A stretch of 64,000 nucleotides of DNA from Sulfuritalea sp. (GTDB taxonomy: Bacteria > Pseudomonadota > Gammaproteobacteria > Burkholderiales > Rhodocyclaceae), in assembly GCA_023700805.1 (NCBI GenBank), contig JAMPYF010000001.1, forward strand, positions 1-64,000. Direction: 5' to 3'. Position 1 is the first letter of the stretch; each line of letters opens with the position of its first letter. The notes below the pieces were generated by a model. It saw nothing but the letters and a program-made list of their open reading frames with translations. It was not told the origin of the DNA and ran no database searches. Below are positions 1-64,000 of this stretch, piece after piece. The position numbers and the translations under genes are program-made.

Positions 1-26
1 CACCACGGCGACGAATCGCCGTGGTG
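1..26 (-). terminator. Hairpin downstream of the apr operon
   Basis: An 11-bp perfect inverted repeat (1-11 with 16-26, 4-nt loop CGAA) lies 22 bp beyond the stop codon of the minus-strand YkgJ-type gene. Any T-tract that would complete an intrinsic terminator on the minus strand lies left of the window edge and cannot be seen. The right arm overlaps a copy of the 25-bp repeat at 17-41. Confidence 0.6.
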
Positions 27-41
27 TCAGCGCCAACTTTC
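17..41 (+). repeat. 25-bp dispersed motif, copy A
   Basis: This copy reads CGCCGT, two variable bases, then a 17-mer that differs from CGYCAGCGCCAACTTTC at its first base. It starts inside the right arm of the terminator hairpin and ends 7 bp before the stop codon of the minus-strand YkgJ-type gene. It is one of nine copies found by eye in the window; see the finding on this repeat. Confidence 0.75.
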
Positions 42-48
42 AATTGGG

Positions 49-942
49 TCAGTCGAAGCCTTCGTCACCTTCGGCTTCGGCTTCCATGGCGCGCTTCTTG
101 GCAGCCTCGCGCTCTTCGATCAAACGCTTTTCCTGCACCTTGGCCAGACGCTCCTGCGCTGCCTCCGTATTGAGCGCGATGCTCTCCTCGCCGAACAGCA
201 CCTGGCGCAGGAAGCGGAAAGCGAATTGCAGCAGGGCAACATCGTCCTTCAACAAGACGGCCTTCTCCTCTTGCGGCAGATCGAACAGCTTGGCAAAGGA
301 TTCGGCACTGACGAATTCGCGGAAGCGGTCGATGTCGTAGCAGGCCATGAAGAACAGCTGGCGGCTGCGCAGGCTCGGCTTGCCGATGGACGGGCCGGAG
401 GACTTCTTCTTCAGTACCAGCTGGCGCCAGCCGCGCGCGAGCTCGTCGTATTCTTCGAGCCCCTGCTCCTTGCGATAGTCGGCGATGGTGATCGGGCGAT
501 TGACCTCGTGGCCCTTGCAATGATCTTCCTTGACGATGGCGTAGGAGTCGCGGTCGACGTACTCGTCCTGCTTGCGCATCGACAGCAGGGCCACCGGGTA
601 GTAGCGGCAGGCGGTAGGCCGATCCGTATAGATGTCGCAGCCCTCGGGCTTCATGAAGCGGCAGGCGCTGCCACCCTCGATCGGGCGGAACTTGATGCCG
701 GCGATGCCGTCCTTTTCCATCTCGTAGGGCACCGTGTAGTCCTTGAGGAACTCGGTCGAGGTAATGCCCAGCCGCGTCTTCATGCGCAGCACATCATAGG
801 GCGTCAGGGAAATGTCGATGTTGGAACAGCAGGCGTTCCAGCATTTGATGCCCTTGTGGCAGGAGAACTGGATGACGTGCGTGTCCTCCATCATGGTGGG
901 GACGACCGGACTGTTGGGAAAGGGAATATCGGGCTGGGACAT
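49..942 (-). CDS. YkgJ-family cysteine-cluster protein, apr-operon member
   Basis: A 297-residue protein of the YkgJ family, whose members carry a cysteine cluster thought to bind zinc or an iron-sulfur centre. The cluster is visible near the N-terminus as C28-x5-C34-x3-C38-C39, with further cysteines before and after residue 100. The ATG at 942 is chosen because AAAGAGG sits 8 nt upstream, and the 15 residues that a more upstream start would add look non-conserved. It is the last gene of the sat-aprB-aprA run, about 100 bp after aprA. A role in maturing the Fe-S or flavin centres of AprBA, or in electron transfer, is inferred from position only. The family call is fairly safe; the function is not known. 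Confidence 0.75.
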   Translation of the reverse strand: MSQPDIPFPNSPVVPTMMEDTHVIQFSCHKGIKCWNACCSNIDISLTPYDVLRMKTRLGITSTEFLKDYTVPYEMEKDGIAGIKFRPIEGGSACRFMKPEGCDIYTDRPTACRYYPVALLSMRKQDEYVDRDSYAIVKEDHCKGHEVNRPITIADYRKEQGLEEYDELARGWRQLVLKKKSSGPSIGKPSLRSRQLFFMACYDIDRFREFVSAESFAKLFDLPQEEKAVLLKDDVALLQFAFRFLRQVLFGEESIALNTEAAQERLAKVQEKRLIEEREAAKKRAMEAEAEGDEGFD

Positions 943-1039
943 GAGAAACCTCTTTACATCAATGGTTGGCGCCTGGCCATAAAGCAAACAGGCCGGAAGC
1001 CCTACGGCTTCCGGCCCGAATCTTACAGCCAGAGCGGGT

Positions 1040-3067
1040 TTAGTGCGGCGCCGCGGCCTTGAACAGCTTCGACTTGTCGACCAGATCCACGTGCTTGCGC
1101 TTGAAGCAGGTCCACTTCTTGGTGTGCTTGTCGTAGATCGAGTTCACGAAGCAGTGCCAGTTCTTTTCGTCGACGAAATTCTTGTCGGTGCGATAGTAGA
1201 AGCCGGGGTAGCGGCTTTCTTCGCGGAACTGGATGTGCTTCATGTGGGCTTCGGCCGTCAGGATGCGATGGTAGTTCTCCCAGGCGCGCAGCAACTCGTG
1301 CAGATCCTTGGCACGCAGCTTGAGCGAATCTTCCTTCAGCATCTCCAGCTTCTCTTCAGCAACGGCCAGCATCTTGTCGTTGGTGTTGTAGTAGGTGGCG
1401 ACGCCGGCAACGTACTCGTCCATGATCTTCTGCAAGCGCATCTGCAGCATCTTGGGCGTGATGTAGTGCGGGTTGATATCGATCGCGGTGGTGTAGTCCT
1501 TGTGCGTCAGGAAGGTCTTGACCGGCCTCCAGATCGTTTCGGCGATCTGTTCGTGGGTCTCGTCGAACTCCGGCTTGTAGTCCGCATTGTCGAGGCAGTA
1601 CTTGACCATCGACTTGGCGGCCAGGCGGCCTTCGGTGTGCGAACCGGAGGAGAACTTGTGACCCGAGGCGCCCACGCCGTCGCCGGCGGTGAACAGGCCC
1701 TTGACCGTGGTCATCGAGCGATAGCCCCAGTTCCAGCCCTTCGGCAGGTGCGCCGGGACTCCGTCGTACTCTTCCGTGGTCGGCGCGCCGACGTCGGTCG
1801 GGCCGGACACCCAGATGCCGCAGCAACCGGAGTGCGAACCCAGCAGGTAGGGCTCGGTCGGCATCAGCTCGGAGTTCTTCTCGCGCGGATCGACGTTCTC
1901 GCCGACCCAGATGCCGCACTGGCCGATACACATGTCGAGGAAGTCTTCCCAGGCCTCGGCTTCGAGGTGCTTCACTTCCTTCGGCGTCAGGGTCTCGGCC
2001 AGCTTGGCCAGGGCGGTGACGGTGTCCATGTAGATCGGGCCGCGACCGTCCTTCATTTCCTTCAGCATCAGGTGGTTGCGCAGGCACGAGGCCGGCACGG
2101 CAGCCTGCCCGTAGGGCGGGTAGTCATCCAACATGGCCTTGTTCTTGACCATGTAATCTTCGCCGTAGGCGTTGGTGGCCTTGGCCTTGAACAACAGGAA
2201 CCAGGCACCGACCGGGCCGTAACCGTCCTTGAAGCGGGCGGGCACGAAACGGTTTTCCATCATGGTCATCTCGGCGCCGGCTTCCGCAGCCATGGCGTAG
2301 GTGCTGCCTGCGTTCCACACCGGGTACCAGGCGCGGCCCGAGCCTTCGCCCACGGAACGCGGACGGAACAGGTTGACGCAACCGCCGGCGGCCAGCATCA
2401 CGGCCTTGGCCTTGTAGATGTAGATCTTGTTTTCGCGAACCGAGAAACCTGCCGCGCCGGCGATGCGGGTCGGATCGTTCTTGTCGTTGATCAGGTGCAC
2501 GATGAACACGCGCTCCTGGATGCGGTCGAGGCCGAGCGCCTTCTTGGCGGCTTCGGCGACAATCCACTTGTAGGATTCGCCGTTGATCATGATCTGCCAC
2601 TTGCCCGAACGCACCGGCTGGCCGCCATCCTTCAGGGCCGGCAGGCCTTCCTTCTGCGCCTCGGCACCGTCGTGACGCACGCCTTCGGCGTCGGTCTTCC
2701 AGATCGGCAGGCCCCACTCCTCGAACAGGTGCACGGAGTCGTCAACGTTGCGGCCCACGTCGTAGGCCAGGTCGTCGCGGGTGATGCCCATCAGGTCGTT
2801 GGAGACCATGCGCGCGTAGTCGGCGGGATCCTGCTTGTCGCCAATGTAGGTGTTGATCGCGGACAAGCCCTGCGCCACGGCGCCCGAGCGGTCCATCGCG
2901 GCCTTGTCTACCAGCTTGATCTTGAGTTCCTTGCCGGTCTCGGCCTTGAGGGCTTCGGCCCAGCGCATGATTTCGTAAGCCGTGCCGCAGCAGGCCATGC
3001 CGCCGCCGACAAGCAGAACGTCCAGTTCTTCGTAGACGACTTCCGGTGCTTCAAATGTTCCAGCCAT
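1040..3067 (-). CDS. aprA: Adenylylsulfate (APS) reductase, alpha subunit
   Basis: A 675-residue flavoprotein subunit of APS reductase. With AprB it interconverts sulfite plus AMP and APS in the cytoplasm; next to Sat in a betaproteobacterium this points to the oxidative direction (sulfite to APS to sulfate plus ATP). An FAD-binding glycine motif GGGMACCG is at residues 21-28, and the GSGRAWYP and SGSHTEGR segments are typical of the family. The ATG at 3067 follows GAGGAACC. AprB lies 22 bp upstream, so the two are co-transcribed. Length and motifs are complete with no frameshift. The sequence alone cannot show whether it belongs to the oxidiser or reducer AprA lineage; a tree would settle that. 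Confidence 0.95.
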   Translation of the reverse strand: MAGTFEAPEVVYEELDVLLVGGGMACCGTAYEIMRWAEALKAETGKELKIKLVDKAAMDRSGAVAQGLSAINTYIGDKQDPADYARMVSNDLMGITRDDLAYDVGRNVDDSVHLFEEWGLPIWKTDAEGVRHDGAEAQKEGLPALKDGGQPVRSGKWQIMINGESYKWIVAEAAKKALGLDRIQERVFIVHLINDKNDPTRIAGAAGFSVRENKIYIYKAKAVMLAAGGCVNLFRPRSVGEGSGRAWYPVWNAGSTYAMAAEAGAEMTMMENRFVPARFKDGYGPVGAWFLLFKAKATNAYGEDYMVKNKAMLDDYPPYGQAAVPASCLRNHLMLKEMKDGRGPIYMDTVTALAKLAETLTPKEVKHLEAEAWEDFLDMCIGQCGIWVGENVDPREKNSELMPTEPYLLGSHSGCCGIWVSGPTDVGAPTTEEYDGVPAHLPKGWNWGYRSMTTVKGLFTAGDGVGASGHKFSSGSHTEGRLAAKSMVKYCLDNADYKPEFDETHEQIAETIWRPVKTFLTHKDYTTAIDINPHYITPKMLQMRLQKIMDEYVAGVATYYNTNDKMLAVAEEKLEMLKEDSLKLRAKDLHELLRAWENYHRILTAEAHMKHIQFREESRYPGFYYRTDKNFVDEKNWHCFVNSIYDKHTKKWTCFKRKHVDLVDKSKLFKAAAPH

Positions 3068-3089
3068 TTTTGGTTCCTCGATTTGTCAA

Positions 3090-3563
3090 TTACTTGCGGA
3101 TCAGTTCAGCAGGGTTGCCGGCGCGGAAACCGCCCATGACGGCGCGGGTGAACACGCCATCGACGGTGAGTTCGGACATCTTCGGCATCGGCTTGTTGCC
3201 GTAAGGATCGATCGAGCCTTCGGCCGTGGTACGGATCGGGAACTTGAAACGCTTCAGCGTGCCATTGCGGAACTTGATGGTCCACATGATGGAATCCGAA
3301 CCACGCAGCGGCTGTACGGAACCACCCAGCGGCACGATGTCGGCGTAGTGGCGGCATTCGATGGCGCCCTGCGGGCAGATCTTGACGCAGGAGTAGCACT
3401 CCCAGCACTGCTCCGGCTCCTGGTTGAAGGCTTTCATGGCATGGCCGGTTTCGGAACCGTCCTTGTCCAGCTTCATCAGATTGTGCGGGCAGATGTACAT
3501 GCAGGCAGTCTTGTCCTGCCCCTTGCAGCCATCGCACTTCTCGGTACGAACAAAGGTTGGCAT
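3090..3563 (-). CDS. aprB: Adenylylsulfate (APS) reductase, beta subunit
   Basis: A 157-residue ferredoxin-type subunit that passes electrons to or from the AprA flavin. Two [4Fe-4S] cysteine sets are visible: C10, C13, C21 and C25, then C53, C56, C59 and C63 (CWECYSCVKICP). The C-terminal half without cysteines is the tail that wraps AprA in known structures. The ATG at 3563 follows a TAGGAG ribosome site. It lies between sat (71 bp upstream) and aprA (22 bp downstream) on the same strand, the usual sat-aprBA order of sulfur oxidisers. Confidence 0.95.
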   Translation of the reverse strand: MPTFVRTEKCDGCKGQDKTACMYICPHNLMKLDKDGSETGHAMKAFNQEPEQCWECYSCVKICPQGAIECRHYADIVPLGGSVQPLRGSDSIMWTIKFRNGTLKRFKFPIRTTAEGSIDPYGNKPMPKMSELTVDGVFTRAVMGGFRAGNPAELIRK

Positions 3564-3634
3564 TTGGTTTCTACTCCTAGGTTACGGTGTTGATGATCAA
3601 AAAATGCACGTGGAAAAGCTGGGGTTCTGATTCT

Positions 3635-4849
3635 TCAGCGGGCCGAGTGTCCGGACAACTTGACCTCGACCTTCTCATGCTCGGCCAGGCTGGCGTAGTA
3701 GGCGCGCAGCACCTCCAGCACCTCGGGCCGTGAAAATTCGGCGGGCACGTCGCCGCCTTCGGACAGCATCTTGCGCAACTTGGTGCCGGACAGCAGCAGG
3801 CGGTCGGCCTCGCCATGCGGGCAGGTGCGCGCCGAAGCCATGCCGCCGCACTTGTAGCACCAGAAAGTCCAATCGATCTTCAGCGGCTGGGTTTCCAGTG
3901 CGCCTTTGGGAATCTCGTCGAATATATGGTGGGCGTCGAAAGGACCGTAATAGCTGCCGACGCCGGCATGGTCGCGGCCGACGATCAGGTGCGAGCAGCC
4001 GTAGTTCTGGCGGAACAGCGCATGCAGCAGCGCCTCGCGCGGACCGGCATAGCGCATGTCGAGCGGATAGCCCGCCTGCAGCACGGTGTTCTTGACGAAG
4101 TAGTGCTCGGCCAGCGTGGAAATCGCCTCGGAGCGCACGTCGGCGGGAATGTCGCCGGGCTTCAGGTTGCCCAGCAGCGAATGGATCAGCACGCCGTCGC
4201 AGGTCTCGATGGCGATCTTGGCCAGGTACTCGTGCGAGCGGTGCATCGGGTTGCGCGTCTGGAAAGCCGCAACCTTGCTCCAGCCCATGGCCTCGAACTG
4301 CGCCCGGGTTTGCTTCGGCGACAGGAAAAGGTCGCCGTACTTCTCGGGGAAATCGCCCTGCGAGAGAACCTTGATCGGGCCGGCGAGGTTGACCTCGCCC
4401 TGCTCCATGACCATCTTGACGCCGGGATGCTCGATGTCGGTGGTCTTGTACACCGTGGCGCACTCGTGCGCCTTGTTGATCGAATACTTCTCGGTCACCT
4501 TCATGGTGGCGAGAATCGAATTGTCGTCCGGATCGATCAGCGCGATATCGCCCCCGGTGTGGAAGCCTGCGGCAGTGGCCGTGTCGGTCGACAGCGTAAT
4601 CGGGATCGGCCAGAACAGCCCGTTGGCCATTTTCATGCCGTCGCAGACACCCTGCCAGTCGGTATGGGTCATGAAGCCTTCGAGCGGCGTAAAGCCACCG
4701 ATGCCGAGCATGATGATGTCGCCCTTTTCACGCGAGCTGACCTTGACCTTCGGCAGCGATGAAGCACGTGCCAGTTCGGCGATCAGCGCCTCGCCTTCGA
4801 GCAACAAAGGTCGCAGACTGCCGCCGCCGTGCGGATTGACCAACGCCAT
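3635..4849 (-). CDS. sat: ATP sulfurylase (sulfate adenylyltransferase)
   Basis: A 404-residue homo-oligomeric ATP sulfurylase. In the oxidative direction it converts APS plus pyrophosphate to ATP plus sulfate, conserving energy from sulfite oxidation. The signature [12 protein letters not shown] carries the QxRNP and HxxH nucleotide-binding motifs, followed by [17 protein letters not shown]. The ATG at 4849 has a strong GAGGAGG eight nucleotides upstream; the 17-residue in-frame extension beyond it is not conserved-looking. It is the first gene of the minus-strand operon, and the 200-bp gap to rfbF must carry its promoter. No APS kinase domain is attached, which agrees with a dissimilatory role. 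Confidence 0.95.
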
Positions 4850-5049
4850 GCCAAGCCTCCTCGAATAATGGTTATCGTTTGATAGCCGGCAGGTTAACAA
4901 TTTCCCCTCTGCGCGCCAATGCGATTATTTCTATTTGGCGATAAGGGGATTGTTTATGGACCCTGCAGGGCGAGGCTGTCGGCTGCTCTGGTAACATTTG
5001 CCGGGCTCAACACTGCCCAACCCACACGGCCCAACCAATCCATCCCGAA

Positions 5050-5820
5050 ATGAAAGCAGTGATACTTGCCGGCGGACTGGGTACTCGGCTGGCTGAAGAA
5101 ACCGTGCTCCGACCAAAACCCATGGTCGAAATCGGCGGCAAGCCGATTCTCTGGCACATCATGAAAGGCTATGCGCACTTCGGCATTACCGAATTCGTGA
5201 TTTGCCTCGGCTACAAGGGTTACATGGTGAAGGAATACTTCGCCAACCTGGCATTGCACAATTCGGACGTGACCATCGATCTGGCGCAAAACCGCGTCGA
5301 TCTGCATCAGAACCAGTCGGAGCCCTGGAACATCACGCTGGTCGATACCGGCGACAGGACGCAGACCGGCGGCCGCCTGCGCCAGGTGCGCCGCTTCGTT
5401 CACGACGAAGATTTCTGCATGACCTATGGCGACGGCGTAGCCGATGTCGACATCGGCGCCTTGCTTGCCTTTCACCGCGCTGAAGCCTGCCTGGCCACGG
5501 TCACCGCGGTGCGTCCGCCGGCGCGCTTCGGCCGCCTCGACCTGGAGGGTCGGCGCGCCCGCGGGTTTCAGGAAAAGCCGCGCGGCGACGGCGACTGGAT
5601 CAACGGTGGCTTTTTCGTGCTGTCGCCTGCAGCACTCGACCATATCGGCGGCGACGACACCCTGTGGGAGAAGGAGCCGATGCAACGACTCGCCGCCACC
5701 GGCCAACTGGCCGCCTTCCGCCATGACGGCTTCTGGCAACCCATGGATACCCTGCGCGACAAGCAGCATCTGGAGGATCTCTGGGCCAGCGGCAACGCCC
5801 CCTGGAAACTTTGGTCATGA
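5050..5820 (+). CDS. rfbF: Glucose-1-phosphate cytidylyltransferase
   Basis: A 256-residue nucleotidyltransferase making CDP-glucose from CTP and glucose 1-phosphate, the first step toward CDP-3,6-dideoxyhexoses. The N-terminus [14 protein letters not shown] and the following [18 protein letters not shown] match the RfbF/DdhA family over the full length. It opens the plus-strand polysaccharide cluster and overlaps rfbG by the 4-nt ATGA, so it is translationally coupled to it. The 200 bp upstream are shared with the divergent sat operon. Confidence 0.95.
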
Positions 5821-6890
5821 ACCCGGGTTTCTGGAAGGGCCGCCGGGTCTTCCTGACCGGACACACCGGGTTCAAGGGCGCCTGGCTGGCGCTGTGGCTG
5901 CAGAAAGTTGGCGCTGACGTGACGGCGTTTTCGCTGGCGCCCCCGACACAGCCGAGTTTGTTCGAGGTGGCGCAGGTGGCTCGCGGCATCACGTCGATCC
6001 GCGGCGACATCCGCGACTATGACGCGCTCGCCGCGGCGTTGCGCGACAGCAGGGCCTGCATCGTTTTTCATCTCGCGGCCCAGGCCATCGTGGCCGAGGG
6101 CTATCGGTTCGCGCGCGATACTTTTGCCAGCAATGTGACGGGCACCGTCAACCTGCTTGATGCCATGCGCGGCTGCCCGACCGTCGAAGCTGCGGTGATC
6201 GTGACCAGCGACAAGTGCTACTTGCCCTCTCAGGAAGGCAAGCCTCTGCAGGAAACCGATCCGCTGGGAGGCAAGGATCCTTACAGCGCCAGCAAGAGCT
6301 GTGCGGAAATCGCCACGGCCGCCTGGAGAGAGTCATTCTTCGACACCAGCGAATCACCGCGCATCGCCACGGCACGCGCCGGAAACGTGATCGGTGGCGG
6401 CGACTGGGCGGCGCACCGCCTGCTGCCCGACCTCGTGCGCGCATTTGCCGCTGACCAAGCACTCATGCTGCGCATGCCCGGCGCGATTCGGCCTTGGCAG
6501 CATGTGCTTGAAGCCTTGTCCGGCTACCTGGTGCTGGCGCAGCAATTGTGCGATAGCGATGGGGCACGCTTTGCCCGGAGTTGGAACTTCGGCCCGGCCG
6601 ATGCAGACCATCTGACGGTGGGAGAAGTTGCCGCGCGCTGCGCCGGTCTCTGGGGGGCCGGCGCCCGCATCGAAGTCGCCGCAGGCAGTTTCCGGAAGGA
6701 AACCGAAACCCTGCGCCTCGACGCCACTCTGGCGCACCAGGAACTTGGCTGGCGCCCGCACTGGTCAGCGGACGAAGCCCTGCGACGCACGCTGGACTGG
6801 TATCGGGCCTGGTATGCACAGCCGGACGGCACTAACCGCATGCATGCCCTGACGTTGGCCCAGATCGACGACTACACTTCCGTTCCATGA
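5817..6890 (+). CDS. rfbG: CDP-glucose 4,6-dehydratase
   Basis: A 357-residue extended short-chain dehydrogenase converting CDP-glucose to CDP-4-dehydro-6-deoxyglucose. The NAD-binding motif GHTGFKG is at residues 15-21 and the YSASK catalytic motif follows the TSDKCY strand. The ATG at 5817 overlaps the rfbF stop codon as ATGA; a TTG two codons upstream is possible but less likely. The gene overlaps rfbH by another ATGA. An antisense copy of the dispersed 25-bp motif lies inside it at 5903-5927. Confidence 0.95.
5903..5927 (-). repeat. 25-bp dispersed motif, copy B
   Basis: Read on the minus strand this is CGCCGT, CA, then CGTCAGCGCCAACTTTC, a perfect fit to the consensus. It lies inside rfbG in the antisense sense, where the plus strand encodes KVGADVTA. 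Confidence 0.75.
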
Positions 6891-8200
6891 CCCTCGACCA
6901 GCAACGGCTGCAGATTCTCGCCCAGGTGCGCGACTATGCCGCGCAGAAGGAGCAGCGCGCGCCCTTCGTCCCCGGCCAGACCGCCGTGCCCCCTGCCGGA
7001 CGCGTGCTCGACGCCGAAGCCTACGTCGCCATGATCGACGCCGCGCTCGATGGCTGGCTCACCACCGGCCGCTTCAACGATGAATTCGAGCGCCTGATTG
7101 CGCAACGTATTGGTGTAAAGCGGGCACTCACAACCAATTCCGGTTCGTCGGCCAATCTGCTGGCGCTTTCCGCCCTTACCTCGCCCTTGCTGGGCGAGCG
7201 CTCACTGAAGCCAGGCGACGAGGTGATCACCGCAGCGGCCGGCTTTCCGACCACCATCAACCCGATCCTGCAAAATGGTTTGGTGCCGGTTTTCGTAGAT
7301 TCGAAGCTGCCGGAATACAACCCGACACCGGAATCCATTGAAGCCGCCATCGGCCCGCGTACCCGCGCCATAATGCTGGCCCATGCTCTGGGCAATCCTT
7401 TCGAGGCCGACGTACTGCGCCGTCTGGCCGACCAGCATGGTCTGTGGCTGATTGAAGACTGCTGCGATGCCTTCGGCTCGAAGCTCCACGGCAGGAACGT
7501 CGGCAGTTTTGGTCACCTCGGCACCCTGAGCTTCTATCCGGCGCATCACATCACCACCGGCGAAGGCGGCGCCGTGTTCACCGACGATCCCATCATCGCC
7601 CGCGCCGTCGAATCCTTCCGCGACTGGGGCCGCGACTGCTACTGCGCACCGGGCAAGGACAACACCTGCGGCAAACGCTTCGACTGGCAACTGGGCGACC
7701 TGCCGCGCGGCTACGACCACAAGTACACCTATTCGCATGCAGGCTACAACCTCAAGATCACCGACATGCAAGCCGCGCTTGGTGTCGCCCAGATGGCCCG
7801 CCTTGATGAATTCATCGCCGCGCGCAAGCGCAATTTTGCGCATTTGAGTGCGCGGCTCGCGGCCTGTGAGGAATTTCTGATACTGCCCGAGGCAACTCCA
7901 GACAGCGATCCGTCGTGGTTCGGCTTTCTGCTGACCCTGCGCGAAAACGCTCCGTTTAGCCGGGTAGACCTGCTGCGCTACCTAGACCAGCACAAGATCG
8001 GCACGCGCTTGCTGTTCGCCGGAAATGTCACGCGCCAGCCCTACATGCAGGACCGCTCCTATCGCGTCGCCGGAACCTTGACCAACGCCGACATCATCAC
8101 CGAACGCAGCTTCTGGATCGGCATCTATCCGGGACTGACGAAAGAGATGCTGGACTACGCCGCGGAACGGATCGGCGAATTCCTGGGAGTAGGACTCTGA
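6887..8200 (+). CDS. rfbH: CDP-4-dehydro-6-deoxyglucose 3-dehydrase (E1)
   Basis: A 437-residue PMP-dependent, [2Fe-2S] enzyme removing the 3-hydroxyl of CDP-4-keto-6-deoxyglucose. It belongs to the DegT/aminotransferase fold but the usual PLP lysine is replaced by histidine, visible as H220 in [14 protein letters not shown]. The iron-sulfur cysteines known from Yersinia E1 are present at matching positions: C193, C251, C253 and C261. It starts with ATGA on the rfbG stop codon. The partner reductase E3 (ascD/ddhD type) is not in this window, so electrons must come from a protein encoded elsewhere. Confidence 0.96.
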
Positions 8201-9225
8201 ACCGCCCTTGTCCGCCGCTACCCACCGCCGACCTGGAGCACGTCCTTGTTTACACAGCGCCCCTGTGGCGCGAAATGGCGGGCTCCCGGATCTTTATCAC
8301 CGGTGGCACAGGGTTTTTTGGCATCTGGCTGCTGGAAAGCATCGCCGCAGCCAATGACGCGTTGAAAGTTGGCGTTGGCGCCACGGTGCTGAGCCGTGAC
8401 CCGCAGCGCTTTCTCGCGCGCATGCCCCACCTGGCAAAGCGACCCGAATTCGACTGGCTTTGCGGCCACCCGGCGAATTTCAGTTTCCCGAACGCCCATC
8501 ACGATTATCTGCTGCATCTAGCCACCGCCACCAGCGCGCACCTGGACCGCACCGATCCGGTGGAGATGCTGAAGAACAAGCTCTTCAGCATTGCCCACGT
8601 GCTCGACTATGCGCGCCACGCCGGTATCCGCCGCATGCTGGTCACCAGTTCCGGTGCCGTCTATGGCTCGCAACCGACAGAACTCAACTGTATTCCGGAA
8701 AGCTACCGCGGCGCGCCCGATCCCCTCAATCCGGCCTCCGCCTACGGCAACGGCAAGCGCTTGATCGAGCAGATGTGCGCACTGACGCCCGAGGTCAACA
8801 CTGTGATCGCGCGCTGCTTTGCTTTCATAGGCCCGCACCTGCCGCTGGATGCTCGGTTCGCGGCCGGAAATTTCCTGCGCGATGCACTAGCGGGAGGTCC
8901 CATTGTCATCAATGGCGACGGATCTCCCGTGCGCAGTTATCTTTACGCCGCCGATCTTGTCATCTGGTTGCTCACCCTCCTGCTCAAGGGCCAACCTAAT
9001 CGCGCCTACAACGTCGGCTCTGATCGGGCAATCAGCCTTGCCGAATTGGCGACGGAGATTGCCACTGAGTGCGGCAACGTAAACGTAGAAATTACCCGCA
9101 CTTCGACATCAAATTCGGTTGAGGTCTACGTTCCCGACATTCAAAGAGCCCGAATCGAACTCGGCCTGGACGTATTCATACCGCGCCCGGAGAGTCTGAG
9201 AAGAACCGTCGTTTGGACAAATTAG
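8197..9225 (+). CDS. NAD-dependent epimerase/reductase, CDP-sugar branch
   Basis: An extended SDR protein acting after RfbH on a CDP-3,6-dideoxy-4-ketohexose, as do the abequose, paratose and yersiniose synthases; the exact product cannot be read. The motif ITGGTGFFG and the YGNGK catalytic pair are visible. The first in-frame ATG is at 8275, without a ribosome site, and leaves the protein starting just before the first beta strand. Upstream the frame is open and encodes [16 protein letters not shown], which I recall as a conserved N-terminal helix of this family. A CTG at 8197, overlapping the rfbH stop as CTGA and preceded by GGGAG at 8185-8189, is therefore the preferred start (342 aa). 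The start is inferred; the family is secure. Confidence 0.85.
8364..8388 (-). repeat. 25-bp dispersed motif, copy C
   Basis: Minus-strand reading CACCGT, GG, CGCCAACGCCAACTTTC, with two mismatches to the consensus. It lies antisense inside the epimerase gene, where the plus strand encodes LKVGVGATV. Confidence 0.65.
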
Positions 9226-9320
9226 CCATCCTGACTAGCAGTCCGGCACAAACTATTTCACTGCATTGCGGATTCGCCGTCAGCCAACGCAGCGACGCAG
9301 CGGCCCGATAGAATGCCCAT

Positions 9321-10166
9321 ATGACTACCAACCCCATGTCAATGCGATGGCGCCTGATCGACGGTCACCCACCCGGGCTGCTTGAATATTGCCGGGAACT
9401 CCATCAGTACCGCGAAGTTGCCTATGTATTGATCCGCCGTGATCTCATCATCCGTTTTCGGCAAACCTATTTCGGCCTCGCTTGGCTACTGTTCAAGCCG
9501 CTGATGCTGATGGCAGTCATGAGCTTTGCCTTCGGCTTTCTCGCCGGCTTCGACAGCAGCCATAGCACTCCCTATCCGCTCATCATCTTCTGCGGAGTCA
9601 TTCCATGGTATTTCTTTTCGAATGCCGTACCCGACGGTATGAACTCCCTGCTTGGTCACATGCACATCATCCAGAAAACCTACTTCCCGCGCGCCATCCT
9701 ACCCATAGCCGCGGTAGCGGTGGATGCAATCGAGTTTATTGTAGCCTGGCTGCTCTTCGCGCTTGGCTGCCTGTGGTTTGGCTACCTTCCAGGCTGGCAG
9801 ATCGTCTGCTTCCCGCTGTTCTTCCTGCAACTAATCGTTCTGTGCGTTGTTGTCGGCCTCTTGCTATCGGTGATCAATGTACGGTTCCGCGACATTCGAA
9901 ATCTTGTCCCTTTCTTGCTGACCATAGGGTTTTTTGTAACTCCGGCAGGCTATACGTCGATGCGTATTCCGAATCAATGGCAGCTTCTATATGCACTCAA
10001 CCCGCTCGTCGGCATCATAGAAGGGCTGCGCTGGAGCCTGTTGAACGGTCTGGATGGCTTCCCTTTGATTTCAGTAGGATTTTCGATAGCCACCACGCTT
10101 GCCATCGGTTTGATCGCAATGCGTCAATTTCTTGCTACCGATAAAGATCTGGTCGATCTGGCCTAG
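9321..10166 (+). CDS. wzm: Polysaccharide ABC transporter, permease (Wzm-type)
   Basis: A 281-residue ABC-2 type inner-membrane permease with about six hydrophobic segments. It starts with a cytoplasmic amphipathic stretch (YREVAYVLIRRDLIIRFRQTYFGLAWLLFKPL) that is typical of O-antigen and teichoic-acid exporters. It should export an undecaprenyl-linked glycan made on the cytoplasmic face. It pairs with the ATPase gene 12 bp downstream. The 95 bp between the epimerase and this gene contain nothing I recognise. Confidence 0.9.
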   Translation: MTTNPMSMRWRLIDGHPPGLLEYCRELHQYREVAYVLIRRDLIIRFRQTYFGLAWLLFKPLMLMAVMSFAFGFLAGFDSSHSTPYPLIIFCGVIPWYFFSNAVPDGMNSLLGHMHIIQKTYFPRAILPIAAVAVDAIEFIVAWLLFALGCLWFGYLPGWQIVCFPLFFLQLIVLCVVVGLLLSVINVRFRDIRNLVPFLLTIGFFVTPAGYTSMRIPNQWQLLYALNPLVGIIEGLRWSLLNGLDGFPLISVGFSIATTLAIGLIAMRQFLATDKDLVDLA

Positions 10167-10178
10167 GACTGTTCGGTC

Positions 10179-10934
10179 GTGAGCAACGTCGTCATCGACA
10201 TCAACAACGTGTGCAAGCGGTACGCGCTGTCACACCAACATCGTCCTGACTCTCTCAAGACCTGGCTGAAGAGCTTGGTCAAAGGCGCTGCGAGCGACGT
10301 TGATACACCATCCGAAGAAGAGTTCTGGGCCCTCAAGAATGTTTCCCTGCAAGTCAGGCAGGGGGAATGTCTCGCATTGATTGGCAAGAATGGATCGGGG
10401 AAATCGACGCTATTAAAAATACTCTCACGCATCATCCCCCCGACCAGCGGCCACATCCGCGTTCGCGGCCGCATTGCCTCGCTTCTGGAAGTAGGCACCG
10501 GCTTTCACCCCGAGCTCACCGGGCGCGAAAACGTTTTCCTCAACGGCGCGATGCTGGGCTGTCCTGAGCAGGAAATGCGCCGCCGGTTTGACGCCATTGT
10601 GGACTTCTCCGGCGTCGAGCGTTTCATGGATACACCCGTCAAGCACTATTCAAGCGGGATGTACGTGCGCCTAGCCTACGCCATCGCTGCACATGTCAAC
10701 GCAGACATCATGATCCTCGACGAGGTGCTTTCGGTTGGCGATGCGGAGTTCCAGCGAAAATGTCTTGGACATATGCAAAAGCAGCGTTCAGAACATAGAA
10801 CCTTCGTGCTGGTCTCGCATAACATGGAAAGCATAAAGCGCTTGGCAACGCATGTCGCCTGGCTGCGGGAAGGCCAACTGTGCGAAGCAGGTCCAGCCGA
10901 CTCTGATATCCTGCAACGCTATGCGGCGTGCTAG
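10179..10934 (+). CDS. wzt: Polysaccharide ABC transporter, ATPase (Wzt-type)
   Basis: A 251-residue ABC ATPase with Walker A GKNGSGKST at residues 69-77, signature YSSGMYVRLAYA and Walker B IMILDEVLSVGD. It begins with GTG at 10179, shortly after wzm. The protein stops soon after the nucleotide-binding domain and lacks the C-terminal carbohydrate-binding domain that lets some Wzt proteins read a chain-end cap. Export here is thus more likely of the Wzx-independent, uncapped type, with chain length set otherwise (inference). Confidence 0.9.
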   Translation: MSNVVIDINNVCKRYALSHQHRPDSLKTWLKSLVKGAASDVDTPSEEEFWALKNVSLQVRQGECLALIGKNGSGKSTLLKILSRIIPPTSGHIRVRGRIASLLEVGTGFHPELTGRENVFLNGAMLGCPEQEMRRRFDAIVDFSGVERFMDTPVKHYSSGMYVRLAYAIAAHVNADIMILDEVLSVGDAEFQRKCLGHMQKQRSEHRTFVLVSHNMESIKRLATHVAWLREGQLCEAGPADSDILQRYAAC

Positions 10935-10979
10935 TCCTTTGCCGCGCAAAGAATCCCGAACCGGAACGCGCCGCCCACC

Positions 10980-11684
10980 GTGAATTTGTTGCGCAAGATC
11001 ATCGCCCGCTTCATCGAACTGCTCGTCGAACGTTTGCACAGGGACTTCGGGCAGGATCTCGAGCAGCGTCTGCGATTGTATTTCCTTGACCTGAACGCCC
11101 GTCTCGATACACTGGAACGAGCGCTGGTGCCACCCTTTCTGGCTACAGTGCTCAAGAACGAAATGCAGAATCTGGACTGCCTGCCAATGCGGCTGCTGGA
11201 AGATCTGAAAGAGTTGACCGTCGTCGGCTACTACGCAGAAGATCTCAAAGCCATCCTGCCGACATGCCAAGTAGCCTCGTTCCCTGACTGGCTCGAATCC
11301 AGGGAAACAATCCGCATGGAGGCGTCGTTCTACAACCTGTTGTTCCTCGATGAGTATTACTTTATGCGGACCATGGAGCGACTGCTTCCATCTGCTGTTC
11401 AAGTTGCCGATACCATCATGGTCGCCACCCGCTTCGCTTATCTGCCGGAGGAACGCTGTCGTACCATCCTGCATCAGCTTGGCTATATGGAAATCGTCCT
11501 CGTCACGGTCGACAGCTTGACCGGCGAACTGGCGACCTGGGCGGTCAGCCATGCCCGTCCAATCACTTGCGATCCATTATTCATCGATCAGCGACGACCG
11601 GTAACTGAGCCAGAGAGCCCGATAATCTGGCTAATTGCGCGCAAGGCAGCCATGTACGGCAACCCGGAGTGGCCCAATGCTTGA
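10980..11684 (+). CDS. Uncharacterised polysaccharide-cluster protein
   Basis: A 234-residue protein of unknown family. A GTG at 10980 is the most upstream good start; the ribosome site is weak. The N-terminal 55 residues are rich in charged and leucine residues (RFIELLVERLHRDFGQDLEQRL) and look like an amphipathic or coiled-coil helix, followed by an alpha/beta-looking region containing VVGYYAEDLKAILP. No catalytic motif stands out. It overlaps the next gene by 8 bp and follows wzt by 45 bp, so it belongs to the cluster operon and probably acts with the next gene. Confidence 0.6.
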   Translation: MNLLRKIIARFIELLVERLHRDFGQDLEQRLRLYFLDLNARLDTLERALVPPFLATVLKNEMQNLDCLPMRLLEDLKELTVVGYYAEDLKAILPTCQVASFPDWLESRETIRMEASFYNLLFLDEYYFMRTMERLLPSAVQVADTIMVATRFAYLPEERCRTILHQLGYMEIVLVTVDSLTGELATWAVSHARPITCDPLFIDQRRPVTEPESPIIWLIARKAAMYGNPEWPNA

Positions 11685-12573
11685 CCGCTTGAGGAGCGAT
11701 TACGTCTTCTTACTGGCGGGCTTCGGCAGCGAGTATTCGCTGCAACCCATCGCACATTATCTGGCCGAGCAAGGCTACAGCTTCGTGGTGGCCGATATGC
11801 AACAAACTCCGCTACCGCCACCACCACTGCAGGCAACGGTATTTATCACCTCCCAGCATCCATCATGCTCCTCAGCGGTATTCAGAATCCACACGCAGGA
11901 AACGCCACCTTTTTCAAACTACATGAGTCCGCTGGAGATCATTCATCAACTGCGGCCAGCGTGTTCCGTCTTTGTGCCTCACGATCTCGAAGCGCCTATT
12001 CGCCCCTATGAGTTTGCCTTCATGACGGCGTTCGATATCTATTGCGCGCCTTCGGCGAAAGTAAATCCGGCGTTGCGACATCTGTGCAAGGTCATTCCTG
12101 CAGGATGGGTAAAACACCATCATTTCGACGTTCTCGCGGCCGATATCAGAGCCATGGTCGAGTCCAACGGCATGTTCTTCCTGAACCAGGTGGTTACCCT
12201 GATGCGCGCCGGCGGCGCGGTTTTTGTTCGGGACAACTACCCCGCCATCTTCGCCGCGAACCTACCAGTCAAGTTGCCCGCCTGGCCCGGCTGCGAGCTC
12301 ATGGCGGATGAGTTGCGGCAAATGGGCGCAACCGTGCTCGCCACCGAGATCAACTCGACCAAGCTGATTGCCGCCAGCCCGCGCATCTACGTCAACGCGC
12401 CGGGATCGGTGATCGCAGAAGCAAAGTATGTCGGTACTCCCGTCATCCTGGCGGGCAAGGCCGGGGAGCCCGATCAGTTGCTGATCCCCGACAGTTCCGA
12501 GCAGACAAGACCCGAGTTCGACTTCAACTGTCTGCTGGCTGCGATTGCCGCCCACGTAGAGGAAAACACATGA
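11677..12573 (+). CDS. Uncharacterised protein, possible GT-B-like fold
   Basis: A 298-residue protein starting at the ATG at 11677, which overlaps the preceding gene by 8 bp. Its C-terminal part contains ASPRIYVNAPGSVIAEAKYVGTPVIL, which resembles the sugar-nucleotide-binding loop of UDP-GlcNAc 2-epimerase and GT-B glycosyltransferases (serine/glycine loop, then a GTPVI strand). The rest gives no recognisable motif. A glycosyltransferase or sugar-binding role is only a suggestion from this resemblance and from its neighbours. Confidence 0.55.
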   Translation: MLDRLRSDYVFLLAGFGSEYSLQPIAHYLAEQGYSFVVADMQQTPLPPPPLQATVFITSQHPSCSSAVFRIHTQETPPFSNYMSPLEIIHQLRPACSVFVPHDLEAPIRPYEFAFMTAFDIYCAPSAKVNPALRHLCKVIPAGWVKHHHFDVLAADIRAMVESNGMFFLNQVVTLMRAGGAVFVRDNYPAIFAANLPVKLPAWPGCELMADELRQMGATVLATEINSTKLIAASPRIYVNAPGSVIAEAKYVGTPVILAGKAGEPDQLLIPDSSEQTRPEFDFNCLLAAIAAHVEENT

Positions 12574-13259
12574 ACCCATTACCCACCGTTGTCATCAGCG
12601 CTGCCGGGCGTGGCACGCGGATGGGGCAGCCGCGGCCCAAATGCCTGATCCCTATCCTTGGAAAACCGCTGATTCACTGGCAACTGGAGGCGATTCAGGT
12701 TTTCCCTCGCCTGATTGTGGCGGTGGGATTCCATGCTGAAGAAGTCATCGCCACCGTACGCGCAATCCGCCCCGACGCCGAATTCGTCGTCAACCACGAG
12801 TATGAAACCACCGGCACCGCGTCCAGCCTTTCCATAGCCCTGGCACACGGCGGTCATCCGGCGATCTCCGTCGATGGCGACCTGCTGGTTCATCCAGCCG
12901 ACTTGCTCAGCCTTGCCAGCGGTCCCGTGCCGAGCATCGGGGTTTGCGACATCCAAAGCCTGGCGCCGGTGCTGACGAGTATTCAGAATGCAAACAACGG
13001 CGACTTGCAGGCAACCTCCTTCCATCATGGCGAAACAATGGACAGCACCTCCGGCATGCTCGAATGGACCGGGCTTGTCACCATTGACCCGAGGGCACAT
13101 CCAGTTAAGGGGAATGGCCACGTCTATCAGATGATACTGCCCCTGCTACCCTGCCGAGCGGTGCATGTGCGCTGCCGTGAAATAGACTATCCGGCCGAGG
13201 TACCCCTGATGGAAGCCTGGCTTCAACCCTTGATCGGAGAAGGAGTCTTCCGTGGATAA
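12570..13259 (+). CDS. Sugar nucleotidyltransferase
   Basis: A 229-residue NTP-transferase-fold protein with the signature SAAGRGTRMGQPRPKCLIPILGKPLI at the N-terminus and a likely metal-binding aspartate in ISVDGDLLVHP. It would activate a sugar phosphate with an NTP; sugar and nucleotide cannot be told. It starts with ATGA on the previous stop and overlaps the next gene by 8 bp. No hexapeptide acyltransferase domain is attached. Confidence 0.75.
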   Translation: MNPLPTVVISAAGRGTRMGQPRPKCLIPILGKPLIHWQLEAIQVFPRLIVAVGFHAEEVIATVRAIRPDAEFVVNHEYETTGTASSLSIALAHGGHPAISVDGDLLVHPADLLSLASGPVPSIGVCDIQSLAPVLTSIQNANNGDLQATSFHHGETMDSTSGMLEWTGLVTIDPRAHPVKGNGHVYQMILPLLPCRAVHVRCREIDYPAEVPLMEAWLQPLIGEGVFRG

Positions 13260-13875
13260 GAGAGTCATCGACCAGTTCTGGCGCCAACGCGCGACTGAGG
13301 GTGGTGGCCGCTGGACGGAACCGGAAATGCTGGACTACGAACTCTCCATGCTGACGCCTTATGTCGGCGCCAACTGCCATATCCTTGATCTCGGCAGCGG
13401 CCCCGCCGCACTTTCAACACGCTTGCTGGGCCCATCCTGCCGCCTGACAGCCGTTGACAAGTACCAGAGCTTTCTCGACAGCATCCCGTCGGATCCCAGG
13501 ATCAACACGGTGTGCAGTGACGTGGTCAATTTCAGCTATACGACGGCAACCTACGACCTGATCCTGCTCTTTGGCGTCGTTACGCACCTGGACCTGGCAG
13601 AGGAACTTGCAGTGTATGAAAATGCCGCCAGGGGGCTCGCTGACTCCGGTGTCCTGGCTGTCAAGAATCAGTCTTCCCACCATGGGGAAAAACAGGTTGA
13701 CGGTTATTCCGAAAGCTTGAAGTGCCATTATGTCGGCCGCTATCCCGATATTCCGGGTCAAGCCGCGCGGCTCGGCCGCTTCTTCGGCAAAGTTGAGATA
13801 CGGCACTATCCGCCTGCATTCGACAAGTGGCCGGATACCACGCATGTCTGCTTCCTATGTTCAAGCAGGAAGTGA
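13252..13875 (+). CDS. Class I SAM-dependent methyltransferase
   Basis: A 207-residue methyltransferase with motif I ILDLGSGPAALS near residues 43-55 and an acidic motif II residue in LTAVDKY. It starts with GTG at 13252; the ribosome site GGAGAAGGAG at 13236-13245 decides the start. It probably O-methylates a sugar or sugar nucleotide in the cluster (inference from context). It is followed by an 89-bp gap before the next gene. Confidence 0.75.
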   Translation: MDKRVIDQFWRQRATEGGGRWTEPEMLDYELSMLTPYVGANCHILDLGSGPAALSTRLLGPSCRLTAVDKYQSFLDSIPSDPRINTVCSDVVNFSYTTATYDLILLFGVVTHLDLAEELAVYENAARGLADSGVLAVKNQSSHHGEKQVDGYSESLKCHYVGRYPDIPGQAARLGRFFGKVEIRHYPPAFDKWPDTTHVCFLCSSRK

Positions 13876-13964
13876 ACACCAGCCGATGCCCGTCATAGAT
13901 TGAAGACCGGAGTTTACGTCAAGCCGACGCCGGGCAGAGCCATCGTATTGACAACGAGGAAATC

Positions 13965-14972
13965 ATGAAACGCGCCTTGATCACTGGCCTGACCGGAATG
14001 GTTGGCTCACACCTGCTGGATTACCTGCTAGAACATACCGATTGGGAGATTTGGGGCATGCTGCGCTGGCGCAGCCCCCTCGACAACATAGAGCATCATC
14101 TTGACCGAATCAACCGCGGCGACCGCGTGAAACTGGTCTACGCCGACCTGCGCGACACCATGTCGATCGACACTGCCATCAGCACATCCCGCCCCGACTA
14201 CGTTTTTCATCTCGCAGCGCAGAGTTACCCCAAAACCTCCTTCGATTCCCCGCTCGACACCCTGGACACCAACATCCAAGGCACCGAGCGCTTGCTTGGA
14301 GCGCTGCGTAAGCATGCGCCGGAAGCTAGGATCCACATCTGCGCCTCCTCCGAGGTATTCGGCCGGGTATCCCGCGACAAGCTGCCGATTGATGAGGAAT
14401 GCAGCTTCCATCCGGCCTCGCCCTACGCCATTTCAAAGGTGGGCACCGATCTGGTTGGACGCTATTATGCCGAGGCCTATGGCATGTGCGTCATGACCAC
14501 CCGAATGTTCACCCATACCGGTCCGCGTCGCGGCGACGTCTTCGCCGAATCGACCTTCGCCAAGCAGATCGCCATGATCGAGCATCGCACGTCACCGCCG
14601 ATCGTCAAAGTGGGCAACCTCGACTCGCTGCGAACCTGGGCCGACGTCCGCGACGCCGTGCGCGCCTACTACATGCTGGTAACGGTCAAGCCAGTGCCAG
14701 GCGCCTACTACAACATAGGCGGCCAATTCACCTGCACCGTCGGTCAGATGCTCAATACCTTGCTGTCGTATTCGGACCGGACCGACATACGGATCGAGTC
14801 GGATCCCGAGCGGATGCGCCCCATCGATGCAGACCTTCAGGTTCCAGATACCACGAAGTTCGAGCGCCATACCGGGTGGAAACCGGTCATCCCGTTCGAA
14901 ACCACGATGCGCGATCTACTCGCTTACTGGCGCGCCCGCGTCGGCGCCAACCAATCCTTCCTTTCACGCTGA
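13965..14972 (+). CDS. GDP-mannose 4,6-dehydratase-family enzyme
   Basis: A 335-residue extended SDR of the Gmd/Rmd group: NADP-binding LITGLTGMVGSHL at the N-terminus, a TSS-like ASSEVFG strand, the YAISK catalytic pair and the THTGPRRGDVFAESTFAKQI segment typical of Gmd. With hddA and hddC in the same cluster its substrate may be GDP-D-glycero-D-manno-heptose rather than GDP-mannose, as for DmhA of Yersinia; that is an inference. ATG with GAGG upstream. The next gene, a GDP-fucose-synthase relative, follows after 18 bp. Confidence 0.8.
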   Translation: MKRALITGLTGMVGSHLLDYLLEHTDWEIWGMLRWRSPLDNIEHHLDRINRGDRVKLVYADLRDTMSIDTAISTSRPDYVFHLAAQSYPKTSFDSPLDTLDTNIQGTERLLGALRKHAPEARIHICASSEVFGRVSRDKLPIDEECSFHPASPYAISKVGTDLVGRYYAEAYGMCVMTTRMFTHTGPRRGDVFAESTFAKQIAMIEHRTSPPIVKVGNLDSLRTWADVRDAVRAYYMLVTVKPVPGAYYNIGGQFTCTVGQMLNTLLSYSDRTDIRIESDPERMRPIDADLQVPDTTKFERHTGWKPVIPFETTMRDLLAYWRARVGANQSFLSR

Positions 14973-14990
14973 ACTACCGCTGCCATACCC

Positions 14991-15929
14991 ATGAAAATAG
15001 ACGATCGCATACTTATCACCGGCGCCAGGGGGTTGGTCGGCTCGGCACTGGCGGACCACTTGCGGCAAGCTGGCCATGTCAACCTGATCGAGGTCGGACG
15101 TGACACCTGTGACCTAACCGATACCGCAGAGACAATCGCCCTGTTCGAAAGGGAGCGTCCGGATTATGTATTTCACGCAGCGGCGCGCGTCTACGGAATC
15201 ATGGGCAACCTGAAGAACAAGGCACTATCGTTCTTTGACAACGTAATGATCAACACCAACGTCGTCGAGGCTGCTCACCGTGCCGGGGTAAAGAAGATAT
15301 TGGCGATGGGCACCGGCGCCGTCTATCCCTATCCTTCGCCAAGTCTGCCGTTGCAAGAGGACATGATCTTTCTGGGCAAACCGCATCCGGCAGAAGACTC
15401 GTATGCCCACGCCAAGCGCGCCATGCTGGCGATGCTGCATGCCTACGAGGAAAGTTACGGCATGCAGTGGGTGTACATCGTGTCCTGCAACTTGTTCGGA
15501 CCTCGCGACAAGTTCGATACGGAATTCGGCCACGTTGTCCCGTCGCTGATCAAGAAGTTCCGCGATGCGCAGCAAAGCGGCGGGAGAGTGCTGGTCTGGG
15601 GCGACGGATCGGCCCAGCGCGACTTTCTCTATGTCAAGGATGCGGCACGCGCCGTTCATCTGGCCATGAACAACTGCATTGGTGCGGTCAATATGGGCAG
15701 CAGCGAAGTGCTACGCATTCGCGAAATCGTCGACATGATTACCCAGGTCAGCGGAATGCAGGGCCGAGTAGACTGGGATGCCAGCAAACCCAACGGCCAG
15801 GACTATCGCGCCTACGACCTGAGCAAGCTTGCAGCAACCGGATTCAAACCCACGTACTCCATACTCAGCGGACTCGAGGAAACTTGGGACTGGTATTGCC
15901 GAAATGCGCAGGCCGAGCAATCGCGATGA
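14991..15929 (+). CDS. GDP-L-fucose synthase-like epimerase/reductase
   Basis: A 312-residue SDR resembling Fcl/WcaG: ILITGARGLVGSAL at the N-terminus, the family-typical MGNLKNKALSFFDNVMINTNVVEAA, and YAHAK as catalytic pair. It would epimerise and/or reduce the 4-keto GDP-sugar made by the preceding dehydratase. In Yersinia and Campylobacter comparable pairs make GDP-6-deoxy-heptoses, which fits the hdd genes downstream. It overlaps the next gene by ATGA. Confidence 0.8.
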   Translation: MKIDDRILITGARGLVGSALADHLRQAGHVNLIEVGRDTCDLTDTAETIALFERERPDYVFHAAARVYGIMGNLKNKALSFFDNVMINTNVVEAAHRAGVKKILAMGTGAVYPYPSPSLPLQEDMIFLGKPHPAEDSYAHAKRAMLAMLHAYEESYGMQWVYIVSCNLFGPRDKFDTEFGHVVPSLIKKFRDAQQSGGRVLVWGDGSAQRDFLYVKDAARAVHLAMNNCIGAVNMGSSEVLRIREIVDMITQVSGMQGRVDWDASKPNGQDYRAYDLSKLAATGFKPTYSILSGLEETWDWYCRNAQAEQSR

Positions 15930-17983
15930 GCAACGATACACCCCGCCTGCTGCTTATTTCGCAGTGGCCAAAGGTTCGCAACGCCGAATTCGAATTGATC
16001 GAGAAGATTCGCAAGACTGGCTACGAAATCACCGTCGTCGACTTTCTTGGCCGGGACGTCGACACGGGCAAAAATAAAAACAACGTCGATCTGCGACAGC
16101 ACTGCGATTTCGCGCTGTCATTTCACTATGACACGCCAAAATTCATCGATATCCCGACTTTTCTCTGGGTAGCCAATCCACTGGGCTACATGCATCTGCG
16201 GGATGACTACCGGGCGTCGATCTTCCATAATCTGAGGGCCTACGACGACTATCTTTATAACGGTGCGCCGCTGTTGAAAGAGCACATCAGGCAAGTAGTC
16301 GGCGGCGAGTGGCGCGACAGCGAACTCCACTTTTACGCGTCGACTTCGATCGCGGCCCTGCAAACGCCCGAGCGGACCGGGATTGATGCGCCCAACGCAG
16401 AGAAGATATTCTATTGTGGGATTAACTGGGAGCGCGTCGAGGACCACAAAGGTCGCGCTCACGGACTACTGGAGCATTTGCAGGAAAGGAACGCCGCCGA
16501 CTTCTTTGGCCCGCAAAAACTCGAAGGGTTCAGAACATGGAAGGGATTCCCGTCCTACCGCGGCGAGATACCATTCGATGGCGTGAGTCTAGCCCGGACC
16601 ATGCGCCAGTATGGCGCAGTGCTGGCCCTATCGTCCCCCGCACATATCAAGTCAGGCACCTCGTCGAGCCGGGTGTTCGAAGGCTTCGCCGCCGGAGTGC
16701 CGGTCATTTCCGACCACAATCCGCATGTGCGGTCCCTGTTCGGCGATCTGGTCTGCTACTTTTCCGGCGACACAGACTGTGAGCGTGCCGACTCGATTCT
16801 GGCAGTCAGGGATCAGATTCTAAGCTCACCACAGGCTACGATCGAACGGGTTCGTCAAGCCCAGGCGCTGATCGCCGAAAAGTACTGCTTCGAGACCACG
16901 CTTACCGCGGCAGCCAGCGCTGCAAGGCGACGCCGCCAGCATCCGACCGGATTCGGATCATCAGCACCGGCAGCCAATCGACTCGCAGTCGACGTATTCC
17001 TGTTCCAGCATGATCCGTATTCCGCGGCCGATGCAAGCGCCCCGGCAGCCTTTCCCAATCTTGCCAATGTCCTGGGAAGTCTGCACCCCATACGCGGTAC
17101 GGCACGCATAAGGCTTCTGACATTTGCCGGCGACGGCGGAGAATGGAAAGGCCGTCTTGCCGAAGACGTTTTCAGCAAGAGAAGCGAAGAAATCGAATGG
17201 CTGGACCTCGACTCCGATCAGGCTTTGCAGTCCGACTGGCCTCGCCTCACGCTGGGCGAAAAGTTCGCACGACTGGCGGTTCACGCCGGCCCGGGACTAT
17301 CGGTCTATTTCACCGCGGCCGACTTTCCCCATCACGACTATTTCACAAGCCTGCTCGACGATACAGCCGCCGAACCGAATGAAACTGAACAACGCCGGCT
17401 CCAGATTGCCGGATTCTACGTCGACGACCTTTCAGGAAAAGCTCCGCCGACGGCTGCTGAGGTTCGACACAACAATGCATCACTACCCCTTTACCAATGG
17501 TCGAAGGCCAGTCCTGGCGAACATCAACTCGGTCAGCTGGCGCTGAATGGCGCACTGCTTGCGAGCCTGAACCTGAACCGGCTGCGCGGATTCGACGTCC
17601 TGCTGCCGATTGCCATCTATCTTGAAGCGCGACGCAATGCTGCGGAAATCAGTCGCTGCCGCAAGATCCTGCTGCGCGTTGCCCAGGGCTACTTCGCGGC
17701 GCACGAAGCCGCTCTCAACAGTATTCAGCACAAGGGATTCTGGGCCACGCACTATGAACTTCCGACAAACGTCAAGCACGAGATCAACGCACTCTACGAT
17801 GCTTTCCATGAATCGGACGACGCAGTCAAAATCATCGATGCCTTGGCGGGCAGGGATCTGCCTTCAGTTTCCCTGCCTCATCCAACCGTGGTCAACGTAC
17901 TCAATACGCTGTATGGACGAGCAATTCCCACCTATATGAAATTAAGAAGATTGAAACGGATGTTGTGGCCCAGGCCGCGCTAG
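15926..17983 (+). CDS. Large glycosyltransferase with unknown C-terminal half
   Basis: A 685-residue protein; the ATG at 15926 overlaps the previous stop as ATGA and is preferred over a longer in-frame extension that would overlap the fcl-like gene. Residues of about 1-340 look like a GT-B (family GT1/GT4-like) transferase, with KSGTSSSRVFEGFAAGVPVISDHNPHVRSLFGD as nucleotide-sugar-binding loop. The last 300 residues (after an Arg-rich RRRRQHPTG linker) match nothing I recognise. It contains LLTFAGDGGEWKG and an LNRLRGFDVLLPIAIYLEARR segment and may be a second catalytic or a structural domain. Two activities on one polypeptide are likely but not shown. Confidence 0.7.
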   Translation: MSNDTPRLLLISQWPKVRNAEFELIEKIRKTGYEITVVDFLGRDVDTGKNKNNVDLRQHCDFALSFHYDTPKFIDIPTFLWVANPLGYMHLRDDYRASIFHNLRAYDDYLYNGAPLLKEHIRQVVGGEWRDSELHFYASTSIAALQTPERTGIDAPNAEKIFYCGINWERVEDHKGRAHGLLEHLQERNAADFFGPQKLEGFRTWKGFPSYRGEIPFDGVSLARTMRQYGAVLALSSPAHIKSGTSSSRVFEGFAAGVPVISDHNPHVRSLFGDLVCYFSGDTDCERADSILAVRDQILSSPQATIERVRQAQALIAEKYCFETTLTAAASAARRRRQHPTGFGSSAPAANRLAVDVFLFQHDPYSAADASAPAAFPNLANVLGSLHPIRGTARIRLLTFAGDGGEWKGRLAEDVFSKRSEEIEWLDLDSDQALQSDWPRLTLGEKFARLAVHAGPGLSVYFTAADFPHHDYFTSLLDDTAAEPNETEQRRLQIAGFYVDDLSGKAPPTAAEVRHNNASLPLYQWSKASPGEHQLGQLALNGALLASLNLNRLRGFDVLLPIAIYLEARRNAAEISRCRKILLRVAQGYFAAHEAALNSIQHKGFWATHYELPTNVKHEINALYDAFHESDDAVKIIDALAGRDLPSVSLPHPTVVNVLNTLYGRAIPTYMKLRRLKRMLWPRPR

Positions 17984-18024
17984 TCCTTGCCCAATCTCGA
18001 AACTAAGGCCAAGCCCGGAATCCT

Positions 18025-19230
18025 TTGTTGCCATCCTTGACCGCTCCCGACAGGCATCACCAGTCCGGCAGAAGGATTCTGCTGGTCTCGTATTACCCGC
18101 CCACGCGGCGCCATGCCGGCGGCCTCCGCCTGCTGGACTTGTACTCGCTGATTCGTCGGGTGGAACCTTCGCTGCTAATCGATCTCGTCACCTGCTCGGA
18201 CAGCATGGCCGACGAACTCACCGAAGCCGACAGGTCGATATTCGACAGGATATTCTTGTTGCCGGTGAAATGCTTCGACATGCGCGGCTTGACGAACGCT
18301 GGCATCATGGACAATGCGTACGACGTTGCCGACTTCCAATACTGGCAGTCAGGTCGCCTGATCGACGGCTTTCGTCGTCGACAGCGGGCGAGGATCATTT
18401 TTTCTCCCATGGAATCGAATGCAAGAGCATTTCTCACGGACCTCCGCATGCTGGGGAGGACGTCGGCGTTGCGCCCGCTGCTGGAGCATGCGGCGATCGG
18501 TACGTTGGAGCTTTACTACTCGTGGAAAGCTGATGCCGTCCAGTGTGTATCGCACCCAGACGCGACGACGATAGCCGCTTGTTCGCCAAGAACTCATGTC
18601 GTCACCGTCGAAACCGGCCTTTCCGCCATCGAGTTTCCGCATCTGGCACGCAGTGGGCCGGTACGGCGCGAGCCGGGTGCCGCGCGCGAGCTAGTGTTCG
18701 TCGCCTATTTCGGTTCCCGCAACAATGTCGATGCCTTGTTCTGGTATCTAAATAATGTTCACCCGGAGCTCTGTCGCCGCATCCCGGGTTATCAATTCGT
18801 CGTTGTCGGTCGAGGCAGCGAAGCACTCGGTCTCCGTTCCGACGAACATCTAGTGATCCGCGGCGAAGTCGAGTCCGTCGAGGAGCACCTGCTGCGAGCT
18901 ACCATGAGCATTGCTCCAGCATTTTCCGGCGCCGGCTTTCGCGGCAAAATCGTCCAGTACGCAGCAGCCGCCTTGCCATGTGTAGCTTCGCCGCTGGCCG
19001 TCGAGGGCCTGGCATTCATCGACAGGGAAAGCGTCCTGATCGCCAATGATGCAAAGTCGTTCATCGACGACTGCACTGCCCTACTGACGTCTGACAGTTT
19101 CAACGCCCTTATCGGCGAAGCGGCCCGCAAGGTCTGCATGTCAGAATATCTATGGGAAAATCGAGTCCCGACCATTACCCGGCTTTATGAGTTGCGCACT
19201 GCACTTAATCAAACTGGTGGATTCTCATGA
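18025..19230 (+). CDS. Glycosyltransferase, GT4-like
   Basis: A 401-residue GT-B glycosyltransferase. The N-terminal strand ILLVSYYPPTRRHAGGLRLLDLY and the C-terminal APAFSGAGFRGKIVQYAAAALPCVASPLAVEGL are the acceptor- and donor-side hallmarks. The start used is TTG at 18025 (a second TTG follows directly); no good ATG lies nearby, so the first residues are uncertain. It overlaps hddA by ATGA and is probably the transferase for the heptose-derived sugar made by its neighbours (inference). Confidence 0.75.
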   Translation: MLPSLTAPDRHHQSGRRILLVSYYPPTRRHAGGLRLLDLYSLIRRVEPSLLIDLVTCSDSMADELTEADRSIFDRIFLLPVKCFDMRGLTNAGIMDNAYDVADFQYWQSGRLIDGFRRRQRARIIFSPMESNARAFLTDLRMLGRTSALRPLLEHAAIGTLELYYSWKADAVQCVSHPDATTIAACSPRTHVVTVETGLSAIEFPHLARSGPVRREPGAARELVFVAYFGSRNNVDALFWYLNNVHPELCRRIPGYQFVVVGRGSEALGLRSDEHLVIRGEVESVEEHLLRATMSIAPAFSGAGFRGKIVQYAAAALPCVASPLAVEGLAFIDRESVLIANDAKSFIDDCTALLTSDSFNALIGEAARKVCMSEYLWENRVPTITRLYELRTALNQTGGFS

Positions 19231-20255
19231 AATGCGTCAGAGCACGCGCGCCGCTACGACTGGGTCTGGCCGGAGGCGGCACGGACGTCTCCCCGTACTG
19301 CGACGTCTACGGCGGGTACGTCCTCAATGGCACGATCGACCGATATGCCTATGCGACGATCACCCCGCTATCCGAACCGGACGTGCGCCTGATATCGACC
19401 GACCGACAGCTCGGCGAGTCGAAGCCACTCGCCCACGTCAGCGAACTGGGACAGACCCTCGATCTGCACGCTGCGGTCTATCGACACATCGTTTCAAAGT
19501 ATGGCGACGGCAAGCCCATCGCACTGGAACTCAGCACCTTTTGCGACGCGCCGGCGGGATCCGGCCTTGGCGCCTCCTCCACCCTCGTGGTGGCAATGGT
19601 CAAGGCATTCGTCGAGTTCCTCAACCTTCCTCTGGGCGACTACGACATTGCTCGCGTGGCCTTTCAGATAGAACGCATTGAATGCGATTTGCATGGTGGG
19701 CGACAGGACCAGTACGCCGCAACCTTTGGCGGCTTCAACTTCATGGAATTCTATGCAGATGAGCGTGCCGTCATCAACCCGCTGCGCATCAAGGAGTCGA
19801 TACTCTGCGAACTGGAGGCGTCCCTGGTGCTGTTTTACACAGGCATGTCGCGAGAGTCGGCGACGATCATCGCCGATCAGCGCTCCAACGTCATGGCCGG
19901 CGAAGTATCGGCCATCGAGGCCATGCATTCGATGAAGCAAGAGGCGCTGCAAATGAAGGAATGCCTGCTCAAAGGTGATTTTGAAGGAATCATCGACTCC
20001 ATGCGTTCCGGCTGGGAGGGTAAGAAAAGGTCGGCGCGTACGGTGTCAAATTCGCTGATCGAGGACATTTACGATCATTCGCTTGCAGCGGGCGCCCGGG
20101 CGGGCAAGATATCGGGAGCCGGAGGTGGCGGCTACATGATGCTATTTGTTCCTGCGGAACGACGGCTGGATGTCATCAGAGCATTGGGCAAGTTCGGCGG
20201 ACAGGCCAGCAACTGTCATTTCACCGCGCATGGTACCCAGGCGTGGAGAACCTGA
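19227..20255 (+). CDS. hddA: D-glycero-D-manno-heptose 7-phosphate kinase
   Basis: A 342-residue GHMP-family kinase phosphorylating the anomeric position of heptose 7-phosphate on the GDP-heptose route. Visible are the substrate-side APLRLGLAGGGTDVSPYCD at the N-terminus, the ATP loop PAGSGLGASSTLVVA, and the C-terminal GARAGKISGAGGGGYM. This pattern is specific for HddA-type (and close fucokinase-like) kinases. hddC follows directly. gmhA and gmhB, which supply and dephosphorylate the intermediates, are not in the window. Confidence 0.88.
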   Translation: MKCVRARAPLRLGLAGGGTDVSPYCDVYGGYVLNGTIDRYAYATITPLSEPDVRLISTDRQLGESKPLAHVSELGQTLDLHAAVYRHIVSKYGDGKPIALELSTFCDAPAGSGLGASSTLVVAMVKAFVEFLNLPLGDYDIARVAFQIERIECDLHGGRQDQYAATFGGFNFMEFYADERAVINPLRIKESILCELEASLVLFYTGMSRESATIIADQRSNVMAGEVSAIEAMHSMKQEALQMKECLLKGDFEGIIDSMRSGWEGKKRSARTVSNSLIEDIYDHSLAAGARAGKISGAGGGGYMMLFVPAERRLDVIRALGKFGGQASNCHFTAHGTQAWRT

Positions 20256-20283
20256 TCGTCGGCAACTGCGAGATTGTCCTCCC

Positions 20284-21030
20284 ATGAATCTGGAGGGAAT
20301 CATCCTCGCCGGTGGCTTGGGAACCCGCCTGCGCGACACCGTGCCGGGGCAGCCGAAGCCGATGGCACCCGTCGGGCAACAGCCTTTCTTGGCCTGGTTG
20401 CTGGATTATCTGGAAGGCCAGGGTTTCGATCACATCGTTCTTTCGATCGGCTACCTGGGTGAAACTATTACTGAATATTTCGGCAACCGATACCGCAACA
20501 TCAGTATCGACTATGCGATGGAGGCATCTCCTCTGGGAACTGGCGGCGCGACGCTGGGCGCCATCGGCAACTGCCGCGGAAGTCCGTTTTTCGTGATCAA
20601 TGGCGACACATTTCTCTCCCTGGACTACAGAGCAATGCATACCCAGCACATTGCCAGTCAAGCAGGCTTCACCATGGCGGTCAGAGAGGTCGAGGACGTA
20701 TCCCGTTATGGACGAGTAGTGCTGGACGGTACCAAACTGGTGTCCCTGGAAGAGAAATCCGCTGCCGGCCCAGGGCAGGTCAATGCCGGTGTCTATCTGT
20801 TCGACCGGAGTTTTTTTGCGGACGTGAGTCTGGCTGGCCCCTGCTCACTGGAACGTGACATCATCGCGCCGAGTTTGCTTCAATCCAACTGCCGGGTTTT
20901 TACCAGTAGCGGCTACTTTATCGACATCGGCATTCCGGCAGACTACCAGCGCGCCCAAATAGAACTGGCAAACTCGATACAGGGCGCTCACCACGCCACC
21001 GGATCCTTCCGAGCAACTCCGCCCTTGTGA
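20284..21030 (+). CDS. hddC: D-glycero-D-manno-heptose 1-phosphate guanylyltransferase
   Basis: A 248-residue nucleotidyltransferase with [18 protein letters not shown] and QPKPMAPVGQQPFLAWLLDYL, close to HddC/RmlA-like guanylyl- or uridylyltransferases. Next to hddA it should make GDP-D-glycero-alpha-D-manno-heptose. The ATG at 20284 begins right at the conserved N-terminus; an in-frame upstream ATG would overlap hddA by over 100 bp and is rejected. The pairing with hddA makes the substrate assignment fairly good. Confidence 0.85.
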   Translation: MNLEGIILAGGLGTRLRDTVPGQPKPMAPVGQQPFLAWLLDYLEGQGFDHIVLSIGYLGETITEYFGNRYRNISIDYAMEASPLGTGGATLGAIGNCRGSPFFVINGDTFLSLDYRAMHTQHIASQAGFTMAVREVEDVSRYGRVVLDGTKLVSLEEKSAAGPGQVNAGVYLFDRSFFADVSLAGPCSLERDIIAPSLLQSNCRVFTSSGYFIDIGIPADYQRAQIELANSIQGAHHATGSFRATPPL

Positions 21031-21036
21031 CACAGC

Positions 21037-22041
21037 ATGCCAAATTCCTGCAACTCCAAGGGCCCTCCTGATCTTTGTGTCGTCATAGTCAGCTACGGGG
21101 CACGTCACCATCTACTGAGCGAGGTCACGGATCGCGTCTTACGCGAGGACGTCGGGCATATTGTGATTGTCTTCAACGGCAACTTCGCGGAAGGGAACTG
21201 GTCCGATCATCCCCACATCACTCTGGTTCCCGTCGCCGAGAACCACGGCAGCGCAGTCGGATTCGGGATCGGCATGGAACGGGCTCGCGCTCTCGGGGCC
21301 AAGTTCATCCTGTTGCTGGACGACGACAACCTCCCGCAAATCGGTTCCATAGCCAAGCTACTGGCCACCCACGACCTTCTGGGCGGCGGCGAAGATGTGT
21401 GCTTGCAGGCTTACCGACCACAACTGGATTGGCACAGCCTGCTCCTGCACACTGGCGTCGAGACTATCGCCTTACCCAACACCTTTGCCTGGTTTCACCT
21501 CGCCAATGAACGGCATCTACTTCCCAAGCAGTTGGGCGGCCACTCCGTCCAAAATCGAAGTGCGCCGGTTCGATTTCCTGTAGCCAAGTCACGCGTGGCC
21601 TGCTACGGAGGTCTGCTCTTTCCCGCTGCCTTGCTGAATGTCATCGCCGTCCCCGATGCGCGGTATTTCTGTTATTACGACGACATTGAATTCACAAACC
21701 GAATCTCAGCCGCCGGCATCAGCATTTATCTATGCTCGTACGCGATTGTGGAAGACATCGAGACCTCATGGCACGTCAGCACCGACTCCTATCATCCGGC
21801 GTTCTCCCCATTGACCCCAGACCGACGTATTTATCTGGACATACGCAACGCGACGCATTTCAACCACCACCGCGTCGACAACCGGGCCATGTACCTCGTC
21901 AACGCAGTCCTGTTCTGCGTCGGACTACTGGGTCTGGCACTGTTCCGCTCACCCGGTCTTCGTCTATCCATGTCGCGGCTCCAGCTAATCTTCCGCGCTG
22001 TCAGCGCCGGACTGCGCAATCAGCTGGGGCCTTATGAATAG
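21037..22041 (+). CDS. Glycosyltransferase family 2 with C-terminal membrane segment
   Basis: A 334-residue GT-A transferase: CVVIVSYGARHHLL at the N-terminus, the donor metal motif LLLDDDNLPQ, and an acceptor-side CYYDDIEFTNRI. A hydrophobic stretch near residues 288-310 (YLVNAVLFCVGLLGLALF) may anchor the C-terminus. This resembles rhamnosyl- and galactofuranosyl-type GT2 enzymes, but donor and acceptor are unknown. It begins 6 bp after hddC. Confidence 0.8.
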   Translation: MPNSCNSKGPPDLCVVIVSYGARHHLLSEVTDRVLREDVGHIVIVFNGNFAEGNWSDHPHITLVPVAENHGSAVGFGIGMERARALGAKFILLLDDDNLPQIGSIAKLLATHDLLGGGEDVCLQAYRPQLDWHSLLLHTGVETIALPNTFAWFHLANERHLLPKQLGGHSVQNRSAPVRFPVAKSRVACYGGLLFPAALLNVIAVPDARYFCYYDDIEFTNRISAAGISIYLCSYAIVEDIETSWHVSTDSYHPAFSPLTPDRRIYLDIRNATHFNHHRVDNRAMYLVNAVLFCVGLLGLALFRSPGLRLSMSRLQLIFRAVSAGLRNQLGPYE

Positions 22042-22100
22042 CCAACAACGATCCGACACACGCATGTCAGCACCGCGGACTTTAGCGCTGAAGATATTGA

Positions 22101-22125
22101 CGCCGTGGCGCCAGCGCCAACTATT
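22101..22125 (+). repeat. 25-bp dispersed motif, copy D
   Basis: CGCCGT, GG, then CGCCAGCGCCAACTATT, diverging only in the last bases. It lies in the 135-bp gap between the GT2 gene and the thiamine-diphosphate enzyme. Confidence 0.65.
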
Positions 22126-22176
22126 GCCCTGTTCGCAACGGCTAGGTGCCCAGCCCGCCGCGAAGCCGCCAGCAAG

Positions 22177-24006
22177 ATGATTCCCATGATCACAGTCGCC
22201 ACTTACCTGTCGCAACACCTCGCCGACGAAGGCCGCCGTCATGTCTTCCTCATCACCGGTGGTGGTGCAATGTTCCTCAATGATGCCTTGTGTCATCAGG
22301 CCGGCCTCTCGCCCGTGTTCTTTCACCACGAACAGGCCGCCGCCATGGCAGCCGAAGCCTACGCTCGCATTGCCGTGCGGCCGCCAATCCTCAACGTCAC
22401 CACCGGCCCCGGCGGCATCAACGCCATGAATGGCGTGTTCGGCGCCTGGACCGACTCGATACCGATGATTGTCGTTTCGGGTCAGGTCAAGCGCGCAACC
22501 TGCCTGGCCACGACGCCCGTGCCAGGATTGCGGCAATTGGGAGATCAGGAGGGAGGGATCATTCCCATGGTGCGCGGCATCACCAAGTACGCTGCCGTGG
22601 TCGAGCGCCCGGAAGACATCGCATGGCATCTCGATCAGGCGCTTTACCTGGCGACAGAGGGCCGTCCGGGTCCGGTTTGGCTGGACATACCCATCGATGT
22701 GCAAAGCGCGCCGATCGACCCGACGGCCCTGCGGCGCCAAAAGCCCCCGCCCTCGGCCACCAGCCTGCCCACCGCTACGGATATGGCGGCGGTTATCGAA
22801 CGCCTGCGGACGGCAAGACGGCCGGTGATCCTAGCCGGCACCGGTGTTCGTGCCGCACATGCCGCTGCCGAATTCGACGCCGTGATTCGCCGCCTAGGTA
22901 TTCCCGTTACCACTGCCTGGACGCACGACCTGATCGGCTCCGACGATCCGCTGTTTTGCGGCCGCCCAGGCACCATCGGCACCCGGGCCGGCAATTTCTG
23001 CGTGCAGAACGCCGACCTGCTGCTGATCCTCGGCAGCCGCCTCAATATCCGCCAGGTCAGCTACAACTGGCAGTCTTTTGCACCGCGCGCCTTCAAGATT
23101 CAGATCGATGTCGATCCGGCCGAGCTCGCCAAACCCACAGTCCAGCCAGACATCGGCATTAAGGCGGATCTCAAGCCTTTTCTCGCCGAGCTGGACAAGG
23201 GACTTGGGAATTGGGAAACGCCACGCTGGCACCGCGAATGGCTCACGTGGTGCAAGCAACGCCTGGCTCACTATCCCAACGTGCTGCCACGGCATCGCGA
23301 AGTCAACGGCAAGATCAATCCCTACCATTTCGTCGAAGCGTTGTTCGACCAACTCGATACTGATGACATCATCGCCTGCGGCAATGCCACGGCGACCATC
23401 GTGCCGTTTCAGGCCGGCCATATCAAAGCCGGCATGCGCATGTTTTCCAATTCCGGCAGCGCCTCGATGGGCTACGACATGCCCGCAGCGATCGGTGCAT
23501 ACTTCGGCGCCATCGCCGCGCGCGGAACGCAGCGCCGTGTCATCTGCCTGGCCGGTGACGGCAGCATCATGATGAACCTGCAGGAACTGCAGACCATCGC
23601 TCACCACCGATTGCCGATCAAGATTTTCGTACTCAACAATCGCGGCTATCTGTCGATCCGCGGTTCCCAGAATAATTTCTTCGGCCGCCTGGCGGGTGAA
23701 GGCCCGGACAGCGGCGTCAGCTTTCCGGATTTCGTCGCGATCGCGAACGCCTTCGGCATCCCCGCGCGCCGTATCGCCAGTGCCAACTTTCCGGAGCATC
23801 TGACCGAAATCCTGACGATGGATGGCCCGGTGTTGTGCGATGTGATCCTTGACGACACGCAGGGCTTCGAACCGCGCCTGACTTCGCGCAAACTCGACGA
23901 TGGAACCATTATTTCCCTGCCGCTGGAGGACATGTTTCCGTTTCTGGACCGCGACGAACTGGCACGCAACCGGTGGCCAGGCGACGATGCCGACGACCGC
24001 AGCTGA
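22177..24006 (+). CDS. Thiamine-diphosphate enzyme, acetolactate synthase-like
   Basis: A 609-residue ThDP-dependent enzyme with the three AHAS-type domains. The catalytic glutamate is E52 in FFHHEQAAAMAAEAYAR, and the ThDP/Mg motif runs from GDG (460-462) to NN (487-488). In a CDP-3,6-dideoxyhexose cluster such an enzyme suggests YerE, which transfers a two-carbon unit from pyruvate to CDP-4-keto-3,6-dideoxyglucose on the way to yersiniose; this is an inference from rfbFGH and the nearby SDR. It has no adjacent ilvN, so a housekeeping AHAS is unlikely. The start is ATG 22177 or ATG 22186, neither with a strong ribosome site. It overlaps the next gene by 20 bp. Confidence 0.8.
   Translation: MIPMITVATYLSQHLADEGRRHVFLITGGGAMFLNDALCHQAGLSPVFFHHEQAAAMAAEAYARIAVRPPILNVTTGPGGINAMNGVFGAWTDSIPMIVVSGQVKRATCLATTPVPGLRQLGDQEGGIIPMVRGITKYAAVVERPEDIAWHLDQALYLATEGRPGPVWLDIPIDVQSAPIDPTALRRQKPPPSATSLPTATDMAAVIERLRTARRPVILAGTGVRAAHAAAEFDAVIRRLGIPVTTAWTHDLIGSDDPLFCGRPGTIGTRAGNFCVQNADLLLILGSRLNIRQVSYNWQSFAPRAFKIQIDVDPAELAKPTVQPDIGIKADLKPFLAELDKGLGNWETPRWHREWLTWCKQRLAHYPNVLPRHREVNGKINPYHFVEALFDQLDTDDIIACGNATATIVPFQAGHIKAGMRMFSNSGSASMGYDMPAAIGAYFGAIAARGTQRRVICLAGDGSIMMNLQELQTIAHHRLPIKIFVLNNRGYLSIRGSQNNFFGRLAGEGPDSGVSFPDFVAIANAFGIPARRIASANFPEHLTEILTMDGPVLCDVILDDTQGFEPRLTSRKLDDGTIISLPLEDMFPFLDRDELARNRWPGDDADDRS
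23767..23791 (+). repeat. 25-bp dispersed motif, copy E
   Basis: CGCCGT, AT, CGCCAGTGCCAACTTTC, with one mismatch. It lies in the sense direction inside the ThDP-enzyme gene, where it encodes RRIASANF. All 25 bases except one equal copy G, which is non-coding. Confidence 0.7.
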
Positions 24007-24961
24007 TCCCTTCGATCACCACCGGCGCTCGGCAGCCGGCTGCCTGTGTTGCGGAAACGAGAGCCTGCTGTACGAGACGCAGATCGTCTCCGGCTTTCTC
24101 GCCGCCCGCGCTTGGGGCGGACCGCCCGAAATAACCCGACTTGCAGCCTGCCCTGCCTGCGGATTGCGTTTTTTTGATCGGGGATTGAGCGACGCCGAAG
24201 CGGAGCGCTACTATCGTGCCTATCGCGATGCCGAATATGTTCGTGCACGTTGGCGCTGGGAGCCCTTCTACACTTCGACACAGCATGCGGCGCTGCTAGC
24301 GTGGTCAAGCTCGGCACCACGTATCGAAGCATTGCGCGAAGCGCTCGCGCAATCCAATGCGCCGCATTGTTTCGCGTCGGCACTGGATCACGGCGGCGAC
24401 CGAGGCCATATGCTGACGGCGGTCAATGCCAACCGCAAAGCTGTATTCGACCCATCCACCTGCGCCACTCTGCCAGGCATCGAGCGCTACTCCGATGACG
24501 CAACACTGCCCGGCGCCTGGGATCTGATCCTGAGTTGCCAGGTACTCGAGCATGTTTCAGCGCCCGACGTTTACCTGCGGAAAATTGGGGGCTTGCTCGC
24601 CGAGTCTGGCTGGCTCTACCTTGAAGTCCCGGCCGAAAATTGGCGTCCGGCGCCGGGCAGCGAAGCGCTGCGCGCCGCCTGGCTGAGGCAGATGCTGCGT
24701 TGCCGCCCGCTGCTGATGGCCGCGGACCTATTGTGCACCGCCAGCCGGATCAAGCTCGGCCGCTTGCCTCCGCTCGGTTTCGTCGCGATGCGAGAGCATC
24801 TTAACTACTTCACGGCCGATGCGCTGAATGCAATCCTCACCAACAACGGCTTCACGATTGATGCCTGCGGCATCAATCGTGCCGGACAATTGTTTGCCGT
24901 TGCGCGGAAATTTGCCACAAGCCAAGACCGAATCGGCAACACGGCAGCGGTGATCACGTGA
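23987..24961 (+). CDS. Zinc-ribbon SAM-dependent methyltransferase
   Basis: A 324-residue protein with an N-terminal four-cysteine ribbon (C19-x2-C22 and C55-x2-C58) followed by a class I methyltransferase-like domain whose LILSCQVLEHVSAPDVYLRKI stretch is typical of the type 11/12 superfamily. The glycine-rich motif I is weak here (ALDHGGDRGHML), so cofactor use is less certain than the fold. Similar ribbon-methyltransferases C-methylate nucleotide sugars in antibiotic and O-antigen pathways. The ATG at 23987 overlaps the previous gene by 20 bp. Confidence 0.7.
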   Translation: MPTTAADPFDHHRRSAAGCLCCGNESLLYETQIVSGFLAARAWGGPPEITRLAACPACGLRFFDRGLSDAEAERYYRAYRDAEYVRARWRWEPFYTSTQHAALLAWSSSAPRIEALREALAQSNAPHCFASALDHGGDRGHMLTAVNANRKAVFDPSTCATLPGIERYSDDATLPGAWDLILSCQVLEHVSAPDVYLRKIGGLLAESGWLYLEVPAENWRPAPGSEALRAAWLRQMLRCRPLLMAADLLCTASRIKLGRLPPLGFVAMREHLNYFTADALNAILTNNGFTIDACGINRAGQLFAVARKFATSQDRIGNTAAVIT

Positions 24962-24995
24962 TAAATTCGCCCTTTCGTCAGGCCTCTCAAGCAGC

Positions 24996-26078
24996 ATGAA
25001 CCACTCCCGAGTTTTCGAAGATCTGTTTGTTCTCGAACTCGCCAACAATCACTGGGGGCGAGTCGAGCGCGGCCTGCGCATCGTCACCGATTTCTCACGC
25101 ATCGTGCGTTTCAACAACGTTCGCGCCGCGATCAAGCTTCAGTTCCGCGACTTCGATGCCTTCATCCACAAGGATTTTCGGGATCGCGACGATATCCGCT
25201 ATATCAAGAAGACGCTCGACACCCGCCTCAAGCGCGACGAGCATGCGGCGCTGGTTGCCACGATCCGCAAGGGCGGCTGCATTCCAATGGCTACGCCTTT
25301 CGACGAATCCGCAGTCGATTTATGTGCCGACCTCGGCATCGAGATCATCAAGCTCGCCAGTTCCGACCTCAACGACTGGATACTGATCGAGAAGATCGCA
25401 ACCACGCGCAAACCCGTCATCGTCTCAACCGGCGGCTCATCGCTGAAGGACATTGACGACCTGGTAAAGTTTTTCGACAATCGGAACATCCCGCTGGCCA
25501 TCAACCATTGCGTCTCGCTGTATCCCTCTGAAGACCACGAACTGGAGCTCAACCAGATCGATTTTCTGCGTGATCGCTACCCGCACAACGTGATTGGCTA
25601 CTCGACCCACGAGTATCACGACTGGACCAGTTCGGTGATGATGGCCTACGCCAAGGGCGCGCGCACCTTCGAGCGCCATGTCGACATCGACGCCGACGCC
25701 ATTCCGGTATCGCCTTACTGCAGCCAGCCAGCGCAAATCGATGCCTGGTTCAAGGCGTGGAAAAAGGCCGTCGAGATGTGCGGCGCACCAGGGACGCGCA
25801 AGCGCATCCCTCCGCAGCGCGAAATCGCCTACCTCGATGCACTGGTCCGCGGCGTCTATGCCCGGCATGACCTGCCTGCAGGACACATCCTGTCCGATGA
25901 CGATGTGTACCTCGCCGTGCCGCTGCAGAAGGGGCAGATTTCCTGCCGCGAACTGATGCACGGCGAAGTCCTGCTGCGGCCGGTTGCAGCAGATGCGCCG
26001 GTTCGCATCGACGACATCGACAGTCCCTATGCGAGCAATGATGCGCTCAAGGCACTCATCTACTCGCGAGGCCTGTAG
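24996..26078 (+). CDS. NeuB-family sugar-acid synthase
   Basis: A 360-residue NeuB-type aldolase that would condense phosphoenolpyruvate with an amino- or deoxy-sugar to a nonulosonic-type acid. The TIM-barrel signatures ELANNHWG, IIKLASSDLND, VIVSTGGSSL, IGYSTHEY and ERHVDID are present, and the C-terminal 80 residues form a SAF (antifreeze-like) domain (VRGVYARHDLPAGHIL). No neuA, neuC or Pse/Leg genes stand beside it, so the product is unknown. It adjoins gtrB directly, the stop and start sharing a G. Confidence 0.85.
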   Translation: MNHSRVFEDLFVLELANNHWGRVERGLRIVTDFSRIVRFNNVRAAIKLQFRDFDAFIHKDFRDRDDIRYIKKTLDTRLKRDEHAALVATIRKGGCIPMATPFDESAVDLCADLGIEIIKLASSDLNDWILIEKIATTRKPVIVSTGGSSLKDIDDLVKFFDNRNIPLAINHCVSLYPSEDHELELNQIDFLRDRYPHNVIGYSTHEYHDWTSSVMMAYAKGARTFERHVDIDADAIPVSPYCSQPAQIDAWFKAWKKAVEMCGAPGTRKRIPPQREIAYLDALVRGVYARHDLPAGHILSDDDVYLAVPLQKGQISCRELMHGEVLLRPVAADAPVRIDDIDSPYASNDALKALIYSRGL

Positions 26079-27016
26079 TGGCTGAGCGCAAGCTGATTTC
26101 CATCGTCACGCCCTGCTTCAACGAAGCGGGCAACGTAGAGGAGTTGCATCGCCGCATCGCGGCCCAGATTAAGCAGTTTCCAGAATACGACTTCGAGCAC
26201 ATCTACATCGACAATGCGTCCACGGATGGTACCGTGGCCGAGATACGCCGTCTCGCCAGCGCCAACTCTTCGGTCAAGGCCATCGTCAATAATCGCAATT
26301 TCGGCATCGTTCGTTCGTCCAACTACGGGCTGTTGCAGGCACGCGGCGACGCCATTATCAATATGGCGTCTGACATGCAGGAACCGCCGGAACTCATCGG
26401 CGATTTCATCCGCCATTGGGAACAGGGCTACAAAGTGGTGGTCGGCGTCAAACCGGAGAGCCATGAGACTGCGCCAATGTTTGCGCTGCGCCGGCTTTAC
26501 TACGCCACCATCGGTCGCATCGCCGATGTCACGCTGATCCCGCACTACACGGGCTTCGGCCTCTATGACCGCGAGGTCATAGAGGCGCTGCGCAGGATCG
26601 ACGATCCCTACCCCTACTTCCGCGGACTGATTGCCGACATGGGGTTTGCCCACGCGCAGGTGCCCTATGTCCAGCCGACACGCAAGCGCGGCATAACCAA
26701 GAGCAACTTCTATGCGCTGTATGACATGGCTATGCTCGGCATCACCAGCCATTCAAAGGTGCCCCTACGCCTGGCGACCATGGCGGGTTTCGCACTATCC
26801 GCGGTGAGCCTGCTGATCGCCCTCGGCTACCTGGTTCTGAAAATGGCCAGCTGGGAGCAGATGTCATTCGGCCTGGCGCCAATACTGATCGGCTTCTTTT
26901 TCTTTGCCTCGGTGCAGCTGTTTTTCATCGGACTGCTGGGCGAATACATCCTCCAGATTCACACCCAGGTTCAGAAGCGCCCCTTGGTGATGGAACGGGA
27001 GCGGATCAATTTCTAG
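26078..27016 (+). CDS. GtrB/DPM1-like polyprenyl-phosphate glycosyltransferase
   Basis: A 312-residue GT2 enzyme that transfers a sugar from its nucleotide to undecaprenyl phosphate at the inner membrane. The catalytic domain shows SIVTPCFNEAGNVEELHRRI and INMASDMQEPPELI; two C-terminal membrane helices follow (about residues 230-255 and 265-290), as in GtrB/ArnC. GTG start directly at the neuB stop. With the GT-C-like membrane protein two genes downstream it would form a periplasmic sugar-transfer pair. Confidence 0.88.
   Translation: MAERKLISIVTPCFNEAGNVEELHRRIAAQIKQFPEYDFEHIYIDNASTDGTVAEIRRLASANSSVKAIVNNRNFGIVRSSNYGLLQARGDAIINMASDMQEPPELIGDFIRHWEQGYKVVVGVKPESHETAPMFALRRLYYATIGRIADVTLIPHYTGFGLYDREVIEALRRIDDPYPYFRGLIADMGFAHAQVPYVQPTRKRGITKSNFYALYDMAMLGITSHSKVPLRLATMAGFALSAVSLLIALGYLVLKMASWEQMSFGLAPILIGFFFFASVQLFFIGLLGEYILQIHTQVQKRPLVMERERINF
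26246..26270 (+). repeat. 25-bp dispersed motif, copy F
   Basis: CGCCGT, CT, CGCCAGCGCCAACTCTT, diverging in the last bases. It is sense-oriented inside the gtrB-like gene, encoding RRLASANSS. Confidence 0.6.
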
Positions 27017-27017
27017 G

Positions 27018-28505
27018 ATGAGCACTCCGGCGGATTCGCATCCGAGCGGCGACCAGATAGATGCGTTGGTGGCCCTGTTTCAACAGGGGAGCTACGACCA
27101 GCTCGTCGTCCTCGCCGGGGAAATGACCGCGAGATTTCCCCGGCATGGTGTCGCCTGGAAGGCCCTCGGCGTGGCCTACATGCAATTGGGCCGGATCAGC
27201 GAGGCGCTGCATCCGATGCGGCAGGCGGTGGCGCTGTCGCCGGACGATGCGGAAGGGCACAGCAATCTCGGCGACATCCTCAATACCATGGGGCAGGCGC
27301 ACGAAGCCGAGGCAAGCTGTCGCCGGGCTCTGGAAATCGATCCGGACAACGTTCAGGCCTTGAACAACCTGGCAAACGCGCTACAGGCCATCGGCAGGCA
27401 CGACGAGGCGGCGGGCCATTATCGACAGGCACTGCAACTACGGCCAAACGACGCCGATTTGCATTGCAACCTCGGGTATGTGCTGTGTGGTCAAGGATAC
27501 TACGACGACGCCCTGGTGCATTTCAGGGCCGCCCTGGACATTTCGCCGCGGCTGATCAATGCTCTGCAGGGCGTGCACGACATCCTGACCCGCCTAGTGC
27601 CGCAATGGCATGTGCCGATGATGAACGAACAGAAACGCAACGCAGCCTACCACGCGGCGCTGCAATCTGCCGTCACGCCGGAAACCGACGTTTTTGAAAT
27701 CGGGACCGGTTCGGGCCTATTGGCGATGATGTGCGCCAGCATGGGGGCAAGAAGCGTGACGACCTGCGAGACTGTTCCCATCATCGCGGAAACGGCCAGG
27801 CGCATTATCGCGGGAAACGGCTACGCCAGCGCCATTCGGGTTGTCGGCAAGCGCTCGGACCGCGTCGCCCTGGGCGAGGACCTGCCGCAAAAAGCCGATA
27901 TCCTCGTTTCGGAGATATTTTCCAGCGAACTCATCGGCGAGCATGTGCTGCCATGCATCGAAGATGCCAAAAGCAGGTTGCTGAAGCCCTCGGGGCGCGT
28001 GATTCCCCGTGCCGGAAGCATCATGCTCGCCCTGTTTTCCGGCGACGACCTCAGGCGCAACTTGATCGCCGAGGATTTTCTCGGATTCCGGCTAGGGGGC
28101 TTCAATGCGATAGTGTCGGAAAAATGCACAATCTCCCGCAGCGACTTGGCCGTCGAACTGCTCACGGACGATGTCGAGGCATTCCGCTTCGATTTCGAAC
28201 GGGAAAGCTTCTTCCCGGCACAAACCAGGAAGCTGCGCGTCCCCGTCAGGACTGCCGGCATTTGTCACGGGATCATCCAGTGGCTACGGCTGGAAATGGA
28301 TGGCGAAACGGTTTTCGAAAACCACCCCGGGGAAAGATCCAAGGTCTCCAACTGGCAAAGGGTGGCCTATGTCCTTCCCGAGGCGAAAAGGCTCGAATGC
28401 GGCCAGGTCGCGATCCTTTCCGCCGCTCATGACCGGAACCTGCCTTGGTTCCGTCTCGAAGGCGTTGTCCCGGCCTCCGCGGCGCAGTCTGCGGAGGCCG
28501 GCTGA
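27018..28505 (+). CDS. TPR protein fused to PRMT-like arginine methyltransferase
   Basis: A 495-residue protein with about five TPR repeats (residues 10-190; e.g. AEGHSNLGDILNTMGQAHEAEASCRRALEIDPDN) followed by a class I methyltransferase domain of protein-arginine-methyltransferase type. Motif I EIGTGSG is at 227-233. The double-E loop SEIFSSELIGE places glutamates at 299 and 308, the same nine-residue spacing as in eukaryotic PRMTs, and the region before motif I (WHVPMMNEQKRNAAYHAAL) resembles human PRMT9, itself a TPR-PRMT. A C-terminal beta-barrel-like part continues to the end. The expected role is methylating arginines on a protein partner bound by the TPRs; substrate unknown. It starts 1 bp after the gtrB-like stop. 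Confidence 0.8.
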   Translation: MSTPADSHPSGDQIDALVALFQQGSYDQLVVLAGEMTARFPRHGVAWKALGVAYMQLGRISEALHPMRQAVALSPDDAEGHSNLGDILNTMGQAHEAEASCRRALEIDPDNVQALNNLANALQAIGRHDEAAGHYRQALQLRPNDADLHCNLGYVLCGQGYYDDALVHFRAALDISPRLINALQGVHDILTRLVPQWHVPMMNEQKRNAAYHAALQSAVTPETDVFEIGTGSGLLAMMCASMGARSVTTCETVPIIAETARRIIAGNGYASAIRVVGKRSDRVALGEDLPQKADILVSEIFSSELIGEHVLPCIEDAKSRLLKPSGRVIPRAGSIMLALFSGDDLRRNLIAEDFLGFRLGGFNAIVSEKCTISRSDLAVELLTDDVEAFRFDFERESFFPAQTRKLRVPVRTAGICHGIIQWLRLEMDGETVFENHPGERSKVSNWQRVAYVLPEAKRLECGQVAILSAAHDRNLPWFRLEGVVPASAAQSAEAG

Positions 28506-28536
28506 TTGCCGGGCGCATCCGGCAACGGCGACCTGA

Positions 28537-30054
28537 ATGATGATCCGTTTCCCGGATTCATTGGCCGCGGCGGCGCTGGCCTATCTAGCGGCGCCCTCCT
28601 TCGTCTTCCTGCTCGCCTGGTTGCGACCGCCGCTGGGTCTGGCGGCAGCTGCCATGCTGGCCATCGCCCTGTATCAGTTACTCAAACGCCTGCCTCCAGC
28701 AGCCGCGCCCCATACCCGATCGGCATTGCTCTTCCTAGTGATCCTGGCTTTCGCCTGGGCCGCCCTCGGTGGTGCCGGGCATTTCGTCTACGCCAACAGC
28801 GACTGGCGCACCCGCGACGCTGTCTACGGCGACCTGATCCTGTCGGCATGGCCGCCGGCGTATGGACTGCACGATGGCGTGCCGCTGATACTGAGGACCG
28901 CCATGGGCTACTACCTCCCGCCCGCCCTGCTGGCAAAACTGGCGGGGATCGAGTTCGCCGCGCTGATACTATTCGGCTGGACTGCGCTCGGCGTAGCACT
29001 GTTCCTGCTCCTGCTGCCGCTGCCGCGACGGCTGGGTTGGCGCCTTATCCTCCACGGCTTGGTGGTGGTCTTCTTCAGCGGCATGGACTGGCCCGCGATC
29101 GCACTGGTACACGGTCATCTCCCCATGTTCCCCCTGCCGCTCGAGTGGTGGCGGCCATGGACCTACACTTCTCTAACGGGGCAACTGTTCTGGGCGCCAA
29201 ACCATGCGCTGGCCCTCTGGCTGGGGACCGCCCTGTTCTATCGCCATCGCGAAAATCCGGTCCTGCCGGTACTGGGATTGGTACTGCTTCCCCTGCTTCT
29301 GCTCTGGACCCCGTTCGCGGTCATCGGCCTCCTGCCCTGGTTCCTGTGGGGAACGATTCGGGCACGGCCGCCGACAGGGTCGCCTGCACTCGGCACCACG
29401 GCAGTGCAATGGGCCTCCGGCACGATACTCACTGCGGTCGTCGTCAGCCTGCTCACCCGTCCCGCGATTGCCGCAGCTTTTGCGCTTGCAGAACCGGCGG
29501 GTGGCAACGCCGCGGCGAAGGCCGCCGGCATCGACGGCGACCTGATTGCAGCCTACGTCCAGTTCGTCGCCTTCGAGTTCGGCCTGCTCGTCCTGCTGTT
29601 GCGGCCGAACCATGCCGACGCCAAACAGGCCTTGGCGATTGCCGCCGGTCTGCTGCTGCTGCTGCCCCTCGTCAGCCTGGGACCTTCGAACGACTGGCTG
29701 CTGCGGGTATCGACGCCGAGCCTGCTGATCCTGCTGTGTCTGGCACTGGCCGAACTTGACGTGCCGGGGCGAGATATCCGCCGCTCGCTTCGCCTGACCG
29801 CAATGGTCGCGATCCTGGTCCTCGGGGCCATCACGCCGGTCTTCGAGATTTCCCGTGCCCTTCTCTGGCCGCGAACGCCGCCCAACTATGGACAAACCCT
29901 GGTCGAGCAACAGGCCGGCTTCCTGGCCCCGCACTACGTCGGGCGGCTCGACCTCGCCACGCTGCGGGCGATCTTCAAGACGCCGACGTCGGTGCCGGCC
30001 GCGGCTGATCGCCAGAGGCTGTTGTCGCCGTCCATGCGTCATCCGCCATCTTGA
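28537..30054 (+). CDS. Polytopic GT-C-like membrane protein
   Basis: A 505-residue integral membrane protein with roughly ten hydrophobic segments. A periplasmic loop after the third segment carries NSDWRTRDAVYGDLILSAWPPAYG and GYYLPPALLAKLAG, a pattern I associate with GT-C-type transferases that use polyprenyl-phosphate sugars. It would use the product of the GtrB-like enzyme (inference). ATG at 28537 with another directly after. Its last 80 bp overlap, tail to tail, the 3' end of the opposite-strand OGT gene. Confidence 0.65.
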   Translation: MMIRFPDSLAAAALAYLAAPSFVFLLAWLRPPLGLAAAAMLAIALYQLLKRLPPAAAPHTRSALLFLVILAFAWAALGGAGHFVYANSDWRTRDAVYGDLILSAWPPAYGLHDGVPLILRTAMGYYLPPALLAKLAGIEFAALILFGWTALGVALFLLLLPLPRRLGWRLILHGLVVVFFSGMDWPAIALVHGHLPMFPLPLEWWRPWTYTSLTGQLFWAPNHALALWLGTALFYRHRENPVLPVLGLVLLPLLLLWTPFAVIGLLPWFLWGTIRARPPTGSPALGTTAVQWASGTILTAVVVSLLTRPAIAAAFALAEPAGGNAAAKAAGIDGDLIAAYVQFVAFEFGLLVLLLRPNHADAKQALAIAAGLLLLLPLVSLGPSNDWLLRVSTPSLLILLCLALAELDVPGRDIRRSLRLTAMVAILVLGAITPVFEISRALLWPRTPPNYGQTLVEQQAGFLAPHYVGRLDLATLRAIFKTPTSVPAAADRQRLLSPSMRHPPS

Positions 30055-31930
30055 AGTAGAGGCTCTCGAGGTCGCGCGTAAATCCCGCCATGTCGAAGAG
30101 CGGAGCCGTTTGGCGCGCCAACTTCAGCCGCTCGCGCAAACCGGCAAGCCGGGCGCGATCATGATACAAATCCAGCACCAGCCTCGCGTAGCCTTCATCG
30201 TCGTCGGCAATCAGTTCCGGCAACCCGGCAGCACTGAGCAGGCTCGCGCCGACCCGACCGGCAAAGGTGTCGCCCAATTTCGCAACCATCGGCACACCCG
30301 CCCAAAGCGTATCGGCGCCGGTCGAATGAGAATTGTAGGGAAAGGTATCCAGCGCCAGATCGGCAAGTTGCAGACGGCCGAAATGGTCCTTCGACGAGTT
30401 GACATAGCGTGCCAATATCAGGCGGCTTGGATCCATACCGCGACGACCAAATTCTTTCTGCAGATTTGCGGCGACGGTATCGTTGTGACGGGGCAGCCAC
30501 AGCACAGCGTCCGGCATTTCGGCCAGCATCCTGCACCACAAGTTGAACAAGCGGGGATTGAACTTATAGCTGTTGTTGAATGAGCAGAGGACAAATGCAT
30601 CGTCTGGCAGGCCCTCGGCCTGCCTCGTTGGCGGCGCGCCGATTGCCCGTCTCGTGTCAAAAGGCATGAAGCTGTGCGGCATGTGCACGATCTTCTCGGT
30701 GTATGCGTCCTGCGCCGAATGCGGCGTCGCGACAGCATCACCGATCAGGTAGTCCGCCAGTTTGGGATGCCCCAGCGTGCCGCAATACCCAAGCCAATTG
30801 ACCTGGATCGGGGCGCATCGGATTGCAAGGCTCTCAGTGCGCCCAATACCTGTCCATCCTCCCAGGTCCACCAGCAGGTCGATTTTGTCGCTCTGTATCG
30901 CTTGCGCCAGTGCATGGACCGACATGGTGCTGACATCGCGGAAATGCTCCAAAGTTTGCTCGAAATACTCGCGCAAGTCACTTTGATCGTTTTTACCTGT
31001 CGAGTAGGCAAATAGTTCGATACGGCTTCGATCGTGCCGGGCAAGGACCTCCGCAATAGCGACTGCCACCGCATGGCGTCGAAAGTCCTCCGACAGGTAA
31101 CCAACTCGTAGTCGTCCCGATCTATTTTTCCAGGTCGCCGCCAAATGGTTTCCCGAATCCAGATATGTCCTTGGTATTGATGCATACGCATAGCTTCTCG
31201 CCATCAACGCGTGGTCCTGGCTGTCAAGCCCAGGGATGCATAATGCAAACGCGGCATTCCCTACCGAATTGACGAAGTTGTTGGAAAGCTGCCTAAGCTT
31301 GGCACAGTTCTCCTCAATCTCGCCCCAATCGCACCGACGCAGGTCAATGAAGACCAGTGCGTAGTGCAAGCCTGCATCACTCGCAGTGGCATCGGAATGG
31401 AGAGCCCGACATACCGTGGAAGCTTCGTCCATCCGCTGCGCGTTTATCAATGCCCAGACCAACAGGTAGATTGCTTCCAGATAGTCGCCGGGATGGGTCT
31501 CAATGGCTTTCAGGAAGGCATCAATGGATTCATTCCAGCGCCCCATCCGGAAATACGCGACACCCATGTTCTTGTGGATTTCCGGATCGTTCGGTGCAAG
31601 ACGCAAGGCCTCCTGAAAATCTCCAATTGCGTCGTCCCAACGCAACCGGTTCGACAACGCGATTCCACGGTTGTTGTATAGCTCGCCATCAGTCGGCGCC
31701 AGGGGCAAGGCCCGCGCGATCACCTGCAAAGCCTCTTCGTCGCGCCCGAGGCACAACAAGGCAAACGACAGCGCCTTCAGCGCCAGTACGTGATGCCCAT
31801 TGCGTGCCAATACCGACCCTGCAAGCGCCTCGATGTCGGCGTATTGCCTCGCCTCGACCAGGCGCATCAGTTCGACCGAGTCGGCGTCCATCGCCGGTCG
31901 CCTTGCGCCCCGCTTGCCTATGATTTTCAT
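29975..31930 (-). CDS. TPR-SPINDLY O-GlcNAc transferase-like protein 1
   Basis: A 651-residue protein: N-terminal TPRs (about residues 15-190), then a GT41 (OGT/SPINDLY) catalytic region. The histidine of DFRRHAV and the lysine of CSFNNSYKFNP correspond to catalytic-site residues His498 and Lys842 of human OGT, and LDTFPYNSHSTGADTLWAGVP is the donor loop. Such enzymes add a sugar, GlcNAc or fucose, to Ser/Thr of cytoplasmic proteins. ATG at 31930 after TAGGGG; it starts 8 bp after the preceding OGT-methyltransferase gene and ends the pilin/ABC/OGT series. It overlaps the opposite-strand membrane-protein gene by 80 bp. Confidence 0.88.
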   Translation of the reverse strand: MKIIGKRGARRPAMDADSVELMRLVEARQYADIEALAGSVLARNGHHVLALKALSFALLCLGRDEEALQVIARALPLAPTDGELYNNRGIALSNRLRWDDAIGDFQEALRLAPNDPEIHKNMGVAYFRMGRWNESIDAFLKAIETHPGDYLEAIYLLVWALINAQRMDEASTVCRALHSDATASDAGLHYALVFIDLRRCDWGEIEENCAKLRQLSNNFVNSVGNAAFALCIPGLDSQDHALMARSYAYASIPRTYLDSGNHLAATWKNRSGRLRVGYLSEDFRRHAVAVAIAEVLARHDRSRIELFAYSTGKNDQSDLREYFEQTLEHFRDVSTMSVHALAQAIQSDKIDLLVDLGGWTGIGRTESLAIRCAPIQVNWLGYCGTLGHPKLADYLIGDAVATPHSAQDAYTEKIVHMPHSFMPFDTRRAIGAPPTRQAEGLPDDAFVLCSFNNSYKFNPRLFNLWCRMLAEMPDAVLWLPRHNDTVAANLQKEFGRRGMDPSRLILARYVNSSKDHFGRLQLADLALDTFPYNSHSTGADTLWAGVPMVAKLGDTFAGRVGASLLSAAGLPELIADDDEGYARLVLDLYHDRARLAGLRERLKLARQTAPLFDMAGFTRDLESLYFKMADDAWTATTASGDQPRPAPTSAS

Positions 31931-31938
31931 TACTGCCC

Positions 31939-34386
31939 CTACTTGGTCACAATCAGGTTGAGCGATATGCGCCTGCCGCAGACCGTCAGTTCTTTGGCAT
32001 CGCCGAACAATCCGAAGGACTCAACATGCTCTACGCTATCGAAACCGACATCGGCAAGGTAGTCCACCAGAAAATCGAAACCGAGGCCGCTTCGGTTCAT
32101 ATCGCGGTCCGTATCCTGCGTACCGAACATCGTCCGCATGACCTGGAACTTGTCGGCGTTGGACAATTCTGACGACGAGAACAATGCCGCCAGCTCATCG
32201 AAGTCGGGAACCGAAAGGTAGAGGGTCCCGCCCGGCACAAGAATGCGATGTATGTCGTTCAGGACCGGCAGCATGTCCTGCGGCGGCAGCCTCTGGAGCA
32301 CATGCGAAGCGAGAATCTCTGCACAGCTCTCGTCAGCAAATGTTGACAGGATGCGGACATCGCCAACGAAGTCGACGCAGCCGTCCTGAGCCGAGGCGAC
32401 TCTCCTCCAGCCTTCGCGCGGCGGCAAACCGTCGCCTATTTGCAGACGCATGGACTCGTCTTGGTCGTCGCGCGCTGTCGATTCGACGGGTAGATCTGCC
32501 GCAAACCGACTACAGTGGTCAAGCCACATACCGCGCAGCGCCTCGCCAAGATCCTTGCCGAACGCGCGGCTGTCCATGAGCCGGCTGGCGAGCATCCGCG
32601 CGCGCATTCCGCGGCGCAGCGCGACGAACCTGCCGGAATCAGCCGCGAGGCCGCTGGCAATACTCAGGTATTCGTCCGGGGTCTGAGCGATCAACTCCGG
32701 CAAACCCAGATTCATCAGCAGGCTTTCGCCCACTCTTGCTGCATGGCGGTCGCCCTTCAAGGCGATGACGGGCACCCCCATCCAGAGCGCCTCGCAGGTC
32801 GTGGTCGTACCGTTGTACGGAAAGGTGTCGAGCGCGATGTCGATCTCCGAATACATGCCAAGGTGATTTTCGAGGCCGGCGACCTGGGCATGGACGTCGA
32901 TCCGCATTGGATCAATTCCTCGGTCGACGAAGCGATTCAACAGACCGCGACGACTCATCTCGTCCTCGGTGCCCTGGATCGACTTGAGCACTAGGCGGGA
33001 CGATGGAATTGCTTCAAGCAAGCGCAGCCAAAGTTCCAGGCAACTGTCCGATATCTTGATACGGTTGTTGAAGGAACCAAAAGTCAGGTAACCGTTCTTG
33101 AGCAGCGGCGGATCGGCAACATCCAGCTGATCAAGCGGCGCCGTGTAGCAAAGAAAAGTATTCGGAAGACGCCACAGAGTTTCGGAATGAAACTCGTCGC
33201 CTCCCCCCTCGGGATCTGCCCAGCGATCCGTCAGGCGATAGTCCATGCAATCGAGACCGGTGGTGTTCGGATACCCCAGATAGGTTACCTGGACCGAAGC
33301 CGCCCGACGTGCAAACAAGCGCATTCTGTTGCTGCCGGTGTGTCCGGCCAGATCCACGAGAATATCGATCCGATCACGGCGAATTTGCTCCAATACAACG
33401 TCATCAGTCTTTGAGAAGATATCTCGCCACTGATGAAACATCGGCTTCAGATTTATGCTGACAGTATCCTCGGAATGGTGATCGAAATAGGCATAGAGCT
33501 GGAACCGCCTGTGATCGAGATGCGCCAGCGCGCCTTGCACGAAATATCCTACCGAATGACGTCGGAAGTCGGCCGACACGAAACCCACGCGCAGCCGCCG
33601 CTCTGAATCCGGCCGCTGGGCTGCCGCTTCAGGCTCCTGCACTGGACCGAGCCTGCGGCGAATCCAGCTGCCAAACTCGGCATGCCTTTGCCAAACCAGC
33701 TCGCGCGGCATTTGCCGATAATTCGCCCAGAACGCCCGATTCGCGTGGGGTATGGGATCGTCGTCGTCCAGCGCCATGGCTTGCAGATAAGCAGCGTCGC
33801 TTTCTTCGTAATGCCCGAGGGCCTGGAGAACGCCCCCAAGGGAAACCCAGGGCGATGCGACGGCGGGATCGATTTCGATCGCGCGACGCAGTTCCGCCAG
33901 GCTTTCATCTATCCGCCCCAACTTGCCGAGAGCTAGGCCCGCGCGTTCGATCGCCAGAGCCGAGTCCGGCTTGAGTTCACTGGCGCGACGCGCAAAATAT
34001 AGCGATTCGAGTGATCGCGAAGCGACAAACAGCAACCTGGCCAGATTGATGTGGGCCTCGAAATAGTTCGGATTATTCGCCAGTGCATTGCGGTAGCAGC
34101 GCTCGGCCTCGTCCCAGTTGCCGCGTGCGAAGAGCAGCACACCAAGATTGCCATAAGCCTCTACGTAGTACGGGGAAAGTCGAATGGCCTCGCGGTAGGA
34201 GGTTTCGGCATCGTCAGGCAGCCCTTGGCGGGCCTGGGCGGTCGCAAGTTTGAAATACCCCTTTGCCAGATCCGGCGCCGCTTCCACCGCCTGGCGATAA
34301 AGCGCCAGCGCGCCGGAAAGATCTCCGCCATCTCGTAGCCGATCGCCGCAGGCCAGCAGGTCCTCTAGACCTTCCGCCGAAATCAT
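31939..34386 (-). CDS. TPR-SPINDLY OGT-like protein 2 fused to a methyltransferase
   Basis: An 815-residue three-part protein. TPRs fill about residues 5-220; a GT41 domain follows with DFRRHSVGYF, FGSFNNRIKI (OGT histidine and lysine both kept) and LDTFPYNGTTTTCEALWMGVP. The last 170 residues are a compact SAM-methyltransferase-like domain (VDFVGDVRILSTFADESCAEILASHVLQRL, then VLNDIHRILVPGGTLYLSVPDFDEL). A typical motif I glycine loop is not obvious. The methyltransferase could modify the sugar added by the first half (inference). The ATG at 34386 has a poor ribosome site and is preceded by a 6-codon reading frame that ends on it. Confidence 0.88.
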   Translation of the reverse strand: MISAEGLEDLLACGDRLRDGGDLSGALALYRQAVEAAPDLAKGYFKLATAQARQGLPDDAETSYREAIRLSPYYVEAYGNLGVLLFARGNWDEAERCYRNALANNPNYFEAHINLARLLFVASRSLESLYFARRASELKPDSALAIERAGLALGKLGRIDESLAELRRAIEIDPAVASPWVSLGGVLQALGHYEESDAAYLQAMALDDDDPIPHANRAFWANYRQMPRELVWQRHAEFGSWIRRRLGPVQEPEAAAQRPDSERRLRVGFVSADFRRHSVGYFVQGALAHLDHRRFQLYAYFDHHSEDTVSINLKPMFHQWRDIFSKTDDVVLEQIRRDRIDILVDLAGHTGSNRMRLFARRAASVQVTYLGYPNTTGLDCMDYRLTDRWADPEGGGDEFHSETLWRLPNTFLCYTAPLDQLDVADPPLLKNGYLTFGSFNNRIKISDSCLELWLRLLEAIPSSRLVLKSIQGTEDEMSRRGLLNRFVDRGIDPMRIDVHAQVAGLENHLGMYSEIDIALDTFPYNGTTTTCEALWMGVPVIALKGDRHAARVGESLLMNLGLPELIAQTPDEYLSIASGLAADSGRFVALRRGMRARMLASRLMDSRAFGKDLGEALRGMWLDHCSRFAADLPVESTARDDQDESMRLQIGDGLPPREGWRRVASAQDGCVDFVGDVRILSTFADESCAEILASHVLQRLPPQDMLPVLNDIHRILVPGGTLYLSVPDFDELAALFSSSELSNADKFQVMRTMFGTQDTDRDMNRSGLGFDFLVDYLADVGFDSVEHVESFGLFGDAKELTVCGRRISLNLIVTK

Positions 34387-34403
34387 CCGTGATTCGCTTT
34401 CAT

Positions 34404-35294
34404 TTACCCGCGTCCGACCACATGCATAAAGGCCGATTCTAGCGAGAGCGTCGGTTTTACTTCAATCAAAACGTGGCCATTGGTTCGCAATTGGTCGAGC
34501 TTCTGCCAGAGATCCGTGCGCGGGACTTCCACGACCCACTGTCCGGACGCCTCGGCGTGCCAGCCACTGAGGGGATTGCTTCCCTGCGAACGCACGATCA
34601 CGATGTCTTCAGCGCCCACGAGTTCGCTCGGCGATCGGACCGAACGCAGGCGGCCCTCGTGGATGAGCCCGAAGCGGTCCGCCAGGCGCTCCACATCGTG
34701 TAGTACATGAGAAGTAAAGAACAAGGTACCGCCCTGTCCCTTGTATTCGGCAAGCAAGTCGACAACTTCTCGCCGTCCGATCGGATCCAGGCCGGACAAT
34801 GGTTCATCGAGGATCAACAAGCGTGGCCCTATGCACATCGCCTGCGCCAGCGCGACACGCTGGGTCATGCCTTTGGAAAACGATCGTACCGGGGAACGCG
34901 CAACTTTTGCCAAATCGAAGCGTTCGAGCCATTTCAGCGCATGCGCAGAAATGGCACCATCCCGTGTCCGATGCAGGCGCATGCTCATTTCGAGAATTTC
35001 GAACGGCGTCAGGTAGTCATAGAGACAGGGATTCTCGGGGACATAGCCAACCCCGCGTCGCGCATCCGGGCACATGGCATCCTGGCCGAAGAGCAGCACG
35101 GTACCGGCTGTCGGCCGAGCGAGACCCATGAGAATACGGATCGTGCTGCTCTTGCCCGCGCCGTTCGGCCCGACAAAGCCGAAGGCTTCGCCCTTTTCAA
35201 TCTGCAGGGAAATGCCGCACACGGCGCGCACCCGTTGGCGCAACACACCCTTGGCATAGGTCTTTTCCAGATTGTCAATCTCTACTGCATACAT
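34404..35294 (-). CDS. ABC transporter ATPase, PilH-like
   Basis: A 296-residue ABC ATPase of the CcmA/NosF group: Walker A GPNGAGKSS, signature SFSKGMTQRVALAQAM, Walker B LLILDEPLSGLDP, and a C-terminal 80-residue extension. With the permease and accessory gene just upstream it forms a three-gene ABC module located directly after a type IV pilin, the arrangement of Myxococcus pilGHI, where the transporter is needed for pilus formation. The PilH comparison rests on order and family, not on alignment. It overlaps the preceding gene by one base (TGATG). Confidence 0.85.
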   Translation of the reverse strand: MYAVEIDNLEKTYAKGVLRQRVRAVCGISLQIEKGEAFGFVGPNGAGKSSTIRILMGLARPTAGTVLLFGQDAMCPDARRGVGYVPENPCLYDYLTPFEILEMSMRLHRTRDGAISAHALKWLERFDLAKVARSPVRSFSKGMTQRVALAQAMCIGPRLLILDEPLSGLDPIGRREVVDLLAEYKGQGGTLFFTSHVLHDVERLADRFGLIHEGRLRSVRSPSELVGAEDIVIVRSQGSNPLSGWHAEASGQWVVEVPRTDLWQKLDQLRTNGHVLIEVKPTLSLESAFMHVVGRG

Positions 35295-36142
35295 CAGTGA
35301 CCACCCGCATTTCCAGAATCTCGAAAAATCGGCTCCCCCGCTTGATTCACTGCGAACCCAATGCCCAGAGGATCGACCGGAACCCGATCGATCAGGCCAG
35401 CGTCGACCAGGTCTTCGATTCTCGCCGGAGCCTGGCCGCGCATTGTTCGATATTCCTGCGCCAACATCGTCAAGCGATCGAGCTGAAGCAGACGCTCAGT
35501 TCGCTTCTTCATGTAGCGACGAAACCCTCCTGGCGGAGCCTCCTCCGCCATCCGCCCGACGATGCGGGCTGCCTCGCCGGTATGGTAGCCGCGTTCTATC
35601 CATCGTGCGGCAAGCGCCTGCAAGCCCCATTGCTCGGCTATATCATCCGTGCGAGCTACTCCCTCGAGCAGCGCCTGGGCAGCCGCTGCAGGATTCTTCT
35701 CGAAATGATAAAGATTGAAAGCGTAGTAGAACAGCGGTGTCCAGTCGCGCGGTCTTGCATCTGCCGCGCGACGCAGGACGTACTGAGCCGCTGGCACCAG
35801 ATGGGGCTCCGACAGGATCGCGGCGGCGATGTAGTAGTTGTCTTCATGCGCCGGGTTGAGCCATGAAATATCCTTCTGCAACATGGCCTGAATCGCGAAC
35901 TCTTCCGGTTTCATGCGAAAGGTATCAGCGACCAGGACGCGAAATCCAGCCAGATTGGCAGCCAGATAGCGGTCGCCACCAGCCAGCATGACCTGCGCTG
36001 CGAGCGGCAGGCGCACCATAAGTTCAGGGCCGCGCAATGACAAGCGCTGGCCAGAGAGCACATTTACCGCGAAAAGATAAACCAGCAATGCGGATACCAG
36101 TATCGCCAGAAAGCCCTTCGAAGGTAATCTTGCACGACTCAC
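35294..36142 (-). CDS. Membrane-anchored ABC accessory protein, PilG-like
   Basis: A 282-residue protein with one N-terminal signal-anchor (FLAILVSALLVYLFAVNVLSG) and a periplasmic helical, TPR-like body (AAAILSEPHLVPAAQYVLRRAADARPRD). Its C-terminus, MRGQAPARIEDLVDAGLIDRVPVDPLG, resembles the tail of major pseudopilins (GspG), where a DP-x-G loop is conserved. Position between permease and ATPase suggests the accessory subunit of the transporter, comparable to PilG of Myxococcus (inference). Start ATG at 36142, 2 bp after the permease stop. Confidence 0.6.
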   Translation of the reverse strand: MSRARLPSKGFLAILVSALLVYLFAVNVLSGQRLSLRGPELMVRLPLAAQVMLAGGDRYLAANLAGFRVLVADTFRMKPEEFAIQAMLQKDISWLNPAHEDNYYIAAAILSEPHLVPAAQYVLRRAADARPRDWTPLFYYAFNLYHFEKNPAAAAQALLEGVARTDDIAEQWGLQALAARWIERGYHTGEAARIVGRMAEEAPPGGFRRYMKKRTERLLQLDRLTMLAQEYRTMRGQAPARIEDLVDAGLIDRVPVDPLGIGFAVNQAGEPIFRDSGNAGGH

Positions 36143-36144
36143 CT

Positions 36145-36948
36145 CTATCCAAACTCCCGGCGCTCAAGCGCCTTCCAGCCAAGAGCGAGCACGATTGCAG
36201 CATAGGCCAAAGCCATCAGCACGGACCAGGTCAAGGACTGCAAATGGGGCGGCACTCCGTACAGCGGCCAGTCGCGCCAATCCAGGCGCGAAAGGTCCGG
36301 GATCAGCCAACGAATCGCCTCGACTGGCCCCCCCCAGGTTTCAAGGAAAGGGGTATCGCCATCGGCACCACGCGCAATATAGTCTGCCGCCGCACCCAAG
36401 GATTTGCCAGCGATCGCGAAGCCTGCGCCGATCAGCAGCGGCAATAGCGATACCGTTGATACTGTTGCCGTCGCCAGGGCGACGGCCGCAACCACACTGA
36501 CGTCGAGCACCAGGCCCGCGATCGTCGCCCAATACGGCAAGCCAAGACTGACGCGAAATTCCTGATCAAAATTAGGGCTCGACAGGCCGACAGCCAGCAA
36601 CAGGCTTAGCGCCAAAATAGCGGCCGACAGGCAGACCAGACCGAGTACGGCAAAATATCGCCCCAGCAGGAAAGCCGCACGCGAAACCGGGTAAGAAAGT
36701 GACTGCAGAATGATCTTGCGATCGACCTCGCGCGCCACGAGATCCTGCACCCAGAACAGGCTAAGCAGGATGAGCGTGAAGCGCATGCCCGAGAATCCGA
36801 TATCGAGGGCAACCGTGCGCGGATGGCGGGGCGAGAAACTCGCCGAAAGATAGGCCACGGCCACCAGAACAAGACCCAAGGCGAACACGATCTGTACGCT
36901 GCGTCCCCTGATTCCCGAGCGCAATCCGGAAACAACGAATTCAAACAT
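36145..36948 (-). CDS. ABC-2 type permease, PilI-like
   Basis: A 267-residue membrane protein with about six hydrophobic helices, of the ABC-2/NosY type; FWVQDLVAREVDRKIILQSLSYPVSRAAFLLGRY is a typical cytoplasmic loop of this family. ATG 36948 is taken as start; an in-frame TTG at 36969 would overlap the terminator stem of the pilin unit. It forms the membrane part of the ABC module with the next two genes. Confidence 0.8.
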   Translation of the reverse strand: MFEFVVSGLRSGIRGRSVQIVFALGLVLVAVAYLSASFSPRHPRTVALDIGFSGMRFTLILLSLFWVQDLVAREVDRKIILQSLSYPVSRAAFLLGRYFAVLGLVCLSAAILALSLLLAVGLSSPNFDQEFRVSLGLPYWATIAGLVLDVSVVAAVALATATVSTVSLLPLLIGAGFAIAGKSLGAAADYIARGADGDTPFLETWGGPVEAIRWLIPDLSRLDWRDWPLYGVPPHLQSLTWSVLMALAYAAIVLALGWKALERREFG

Positions 36949-36963
36949 TGGCTGATGTGCAGA

Positions 36964-36994
36964 AATCAAACGGGCGCACCGTATGGCGCGCCCG
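36964..36994 (-). terminator. Terminator after the pilin bicistron
   Basis: A 7-bp GC stem (36971-36977 with 36988-36994) with a 10-nt loop lies 27 bp downstream of the small secreted gene. On the minus strand it is followed by TTTGATTTC, a short T-rich tract. It would separate the pilin bicistron from the ABC module, allowing read-through. The stem is short, so strength is uncertain. Confidence 0.5.
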
Positions 36995-37020
36995 TCGATA
37001 CTGCAAGGAACTGAAACGAA

Positions 37021-37395
37021 TCAGCCCGCCGTCGGGGCGAAGGTGCTCGTCGCCGCCGCGCTGGCATCGGTTGCGGCACAACCGGTAGCGCACGCAGACG
37101 CACTGGAAACCGAGCCACCCGCCGTGGAGCCTGCAAACGAACGCCCCCCCTTGACCGAGCCAGAACCGACACGCATATAGGTCGCATTCGCACTTTCGGC
37201 CGTCAGATGCACATTGGCCGAGCACTTCGCCGTGAACGCATTTTTGACGAAGTCCGTTGCGGCACCAGCACCCGGGTTACTCGTTGCGCTGGAAGCCGAC
37301 GAACCGCCTGCACAAACCGCCGTTGACGCAGCATTGGCAGTACCGGACGCAATCGCACTGGCAGCAAGCACGGAAGCCAAAATTACCTTTTTCAT
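37021..37395 (-). CDS. Secreted Ser/Thr/Ala/Gly-rich protein, pilin partner candidate
   Basis: A 124-residue protein with a clear signal peptide (MKKVILASVLAASAIASGTANA, cleavage near residue 22-23) and a mature part of about 100 residues that is very rich in Ser, Thr, Ala and Gly. Four cysteines (28, 58, 102, 106) could form two disulfides. It follows the short pilin by 26 bp with its own AGGAGA ribosome site. In Geobacter a short pilin gene is likewise followed by a small secreted partner gene (PilA-C). No homology can be claimed, but position and export suggest the same role. The Ser/Thr content makes it an obvious candidate for O-glycosylation by the neighbouring OGTs. Confidence 0.7.
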   Translation of the reverse strand: MKKVILASVLAASAIASGTANAASTAVCAGGSSASSATSNPGAGAATDFVKNAFTAKCSANVHLTAESANATYMRVGSGSVKGGRSFAGSTAGGSVSSASACATGCAATDASAAATSTFAPTAG

Positions 37396-37421
37396 AAATA
37401 TCTCCTATTGGTCGAGTCGCG

Positions 37422-37604
37422 TTAGTTGGTCGAATTCGCGACGGACTGAGTCAACAGATTCTTGGCGTCCGACTGAGCAGCCTTGTCTTCGCCCTTCTTT
37501 GTGTACTCACTGAACTGGGGAATCGCGATGGCGGCCAAGATACCGATGATGGCAACCACGATCATCAACTCGATCAGGGTAAATCCCTTTTGCAGCTTTT
37601 TCAT
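37422..37604 (-). CDS. pilA: Short type IV pilin
   Basis: A 60-residue prepilin: leader MKKLQKG, prepilin-peptidase site G7/F8, then [23 protein letters not shown] with Glu5 of the mature protein. The mature chain has only 53 residues and lacks the globular C-terminal head of normal 140-160-residue pilins, as in Geobacter PilA (61 residues). Aromatic residues in the mature chain are only F1, F24 and Y27. ATG 37604 is decided by AGGAG seven bases upstream; the 20-codon upstream extension is not a pilin leader. It heads a bicistron with the secreted partner, with a 16-bp palindrome in its leader. Confidence 0.92.
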
Positions 37605-37625
37605 GCATTTCTCCTTTCGAAAGAG

Positions 37626-37641
37626 CCCAAGCCGGCTTGGG
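37626..37641 (-). promoter_or_regulatory. Palindrome in the pilA leader
   Basis: A perfect 16-bp palindrome (CCCAAGCC and its complement) sits 22-37 bp upstream of the pilA ATG, just upstream of the ribosome site. It could be an operator or, in the transcript, a 5'-UTR hairpin. No T-tract follows, so it is not a plain terminator. Confidence 0.45.
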
Positions 37642-37832
37642 TAAACTTGGTCAAGCAGGAACAATGCCCGAATTGATAGCGTCCTGCGGTATCAATGGCA
37701 TCAAGCACAATGAGGTTCCGCGCCATGCGATTGAGCGCAAATCGCGTCTTTACGCGACCACAAAGTCGACCAGGTGCGTCACGCCCTGACAATTTTTGGC
37801 ACTTTTGGCCCCGAACTGGCGTTTGCTGCCGG

Positions 37833-39806
37833 TCATGTGGTCGCCTCCAAAGTCCGGCAATGCCGTTGCCACATGGCTCTATAGCGCGATTCGAGTTCGC
37901 CGCTGAATCTCTGAGTATCGAAGAGTGGCGATGACAGCCGGTTCATTCTCAGTTTGTCGCGAATCGACAGTAAACGACGGGTATTTGACGCCAGATCGAG
38001 TGCTTTTGCGCGGTACTCCTCGATCGAACCGACCGCCAACTCTCCCAAGCCTACTGCATTCAGCATGCTACCGGAAACACGACTGGCAAATGTCTCGCCC
38101 ATCATCGTCAACACGGGAAGCCCAGCCCAAAGAGCGTCGCTTGTAGTGGTGTGGGCGCCGAAGGGAAATGTGTCCAACGCCAGGTCGGCCAGCGCCAGGC
38201 GCGCCAAATGCAGTTCTGGAGGCCTTGCAGCGGCGAATATGAGCCGGGAGTCGGCGATTCCTCGCCGACTTGCTTCGGCCACAAGATTTATCTTTGCCAG
38301 ATCGTTGGCAGCGTACAGCCACAGCACGCTGCCGGGAAGTTCGCTCAGGAGATCGCACCAACAATAGAAGATCTCTGGGGTGATCTTGAGGGGGCGGCTG
38401 AAACAACAGAACACGAATCCATTTTCCGGCAAGCCCTCTTCCTGACGGGTTCGCGTTTTTCCGATCGGGCGACTTGAATCATTCGGATGGCAGCAATTTG
38501 GCATCAGGACCAATTCTTCCGCGAAATTCTGCTGGTCCGCAAGAGGTGTAGAAATCGGATCCCCGATCAGGTAGTCGACCAAAACTCGACTGCCCAGCGT
38601 ACCGGAGTAACCCAGCCAATTGACCTGAATCGGCGCGGGTCGGTAGCCGAGCGCTGCAGTCCTGGTATTGCCGGTCCAACCAGCAAGGTCGACAAGTATG
38701 TCTATCGATTCATCGCGAATGCGCCCGGCAAGGATCTCAGGTGAACATCCCCGAACATCGTGGAAAGAATCGCAGGCTGCAACAATCCGTCGCCTCATCA
38801 CGCCCTGGTCGTCGCTGCCATAGGAAAAGGCGTGTATCTCGAACTCTGCATGCTCGTGATGCTCCAGCACCCCGATCAGCAAACGCATGACCGCATGGTC
38901 ATGAAAATCCGCTGAAAGGTAGGCGATGCGCAAGCGCCTGGCCGGATCCGGATTAACGCTGGCAGGCATCTGAACAGCTGGGTGAGGAAGCAGGGATTCC
39001 GCAAAATCCCCGGTCAGCGCCAGTTGCTCTTCTGCAGTGATTTCAGGCAGCAAAAGAAATGTAAATGGCTCCAGCGGAGTCCTGCCCTCGCCGATGAATT
39101 GCTTGCAGCGGTCGACCATTTCCGGAATCTGTCGCCAATCGCACAACTCCAGCCGACAAAAGAGAAGCTGGGACAATAGGTGGAAGTCCTCTGTGTCCTG
39201 CGGCCTCCCTGGACACAGGCTGGCGAGAAGACGTTCGCTGTCTTGTGGACGTCCCGCATCGGCAAAAGCAAAACCGGCAAAGCGCAATGCATTCGCCTGG
39301 CCCTCGCCGTCAAGTGCGGCCGCCTGCAAGAATGCCCGGGCAGCATCCAGATGAGCTGACCTTGCATAACGAAGCCGTCCGAGTTCAATCCATGCCGCCT
39401 GATCAGCCTGGTCAAGTTCGGTTACGCGCAGGAATGCTGCCTCTGCCTCCCGGGCGCGCTTCATGCCATTTAGCAGTATCCCGAGATTGAACCAAAGATT
39501 CGGATCTTCCGGACTAAGTTCAATGCCTGACCGCAGCGTGGACTCTGCATCAGACATTTTTCCCGCCATATGCTGGACGTTGGCCAGATCAGACCATGCT
39601 TCCTGATTCCCTGGCTCAGCTTCACAAGCAATTTGGAGTTGCCGTATTGCCTCTTCGTAGTCGCCAGTCTGCGTTAGCACGACCCCGTAAAAATGCAGAT
39701 CCCGAACCTTGACCGGAGGCTGTGTCAATACTTGCTCAAGTATGGCTTTTGCTTCGTCATGGCGGCCGCTTTGCCATGCAATCAATGCCATCTCCCTCAA
39801 TTCCAT
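37833..39806 (-). CDS. TPR-SPINDLY O-GlcNAc transferase-like protein 3
   Basis: A 657-residue protein with N-terminal TPRs (about residues 1-200; AEPGNQEAWSDLANVQHMAGKMSDAESTLR) and a GT41 catalytic part with DFHDHAVMRLL (histidine kept), FCCFSRPLKITPEI (lysine kept, but SR replaces the usual NN) and LDTFPFGAHTTTSDALWAGLP. It lies upstream of pilA on the same strand; the 228 bp in between contain the pilin leader. Together with the two OGT-like genes past the ABC module it brackets the pilin locus. A role in glycosylating pilin-locus proteins is an inference from this arrangement. Confidence 0.88.
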   Translation of the reverse strand: MELREMALIAWQSGRHDEAKAILEQVLTQPPVKVRDLHFYGVVLTQTGDYEEAIRQLQIACEAEPGNQEAWSDLANVQHMAGKMSDAESTLRSGIELSPEDPNLWFNLGILLNGMKRAREAEAAFLRVTELDQADQAAWIELGRLRYARSAHLDAARAFLQAAALDGEGQANALRFAGFAFADAGRPQDSERLLASLCPGRPQDTEDFHLLSQLLFCRLELCDWRQIPEMVDRCKQFIGEGRTPLEPFTFLLLPEITAEEQLALTGDFAESLLPHPAVQMPASVNPDPARRLRIAYLSADFHDHAVMRLLIGVLEHHEHAEFEIHAFSYGSDDQGVMRRRIVAACDSFHDVRGCSPEILAGRIRDESIDILVDLAGWTGNTRTAALGYRPAPIQVNWLGYSGTLGSRVLVDYLIGDPISTPLADQQNFAEELVLMPNCCHPNDSSRPIGKTRTRQEEGLPENGFVFCCFSRPLKITPEIFYCWCDLLSELPGSVLWLYAANDLAKINLVAEASRRGIADSRLIFAAARPPELHLARLALADLALDTFPFGAHTTTSDALWAGLPVLTMMGETFASRVSGSMLNAVGLGELAVGSIEEYRAKALDLASNTRRLLSIRDKLRMNRLSSPLFDTQRFSGELESRYRAMWQRHCRTLEATT

Positions 39807-39980
39807 ATCTGACCCAGGCTCCGCAACGAGGTACTCTTATGTGCCTTGACAGCATATAGATCAATGGGCGGTGAGCTCACAACTCCTTGCATCTAGGAAT
39901 TGGGCCCGCACAATAAGAATACCAGCGCGCCAATCTGCCGTGCCCATTGCGGCTGTCAACGCAATATCGGGGGAACGCTG

Positions 39981-41603
39981 CTAACGCAGAATCGTCTGCT
40001 CATCCACCGCGTCGATTTGCCCCGCATCGAGAAACTGCTCCGCATAACGCCGATATACGCCCTGCTTGACGAATACATCGAACAGATCGGGGTCGATATG
40101 GCCGCCCTTCTTGAAGTTGGCCATGATGGACATGGCCTGCGACAGCTTCATGCCGTGCTTGTAGGGGCGGTCGCGGGCGGTCAGGGCCTCGAAGATGTCG
40201 GCGATGCCCATCATCCTGGCCTGGACCGACATCTGCTCTCGCGTCAGCCCCTTGGGATAGCCTTTGCCGTCCATCCGTTCGTGATGGCCTCCGGCGTACT
40301 CGGGTACCCGGGTCAGGTGTTTCGGCCACGGCAGCTGTTCCAGCATCTTGATGGTGGCGACGATGTGATGGTTGATGACGTCGCGCTCCTTCAGCGTCAG
40401 CGTTCCGGCGCGGATGGTCAGGTTGACGACTTCGTCGGCGGTGAGGAACTCGGTTTCGACGGCATCGACGTTGCGCCACTTGCGGCCGCTGCCTATGTCG
40501 CGCACGCGCTGCAGGTCCTCGTCCTTCATGGCCTCGCCACCGACATTGGCCTTGCGCAGGAACTCCCGGTCCGCGTCGAGGGCGCGGACTTCATCCTGAT
40601 AGGCGTGCCAGATACGGTCTTCCGCCTCGGGGTTGACGTTTTGGCGCAGGGCCAACTGTTTGCGCAGCGCGTCCAGTTCCGCGTCGCGCTTGAGCACTTC
40701 GAAGCGGGTGTCGATCAGTTGGATGCGGTCGAACAGGGTTTGCAGCTTGGTCGCCTTGTCCACCACATGAACCGGCGTCGTCACCTTGCCGCAGTCGTGC
40801 AGCAGACCGGCGATCTTGAGTTCGTAGCGATCGCGCTCGTCCATCTTGAACGAAGCCAGGGGACCTTCCTGCGTTGCGTCGGCCGCTTCGGCCAGCATCA
40901 TGGTCAGGGCCGGCACGCGCTGGCAATGGCCGCCGGTGTAAGGCGATTTCTCGTCGATCGCCAGGTTGATCAGGCTGATGAAGGCCTCGAACAGTTCTTC
41001 GAGCTGGGTGATCAGCAGGCGGTTGGTCAGGGCGATGGCGGCCTGGGAGGCGAGCGACTCGGCCAGGCTCTGGTCGGCGGATGAAAAAGTCGTAACCTCG
41101 TGTGTATGCGGATCGAGCGTGTTGATCAGTTGCAGCACGCCGATGATCTCGCCCTCATGATTCTTCATCGGCACCGTGAGGAAAGACTGCGATCGGTAGC
41201 CTGTGCGCGCGTCGAAGCTGCGGGTGCCCGAAAAGTCGAAACCCGCTTCGGTGTATGCATCGGCAATATTGACGGTCTTGTCGTGAATGGCGGCATAGGC
41301 GGCCACCATCGAATCATTCGACTCGCCCTTGTCGTTGATCAGCGGCAGATTCGGAAAGTTGATCGCATTGCCGGTGGTGCCACCCATCGCGATGTGCAGC
41401 GAATCGGTGCGCAGGATCTCGAAGCGCAGCGCGCGACCGTCTTCGGTTACGCGATAAAGCGTGCCGCCGTCGGCATGGGTGATGGTCTTGGCTGCAATCA
41501 GTATCGACTCGAGCAGGCGATTGATGTCGCGCTCCTTGGAGAGCGCGGCGCCGATTGCATTCAGCTGTTCGAGACGGCGAAACAGATTGGCGGAACTGTC
41601 CAT
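39981..41603 (-). CDS. GAF-HD-GYP protein, probable c-di-GMP phosphodiesterase
   Basis: A 540-residue soluble protein with an N-terminal GAF domain (about 15-190; DGGTLYRVTEDGRALRFEILRT) and a C-terminal HD-GYP domain. The HD motif is in LKIAGLLHDCGKVTTP near residue 267 and the GYP motif in HHERMDGKGYP near 437, so catalytic residues look intact. HD-GYP enzymes hydrolyse c-di-GMP (or cGAMP). It is the last gene of the signalling series, 9 bp after the GAF-PilB-like ATPase, whose GAF domain it resembles. The 174 bp to the next gene hold no clear terminator. Confidence 0.9.
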   Translation of the reverse strand: MDSSANLFRRLEQLNAIGAALSKERDINRLLESILIAAKTITHADGGTLYRVTEDGRALRFEILRTDSLHIAMGGTTGNAINFPNLPLINDKGESNDSMVAAYAAIHDKTVNIADAYTEAGFDFSGTRSFDARTGYRSQSFLTVPMKNHEGEIIGVLQLINTLDPHTHEVTTFSSADQSLAESLASQAAIALTNRLLITQLEELFEAFISLINLAIDEKSPYTGGHCQRVPALTMMLAEAADATQEGPLASFKMDERDRYELKIAGLLHDCGKVTTPVHVVDKATKLQTLFDRIQLIDTRFEVLKRDAELDALRKQLALRQNVNPEAEDRIWHAYQDEVRALDADREFLRKANVGGEAMKDEDLQRVRDIGSGRKWRNVDAVETEFLTADEVVNLTIRAGTLTLKERDVINHHIVATIKMLEQLPWPKHLTRVPEYAGGHHERMDGKGYPKGLTREQMSVQARMMGIADIFEALTARDRPYKHGMKLSQAMSIMANFKKGGHIDPDLFDVFVKQGVYRRYAEQFLDAGQIDAVDEQTILR

Positions 41604-41612
41604 GTCCGTTCC

Positions 41613-43991
41613 CTATTTGATGCAGACGGCCCGCACCTGCTTGAGATCGGTCACGCCCTGCAGCGCCTTTTCCAGGCCGTCCATCTTGAGGGTCAGCATG
41701 CCGTCCTCCAATGCTTGGGCGAACAATTGCGCGACACGGGCGTGCTCCTGGATCAGCTTCTTCAGGGGTTCCGTACCGATCATCAGTTCGTGCAGGCCGA
41801 CGCGTCCCTTGTAGCCGCTGCCGCCGCAGGTGTCGCATCCCTTGGCCCGGGTGAACACCAGATGCCCGTCCTTGCCGTAGTCCTTGATCAGGCGCTCCAG
41901 CGTCGCCTTGTAGGCGGCGTCCTTGTCCTTGAGGAAAGGCCCGGTGTTATCGAGCTCGCTGCAATACTCCTTCATGAACAGCCTGACCTCATCTGCATCC
42001 GGCGTATAGCTTTCCTTGCACTTGCACAGGCGCTTGGCCAGGCGCTGGGCCAGAATGCCCAGCAGCGCGTCGGAGAAGTTGAAGGGGTCCATGCCCATGT
42101 CGAGCAGGCGGATGATGGATTCCGGCGCGCTGTTGGTGTGAAGGGTGGCGAACACCAGGTGGCCGGTCAGGGACGCCTCGATGCCGATGCCGGTGGTTTC
42201 GGCGTCGCGCATTTCGCCGACCATGATGATGTCCGGGTCGGCCCGCAGGAAGGCCTTCATCACCGTGGCGAAATCCATCACCTTTTTGTTCACCTGCACC
42301 TGACGCAGGCCTTTTTGCGTGATTTCGACCGGGTCTTCGGCGGTCCAGATCTTGGTATCGACGGTGTTCAGATAACCCAGCACCGAGTGCAGCGTGGTCG
42401 TCTTGCCCGAACCGGTCGGACCGCAGACGAAGAACAATCCGTATGGCTTGGAAATCGTTGCCTTGAGCTTGGTCAGGTTGGTCGGCAGCACGCCCAGCTT
42501 GTCCAGCGGGATCGGCTCGCCGCCAGCCAGGATACGCATCACGACATCCTCGACGCCGCCGGTGGAGGGAATCGTCGCCACCCGCAGTTCGATGTCCAGC
42601 GGGCCGTATTTCTTGAACTTGATCTTGCCGTCCTGCGGCTTGCGGCGCTCGGCGATATCGAGATCGCACATGATCTTGAGCCGCGCCACCATCGCGTTGC
42701 GGTAACTGGCCGGCACTTCGATGTACTTCGCCAGCGAACCATCGCGGCGGAAGCGGATCAACACCTTATCCTTGCCCAGACCAGGTTCGATGTGGATGTC
42801 CGAAGCACCCTGCTGATAGGCATCGATGATGATCTTGTTGACCAGCTTGACCAGTTCATTGTCCGCCGCCGCGGAGATGTCGTCGGCGGCACCGCCTTCG
42901 CCCTCGCCCTCGTCCTGATCGAGGGTCGACAGCAGGTCGCCTACCGAACTGTCGTCGGTAAAGCCGGGAACGCCGCTTGCACCGAACAACTGATCGACCG
43001 TTTGCCCGAATTCGTGATTGGTGGTGACTCGATAGACGACCTTGGCCCTTGGAAACACGTTGTTGACGACGCGCGAACCCTTGACCTGCTCGGGGTCCAT
43101 ACAAACCACCATGACGCCTTCCGGTCCTTCTTCCACCGGAGCCCATTTGGCCTGCTCCAGGAAATCCCGCTTCAGGTTCTTGAGCAGATCGACCGGCTTG
43201 ATACGGTCGGTCCGGAACGGCTCGTAGGGCACATTGAAGAACTTGCCCAGGGCCACGCCCAGCGCCTGATGCTTGACCTGGAACTCATTGACCAGCACTT
43301 CCTCGATGTCGAGATTCTTGCGCCGCGCGGTGCGCTGCGCAAGCTCCAGTTCCTGCGCCGAAATGACCGCGTCGGAGACCAGGAAGTCATATTTTGTCTT
43401 GACCGCCTGGGCGGGCTTGCTGCGCTGATTGAAGGCGATCGCCAGGGTCTCGCACAGTCCCTTGACGCCTTCCTGTGCGACTACAGCGAATGGCGTGCCC
43501 GCCTTGTTGTTGATGATCTGGACCACACCCAGCAGTTCGCCGCTCTGTGCATCCACCACCGGCGCCACCAGCATCTGCTTGGTGCGATAGCCGGTGCGCT
43601 TATCAACTTCCTGCAGGAAGCGCAGCGAAGGATTGATCGCCTTGAGCTCCGCATCATCATAGACGTCGCGGATATTCACGGTCTTCTTGGCCAGCGCGAC
43701 ATGACCGGCAATACTCTGGTCGGCGATCGGCAGGCGCAAATCCTTGAAGGAATTCAGGCCGGTCTTCACCTTGGAAACGATGGATGCCTTGTCATCGCCT
43801 ACGGTATAAATCGTGAGCCGATCGGCATTGAACAAGCTGCAAATATCGCCGGACAGCTCCAGCATGATTTCGTCGATGTTGGATGTCGCATGAATCTTGT
43901 TGGTAACGACCTGGAGGTTCTTGAAAAATGCAAGGCGGGAGTCCACATCGGACCCGGCGGCCTCGGGGGATGCAGTAGGCACGGCACTCAT
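41613..43991 (-). CDS. GAF-MshEN-PilB/GspE secretion-type ATPase
   Basis: A 792-residue protein: GAF domain at about 20-190 (SNIDEIMLELSGDICSLFNADRLTIY), an MshEN-like N-domain at about 205-340, then the type II/IV assembly ATPase with Walker A GPTGSGKTTTLH near 524, Walker B/Asp box LRADPDIIMVGEMRDAETT, and the zinc tetracysteine (CKCKESY and CDTCGGSGYKGRVG). Ordinary PilB/GspE have no GAF domain. The first MshEN motif reads KYDFLVSDAVIS instead of RLGxxLVxxgxI, so c-di-GMP binding is doubtful. It may be the motor for the short pilin 4 kb downstream; no other pil or gsp genes are in the window. Overlaps the preceding gene by ATGA. Confidence 0.9.
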   Translation of the reverse strand: MSAVPTASPEAAGSDVDSRLAFFKNLQVVTNKIHATSNIDEIMLELSGDICSLFNADRLTIYTVGDDKASIVSKVKTGLNSFKDLRLPIADQSIAGHVALAKKTVNIRDVYDDAELKAINPSLRFLQEVDKRTGYRTKQMLVAPVVDAQSGELLGVVQIINNKAGTPFAVVAQEGVKGLCETLAIAFNQRSKPAQAVKTKYDFLVSDAVISAQELELAQRTARRKNLDIEEVLVNEFQVKHQALGVALGKFFNVPYEPFRTDRIKPVDLLKNLKRDFLEQAKWAPVEEGPEGVMVVCMDPEQVKGSRVVNNVFPRAKVVYRVTTNHEFGQTVDQLFGASGVPGFTDDSSVGDLLSTLDQDEGEGEGGAADDISAAADNELVKLVNKIIIDAYQQGASDIHIEPGLGKDKVLIRFRRDGSLAKYIEVPASYRNAMVARLKIMCDLDIAERRKPQDGKIKFKKYGPLDIELRVATIPSTGGVEDVVMRILAGGEPIPLDKLGVLPTNLTKLKATISKPYGLFFVCGPTGSGKTTTLHSVLGYLNTVDTKIWTAEDPVEITQKGLRQVQVNKKVMDFATVMKAFLRADPDIIMVGEMRDAETTGIGIEASLTGHLVFATLHTNSAPESIIRLLDMGMDPFNFSDALLGILAQRLAKRLCKCKESYTPDADEVRLFMKEYCSELDNTGPFLKDKDAAYKATLERLIKDYGKDGHLVFTRAKGCDTCGGSGYKGRVGLHELMIGTEPLKKLIQEHARVAQLFAQALEDGMLTLKMDGLEKALQGVTDLKQVRAVCIK

Positions 43992-45055
43992 CGGACTGAC
44001 TCCATGGCGTCAGCGTAAGCCCTCATGCCGCCATCGAGGAGGACAGCATTGAAGCCACGCTGGGAAAGCAAAAACGCAGCGGCGGAACTGCGACGTCCGG
44101 TCTGGCAATACACAATATATTCCTTCGACATATCTAGCGCCGCCGACGCCTGACGAATGTCATCCAGTGGAATGTTGATCGCACCGGGATAACCGTCGCT
44201 CCTGTATTCGGCGGGAAAGCGCACGTCGATCCAGGTCGCGCCTGCGGCAACCCGCCTCTTGGCCTCGTCGCCGGCGACCTTCTGCAGCAATGGCGCGCGC
44301 AGCAATTCATTGAAGTCCTGCTTGGCCAGGCGCAGCAACATCCCATCCGTCTCCATTATTACGGTAGCATTGCGTACGGTATCGGCCACCAGAGCCTCCT
44401 CGCCGAAGGCATTGCCTTCCTTGAGTTCTGCCAGCTGCATGCGGGAACCGGCGACCAGCCGGGAAACCTTGCAGCGTCCACTTTCGATCAGATAGTAGTA
44501 GTCGCCGGGATCGCCCTGTCTGATTATCGTCTCGCCGCGCTTGGCCGGAACGCGCACGAACTTGGCCAGCAGGGCCTGAATGTGGGCGGGAGGCAGAGAA
44601 GCAAACGCACCGATCGTAAGATTATCCACCGCGAACATGCCGGACATCATGCGCCAGTCGGTGCTATCGCTTCCGCCCTGGGCATTCGCCGCCGGCACGG
44701 CCAACTGGGTCCAGGTCAGGACGATATCCAGGGTGTCTTCCTCCAGCGTCAGCAACAGGACGTCGGTTATGGCCTTGCTCATGGCCGGCACTTTGCCGCC
44801 GCGCGCCAAGGGCGCAGCCGCCAGATCGAGGCCCCCGACCAGAACCCGCGAGGTGCCGTCAGGCAGGGCCACCAGCAGTTGTCCCCGCACCAGATAGACA
44901 ACCTGCCGATCGAGGTCGGTGGCGTGAAATGGATCGCTGCCGCGCGCCGCCGTGAACGTGCGGCAACGCGGCAGCAACTCGCGCAAACCCTCGCTGCCAA
45001 GCGACATCAATGGTTGCAGGCGGGCCAGCAGTTCAATATTCACCGTATCGGTCAT
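43988..45055 (-). CDS. Cyclic-nucleotide-binding domain plus rhodanese protein
   Basis: A 355-residue protein. Residues of about 155-260 form a cNMP-binding domain (GDYYYLIESGRCKVSRLV, then LAELKEGNAFGEEALVADTVRNATV, the phosphate-binding cassette region), and residues 265-355 a rhodanese domain with active-site loop VYCQTGRRS, cysteine about 317 present. There is no DNA-binding helix-turn-helix, so it is not a Crp-type regulator. The first 140 residues look like a second, degenerate cNMP-type beta roll (VVYLVRGQLLVALPDGTSRVLVGGL). It lies between the phosphodiesterase candidate and the ATPase and is the natural cAMP receptor of this operon (inference). Confidence 0.85.
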   Translation of the reverse strand: MTDTVNIELLARLQPLMSLGSEGLRELLPRCRTFTAARGSDPFHATDLDRQVVYLVRGQLLVALPDGTSRVLVGGLDLAAAPLARGGKVPAMSKAITDVLLLTLEEDTLDIVLTWTQLAVPAANAQGGSDSTDWRMMSGMFAVDNLTIGAFASLPPAHIQALLAKFVRVPAKRGETIIRQGDPGDYYYLIESGRCKVSRLVAGSRMQLAELKEGNAFGEEALVADTVRNATVIMETDGMLLRLAKQDFNELLRAPLLQKVAGDEAKRRVAAGATWIDVRFPAEYRSDGYPGAINIPLDDIRQASAALDMSKEYIVYCQTGRRSSAAAFLLSQRGFNAVLLDGGMRAYADAMESVR

Positions 45056-45057
45056 GT

Positions 45058-45825
45058 TCAGATTTCGAAAATCTGGTTGTTCTGCAACATGCCGGGGCGG
45101 AATTCACCGATGCAGTCTTCGATCTCCTGCATCGTCAGTTCGATTTGTCCCGGCTTCAAATGGGTGATGAAGACCTCGGCGTCGCGCTGCAGGTGGGTCA
45201 GTTCTTCCAGCAGCATGCTCGGACACAAATGCAAGGATGCGACGGCCAGACGCTTCTCGCTGTCCGAGAAGGCGCACTCGATGATCAGGTAGCGCAGATT
45301 GCGAATCATGTTGACCTGATTCCACAGGTCGGGGCACGGCCCGGTATCGCCGGTAAACACCAGACTGCCGTGTCCGGAATCAAGGTGGTAGCCGACGGCC
45401 GGCACCGTGTGATTCGCCGGCAGGGGCATTATCTTGCGGCCATCGAGGTCCACTGCCTCGCCGACGCGTATCGTGGCGAAGCGCAGAAACGGCTTCTCCG
45501 GCGTCGGAATCACGCTGAAGTCAGGCCAGATCGCCCAATTGAACACATGGGCGCGGATGATCTCCAGAGTCGCCTCGGTCGCATGCACCGTCACCGGGCG
45601 GTTGCGCATGTCGCCCACCGTATCGACCATGAATGGCAGGCAGGCAAGATGGTCCAGGTGCGAGTGGGTAATGAACACATGGTCGATCTGGGCGAGTTCG
45701 GCGATCGCCAGATCGCCTACCCCCGTTCCGGCATCGATCAGGATATCGTTATCGACCAGCAGCGAGGTCGTGCGCAGATGACGCCCGCCGATTCCGCCAC
45801 TACATCCGAGGATTCGTACCTTCAT
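45058..45825 (-). CDS. Metallo-beta-lactamase-fold cyclic-nucleotide phosphodiesterase candidate
   Basis: A 255-residue metallohydrolase with the dimetal motif HSHLDH at residues 54-59 and later ligands in ANHTVPAVGYHL and FTGDTGPCPDLW. The overall form fits the class II cAMP phosphodiesterase/RNase Z-like group. As it lies 5 bp after an adenylate cyclase gene and 2 bp before a cyclic-nucleotide-binding gene, hydrolysis of the cyclase product is the most economical role, but this is inference; many relatives have other substrates. Confidence 0.75.
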   Translation of the reverse strand: MKVRILGCSGGIGGRHLRTTSLLVDNDILIDAGTGVGDLAIAELAQIDHVFITHSHLDHLACLPFMVDTVGDMRNRPVTVHATEATLEIIRAHVFNWAIWPDFSVIPTPEKPFLRFATIRVGEAVDLDGRKIMPLPANHTVPAVGYHLDSGHGSLVFTGDTGPCPDLWNQVNMIRNLRYLIIECAFSDSEKRLAVASLHLCPSMLLEELTHLQRDAEVFITHLKPGQIELTMQEIEDCIGEFRPGMLQNNQIFEI

Positions 45826-45830
45826 GAGTC

Positions 45831-48053
45831 CTACTTGGTTTCGAAAATGGTGACGCCATCCCAGTTCTCTCCGGGCGGCTCCTTGCGCAGGTGTTCAACG
45901 CGCTTGACGTACAGATCATAAAGGTAACGTGGCTTGATGCGCTGCAGATTCATCAACGTCAGTTCCGCCTGATCCCAGTCTTGAGTCCGATAGGCGCGCA
46001 AGGCCTGGTTCCACAGCTTGATTTCCTCGAGATCCTCGCGCGCGACCTTGCCTTCCTCGCCGACCGGCTCGTAGATACCCACCGGATCTTCCTTGCCCTT
46101 GACCCGCACCCGGTCCAGTTCGCGAAAAACGAATTCCTTCTTCAGCAGTTCGCGCGTGCTTTCGCCGACAATGAAGCCGACCCCATACTGCTTGGTGATG
46201 CCCTCCAGACGCGAACCGAGATTGACGGCATCACCCATCACCGTGTAGGACTGGCGCACCGGCGAACCCATGTCGCCGACCGTCATCGGCCCGGTGTTTA
46301 CGCCGACGCCGATCTTGAGTTCAGGCCAGCCGCGCGCCACCAGGTCCTTGTTCAGTTCGTGTAGCGCGACATGCATTTCCAGCCCTGTAAGGACGGCATT
46401 CCTTGCGTGTTCGGGATCGTCCACCGGCGCCCCCCAGAAAGCCATGATGGCGTCGCCGATGTACTTGTCGAGCGTGCCGCGGTGCTTGCGCACCACCAGG
46501 GTCATGGCGCCCAGATACTGATTCATCAAGGTCGCCAATTCGTTCGGTTCCAGGCCTTCGGATATGGTCGTGAATCCGCGTATATCGGAAAACAGCACGG
46601 TGAGCTCGGCCTTGCGCCCGGCCATGCTGTAGTTCTCCGGATCGCGACTCATCTCCTCGACCAGTTCCGGTGGCACGTACTGCCCGAACAAACCGGTCAA
46701 CTGGCGTTTTGTTCTGGACTCGACAAAGTAGCCCCAGGACATGTTCATCGCGTAAAGCAGCGCAATCGCGATCATGCCGTTGGCCAGCGGCAGCACCACG
46801 TTGGAGACGTGCCAGAAGCTGAAATTCACGCTGAGCAGCAGCAGCAGCACAATGACGCCTACCAGCGTGGCACGCAACGGCGACAGCATGGGCAGCAGAA
46901 AAACCATCACCGCACCCGCGATCAGCACCAGAAGTACGTCGGCGCCAAGAATGTAGGGAGGCTTGTGCTTGATCGCGCCATCCAGCATGCCTGCGATCAG
47001 ATTGGCGTGTATTTCGACCCCCGGATAGGCAGCCCCAACCGGCGTGGCGCGCAAGTCCATAAGTCCCGGCGCTGTGGTGCCGACCACGGCAATCCGCCCG
47101 GCCAGGCGCTCCTTGGGCACCTTGTCGTTGAGTACATCGGTAATCGAGATGTAGGGAAAGCTTCCCTGGTAGCCGCGATAGGGAATCAAGGTCGAGGCGT
47201 TCTCATCCACTGGAATGCTCATGGCGCCGTTGGCGCCTTTGAGTTCCAGCCACTCCATGGCCGCATAAGAGCCGGGCGCATCCTCGGGATAGCCCGGCGT
47301 AATGGGCGGATTGCCCAGCAGGTTGCGTACCATTGCCAGCGAAAGGGACTCGTAGTACTGTCCGTCGTATTCCACCAGCAGGGGTACCCGGCGCGAGGTC
47401 CCGTCGATATCCACCAGCGGATTGAAATGCCCGGCGCCGGCCGCCGCCTTCTGAAACTCCGGCAGGTTGCCGCCAAAACTTACCCACTGGGTAAAACCTA
47501 TGCGGCGGCCGCTGAAAGTCCCGGCCGGGAACACCGGATCCGGAGCTGCCCCGGAACTGACGCCGCCCTCCTTGCTGGAAAAGTAATAGCCAAGAATGAC
47601 AGGTCGGTTCTTCAGCGAAGCCGCAAATCGAGCATCGTGGTCAAGCTGCGGACGCAATTCGCGCAGCGAGGATTGAAAACCGGCCACATCCCTGAGTTCC
47701 TTTTTTGCCAGGGACTCAAGCGACTTGAGGCCGGAACTCTCGTCGGGCTCGGCAAAAACCACGTCGAAGCCCACCAGCCGAATCCCGTACTGGTCGAAAA
47801 GTTTATTCATCAAGGTCGCCAGTTTGTCGCGACCCCATGGCCAGCGCCCCTGTTCGGCCAGCGACTTCTCGTCGATATCGAGTATCACCACGCGTTGATC
47901 CACGCCCTGCGGCATGGTCAGGCGCACCTTCGCGTCGTAAATCAGCGAATCCATGTGATTGATGAACGGAATCTGGTAAACCCGCGCCGAATGGCCGAGC
48001 AGGACCAGAAGTATCAAAAGTCCAAGCGCATATCGGGGCAGATACTGTTTCAA
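45831..48053 (-). CDS. CHASE2 adenylate/guanylate cyclase
   Basis: A 740-residue membrane sensor cyclase: N-terminal membrane helix, extracytoplasmic CHASE2 domain (about 30-360; VVILDIDEKSLAEQGRWPWGRDKLATLMNKL), three membrane helices near 365-440, then a class III cyclase domain from about 480. The metal-binding LFSDIRGFT and the GDAIMAFWGAP segment are intact. The substrate (ATP or GTP) cannot be told safely. It belongs to the kinase/phosphatase/FHA series and its CHASE2 domain is visibly homologous to that of the kinase, so the two may sense the same signal. Confidence 0.93.
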   Translation of the reverse strand: MKQYLPRYALGLLILLVLLGHSARVYQIPFINHMDSLIYDAKVRLTMPQGVDQRVVILDIDEKSLAEQGRWPWGRDKLATLMNKLFDQYGIRLVGFDVVFAEPDESSGLKSLESLAKKELRDVAGFQSSLRELRPQLDHDARFAASLKNRPVILGYYFSSKEGGVSSGAAPDPVFPAGTFSGRRIGFTQWVSFGGNLPEFQKAAAGAGHFNPLVDIDGTSRRVPLLVEYDGQYYESLSLAMVRNLLGNPPITPGYPEDAPGSYAAMEWLELKGANGAMSIPVDENASTLIPYRGYQGSFPYISITDVLNDKVPKERLAGRIAVVGTTAPGLMDLRATPVGAAYPGVEIHANLIAGMLDGAIKHKPPYILGADVLLVLIAGAVMVFLLPMLSPLRATLVGVIVLLLLLSVNFSFWHVSNVVLPLANGMIAIALLYAMNMSWGYFVESRTKRQLTGLFGQYVPPELVEEMSRDPENYSMAGRKAELTVLFSDIRGFTTISEGLEPNELATLMNQYLGAMTLVVRKHRGTLDKYIGDAIMAFWGAPVDDPEHARNAVLTGLEMHVALHELNKDLVARGWPELKIGVGVNTGPMTVGDMGSPVRQSYTVMGDAVNLGSRLEGITKQYGVGFIVGESTRELLKKEFVFRELDRVRVKGKEDPVGIYEPVGEEGKVAREDLEEIKLWNQALRAYRTQDWDQAELTLMNLQRIKPRYLYDLYVKRVEHLRKEPPGENWDGVTIFETK

Positions 48054-48083
48054 GAGATCTCCAGGGCTTGCCGGTCTTTTGCT

Positions 48084-48827
48084 TCAGTTCTTCAGGAAGA
48101 ATTCCATTTTTATGCCCGCCAGTTCGATCACGTCATGGTCCGCAAGTTGATGTGCCTGGGTGCCGAGCGCGGTGCCGTTGACCACCGGGAAGCTGGTACC
48201 TTCGACATGGGTAATGAAATAGCCATGCGGCCGCCGCGCAATGACGGCTACCTGGACACCCGGCTTGCCCAGCGTGGTGAGTGTCTTGACCAGTTCCATT
48301 TCCTTGCCGGCATTGCCTCCCGACAGGAGCTGGATCACCCCCAGTGGCACCGCCGGGGCTGCTGCCGGCTGGGCTGCAGCGGGTTGCGCGGCCATGCCGG
48401 GCGAAGTCGACGTATGTGCGGCAGGGGTAGGTGCAGCGGCCGCTGGCGCGGCGACAGGCTGCTCGGCAGCGGGTTTCTGGGCGGCGCCGGGACGCAGAAT
48501 CATGGTCTTTTCGAAATCGGCGGCCGCCGTCTGCTGCGGAACCTCGCTGACATACTTCAGCCGGTACTTGCCCAGTTCGATGGTGTCGCCGTTTTGCAGG
48601 AAGTGCTTCTTGACCGATTGACCGTTGACGAAGGTGCCGTTGGTGCTGCCCAGATCCTCAAGAAAGGAATCATTGAGTATGGTGATTACTACCGCGTGTT
48701 CGCCTGAAATCGCCAGATTGTCGATCTGGATGTCGTTGTGCGGCTTGCGACCGATCGTGGTGCGCTCCTTGGTCAAGGGAATTTCCTTGAGCATTGTGGT
48801 TTCCATGCTGAGTATGAGCTTAGCCAT
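48084..48827 (-). CDS. Double FHA-type phosphopeptide-binding protein
   Basis: A 247-residue cytoplasmic protein with an N-terminal FHA domain (TTIGRKPHNDIQIDNLAISGEHAVV, then LGSTNGTFVNG), an Ala/Pro/Gln-rich linker at about 110-160, and a C-terminal, more divergent FHA-like domain (FITHVEGTSFPVVNGTALGTQAHQL). The first domain keeps the Arg, Ser and Asn that bind phosphothreonine. It would dock on targets of the kinase encoded two genes upstream. The gaps on either side are about 30 bp, so it is one operon. Confidence 0.88.
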   Translation of the reverse strand: MAKLILSMETTMLKEIPLTKERTTIGRKPHNDIQIDNLAISGEHAVVITILNDSFLEDLGSTNGTFVNGQSVKKHFLQNGDTIELGKYRLKYVSEVPQQTAAADFEKTMILRPGAAQKPAAEQPVAAPAAAAPTPAAHTSTSPGMAAQPAAAQPAAAPAVPLGVIQLLSGGNAGKEMELVKTLTTLGKPGVQVAVIARRPHGYFITHVEGTSFPVVNGTALGTQAHQLADHDVIELAGIKMEFFLKN

Positions 48828-48860
48828 TGTTTTCGTCCTTCGAGGTCACTGAGCGCTGCA

Positions 48861-49679
48861 TCACTTGAACCAGGCCAGGAAACGGGACCACCATCCGCGT
48901 GCGGCCGGATAGTCGCCCTTCACCTTGACCAGGATTACCGAAACATTATCGCGGCCGCCGTTATCGTTGGCCATCTGGATCAACTGCATCGCGCACAACT
49001 CCAGATTCGCCGAAAGGGCGCCGAGAGTCATGGCGATTTCGTCATCTTCAACCATGTCGTTGAGGCCGTCCGAACACAGCAGATAAACGTCGCCGGGAAT
49101 TACCGCGTGATCGTGAATCTCCGCCGCCACTTCGGGATCGATGCCCACGGCACGGGTAACCAGGTTCTTGTTCTGCGAATGGCGCGCCTGCTCCGGCGTG
49201 ATCAGGCCGGCGTCGAGTTGCTCCTGCAGCAGCGAATGATCGCGCGTGATCTGCTGAAAATCCTCGCCGCGCAAGCGGTACATGCGTGAGTCGCCGATGT
49301 GGCCGACCGTCACCTTGTTGTCGTGGAATACCGCAACCACCAGCGTCGTGCCCATGCCGGCATATTGCGGCTGTGTTTGCGAGGACTGATAGATCGCGCT
49401 ATTCACCAGGCCCATCAGCGTTTCCAGGGTGATCTCGGCCCACGATCTGCCACCCACCAGGCTGCTTGGTGCGCGTTCGAGGAAGGCTTTGGGAAGTTCC
49501 GAACCAAGCATGGTCGTCGCCATGCCGCTGGCGACTTCTCCGGCGTTGTACCCGCCCATCCCATCGGCAAGCACGGCAAACCCGCACTCCGTGTTGGCCA
49601 TGACTGCGTCTTCATTGTTGGAACGCACCATGCCCGGATTGCTGCTGGTGACAATTTCCAGAACCGTACTCATGTCCAT
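48861..49679 (-). CDS. PP2C-family Ser/Thr protein phosphatase
   Basis: A 272-residue PPM phosphatase with RSNNEDA (19-25), LADGMGGYNAGE (DGMGG 39-43), GDSRMYRLR, LLCSDGLNDMVEDDEI and GGRDNVSVILV, so all metal-binding aspartates are present. The ATG at 49679 is chosen because GAGGG is seven bases upstream and it lies 10 bp after the kinase stop; a longer frame would overlap the kinase gene. It should reverse the action of the adjacent kinase. Confidence 0.92.
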   Translation of the reverse strand: MDMSTVLEIVTSSNPGMVRSNNEDAVMANTECGFAVLADGMGGYNAGEVASGMATTMLGSELPKAFLERAPSSLVGGRSWAEITLETLMGLVNSAIYQSSQTQPQYAGMGTTLVVAVFHDNKVTVGHIGDSRMYRLRGEDFQQITRDHSLLQEQLDAGLITPEQARHSQNKNLVTRAVGIDPEVAAEIHDHAVIPGDVYLLCSDGLNDMVEDDEIAMTLGALSANLELCAMQLIQMANDNGGRDNVSVILVKVKGDYPAARGWWSRFLAWFK

Positions 49680-49689
49680 GGATCGGCCC

Positions 49690-52356
49690 TCAGATGCTGA
49701 TATCAACGCCCGAATCATCGGCGACAGCAGCGCCACCGGTCATTGTCATGCAGGTACGGATGTCCCGTGCGAATTCGGCACCGGTCTGATAGCGCGCATC
49801 GGCATCCTTGGTCAGCGCCTTGTCGATGATCGCCACCAGGCAGTCCGGCAGCGCGGGATTGACGGCGCGGATATCGGGATGCGGCTCGTTCGCAATTCGG
49901 AACATCAGCTGCGCCATCGAATCGCCCTCGAAGGGCAGCTTGCCGCAAGACATCTGGTAGAGCATCACGCCGAGTGAAAAAAGGTCGGAACGGCCGTCGA
50001 TCTTCTTGCCCGCCAACTGTTCCGGCGACATATAGCTGGGCGTACCGAGCACCATGCCGGTCTTGGTCTTCGACGAATCGGTGATGCGCGCGATGCCGAA
50101 ATCGGTCACCTTGACCTGGTCTGAGTCGGGTTCGTACATGACGTTGGCCGGCTTGATGTCGCGATGCACGACATGGTTGTCGTGCGCATAGGACAGCGCA
50201 TCGGCCACGCGCGCGACGATGCTCATGACGCGCGGTAGCGGCATCAGGTTGCCCGTCTTGGCGTAGGGCACTAGATCCTTGCCCTTGAGGAATTCCATCG
50301 CGATGTAGGCCAGGTCGTGCTCCTCGCCGGCATCGTACATCTGGACGATATTGGGGTGGTTTAGGCGTCCCGCGGTCTCCGCTTCGCGGAAGAAGCGCTC
50401 CTTGACCTCGACCAGTTCGTCGGCCTCGAACTCCTGCGACAAGGCCATGGTCTTGATTGCGACGATGCGGTTGATTTTCGGGTCGCGCCCCATGTACACC
50501 ACGCCCATGGCGCCCTTGCCGAGTTCCTTTTCGATCTGATAGCGGCCCAGCATCGGCTTTTCGACATTGCCCGCGGTATCGATCAGGCTGGCATTGCTGC
50601 GCCCGCCGCCGCCGCCGCCGAGTATCACGGTCTCGGACAACTGCCTGGCGCGATTCACGCGGGTTTCGATGTCGCGGAACTTAGGGTTGAAGTCGAAGAT
50701 GTAGCGGAATACCGCCTCGGCCTTGTTGAACTGGCGCTTGCGCTCGAAATCCAGCGCGAGGTTGTACATGTTTTCCATCAACTGCTCGTCCATCGGGCAC
50801 TTGCGGAACTTGTCGAAAGCCATGTCGAGCTGGCCCTGGCCCTGGAAGGCCAGGCCCAGCATGCGGTTCGATTCCGCCGAATCGGCATCGGACTTTTCCT
50901 TGCCGCGTTCGGTAACGACAAAACGCTTGACGGTCAGCAGTAAATGGCCGACCAGCAACAGGGCTGCCGGAATCATCAACTTCAACCACATCAACTGCGT
51001 CGACATCAGCACGAAGTGGATGACGATCAAGGTCACCAGGAGAGCCACGGTGATCCCCGCTGCCAAGCCGGCCTTGATCCGCGGCAACAAGGCAATGAGA
51101 TAGGCCGCAATCAGCAGGAACACGAGTTTCTCGACCCAGAAGCCCCAGGTCGGGGCGACGAAGAAATGTTCCGAAAGCAGGCTGGAAACCGCATGCGCCT
51201 GCATCAGCACGGCCGGCATCGATGGGCTGATCGGAGTCACGAAGACGCTGCCGACCGACGACGAGGTCGGCCCGATCAGAACGATCTTGTCGCGATACTT
51301 TTCGTAGGGAATCTTGCCGCTCTTGACGTCGAAAAAGGAATCGACCTGGAACGCCGGATTGCCGTCCTCCCTGTCCTTGTAATAGAAAGTCAGCATCCGC
51401 GTATCGATGTCCGTGCCGATGTTGAGCTTGCCCAGCTTGACCGAACTGCCGGCAACGACCCGAATGTCCGCCGGCGTCAGGTTGTGGCTCTTGGCCGCCA
51501 CCAACAGGGACAGCGACGGGTAGGCCTGATCGAAGTAAGTCAGCACCAGCGGCTCGGTACGAATCGCGCCATCGACATCCGCGGTCACATTGAGGTGGCC
51601 GATCGCCGTCACCACCTTGCCCAGCGGCTCGATCACGCCCGCATCGACGCCCAGCGTCGGGTAGGGCGGAGCCTCATCCGCGGCGGACAGCTTGACCGCA
51701 TTTTTCTTTACGTAATCGGGCAGGTCCTTGTCCGGCCGTCCGCGCGGTTCGCCCAGCACGAACAGCATCGGCAGCGCCACATTGCCCGCCTTGGCGAAGG
51801 CATCCGCCAACCGGCGGTCGGTATTCAGCTTCTGGTCCGCCTCGAGCAGGATAGCCTCGATCTGCGGGCACGAGGAAGGCACGATGACCGGATCCGGCGC
51901 CGGGGCTGCTGGCGCGGCGGGCGGCTCGCCTGCCACAGGTGCGGCCGTGGGTGCCGGTGCTGCGGCCGGCATTGCAGCGACCGCCACGACCGAGGGCAGC
52001 GTGACGCCGCAGGTTTCGATCAGTTTGTTGATATAGGCCAGGCCCTGGTCGCGCTGTGGCTCCGAGTAGAACACCGTGGTGGCGATCACCTTGGCCTTGG
52101 CGGCTGCCAGCTTGTCCACCATGTCGGCCATGATCTCGCGCGACCATGGCCAACGGCCTATGTTGTCGAGGCTGGGTTTGTCGATCGCGATCACCGCGAC
52201 CTTGTCCGAAGGCGCGCGCGAGGTGGCTGCCACGCCCATGTCATAAGCCTTGCGTTCCAGGCTCTGCAGCAGGTCTCCATTACCCAGAATCAGCACGACA
52301 ATGCTGACCGCAACGCCGAAGAACCAGTCACTCTTCCAGAAGCCAGCCTTCTTCAT
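49690..52356 (-). CDS. CHASE2-domain Ser/Thr protein kinase
   Basis: An 888-residue transmembrane kinase. An N-terminal helix is followed by a CHASE2 sensor (about 30-395), interrupted by an Ala/Pro-rich insert near residues 125-155, three membrane helices at about 404-482, a helical linker with a TPR-like motif (AVFRYIFDFNPKFRDIETR), and a PknB-type kinase domain from about 603: glycine loop LGKGAMGVVYMG, HRDIKPAN near 728, DFG near 751, and SPEQLAG. All catalytic residues are kept. This is the first gene of the signalling operon; a candidate promoter lies just upstream. CHASE2 ligands are generally unknown. Confidence 0.95.
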   Translation of the reverse strand: MKKAGFWKSDWFFGVAVSIVVLILGNGDLLQSLERKAYDMGVAATSRAPSDKVAVIAIDKPSLDNIGRWPWSREIMADMVDKLAAAKAKVIATTVFYSEPQRDQGLAYINKLIETCGVTLPSVVAVAAMPAAAPAPTAAPVAGEPPAAPAAPAPDPVIVPSSCPQIEAILLEADQKLNTDRRLADAFAKAGNVALPMLFVLGEPRGRPDKDLPDYVKKNAVKLSAADEAPPYPTLGVDAGVIEPLGKVVTAIGHLNVTADVDGAIRTEPLVLTYFDQAYPSLSLLVAAKSHNLTPADIRVVAGSSVKLGKLNIGTDIDTRMLTFYYKDREDGNPAFQVDSFFDVKSGKIPYEKYRDKIVLIGPTSSSVGSVFVTPISPSMPAVLMQAHAVSSLLSEHFFVAPTWGFWVEKLVFLLIAAYLIALLPRIKAGLAAGITVALLVTLIVIHFVLMSTQLMWLKLMIPAALLLVGHLLLTVKRFVVTERGKEKSDADSAESNRMLGLAFQGQGQLDMAFDKFRKCPMDEQLMENMYNLALDFERKRQFNKAEAVFRYIFDFNPKFRDIETRVNRARQLSETVILGGGGGGRSNASLIDTAGNVEKPMLGRYQIEKELGKGAMGVVYMGRDPKINRIVAIKTMALSQEFEADELVEVKERFFREAETAGRLNHPNIVQMYDAGEEHDLAYIAMEFLKGKDLVPYAKTGNLMPLPRVMSIVARVADALSYAHDNHVVHRDIKPANVMYEPDSDQVKVTDFGIARITDSSKTKTGMVLGTPSYMSPEQLAGKKIDGRSDLFSLGVMLYQMSCGKLPFEGDSMAQLMFRIANEPHPDIRAVNPALPDCLVAIIDKALTKDADARYQTGAEFARDIRTCMTMTGGAAVADDSGVDISI

Positions 52357-52407
52357 CAGTCGCTACCCTGTGTCAGAGCCCTCATTAAAACAGGACAATA
52401 AGCGCAA

Positions 52408-52436
52408 TTCTTACAGTCCTGCATCAAGTCCGTCAA
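52408..52436 (-). promoter_or_regulatory. Candidate promoter of the signalling operon
   Basis: On the minus strand a -35 box TTGACG (52431-52436) is separated by 17 bp from a poor -10 box TAAGAA (52408-52413), which would place the start of transcription some 45 nt before the kinase ATG. The -10 fit is weak. Confidence 0.3.
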
Positions 52437-52491
52437 TCAATTTAATGACGTTCGGCGTTGGGTAGCCGAGCAATGTCGCGATTCTATGCGC

Positions 52492-52526
52492 AAAAAAGCC
52501 GCCCCGGTTTGCGCCGGGGCGGCTTT
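52492..52526 (-). terminator. Intrinsic terminator of sucCD
   Basis: A 13-bp perfect GC-rich stem (52495-52507 with 52514-52526), a 6-nt loop, and six T residues on the minus strand make a textbook rho-independent terminator about 50 bp after sucD. Confidence 0.93.
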
Positions 52527-52539
52527 CGCGAAGTCCATG

Positions 52540-52564
52540 CGCCGTATCGCCAGCGCCAACTTTC
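52540..52564 (+). repeat. 25-bp dispersed motif, copy G
   Basis: CGCCGT, AT, CGCCAGCGCCAACTTTC: the perfect consensus copy. It lies between the sucD stop codon (10 bp away) and the sucCD terminator, so it is transcribed as part of the sucD 3' untranslated region in its reverse complement. Confidence 0.8.
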
Positions 52565-52574
52565 GGGATGCTGC

Positions 52575-53468
52575 TTAGAGCAGTGCCTTGAGCAGCTTGG
52601 CCATTTCGGACGGGTTGCGCGTCACGGTGAAGCCGCATTCCTCCATGATCGCCAGCTTGGCGTCGGCCGTATCGGCGCCGCCGGAAATCAGCGCGCCGGC
52701 ATGGCCCATGCGCTTGCCGGCCGGCGCGGTGACGCCGGCGATGAAGCCGACGATCGGCTTCCTCATGTTGGCCTTGCACCAGACCGCCGCTTCGGCTTCG
52801 TCCGGACCGCCGATCTCGCCGATCATGATCACCGCATCGGTATCCGGATCGTCGTTGAAGGCCTTCATGATGTCGATGTGCTTGAGTCCGTTGATCGGGT
52901 CACCGCCGATGCCCACGGCACTGGACTGGCCGAGACCGATTTCGGTGAGCTGGGCCACGGCTTCATAGGTCAGCGTGCCGGAGCGCGAGACCACGCCGAT
53001 GCGGCCCTTGCGGTGGATATGGCCGGGCATGATGCCGATCTTGATTTCATCGGGGGTGATCAGGCCCGGGCAGTTGGGGCCGAGCAACAGGGTCTTCTTG
53101 CCACCCTTGGCTTCCTTGGCCTTCATCTTGTTGCGCACGATCAGCATGTCGCGCACCGGGATGCCTTCGGTGATGCAGATCGCCAGATCGAGGTCGGCCT
53201 CGCAGGCTTCCCAGATCGCGTCGGCAGCGCCCGCGGGCGGCACGTAGATCACGGAAACGGTGGCGCCGGTGGCGGCCTTGGCGTCCTTGACCGAGGCGTA
53301 GATCGGGACGTCGAAGATCTTCTCGCCGGCCTTCTTCGGATTCACGCCGGCGACGAAGCAGTTCTTGCCGTTGGCGTACTCGATGCACTTCTCGGTGTGG
53401 AACTGGCCGGTCTTGCCGGTGATGCCCTGGGTGATGACTTTGGTATCTTTGTTGATCAGGATGGACAT
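52575..53468 (-). CDS. sucD: Succinyl-CoA synthetase, alpha subunit
   Basis: A 297-residue full-length alpha subunit of the TCA-cycle ligase (succinyl-CoA plus NDP and Pi to succinate, CoA and NTP). The N-terminal CoA-binding [23 protein letters not shown] and the phosphohistidine segment [10 protein letters not shown] are present. It lies 9 bp after sucC and is followed by a strong terminator. Confidence 0.97.
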
Positions 53469-53477
53469 AGCGCTTCC

Positions 53478-54638
53478 TTATTTGACGGCAGCGACGATTT
53501 TGGCTGCGGCGTCGGCCATGGTGTCGGCGGAAATGATCGGCAGGCCGGACTCCCTGAGGATCTGCTTGCCGAGATCTTCGTTGGTGCCCTTCATGCGCAC
53601 CACCAGCGGCACGCTGAGGTGGGTTTCCTTGGCCGCGGCAACGACGCCGGCGGCAATCGTGTCGCACTTCATGATGCCGCCGAAAATGTTCACCAGGATG
53701 CCCTTGACCTTGGGGTTCTTCAGCATGATCTTGAAGGCTTCGGTGACCTTCTCGGTGGTGGCGCCGCCGCCGACGTCGAGGAAGTTGGCCGGCTCGGCGC
53801 CGAACAGCTTGATCGTGTCCATGGTCGCCATGGCCAGACCGGCGCCATTGACCAGGCAGCCGATGTTGCCGTCGAGCGAGATATAGGCCAGATCGTATTT
53901 GGAAGCCTCGATTTCGTCGGCGTCCTCTTCATCGAGATCGCGGTAGGCGACGATCTCGGGATGGCGATAGAGGGCGTTGGCATCGAAGTTGAACTTGGCG
54001 TCGAGCGCCTTGATGCCGCCGTTGCCTTCGAGGATCAGCGGATTGATCTCGGCCAGGCTGGCATCGGTTTCCATGTAGCAGGTATATAGCTTCTTGAAGG
54101 TATCCACGGCCTGTGCCATGGAGCCCTCCGGCACGCCGATGCCCCTGCCCAGTTCAAGGGCTTGCGCATCGGTCAAGCCGGCCGCCGGGTCGATGAAGAC
54201 CTTGATGATCTTCTCCGGTGTCTTGTGCGCGACTTCCTCGATGTCCATGCCGCCCTCGGAGGACGCCATCATGGCGACCTTCTGCGTGGCGCGATCGGTC
54301 AGCGCCGCGACGTAGTATTCCTTCTTGATGTCGGCGCCTTCCTCGATCAGCAGGCGGCGCACCTTCTGGCCCTCGGGGCCGGTCTGGTGCGTCTTGAGCT
54401 GCATGCCGAGGATGGCCTTGGCGTAGATTCTGACTTCGTCGGGATTCTTGGCGACCTTCACACCACCGCCCTTGCCGCGTCCACCGGCATGGATCTGGGC
54501 CTTGACCACCCAAACCCGGCCACCGAGAGTTTCCGCTGCCTTGACCGCCTCGTCGACGGAAAAGCAGGGAATGCCGCGCGGGGTCGTCACGCCGAATTTT
54601 TTCAGGATTTCCTTGCCCTGATATTCGTGGATCTTCAT
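53478..54638 (-). CDS. sucC: Succinyl-CoA synthetase, beta subunit
   Basis: A 386-residue ATP-grasp beta subunit, starting at the conserved [20 protein letters not shown] 54638 has AAGGAAG upstream. The in-frame 32-codon extension further upstream is not conserved and is rejected. Motifs include [14 protein letters not shown] and [10 protein letters not shown]. It forms an operon with sucD. The length is exactly that usual for the family. Confidence 0.97.
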
Positions 54639-54946
54639 GCGTCTTCCTTGATATATATGGTGCGTTGATCGGGAGCCGACATTTGAATCGGGTTCAGGTG
54701 CCGGTCTTGTTGCCGCGGAAGCAGCACGTACCATACCGACGGGGTGATTCCGAAGTGGTGGTGCGCCGCCGCAAGGACAGGGCTGTGCTGTGGCGCGATT
54801 GTTGCGGCGCGAAATACTAACATAAGCGTACTTAATGGAAGCTTACAAGCGCCCTTCCCATCTGGTTACAGCCGCGCCGGGAGCCTGCATAATGTTTCCC
54901 GTTCAAGCGCCCAGGGCCCGCGCCCCGCCACCTGCAGGAGATCCCG
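54639..54946. other. 308-bp sucC/glpK divergent intergenic region
   Basis: This gap between the divergent sucC and glpK genes must hold both promoters. On the plus side a candidate glpK promoter is listed separately. On the sucC side I see no convincing box pair. No open frame with coding character, tRNA or repeat copy was found. Confidence 0.6.
54865..54893 (+). promoter_or_regulatory. Candidate glpK promoter
   Basis: A -35 box GTTACA (54865-54870), 17-bp spacer and -10 box CATAAT (54888-54893) lie upstream of glpK; transcription would start about 45 nt before the ATG. The fit is four of six and five of six to sigma-70 consensus. Confidence 0.45.
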
Positions 54947-56440
54947 ATGAACCGCCCCCGCTTTCTGCTGGCCCTGGATCAGGGCACGTCCAGTTCGCGC
55001 AGCATCGTGTTCGACACCCGGGGCCGCATCGTATCCGTCGCGCAAAAGGAGTTCCGCCAGATCTTTCCCCAGCCCGGCTGGGTCGAGCATGATCCGCAGG
55101 AAATCTGGGCCAGCCAGCTGGCCACCGCGCGGGAAGCGCTGGCCAAGGCCGGCATCGGCGCCGCCGAGGTGGCCGCCATCGGCATCACCAACCAGCGCGA
55201 AACCACCCTGGTCTGGAATCGTCGCAGCGGCGAAGCCCTGGGCAATGCCATCGTCTGGCAGGACCGGCGCACCGAACCGGCCTGCGCCGCGCTGCGCGAG
55301 CGCGGCTGCGAAACCATGGTGAGGGACAAGACCGGCCTGGTCATCGATGCCTATTTCTCCGGCACCAAACTGAAATGGATACTCGACAACGCCACGGGTG
55401 CGCGCGCCGCAGCCCGTCGCGGCGAGCTGGCCTTCGGCACCGTCGATACCTGGCTGGCCTGGCAACTGACGGGCGGCGCCGTCCATGCCACCGATGTCAG
55501 CAACGCCTCGCGCACCCTCCTGTTCAATATTCATCGCAATGAATGGGACGACGAACTGCTGGAACTGCTGGATATTCCGCGCGAAGTCCTGCCCACGGTG
55601 CACGCCTCCAGCCACCTCTACGGCCATACCCAGGACGGGCTGTTCGGTGCGCCGATCGCCATCGGCGGCATCGCCGGCGACCAGCAAAGCGCGCTGTTCG
55701 GCCAGGCCTGCTTCAGCGCCGGCCTGGCCAAGAACACTTACGGCACGGGCTGCTTCATGCTCATGCACACCGGTGAACACTGCCTCGCCAGCAGCAACGG
55801 ACTGATCGCCACCCGCGCCGCCCAGACCTCCGCCACGCCGCAGTTCGCCCTCGAAGGCAGCGTGTTCATCGGCGGCGCCGTGGTGCAGTGGTTGCGCGAT
55901 GGTCTCAAGGCGATCGAGGGCAGTGCTGCCATAGAGAATCTGGCCGCAAGCGTGCCCGACAGCGGCGGCGTGATCTTCGTGCCGGCCTTTACGGGTCTTG
56001 GCGCCCCCTACTGGAAGCCCGATGCGCGCGGCGCCATCCTCGGCCTGAGCCGCGGCACGACCGTGGCCCACATCGCGCGCGCGGCGCTGGAAAGCATCGC
56101 CTTCCAGAGCGCGGCGCTGTTGCAGGCGATGGGCCGCGACCTGGCGGACAGCGCCGGCGTGACGGAGTTGCGCGTCGATGGCGGCGCCTGCGTGAACAAC
56201 CTGTTGATGCAGTTTCAGGCCGACCTGCTGGGTATTCCCGTGGTGCGGCCGCAAGTCATCGAAACCACGGCGCTGGGTGCAGCCTATCTGGCGGGGCTTT
56301 CCTGCGGCATTTATGCCGGCATCGACGAACTCGCGGCGCACTGGCAGGCGGAACGGACCTTCCATCCGACCATGCCGCGCGAGCGCGCCGACGCGCTGAT
56401 GCAGCGCTGGGAACATGCCGTGGCGCAGACGGTGCTGTAG
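54947..56440 (+). CDS. glpK: Glycerol kinase
   Basis: A 497-residue FGGY kinase converting glycerol to glycerol 3-phosphate. [15 protein letters not shown] (residues 9-23), [10 protein letters not shown], the glycerol-contact [28 protein letters not shown] and the C-terminal [21 protein letters not shown] are all present, and the length is usual. CAGGAG lies just upstream of the ATG. No glpF, glpD or glpR is adjacent, so it is monocistronic here. It converges with paaY. Confidence 0.97.
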
Positions 56441-56479
56441 CCGCCGTTACCTGCCCGCGAAGCGGCGTCCCAGGTACGC

Positions 56480-56504
56480 AGAGCGCGCGCCAGCGCCAAC
56501 TCTC
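56480..56504 (+). repeat. 25-bp dispersed motif, copy H (partial)
   Basis: The 3' 17 bases read CGCCAGCGCCAACTCTC (one mismatch); the 5' CGCCGT half is not kept. It lies in the 76-bp space between the converging glpK and paaY genes, 12 bp beyond the paaY stop, the same position relative to a minus-strand gene as copies A and G. Confidence 0.6.
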
Positions 56505-56516
56505 GGTCACTAGCGG

Positions 56517-57122
56517 CTAGCCGCCGCGCCGGGTTTCCTGCAGTGTCTTCAGTTCAGGCAGCTTGAGCCGCCGCCGGTCGGGCTCGACGGCGGTCAGGGC
56601 CTCGACCTCGCGCAGCGTGCCGTGGCAGCGTCTGACCAGATCGTGATAGACGCTCGTGCCTTCGATTTTCCAGGCCATTTCCAGCTCAGTCAGGTCGCGC
56701 ATCACCTTGGCCGGCACGCCGGCGGCCAGCATGCGCGGCGGAATTTCCAAACCGGCCTTGACGAAGCTCTGCGCCGCGACAATGGCCGATTCGCCGACCA
56801 CGGCGTTGTCCATGACTACGGCATTCATGCCGACCATGCCGTTCCTGCGCACGATGCAGCCGTGCAGGATGGCGCCGTGGCCGATATGGCCGTTTTCCTC
56901 GACGATGGTGTCGCTGCCCGGAAAGCCGTGCATCACGCAGCAGTCCTGCACATTGGCGCCGGCGCCGATGAACAGCCGGCCGAAGTCGCCGCGCAGGCTG
57001 GCGCAGGGCCCGACGTAGGCACGCGGTCCGACCACCACATCGCCGATCAGCACCGCCGACGGATGTACGAAGGCCGTCGGGTCAACCACCGGCACGATGC
57101 CGTCGATCTCGTAGACCTTCAT
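56517..57122 (-). CDS. paaY: PaaY, gamma-carbonic-anhydrase-type thioesterase
   Basis: A 201-residue left-handed beta-helix (hexapeptide repeat) protein. The zinc-ligand histidines appear in VMHG and [13 protein letters not shown]. PaaY is a thioesterase that relieves dead-end CoA esters in phenylacetate breakdown; the C-terminal [25 protein letters not shown] is the tail that separates PaaY from plain CaiE/carbonic anhydrases. A 12-bp palindrome (56513-56524) spans its stop codon. It lies 39 bp after the paaN-type gene, same strand. Confidence 0.9.
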
Positions 57123-57161
57123 CGGACTCTCTCCATTTCTCGCCCCGCGCTCTGGGACATG

Positions 57162-58820
57162 TCAGACGTGGCGCCGGCTCTGCACGACGAAGAAGCGGCC
57201 GGCGACAAAGGCGCTGTCGGTCAGGCAGGCGTTCGCCGCAGGATTGGCGCCGGTGGCGTGGAAGTCGGAGAAACCGGCCGACTGATTGACGAAGACGCCG
57301 CCGGTGAGATTGATCGACAGCGCCACGCCGACGCGCAGGGCCGCCTCCTCGGCGTGCTCCACGATCAATGGATTGGTCGAATACACGGCAAAGGTGATCG
57401 CGCCCTGTTCGCGGATCACGCGCTCGGCGGTGGCCAGGCTTTGCGCCGTGGTCGCAGTTTCCACCACGAGCGTGATCGGACCGAAGCGCTCTTCCATGTA
57501 GGCGCGCTCGTCGCTGGCCGCCACCCGGAGGATCAGCGGACTGCGCACGCGGGCCTCGGGCCAGTGCGGGTGGACAACAGCGCCCGATGCGCGCAGCACC
57601 TCGCCGAGTCCGTGGGCCGCTTCGAGGCGTGCCAGGGTGGCCGGCGATTGGATGGCGCCCAGTATCTCGACGGCACGCGCCGGGTTTTCGAGGAACTGCG
57701 AAACGGCATTGGCCAGATCGCGGCCGAACTGCTCGGCGGACACCACGCCGTCCGGAATCTTCACGCCTTCGCCCGAAACGAAAATCGTCTGCGGCGTGGT
57801 GCACATCTGCCCCGAATACAGGGACAGCGTGAAAGCGAGGTTCTTCAGCATCGCCGGGTAGTCGTCGATCGAATCGACCACGATGCAATTCACGCCGGCC
57901 TTCTCCGTATATACCAGGGCATGCCGGCAGTGCTCTTCCAGCCAGTTGCCGAAGTCGGGGCCGCCGGTATAGTCGATCAGGCGCACATCGGGATTCATTG
58001 CAACGTCCTTGGCGACCGGCGCCGCCGCGTCGTCGACCAGCAGGCTCACCAGATTCGGGTCGAAGCCCGCCTCTTTCAGCACCTGGCGCGCCACCGCGAC
58101 GCTGATCGCGAGCGGCAGGATCACCGTCGGATGCGCCTTGACGATGACCGGGTTGCCGGTCACGAGGCTGGCAAAAATTCCGGGGTAGCCGTTCCATGTC
58201 GGGAAGGTCGAACAGGCGATGACCAGGGCCACGCCGCGCGGCATGACGGTGAAGGTCTTTTCCATTTTCAGCGGCGGATTCTTGCCCTGCGGTTTCTCCC
58301 AGAGCGCAGTGCCCGGCACCTGCTTCATTTCCCGCCAGGCGTAGGCCACGGCTTCGAGGCCGCGATCCTGGGCATGCGGTCCGGCGGCCTGGAAGGCCAT
58401 CATCAGGGCCTGGCCCGTGGTGTGCATCACCGCATGGGCCATCTCGAAACTGCGGGCATTCAGCCGCGCCAGGATTTCGGCGCAAATGCCAGCCCGGGCG
58501 TCGGCTCCGGCCTTGATCCAGGCCGGCATGGCGGATTTGGCCGCCGCGATCAGCGCGTCGGCGGCGCAGCGCGGATAGGAGATGTTGAGCGGCAGGCCAT
58601 AAGGCGAGACTTCCGCGCCGCCGCGGGCGATCACGCCCGGCTGGTCCAGATAGAACTGCGCGCCGCGATAGGCCTCAAACGCCTGGCGCCCGTCCTCGAC
58701 CGCCGTGTCGCCGTACACCCGCGGATTCTCGGCATAAGGGCTCCAGTAGCCGCGCGTTTCGATCGCCGCAACGGCCTGCTGCAGCAGGGTCTGATGTTTC
58801 TCGAACATGGGATGGGGCAT
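57162..58820 (-). CDS. paaN: PaaN-type aldehyde dehydrogenase of phenylacetate degradation
   Basis: A 552-residue NAD(P)-dependent aldehyde dehydrogenase of the PaaN group that oxidises the semialdehyde-CoA formed after ring opening. The active cysteine is in YSGQMCTTPQT (near residue 338). Unlike E. coli PaaZ (681 residues) it lacks the C-terminal MaoC-type oxepin-CoA hydrolase domain, so the ring-opening step must use a separate protein not seen here. The ATG at 58820 has GGAGATCC upstream. Confidence 0.88.
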   Translation of the reverse strand: MPHPMFEKHQTLLQQAVAAIETRGYWSPYAENPRVYGDTAVEDGRQAFEAYRGAQFYLDQPGVIARGGAEVSPYGLPLNISYPRCAADALIAAAKSAMPAWIKAGADARAGICAEILARLNARSFEMAHAVMHTTGQALMMAFQAAGPHAQDRGLEAVAYAWREMKQVPGTALWEKPQGKNPPLKMEKTFTVMPRGVALVIACSTFPTWNGYPGIFASLVTGNPVIVKAHPTVILPLAISVAVARQVLKEAGFDPNLVSLLVDDAAAPVAKDVAMNPDVRLIDYTGGPDFGNWLEEHCRHALVYTEKAGVNCIVVDSIDDYPAMLKNLAFTLSLYSGQMCTTPQTIFVSGEGVKIPDGVVSAEQFGRDLANAVSQFLENPARAVEILGAIQSPATLARLEAAHGLGEVLRASGAVVHPHWPEARVRSPLILRVAASDERAYMEERFGPITLVVETATTAQSLATAERVIREQGAITFAVYSTNPLIVEHAEEAALRVGVALSINLTGGVFVNQSAGFSDFHATGANPAANACLTDSAFVAGRFFVVQSRRHV

Positions 58821-58888
58821 TTTGGATCTCCGCAGGAAGGGCTACTTACTTATATTGGCTGTTTTTTGCATCAAGGCAACATCGGAGT

Positions 58889-59338
58889 TCAGAGCATCGT
58901 GACCCATTCCTGGGCCCAGTTCAGCGCCTCTTCGTCGGGCAGCGGCTGAGTGCAGGCATCGATTTCCAGCCGCTCGCCGACCTTGCGCGCACCGCAGCGG
59001 GCGAACAGCGCATCCATGTCCTTGCCGGCCTGGCAGAAGGTCGCCTTGTAGGTCTGGTCGCCGAGCGCGATCACGCCGTAGCGCAGATGGGAAAGATCGG
59101 GGGCCTCTGCGCGCAGGCGTTCGGCCAGCGGAATGATGTTGTCGGGCAGTTCGCCGTCGCCGTGGGTGGCTGTGCACACCAGCACCACGTCGCGGCCGTC
59201 AAGTTCGGCGCTGCCGGCATCGGCGTCGCCCGCCACCTCGACTTCGTGGCCGAGCGCGGGCAGATTGTCCGACAGATGGTCGGCGCACATCTGGGCGTTG
59301 CCCGATTCGGTGCCGACGATGATCAGTATCTTGGCCAT
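58889..59338 (-). CDS. Flavodoxin, MioC-like
   Basis: A 149-residue short-chain flavodoxin with the FMN phosphate loop GTESGNAQ at the N-terminus and CTATHGDGELPDN and YGVIALGDQTYKATFCQAG as the aromatic flavin loops. The ATG at 59338 has GAGGAAACG upstream; the 17-codon extension is rejected. It sits between paaN and the divergent paa genes and could be an electron carrier for a monooxygenase, though that is inference. Confidence 0.88.
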   Translation of the reverse strand: MAKILIIVGTESGNAQMCADHLSDNLPALGHEVEVAGDADAGSAELDGRDVVLVCTATHGDGELPDNIIPLAERLRAEAPDLSHLRYGVIALGDQTYKATFCQAGKDMDALFARCGARKVGERLEIDACTQPLPDEEALNWAQEWVTML

Positions 59339-59541
59339 GATGGCGTTTCCTCTATGTTCCCGCTGCGCGGGAAGGGTGACGTGATACATTTTTATTGTAC
59401 CCTGCAGGCCTTAATTGTGTCATAATTAATTTGATACTATTTCAACATTTCATGTTTGACATATTGTATCCCTTTACTGCGCGCCGCGAAATACTTCTAT
59501 AGTCCGGACGCAGGGTATGGACACACATCGTGGAGCGAGAC
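59339..59541. promoter_or_regulatory. AT-rich divergent control region of the paa genes
   Basis: This 203-bp region is conspicuously AT-rich compared with its surroundings and drives two divergent units. It holds an AACAT/ATGTT dyad with 3-nt spacer (59444-59456) and a TTGA-N7-TCAA dyad near 59431, both of operator form. A TTGACA box at 59456-59461 overlaps the dyad, but no good -10 box follows. A repressor site is plausible, not shown. Confidence 0.4.
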
Positions 59542-60336
59542 ATGCAGAAACAGGATAAGGATTTTCTCGAACGCATCGCCGCCGGTCACAAGATCGGCGC
59601 AGCCGAGGGCGACGTGCTGCGTTGCGCCGGGCAGCCGGTGCCTGCGGGCTATCGCAGCGAGCTGATGCGCCTGGTGGTGGTCTTCGCCGATTCCGAACTG
59701 GCCGGCGCTGCAGGCTTCTGTCCCTTCATCAACCGTGGCCCCGGACTGCGCGAGCGCATCGTCGCGGCGAAGATCGTCACCGAAAAGTACGTACACGCCG
59801 AGATGGCGCTGAAGCTGTTGGAGCCCTTCGGCGTCAATCCCATGCTCTATGTACGCTCCCACGCCTGGGATTCGCGCCTCGACCGCCACATCGATCTCGG
59901 CACGCGGCGCATCGGCGGCGACAAACGTCTGAATGTGTTCCACTATCCGCTCGAAGGCTGGGAGGACGCCGTGGTCTTCAACATGCTGATGGGTGCCGCC
60001 ACCGCGACCCAGCTGGCGGAGATGGCGCAGTGTTCCTATGCGCCGCTGGCTGCCGCAATCGCCCAGATATTGCCGCGCGAACAGCACCATGCGCAACTGG
60101 GTGAGTCCGGCGTCAGGCAGGCGATCGAGCGCGGCGGCAACCGGGCCGCCGTGCAGGCCGCGGCGAACTATTGGCATCCGCGCGTCGCTGCCACCTTCGG
60201 CCGCGTCGATTCGGATCATGCCATGACCTACATCGAGTACGGCCTGCGCGGTCGCAGCAGCGCGGACATGCTCGCCGACTGGAAGACCCGGTCAGCCGCC
60301 GCGCTCAAGCGCCTCGGCCTGGTCATTCCCGACTGA
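59542..60336 (+). CDS. Divergent PaaA/PaaC-family protein
   Basis: A 264-residue, mostly helical protein of the phenylacetic-acid-catabolism ferritin-like family (PaaA/PaaC). One ExxH motif is visible in LPREQHHAQLGES, and an early carboxylate in VVFADSELAGA. The first ExxH is altered: IVTEKYVHAEM has lysine three residues before the histidine, so a normal diiron site is doubtful. It may be a structural PaaC-like subunit or a diverged enzyme. ATG 59542 is chosen because GGAG lies 6 bases upstream; a GTG at 59530 is the alternative. It heads the paaG-paaI-paaJ series with a 16-bp gap. Confidence 0.7.
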   Translation: MQKQDKDFLERIAAGHKIGAAEGDVLRCAGQPVPAGYRSELMRLVVVFADSELAGAAGFCPFINRGPGLRERIVAAKIVTEKYVHAEMALKLLEPFGVNPMLYVRSHAWDSRLDRHIDLGTRRIGGDKRLNVFHYPLEGWEDAVVFNMLMGAATATQLAEMAQCSYAPLAAAIAQILPREQHHAQLGESGVRQAIERGGNRAAVQAAANYWHPRVAATFGRVDSDHAMTYIEYGLRGRSSADMLADWKTRSAAALKRLGLVIPD

Positions 60337-60352
60337 TCCCGGAGCCCCGCCG

Positions 60353-61141
60353 ATGAACTACCAGCACATACTTTTCGCGCTCGAAGGCGGCATTGCCCGC
60401 CTTACCCTGAATCGTCCCGACCGGCTCAACAGCTTCACCGCGGACATGCATCTCGAACTGCGCGATGCGCTGGCGAGGACGCGCGACGGCGGTGCCCGCG
60501 TGCTCTTGCTGACCGGAGCCGGACGGGGCTTCTGCGCCGGGCAGGACCTGGCCGACCGCAATGTCTCGGCCGGTGCCGATCCGGTCGACCTTGGCTACAC
60601 CATCGAAACCTATTACCGGCCTTTGATACTCGCCCTGCGCGCATTGGAGATGCCGGTGGTCTGCGCCGTCAATGGCGTCGCCGCCGGCGCCGGCGCCAGC
60701 ATCGCGCTGGCCTGCGACATCGTGCTGGCGGCGCGCTCGGCCTCCTTCATCCAGGCCTTCTGCAAGCTCGGCCTGGTACCCGACGCCGGCGGCACCTGGG
60801 CGCTGCCGCGCCTGGTCGGCACGGCGCGCGCCATGGGCCTGGCCATGCTCGGCGACAAGTTGTCGGCCGAACAGGCCGCGGCCTGGGGCCTGATCTGGAA
60901 GTGCGTCGATGACGACCAGCTGATGGCCGAGGCCGAGAAGCTCGCCGTGCATTTCAGCAGTGCGCCGACCAAGGGGCTGGCCCGCACCAAACAGGCGATC
61001 TACGCCAGCAGCGGCAACACGCTGGAGCAGCAGCTCGACCTGGAGCGCGCCAGCCAGCAGGAACTCGGCTTCGGCCACGACTACCGCGAGGGTGTCGCCG
61101 CCTTCATGGAAAAACGCAGTCCCAACTTCACGGGCGAATGA
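60353..61141 (+). CDS. paaG: Epoxyphenylacetyl-CoA isomerase
   Basis: A 262-residue crotonase-fold enzyme converting ring-1,2-epoxyphenylacetyl-CoA to the oxepin (and a later double-bond shift). The oxyanion hole segments GRGFCAGQDLADRNV and AVNGVAAGAGASIALACDIVLAA are typical of PaaG, and the length matches. Its ATGA overlap with paaI and paaJ further on supports the pathway assignment. Confidence 0.92.
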   Translation: MNYQHILFALEGGIARLTLNRPDRLNSFTADMHLELRDALARTRDGGARVLLLTGAGRGFCAGQDLADRNVSAGADPVDLGYTIETYYRPLILALRALEMPVVCAVNGVAAGAGASIALACDIVLAARSASFIQAFCKLGLVPDAGGTWALPRLVGTARAMGLAMLGDKLSAEQAAAWGLIWKCVDDDQLMAEAEKLAVHFSSAPTKGLARTKQAIYASSGNTLEQQLDLERASQQELGFGHDYREGVAAFMEKRSPNFTGE

Positions 61142-61580
61142 TGAACATGACACCTCAGCAGATCGCCGAGCGCTGCACCGAGATCATGTGGCCGGACGAC
61201 CATGCCGCGCGCGGTCTCGGCATCGTCATCACCAGCACCACGCCGGGTGGCGCCACGGTGACCATGAAGGTGCGCCAGGACATGGTGAACGGCCACGGCA
61301 TCTGCCACGGCGGCTTCATCTTCGCCGTGGCCGACACCAACTTCGCCTATGCCTGCAACAGCTTCAACCACCGCGCTGTGGCGGCTGGCGTCGACATCAA
61401 CTTTGTCGCTCCCGCCCATCTCGGCGATACACTTACGGCCGTTGGACGCGCGCGCCATCAGGGCGGCCGCAGCGGCATTTACGACATCGAGGTCACGAAC
61501 CAGGACGGCAAGACCATTGCCGTGTTTCGCGGCCGCTCCACCCGCATCAAGGGACACTTCTTCGACGAAAGCGAAACAGC

Positions 61581-61584
<4 letters not shown>
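61138..61584 (+). CDS. paaI: Hydroxyphenylacetyl-CoA thioesterase
   Basis: A 148-residue hotdog-fold thioesterase that releases CoA from dead-end phenylacetyl-CoA derivatives. HGGFIFAVADTNFAYACNS carries the family's HGG and catalytic aspartate. It overlaps paaG and paaJ by ATGA on both sides. Confidence 0.93.
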
Positions 61585-62786
<1,202 letters not shown>

Positions 62787-62810
62787 GGCTCAGGCCGGGC
62801 ACGGCTAGCG

Positions 62811-63554
62811 ATGGCCGCCGACCACTTTTCGGGCCACGCCGCCGACTACGCCAAGGCCCGGCCCTCCTATCCGCCCGAGCTGTTTTCCTGGCTCGCGCAG
62901 CAATGCGCCAGCCATGATCTGGCCTGGGATTGCGGCACCGGCAACGGCCAGGCGGCACGGGCGCTGGCGGGTCATTTCCAGCGCGTCCATGCCACCGACC
63001 TTTCCGCCGAGCAGGTGGCGCAGGCCGAACCCCACCCGCGCATCGACTACCGCGCCGCGCCGGCCGAAGACAGCGGCCTGGCGGAGCGCAGCTGCGACCT
63101 GGTGACGGTCGCCCAGGCCCTGCACTGGTTCTGCAATGAGACCTTCTATGCCGAAGTGAAGCGCGTGCTCAAGCCGGGTGGACTGTTCGCCGCCTGGACT
63201 TACACACTGCTGCGCGGCGACCCGGAACTCAATGCCGTCATCGAGGACTTCTACCGCAATACGGTCGGCCCCTGGTGGCCGCCGGAGCGGCGCTGGGTGG
63301 ACCTGGCTTACCGCGAGATGCCCTTCCCCATTGCCGATGTCGCCACGCCCGGCTTCGAAATACGGCTGGAATGGACATTGGCGGATCTGCTCGCCTATCT
63401 GCGCACCTGGTCGGCGACCCAGCGCCACATCAAGGAACTCGGCAGCGATCCCTGCATCGAACTCGGTGAGCGGTTGCGGGGAATCTGGCCGGACGCCGAA
63501 GCCCGAAAGTCGATAATCTGGCCCATTGCCCTACGCTGCGGGAGACTCGAATGA
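62811..63554 (+). CDS. Class I SAM-dependent methyltransferase
   Basis: A 247-residue methyltransferase of the UbiE/type 11 group: N-terminal HFSGHAADYAKARPSYP, motif I AWDCGTGNGQAARAL and CDLVTVAQALHWF. The same N-terminal HFSG-YAxxRPxYP signature is found in small-molecule and trans-aconitate-like methyltransferases. Substrate unknown. It overlaps msrA by ATGA and lies 24 bp after paaJ. Confidence 0.85.
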   Translation: MAADHFSGHAADYAKARPSYPPELFSWLAQQCASHDLAWDCGTGNGQAARALAGHFQRVHATDLSAEQVAQAEPHPRIDYRAAPAEDSGLAERSCDLVTVAQALHWFCNETFYAEVKRVLKPGGLFAAWTYTLLRGDPELNAVIEDFYRNTVGPWWPPERRWVDLAYREMPFPIADVATPGFEIRLEWTLADLLAYLRTWSATQRHIKELGSDPCIELGERLRGIWPDAEARKSIIWPIALRCGRLE

Positions 63555-64000
63555 AGACTGAAACTGCCACCTCGGTTACCACCTCAGTTGCCACCTTGGG
63601 CGGCGGCTGCTTCTGGTGCCTCGAAGCCGCTTTCGTGCAGCTCGCCGGAGTCGAATCGGTGGTTTCGGGTTATGCCGGCGGTGATATGCAGAATCCGGAC
63701 TACCGCAGCGTATGCGGGGGCGGCACCGGCCACGCCGAAGTCGTCGAAGTACGCTTCGATCCCGAGATCATCGACTACGGCACCTTGCTGAAGGCCTTCT
63801 TCGCGATTCACGATCCGACCACGCCCAACCGCCAGGGCAACGATGTCGGCAGCCAGTACCGCTCGGTGATCTTCACCCATGGCGATCAACAGGAAAAAAT
63901 CGCCAGGGAATTGATCGCGGAACTCGCGGCCGCGAAAATCTGGCCCGACGCCATCGTCACCACCGTGTCGCCAGCGCCAACTTTCTGGCCGGCCGAGAAA
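63551..64000 (+). CDS. msrA: Peptide-methionine (S)-S-oxide reductase, 5' part
   Basis: The first 150 codons of MsrA, which repairs methionine-S-sulfoxide. The catalytic GGGCFWCLEA has its cysteine at residue 20, followed by GYAGG, GTGHAEVV and the QYRSVIF strand. The window ends within the FWPAEK segment, before the C-terminal part. Copy I of the dispersed motif is part of its coding sequence. Confidence 0.95.
   Translation, partial: MKTETATSVTTSVATLGGGCFWCLEAAFVQLAGVESVVSGYAGGDMQNPDYRSVCGGGTGHAEVVEVRFDPEIIDYGTLLKAFFAIHDPTTPNRQGNDVGSQYRSVIFTHGDQQEKIARELIAELAAAKIWPDAIVTTVSPAPTFWPAEK
63961..63985 (+). repeat. 25-bp dispersed motif, copy I
   Basis: CACCGT, GT, CGCCAGCGCCAACTTTC, with one mismatch. 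It lies inside msrA, encoding TVSPAPTF, in a different reading frame from copies E and F, so it is not an amino-acid repeat in disguise. Confidence 0.75.

Follow-up and report, generated by a model that had tools for sequence, protein, structure and literature searches.

A putative split-pilin locus with a PilG-linked ABC module and GT41 glycosyltransferase genes in Sulfuritalea and other proteobacteria

Results

A 64,000-nucleotide stretch of Sulfuritalea sp. DNA (contig JAMPYF010000001.1, positions 1 to 64,000; hereafter the window) carries what looks, judging by its genes and their conservation in other genomes, like a pilus module that is old and widespread and whose glycosylation gene varies. 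The series of genes on one strand that the initial annotation had described is present at the coordinates it claimed, with all features on the minus strand (as are all those given below, unless otherwise stated) and in the following order: an OGT-like gene of the GT41 family, a 60-aa prepilin, a secreted protein (the partner), a hairpin, an ABC permease, a PilG-like protein, an ABC ATPase, an OGT-methyltransferase fusion and a third OGT. Pilin, partner, permease, PilG and ATPase constitute the five-gene core referred to below.

Conservation of the locus

When gene order in relatives was mapped, as had been proposed as a check, 24 of the 28 relatives' loci proved to share the core order. So do 59 of the 76 named beta/gammaproteobacterial loci (from a set of the best 80 of 138 relatives, less four loci outside these classes, L084, L091, L099 and L100); among the 17 incomplete loci are some cut by contig edges and some in which no partner was detected. 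Split pilins of Geobacter-like genomes have the same genes beside them, and the arrangement persists across phyla ("Geobacter-like" and "other phylum" are working labels for the order of genome G584 and the phylum of G428, G428 being the Syntrophobacterales bin L084). With the order conserved both in relatives and across phyla, a chance assembly within a single betaproteobacterium does not account for the locus; the core order in 24 of 28 loci and the location of the genome's only three detected GT41 genes at this locus likewise indicate an arrangement that exceeds chance. The idea of a combination newly made in one betaproteobacterium found no support: 68 beta/gamma ATPases form one clade, and a glycosyltransferase-like gene occurs in all 20 Geobacter-like loci (hand-picked, not random, out of the top 30 pilin matches in 117 genomes), the class of the enzyme being the sole difference.

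Beyond the first GT41 gene lies a linked block, which comprises a gene for a GAF and HD-GYP protein (39981-41603; present in 21 of 28 relatives' loci), a PilB-like motor ATPase with GAF, MshEN and T2SSE domains (41613-43991), and cNMP-binding/rhodanese, metallo-beta-lactamase-fold and CHASE2-nucleotide cyclase genes (43988-48053). Attempts to identify a linked 505-aa membrane protein gave no result, and two kinds of membrane neighbour matched no Pfam or NCBIfam family above cut-off; labels of neighbouring genes rest on simple ORF picking rather than on a gene caller.

The pilin and its partner

The prepilin (37422-37604; 60 aa, 53 after cleavage) is PilA-N-like: it consists of a class III signal and a helix with no head, as in split pilins, and among solved structures it matches "geopilin domain 1" best (E 4.5e-16), which bears out the earlier comparison with the very short PilA of Geobacter. 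Mature length is 52-54 residues in 89 of 90 beta/gamma pilins and 51 in the remaining one, so that these are shorter than the Geobacter-like pilins (58-65 residues). They also differ in their tails, with no aromatic residue after residue 28 in 64 of the 90 and one in 26, as against 2-6 in the tails of 28 Geobacter-like pilins; the run of aromatics along the tail that marks a conductive "e-pilin" was found in none of the 90.

The partner (37021-37395) is a 124-aa protein with a signal peptide (judged by eye), four Cys in the mature part and 32 Ser/Thr among its 108 mature residues (simple cut rule), and its gene comes after that of the pilin in 24 of 28 relatives' loci. Its sequence is very variable, and it was not detected in several of the 76 beta/gamma loci that carry pilin and ABC genes. 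A direct PDB search with the partner family of the window's relatives found no solved PilA-C, and the genus-level profile gave only weak matches in other phyla (E 0.02 at best, 0.003 once the signal peptide was left out). When a profile of 47 beta/gamma partners was run against 3813 ORFs from 31 other-phylum loci (hand-picked, not random), the first eight matches were each the gene directly after the short pilin (E 9.7e-9 to 0.012), and profile-to-profile comparison of the two groups of partners gave an hhalign probability of 96.6% (E 5.9e-10, signal peptide included). The other-phylum partners in turn match solved geopilin domain 2 (9egp, 7tgg, 6vk9). Among 39 full-length prepilin-like ORFs, the PilA-C profile matches the region behind the helix in 14 (E 1.1e-4 or better), but the beta/gamma partner profile reaches only one below E 0.001. 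By these profile comparisons the partner is a remote homologue of Geobacter PilA-C, in line with the Geobacter parallel drawn in the initial annotation, and for this reason the two proteins have the appearance of one type IVa pilin divided in two.

Candidate promoter and terminator

A sigma-54-like box, GGGCATTGTTCCTGC (37655-37669), lies 65 nt before the pilin start and agrees with the consensus at 7 of 10 positions; taken alone it is not significant, being equalled in 0.16 of shuffles. In 20 of 24 loci having upstream sequence the best such box is likewise found 61-68 nt ahead of the pilin, and the box scores 9-10 of 10 in 13 of 23 relatives, 12 of those at 61-68 nt. Between the pilin-partner pair and the ABC genes, the claimed terminator was recovered as a hairpin of 12 pairs (36996-36969), with a folding z-score of -6.0 against dinucleotide shuffles and 1.7 such sites expected by chance in the region (same scan). 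Values of -2.7 or lower (mononucleotide shuffles) were obtained in 23 of 25 loci.

The ABC module

The ABC-2 type permease (36145-36969) probably starts at ATG 36948, giving 267 aa, compared with 266-281 aa for reference sequences in relatives; ABC2_membrane families match it below the Pfam cut-off (best E 4e-5). The PilG-like accessory protein (35294-36142) has one N-terminal hydrophobic anchor (by eye) and no Pfam match up to E 1, and neither it nor the partner matches a Pfam or NCBIfam family above its cut-off. Compared with PilG of other phyla it gave an hhalign probability of 99.9% (E 5e-34), and positions 220-260 of the PilG profile match a prepilin in another genome, which lends some support to the "pseudopilin-like tail" previously ascribed to it. 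The ATPase (34404-35294; PF00005, E 1e-29) came first of 56 matches in its genome (230 vs 155 bits) when these were ranked by a profile built on three PilG-linked ATPases of lineages other than the beta/gammaproteobacteria; only one of the three, that of L091, had a prepilin in its stretch. An unrelated transporter was rejected on this preference.

In the ATPase tree the 68 beta/gamma sequences constitute one well-supported clade, distinct from the Geobacter ATPases. The join of this clade to the non-beta rows has support of only 91/77, and one of four outgroup rows fell among other rows on a very long branch. With a single clade the module looks old in these classes, and a recent transfer into the genus was rejected on the same grounds. 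The window's ATPase groups with PilG-linked ATPases that mostly adjoin pilins, homologues of the window's ABC and PilG proteins were found in other phyla, and PilG and ABC genes accompany not only split pilins but also full-length pilins with a head matched by PilA-C. Permease, ATPase and accessory protein adjoin pilA here, as in a PilGHI-type system, and the ABC genes belong with the PilG-linked ABC genes of deltaproteobacteria, as had been claimed. The refutation proposed in the initial annotation (unrelated transporters in an order not conserved in relatives) does not apply, since the ATPase is picked out by the PilG-linked profile and the order is kept across phyla.

By literature description rather than by sequence, the module corresponds to M. 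xanthus pilGHI (TCDB 3.A.1.144.5), which likewise joins an ABC permease, an ATPase and an accessory factor with pilA. In the available text of the M. xanthus reports, pilAGHI is one operon and PilGHI is needed for pili (PMC3546991, PMC3724824, PMC5544727, PMC3924187), but the pilin is a single piece and the order is accessory-ATPase-permease. Matches to pilG/H/I are described in almost all bacteria covered by a further report, whose available text presents the pil clusters of Geobacter and relatives as arranged like those of myxobacteria (PMC6060248). By gene order the module probably also corresponds to the Geobacter xap genes (their numbers being taken from the literature): Geobacter-like genomes have the order pilin, PilA-C, (glycosyltransferase), permease, PilG, ATPase, and the likeness extends to the profile homology of partner and PilG. 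The six-gene form, with the ATPase sixth, was seen in 6 of the 20 hand-picked Geobacter-like loci; in the window, counting from the pilin, the ATPase comes fifth.

Glycosyltransferases

All three OGT/SPINDLY-like genes reported earlier encode TPR proteins matching PF13844 (Glyco_transf_41) above cut-off: 657 aa (37833-39806; E 1.2e-75), 815 aa (31939-34386; E 2.4e-47) and 651 aa (29975-31930; E 2.3e-82). The second is fused to a methyltransferase-like tail, in which Methyltransf_11 falls just under the Pfam cut-off (20.3 vs 21.2 bits). They are the only GT41 genes found in the draft genome (89% complete). Within the stretches of 10.7-20 kb covered, GT41 genes were found around the pilin in 16 of 28 relatives, in most cases downstream of the ATPase and on its strand, but between core genes in L047, L059 and L061, and none was visible in the other 12; over the same stretches, the partner's Ser/Thr content was no higher beside GT41 genes (p 0.27; relatives' loci). 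Altogether 45 of 61 genomes have a GT41 gene, some of them elsewhere than at the pilin locus.

The glycosyltransferases of these loci belong to several unrelated kinds. The kinds looked for are present in 37 of 76 beta/gamma stretches and absent from 39, of which at least two (L108 and L139) hold GT2-type genes; Geobacter loci have a membrane-type enzyme in place of GT41. The OGTs may modify the pilin or its partner. A parallel is FlmG, described in the available text of one report as the cytoplasmic TPR-glycosyltransferase of Caulobacter flagellins that needs pseudaminic acid, made via NeuB (PMC7591256); it too combines a TPR domain with a soluble glycosyltransferase acting before export, but its substrate is flagellin. 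A Caulobacter gene matches PF13844 and may or may not be FlmG.

Discussion

Building on the homologies, the conserved order and the relation of the partner to pilin heads, we consider it reasonably probable that this is a split-pilin type IVa locus in which an ABC machine handles the pilin before assembly and the locus glycosyltransferases decorate the partner. The 60-aa prepilin would supply the helix (PilA-N) and the Sec-secreted partner the detached head (PilA-C), the two pairing as a heterodimer. Both would be made in excess from an active sigma-54-type promoter and cut off by the terminator hairpin, read-through past which would yield the ABC genes at a lower level. Permease, PilG and ATPase may form one inner-membrane machine that spends ATP on the pilin, in a step preceding assembly, be it translocation, insertion into the membrane or the pairing of its two halves. 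The exposed partner would be decorated, here by cytoplasmic GT41 enzymes (one methyltransferase-fused) that would act before export. No experiments on beta members were found in the literature.

Other readings of the three gene sets were weighed. It is quite improbable that the partner is no pilus subunit but a secreted adhesin or chaperone whose gene accompanies that of the pilin: its variability and low similarity to solved PilA-C would suit such a role, but its profiles link it to PilA-C and to the heads of full-length pilins, and it is tied to its place by the pilin before it (24 of 28 loci) and the strong hairpin after it (23 of 25). Linkage of the OGT genes could reflect adjoining surface-polysaccharide genes, with no relation to the pilus, given that the other strand carries a NeuB-family gene and a glycosyltransferase gene at 24996-27016, that relatives have GT41 genes elsewhere too and that GT41 shows no link with Ser/Thr content. 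We regard this as rather unlikely in view of the same-strand position behind the ATPase in relatives, the insertions between core genes and the confinement of the window genome's detected GT41 genes to the locus.

The ABC machine, for its part, might export or flip a glycan, either a lipid-linked sugar donor for pilin-decorating membrane glycosyltransferases or exopolysaccharide, as published for the Geobacter ATPase XapD (GSU1501), which is presented as exporting EPS or sugar and whose loss hurts electrode growth according to the available text of those reports (PMC4974642, PMC5585712). The glycosyltransferase-like genes of all 20 hand-picked Geobacter-like loci and of 37 of 76 beta/gamma stretches fit such a role; it nevertheless appears unlikely to us, as 39 stretches lack the kinds looked for (the GT2-type genes of L108 and L139 aside) and the ATPase groups with those mostly beside pilins. 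Moreover, M. xanthus loses both EPS and motility when pilGHI is deleted, according to the available text of the report (PMC5544727), so an EPS defect can be secondary.

If the preferred reading of a pilin-handling machine is extended, we would tentatively propose that permease, PilG and ATPase are dedicated to an energy-consuming and little-described step in building type IV pili, one shared by deltaproteobacterial lineages and by Betaproteobacteria and some Gammaproteobacteria. In that case the Geobacter Xap "polysaccharide exporter" would be the same machine, its biofilm phenotypes being secondary to the loss of properly made or glycosylated pili, and unrelated glycosyltransferase classes would have been exchanged to decorate the detached pilin head. 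To our knowledge, what the PilGHI-type ABC system moves has been an open question since 1998.

The locus joins gene sets so far studied apart. Split pilins have been treated in the literature mainly in Geobacter and tied to conductive nanowires; a two-part pilin that lacks the aromatic tail, present across Betaproteobacteria and in some Gammaproteobacteria, sets the short pilin apart from the conductive pilin and speaks for a structural reason behind the split. As one conserved module appears to link PilGHI (pilus) with Xap (polysaccharide), the question of the ABC cargo becomes directly testable.

Conservation of the five-gene core

Every element that the initial annotation had listed for this locus (minus strand, 29975..39806) was found at its claimed position and on its claimed strand in the 4.16 Mb draft genome. 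The prepilin has 60 amino acids (53 once cleaved) and its closest solved structures are those of geopilin domain 1 (Geobacter PilA-N). For the permease, ATG 36948, 3' of the hairpin, is the likelier start. Of 61 genomes searched, 30 encode a homologue of the accessory protein PilG, the genome of the window being one of the 30, and 24 of the 28 neighbourhoods fetched around these homologues keep the arrangement pilin-partner-permease-accessory protein-ABC ATPase; in the remaining four, only one or neither of pilin and partner was detected, two of these loci lying at a contig end. In a class-wide sample, 10 of 369 genomes matched the accessory protein, including the window's own and one match limited to the pseudopilin tail. 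The best 80 of 138 relatives retained from a scan of named genomes comprised Accumulibacter, Thauera, Rhodocyclus, Thiobacillus, Chitinimonas, Comamonadaceae, Pseudomonas, Stutzerimonas and others, with four outside the beta/gammaproteobacteria (a Syntrophobacterales bin, Desulfonauticus, a Deferribacteraceae bin and a bin titled Deltaproteobacteria), and the complete order was found in 59 of the 76 beta/gamma loci. The gene order is conserved in relatives, and the initial interpretation was partly right: the partner and PilG profiles and the ATPase tree argue for a pilus module with a Geobacter-type split pilin and PilG-linked ABC genes, but the module is widespread and not a one-off combination.

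A second short-pilin copy occurs in the same operon in five loci (L048, L049, L051, L056 and L058; e.g. L051:8221-8547), sometimes between the partner and permease genes, and tandem short pilins are also seen in some Geobacter-like loci.

Of the 24 loci for which upstream sequence was available, 20 have a sigma-54-like box 61-68 nt 5' of the start of the pilin gene (weak in the window), although these loci are related and their counts therefore not independent. A strong hairpin was identified 3' of the partner gene in 23 of 25 loci. Both elements fit a two-gene pilin-partner unit made at a higher level than the ABC genes. A signalling block (39981-48053) lies upstream of the pilin module and encodes a CHASE2-cyclase (nucleotide cyclase), a metallo-beta-lactamase-fold protein, a cNMP-binding/rhodanese protein, a GAF-PilB-type ATPase and an HD-GYP protein. 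It is linked to the module in many relatives (the HD-GYP gene in 21 of 28 loci), which suggests a dedicated pilus motor under second-messenger control.

Relationship to PilG-linked and Geobacter systems

The initial annotation had considered its reading refuted if the ABC proteins grouped with unrelated transporters and the gene order was conserved in no relative; the data go against both conditions. When the genome of the window was searched with a profile made from three PilG-linked ATPases that lie outside the beta/gammaproteobacteria (one of the three had a prepilin beside it), the window ATPase came first of 56 matches (230 vs 155 bits), and in a tree of 104 rows all 68 beta/gamma ATPases formed a single clade (100/100) inside the PilG-linked ATPases. 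Beta PilG matched PilG of other groups at hhalign 99.9% (E 5e-34).

Of 297 genomes in the phylum to which the Syntrophobacterales bin belongs, 74 encode a PilG-type protein. Among 31 stretches hand-chosen from this phylum, seven split-pilin loci (L195-L199, L208 and L209) carry PilG and ATPase genes 3' of the PilA-C gene, with the permease recognised in six; other stretches have PilG/ABC genes behind full-length pilins, often ordered ATPase-permease-PilG. One locus from the window's class (L082:152-5297) encodes two pilins, the first full-length and Geobacter-like, followed by a Wzy_C-type ligase and by PilG, ATPase and permease; the order of these last three is the one reported for M. xanthus.

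Twenty loci from the order of genome G584, chosen from the best matches, are Geobacter-like by their pilins: PilA-C and a glycosyltransferase-like gene were labelled in all 20, a short prepilin in 19, PilG together with ATPase likewise in 19, and a recognised permease in 16. Six have the order pilA-N, pilA-C, glycosyltransferase, permease, PilG, ATPase. In G. sulfurreducens, GSU1496/1497 are described as pilA-N/pilA-C and GSU1501 as xapD, an ABC ATPase (PMC11934962, PMC5585712, PMC4974642). The gene count equals that from GSU1496 to GSU1501, and from this count against the published numbering we infer that the six genes correspond to that set, the ATPase being XapD; G. sulfurreducens itself was not recognised among the loci checked. 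In contrast to the Geobacter pilins, those of beta/gammaproteobacteria are shorter and without the aromatic tail, and so do not show the feature by which conductive pilins are usually recognised.

The partner as a putative detached pilin head

When the partners from relatives of the window were searched as a family against PDB sequences, nothing matched. A profile built from 47 beta/gamma partners, other phyla excluded, was run against 3813 ORFs of the 31 chosen stretches, and its top eight matches were all genes directly 3' of short pilins (E 9.7e-9 to 0.012); after removal of the signal peptide, the top eight (E 1.6e-6 to 0.031) consisted of seven such genes and one full-length pilin. In profile-profile comparison, signal peptide included, beta/gamma and other-phylum partners matched at hhalign 96.6% (E 5.9e-10). 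The partners from the Syntrophobacterales-bin phylum match geopilin domain 2, PilA-C (9egp, 7tgg and 6vk9; next match E 0.23), and of 39 full-length prepilin-like ORFs, 14 matched the PilA-C profile in the region that follows the helix (E <=1.1e-4), compared with one of 39 for the beta/gamma partner profile alone. Given these profile links to PilA-C and full-length pilin heads, the partner most likely belongs, on sequence grounds, to a detached pilin head family. The accessible part of Shu et al. mentions neither partners nor ABC genes there.

Glycosyltransferases of the loci

All three GT41 (OGT/SPINDLY-like) genes detected in the window's draft genome sit in this locus. One to three occur within the stretch read in 16 of the 28 relatives' loci, mostly 3' of the ATPase and between core genes in L047, L059 and L061; GT41 genes are also found away from the module, with at least one in 45 of 61 genomes. 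Other loci carry TPR plus GT9-like, GT2/GT4 or PMT-like enzymes, the Wzy_C-type ligase (L082) or membrane proteins without a family, and the kinds of glycosyltransferase sought were present in 37 of the 76 beta/gamma stretches from the best 80 of 138 relatives. A cytoplasmic TPR-glycosyltransferase, FlmG, is described as acting on flagellin before export (PMC7591256). The partner Ser/Thr fraction is about equal with and without GT41 (0.268, n=16, vs 0.251, n=8; p 0.27), which speaks against a simple glycosylation story.

A NeuB-family nonulosonic acid synthase and a GT2 glycosyltransferase (24996-27016) adjoin the OGT operon and are a possible sugar supply. The convergent gene at 28537-30054 encodes a 505-aa membrane protein that matches no Pfam or NCBIfam family; its relatives lie near the module in several loci, including Accumulibacter.

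Function of the ABC machine

The primary work on function is reportedly that of Wu (1998) and Rollefson (2011). In M. xanthus, PilA, PilG, PilH and PilI are placed in a single operon (PMC3546991), and PilG/H/I are said to be required for pilin translocation (PMC3724824) as well as for assembling pili and exporting PilA (PMC3924187); a pilGHI deletion is described as abolishing both motility and EPS (PMC5544727). XapD of Geobacter is described as an EPS exporter (PMC4974642, PMC5585712). One study reports pilG/H/I matches in almost all of its bacteria and, in Geobacter and its relatives, pil clusters that resemble those of myxobacteria (PMC6060248), and the PilGHI-Geobacter link is therefore partly in print already. 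Searches of open-licence PMC papers showed none that brings split pilins together with PilGHI/Xap genes and glycosyltransferases outside the deltaproteobacteria. Shared gene context suggests that one machine stands behind both PilGHI (pilus) and Xap (EPS), and by the same context the loss of EPS may be secondary. The locus is a widespread pilus module, present here in a new variant, and the putative role of its ABC machine is testable.
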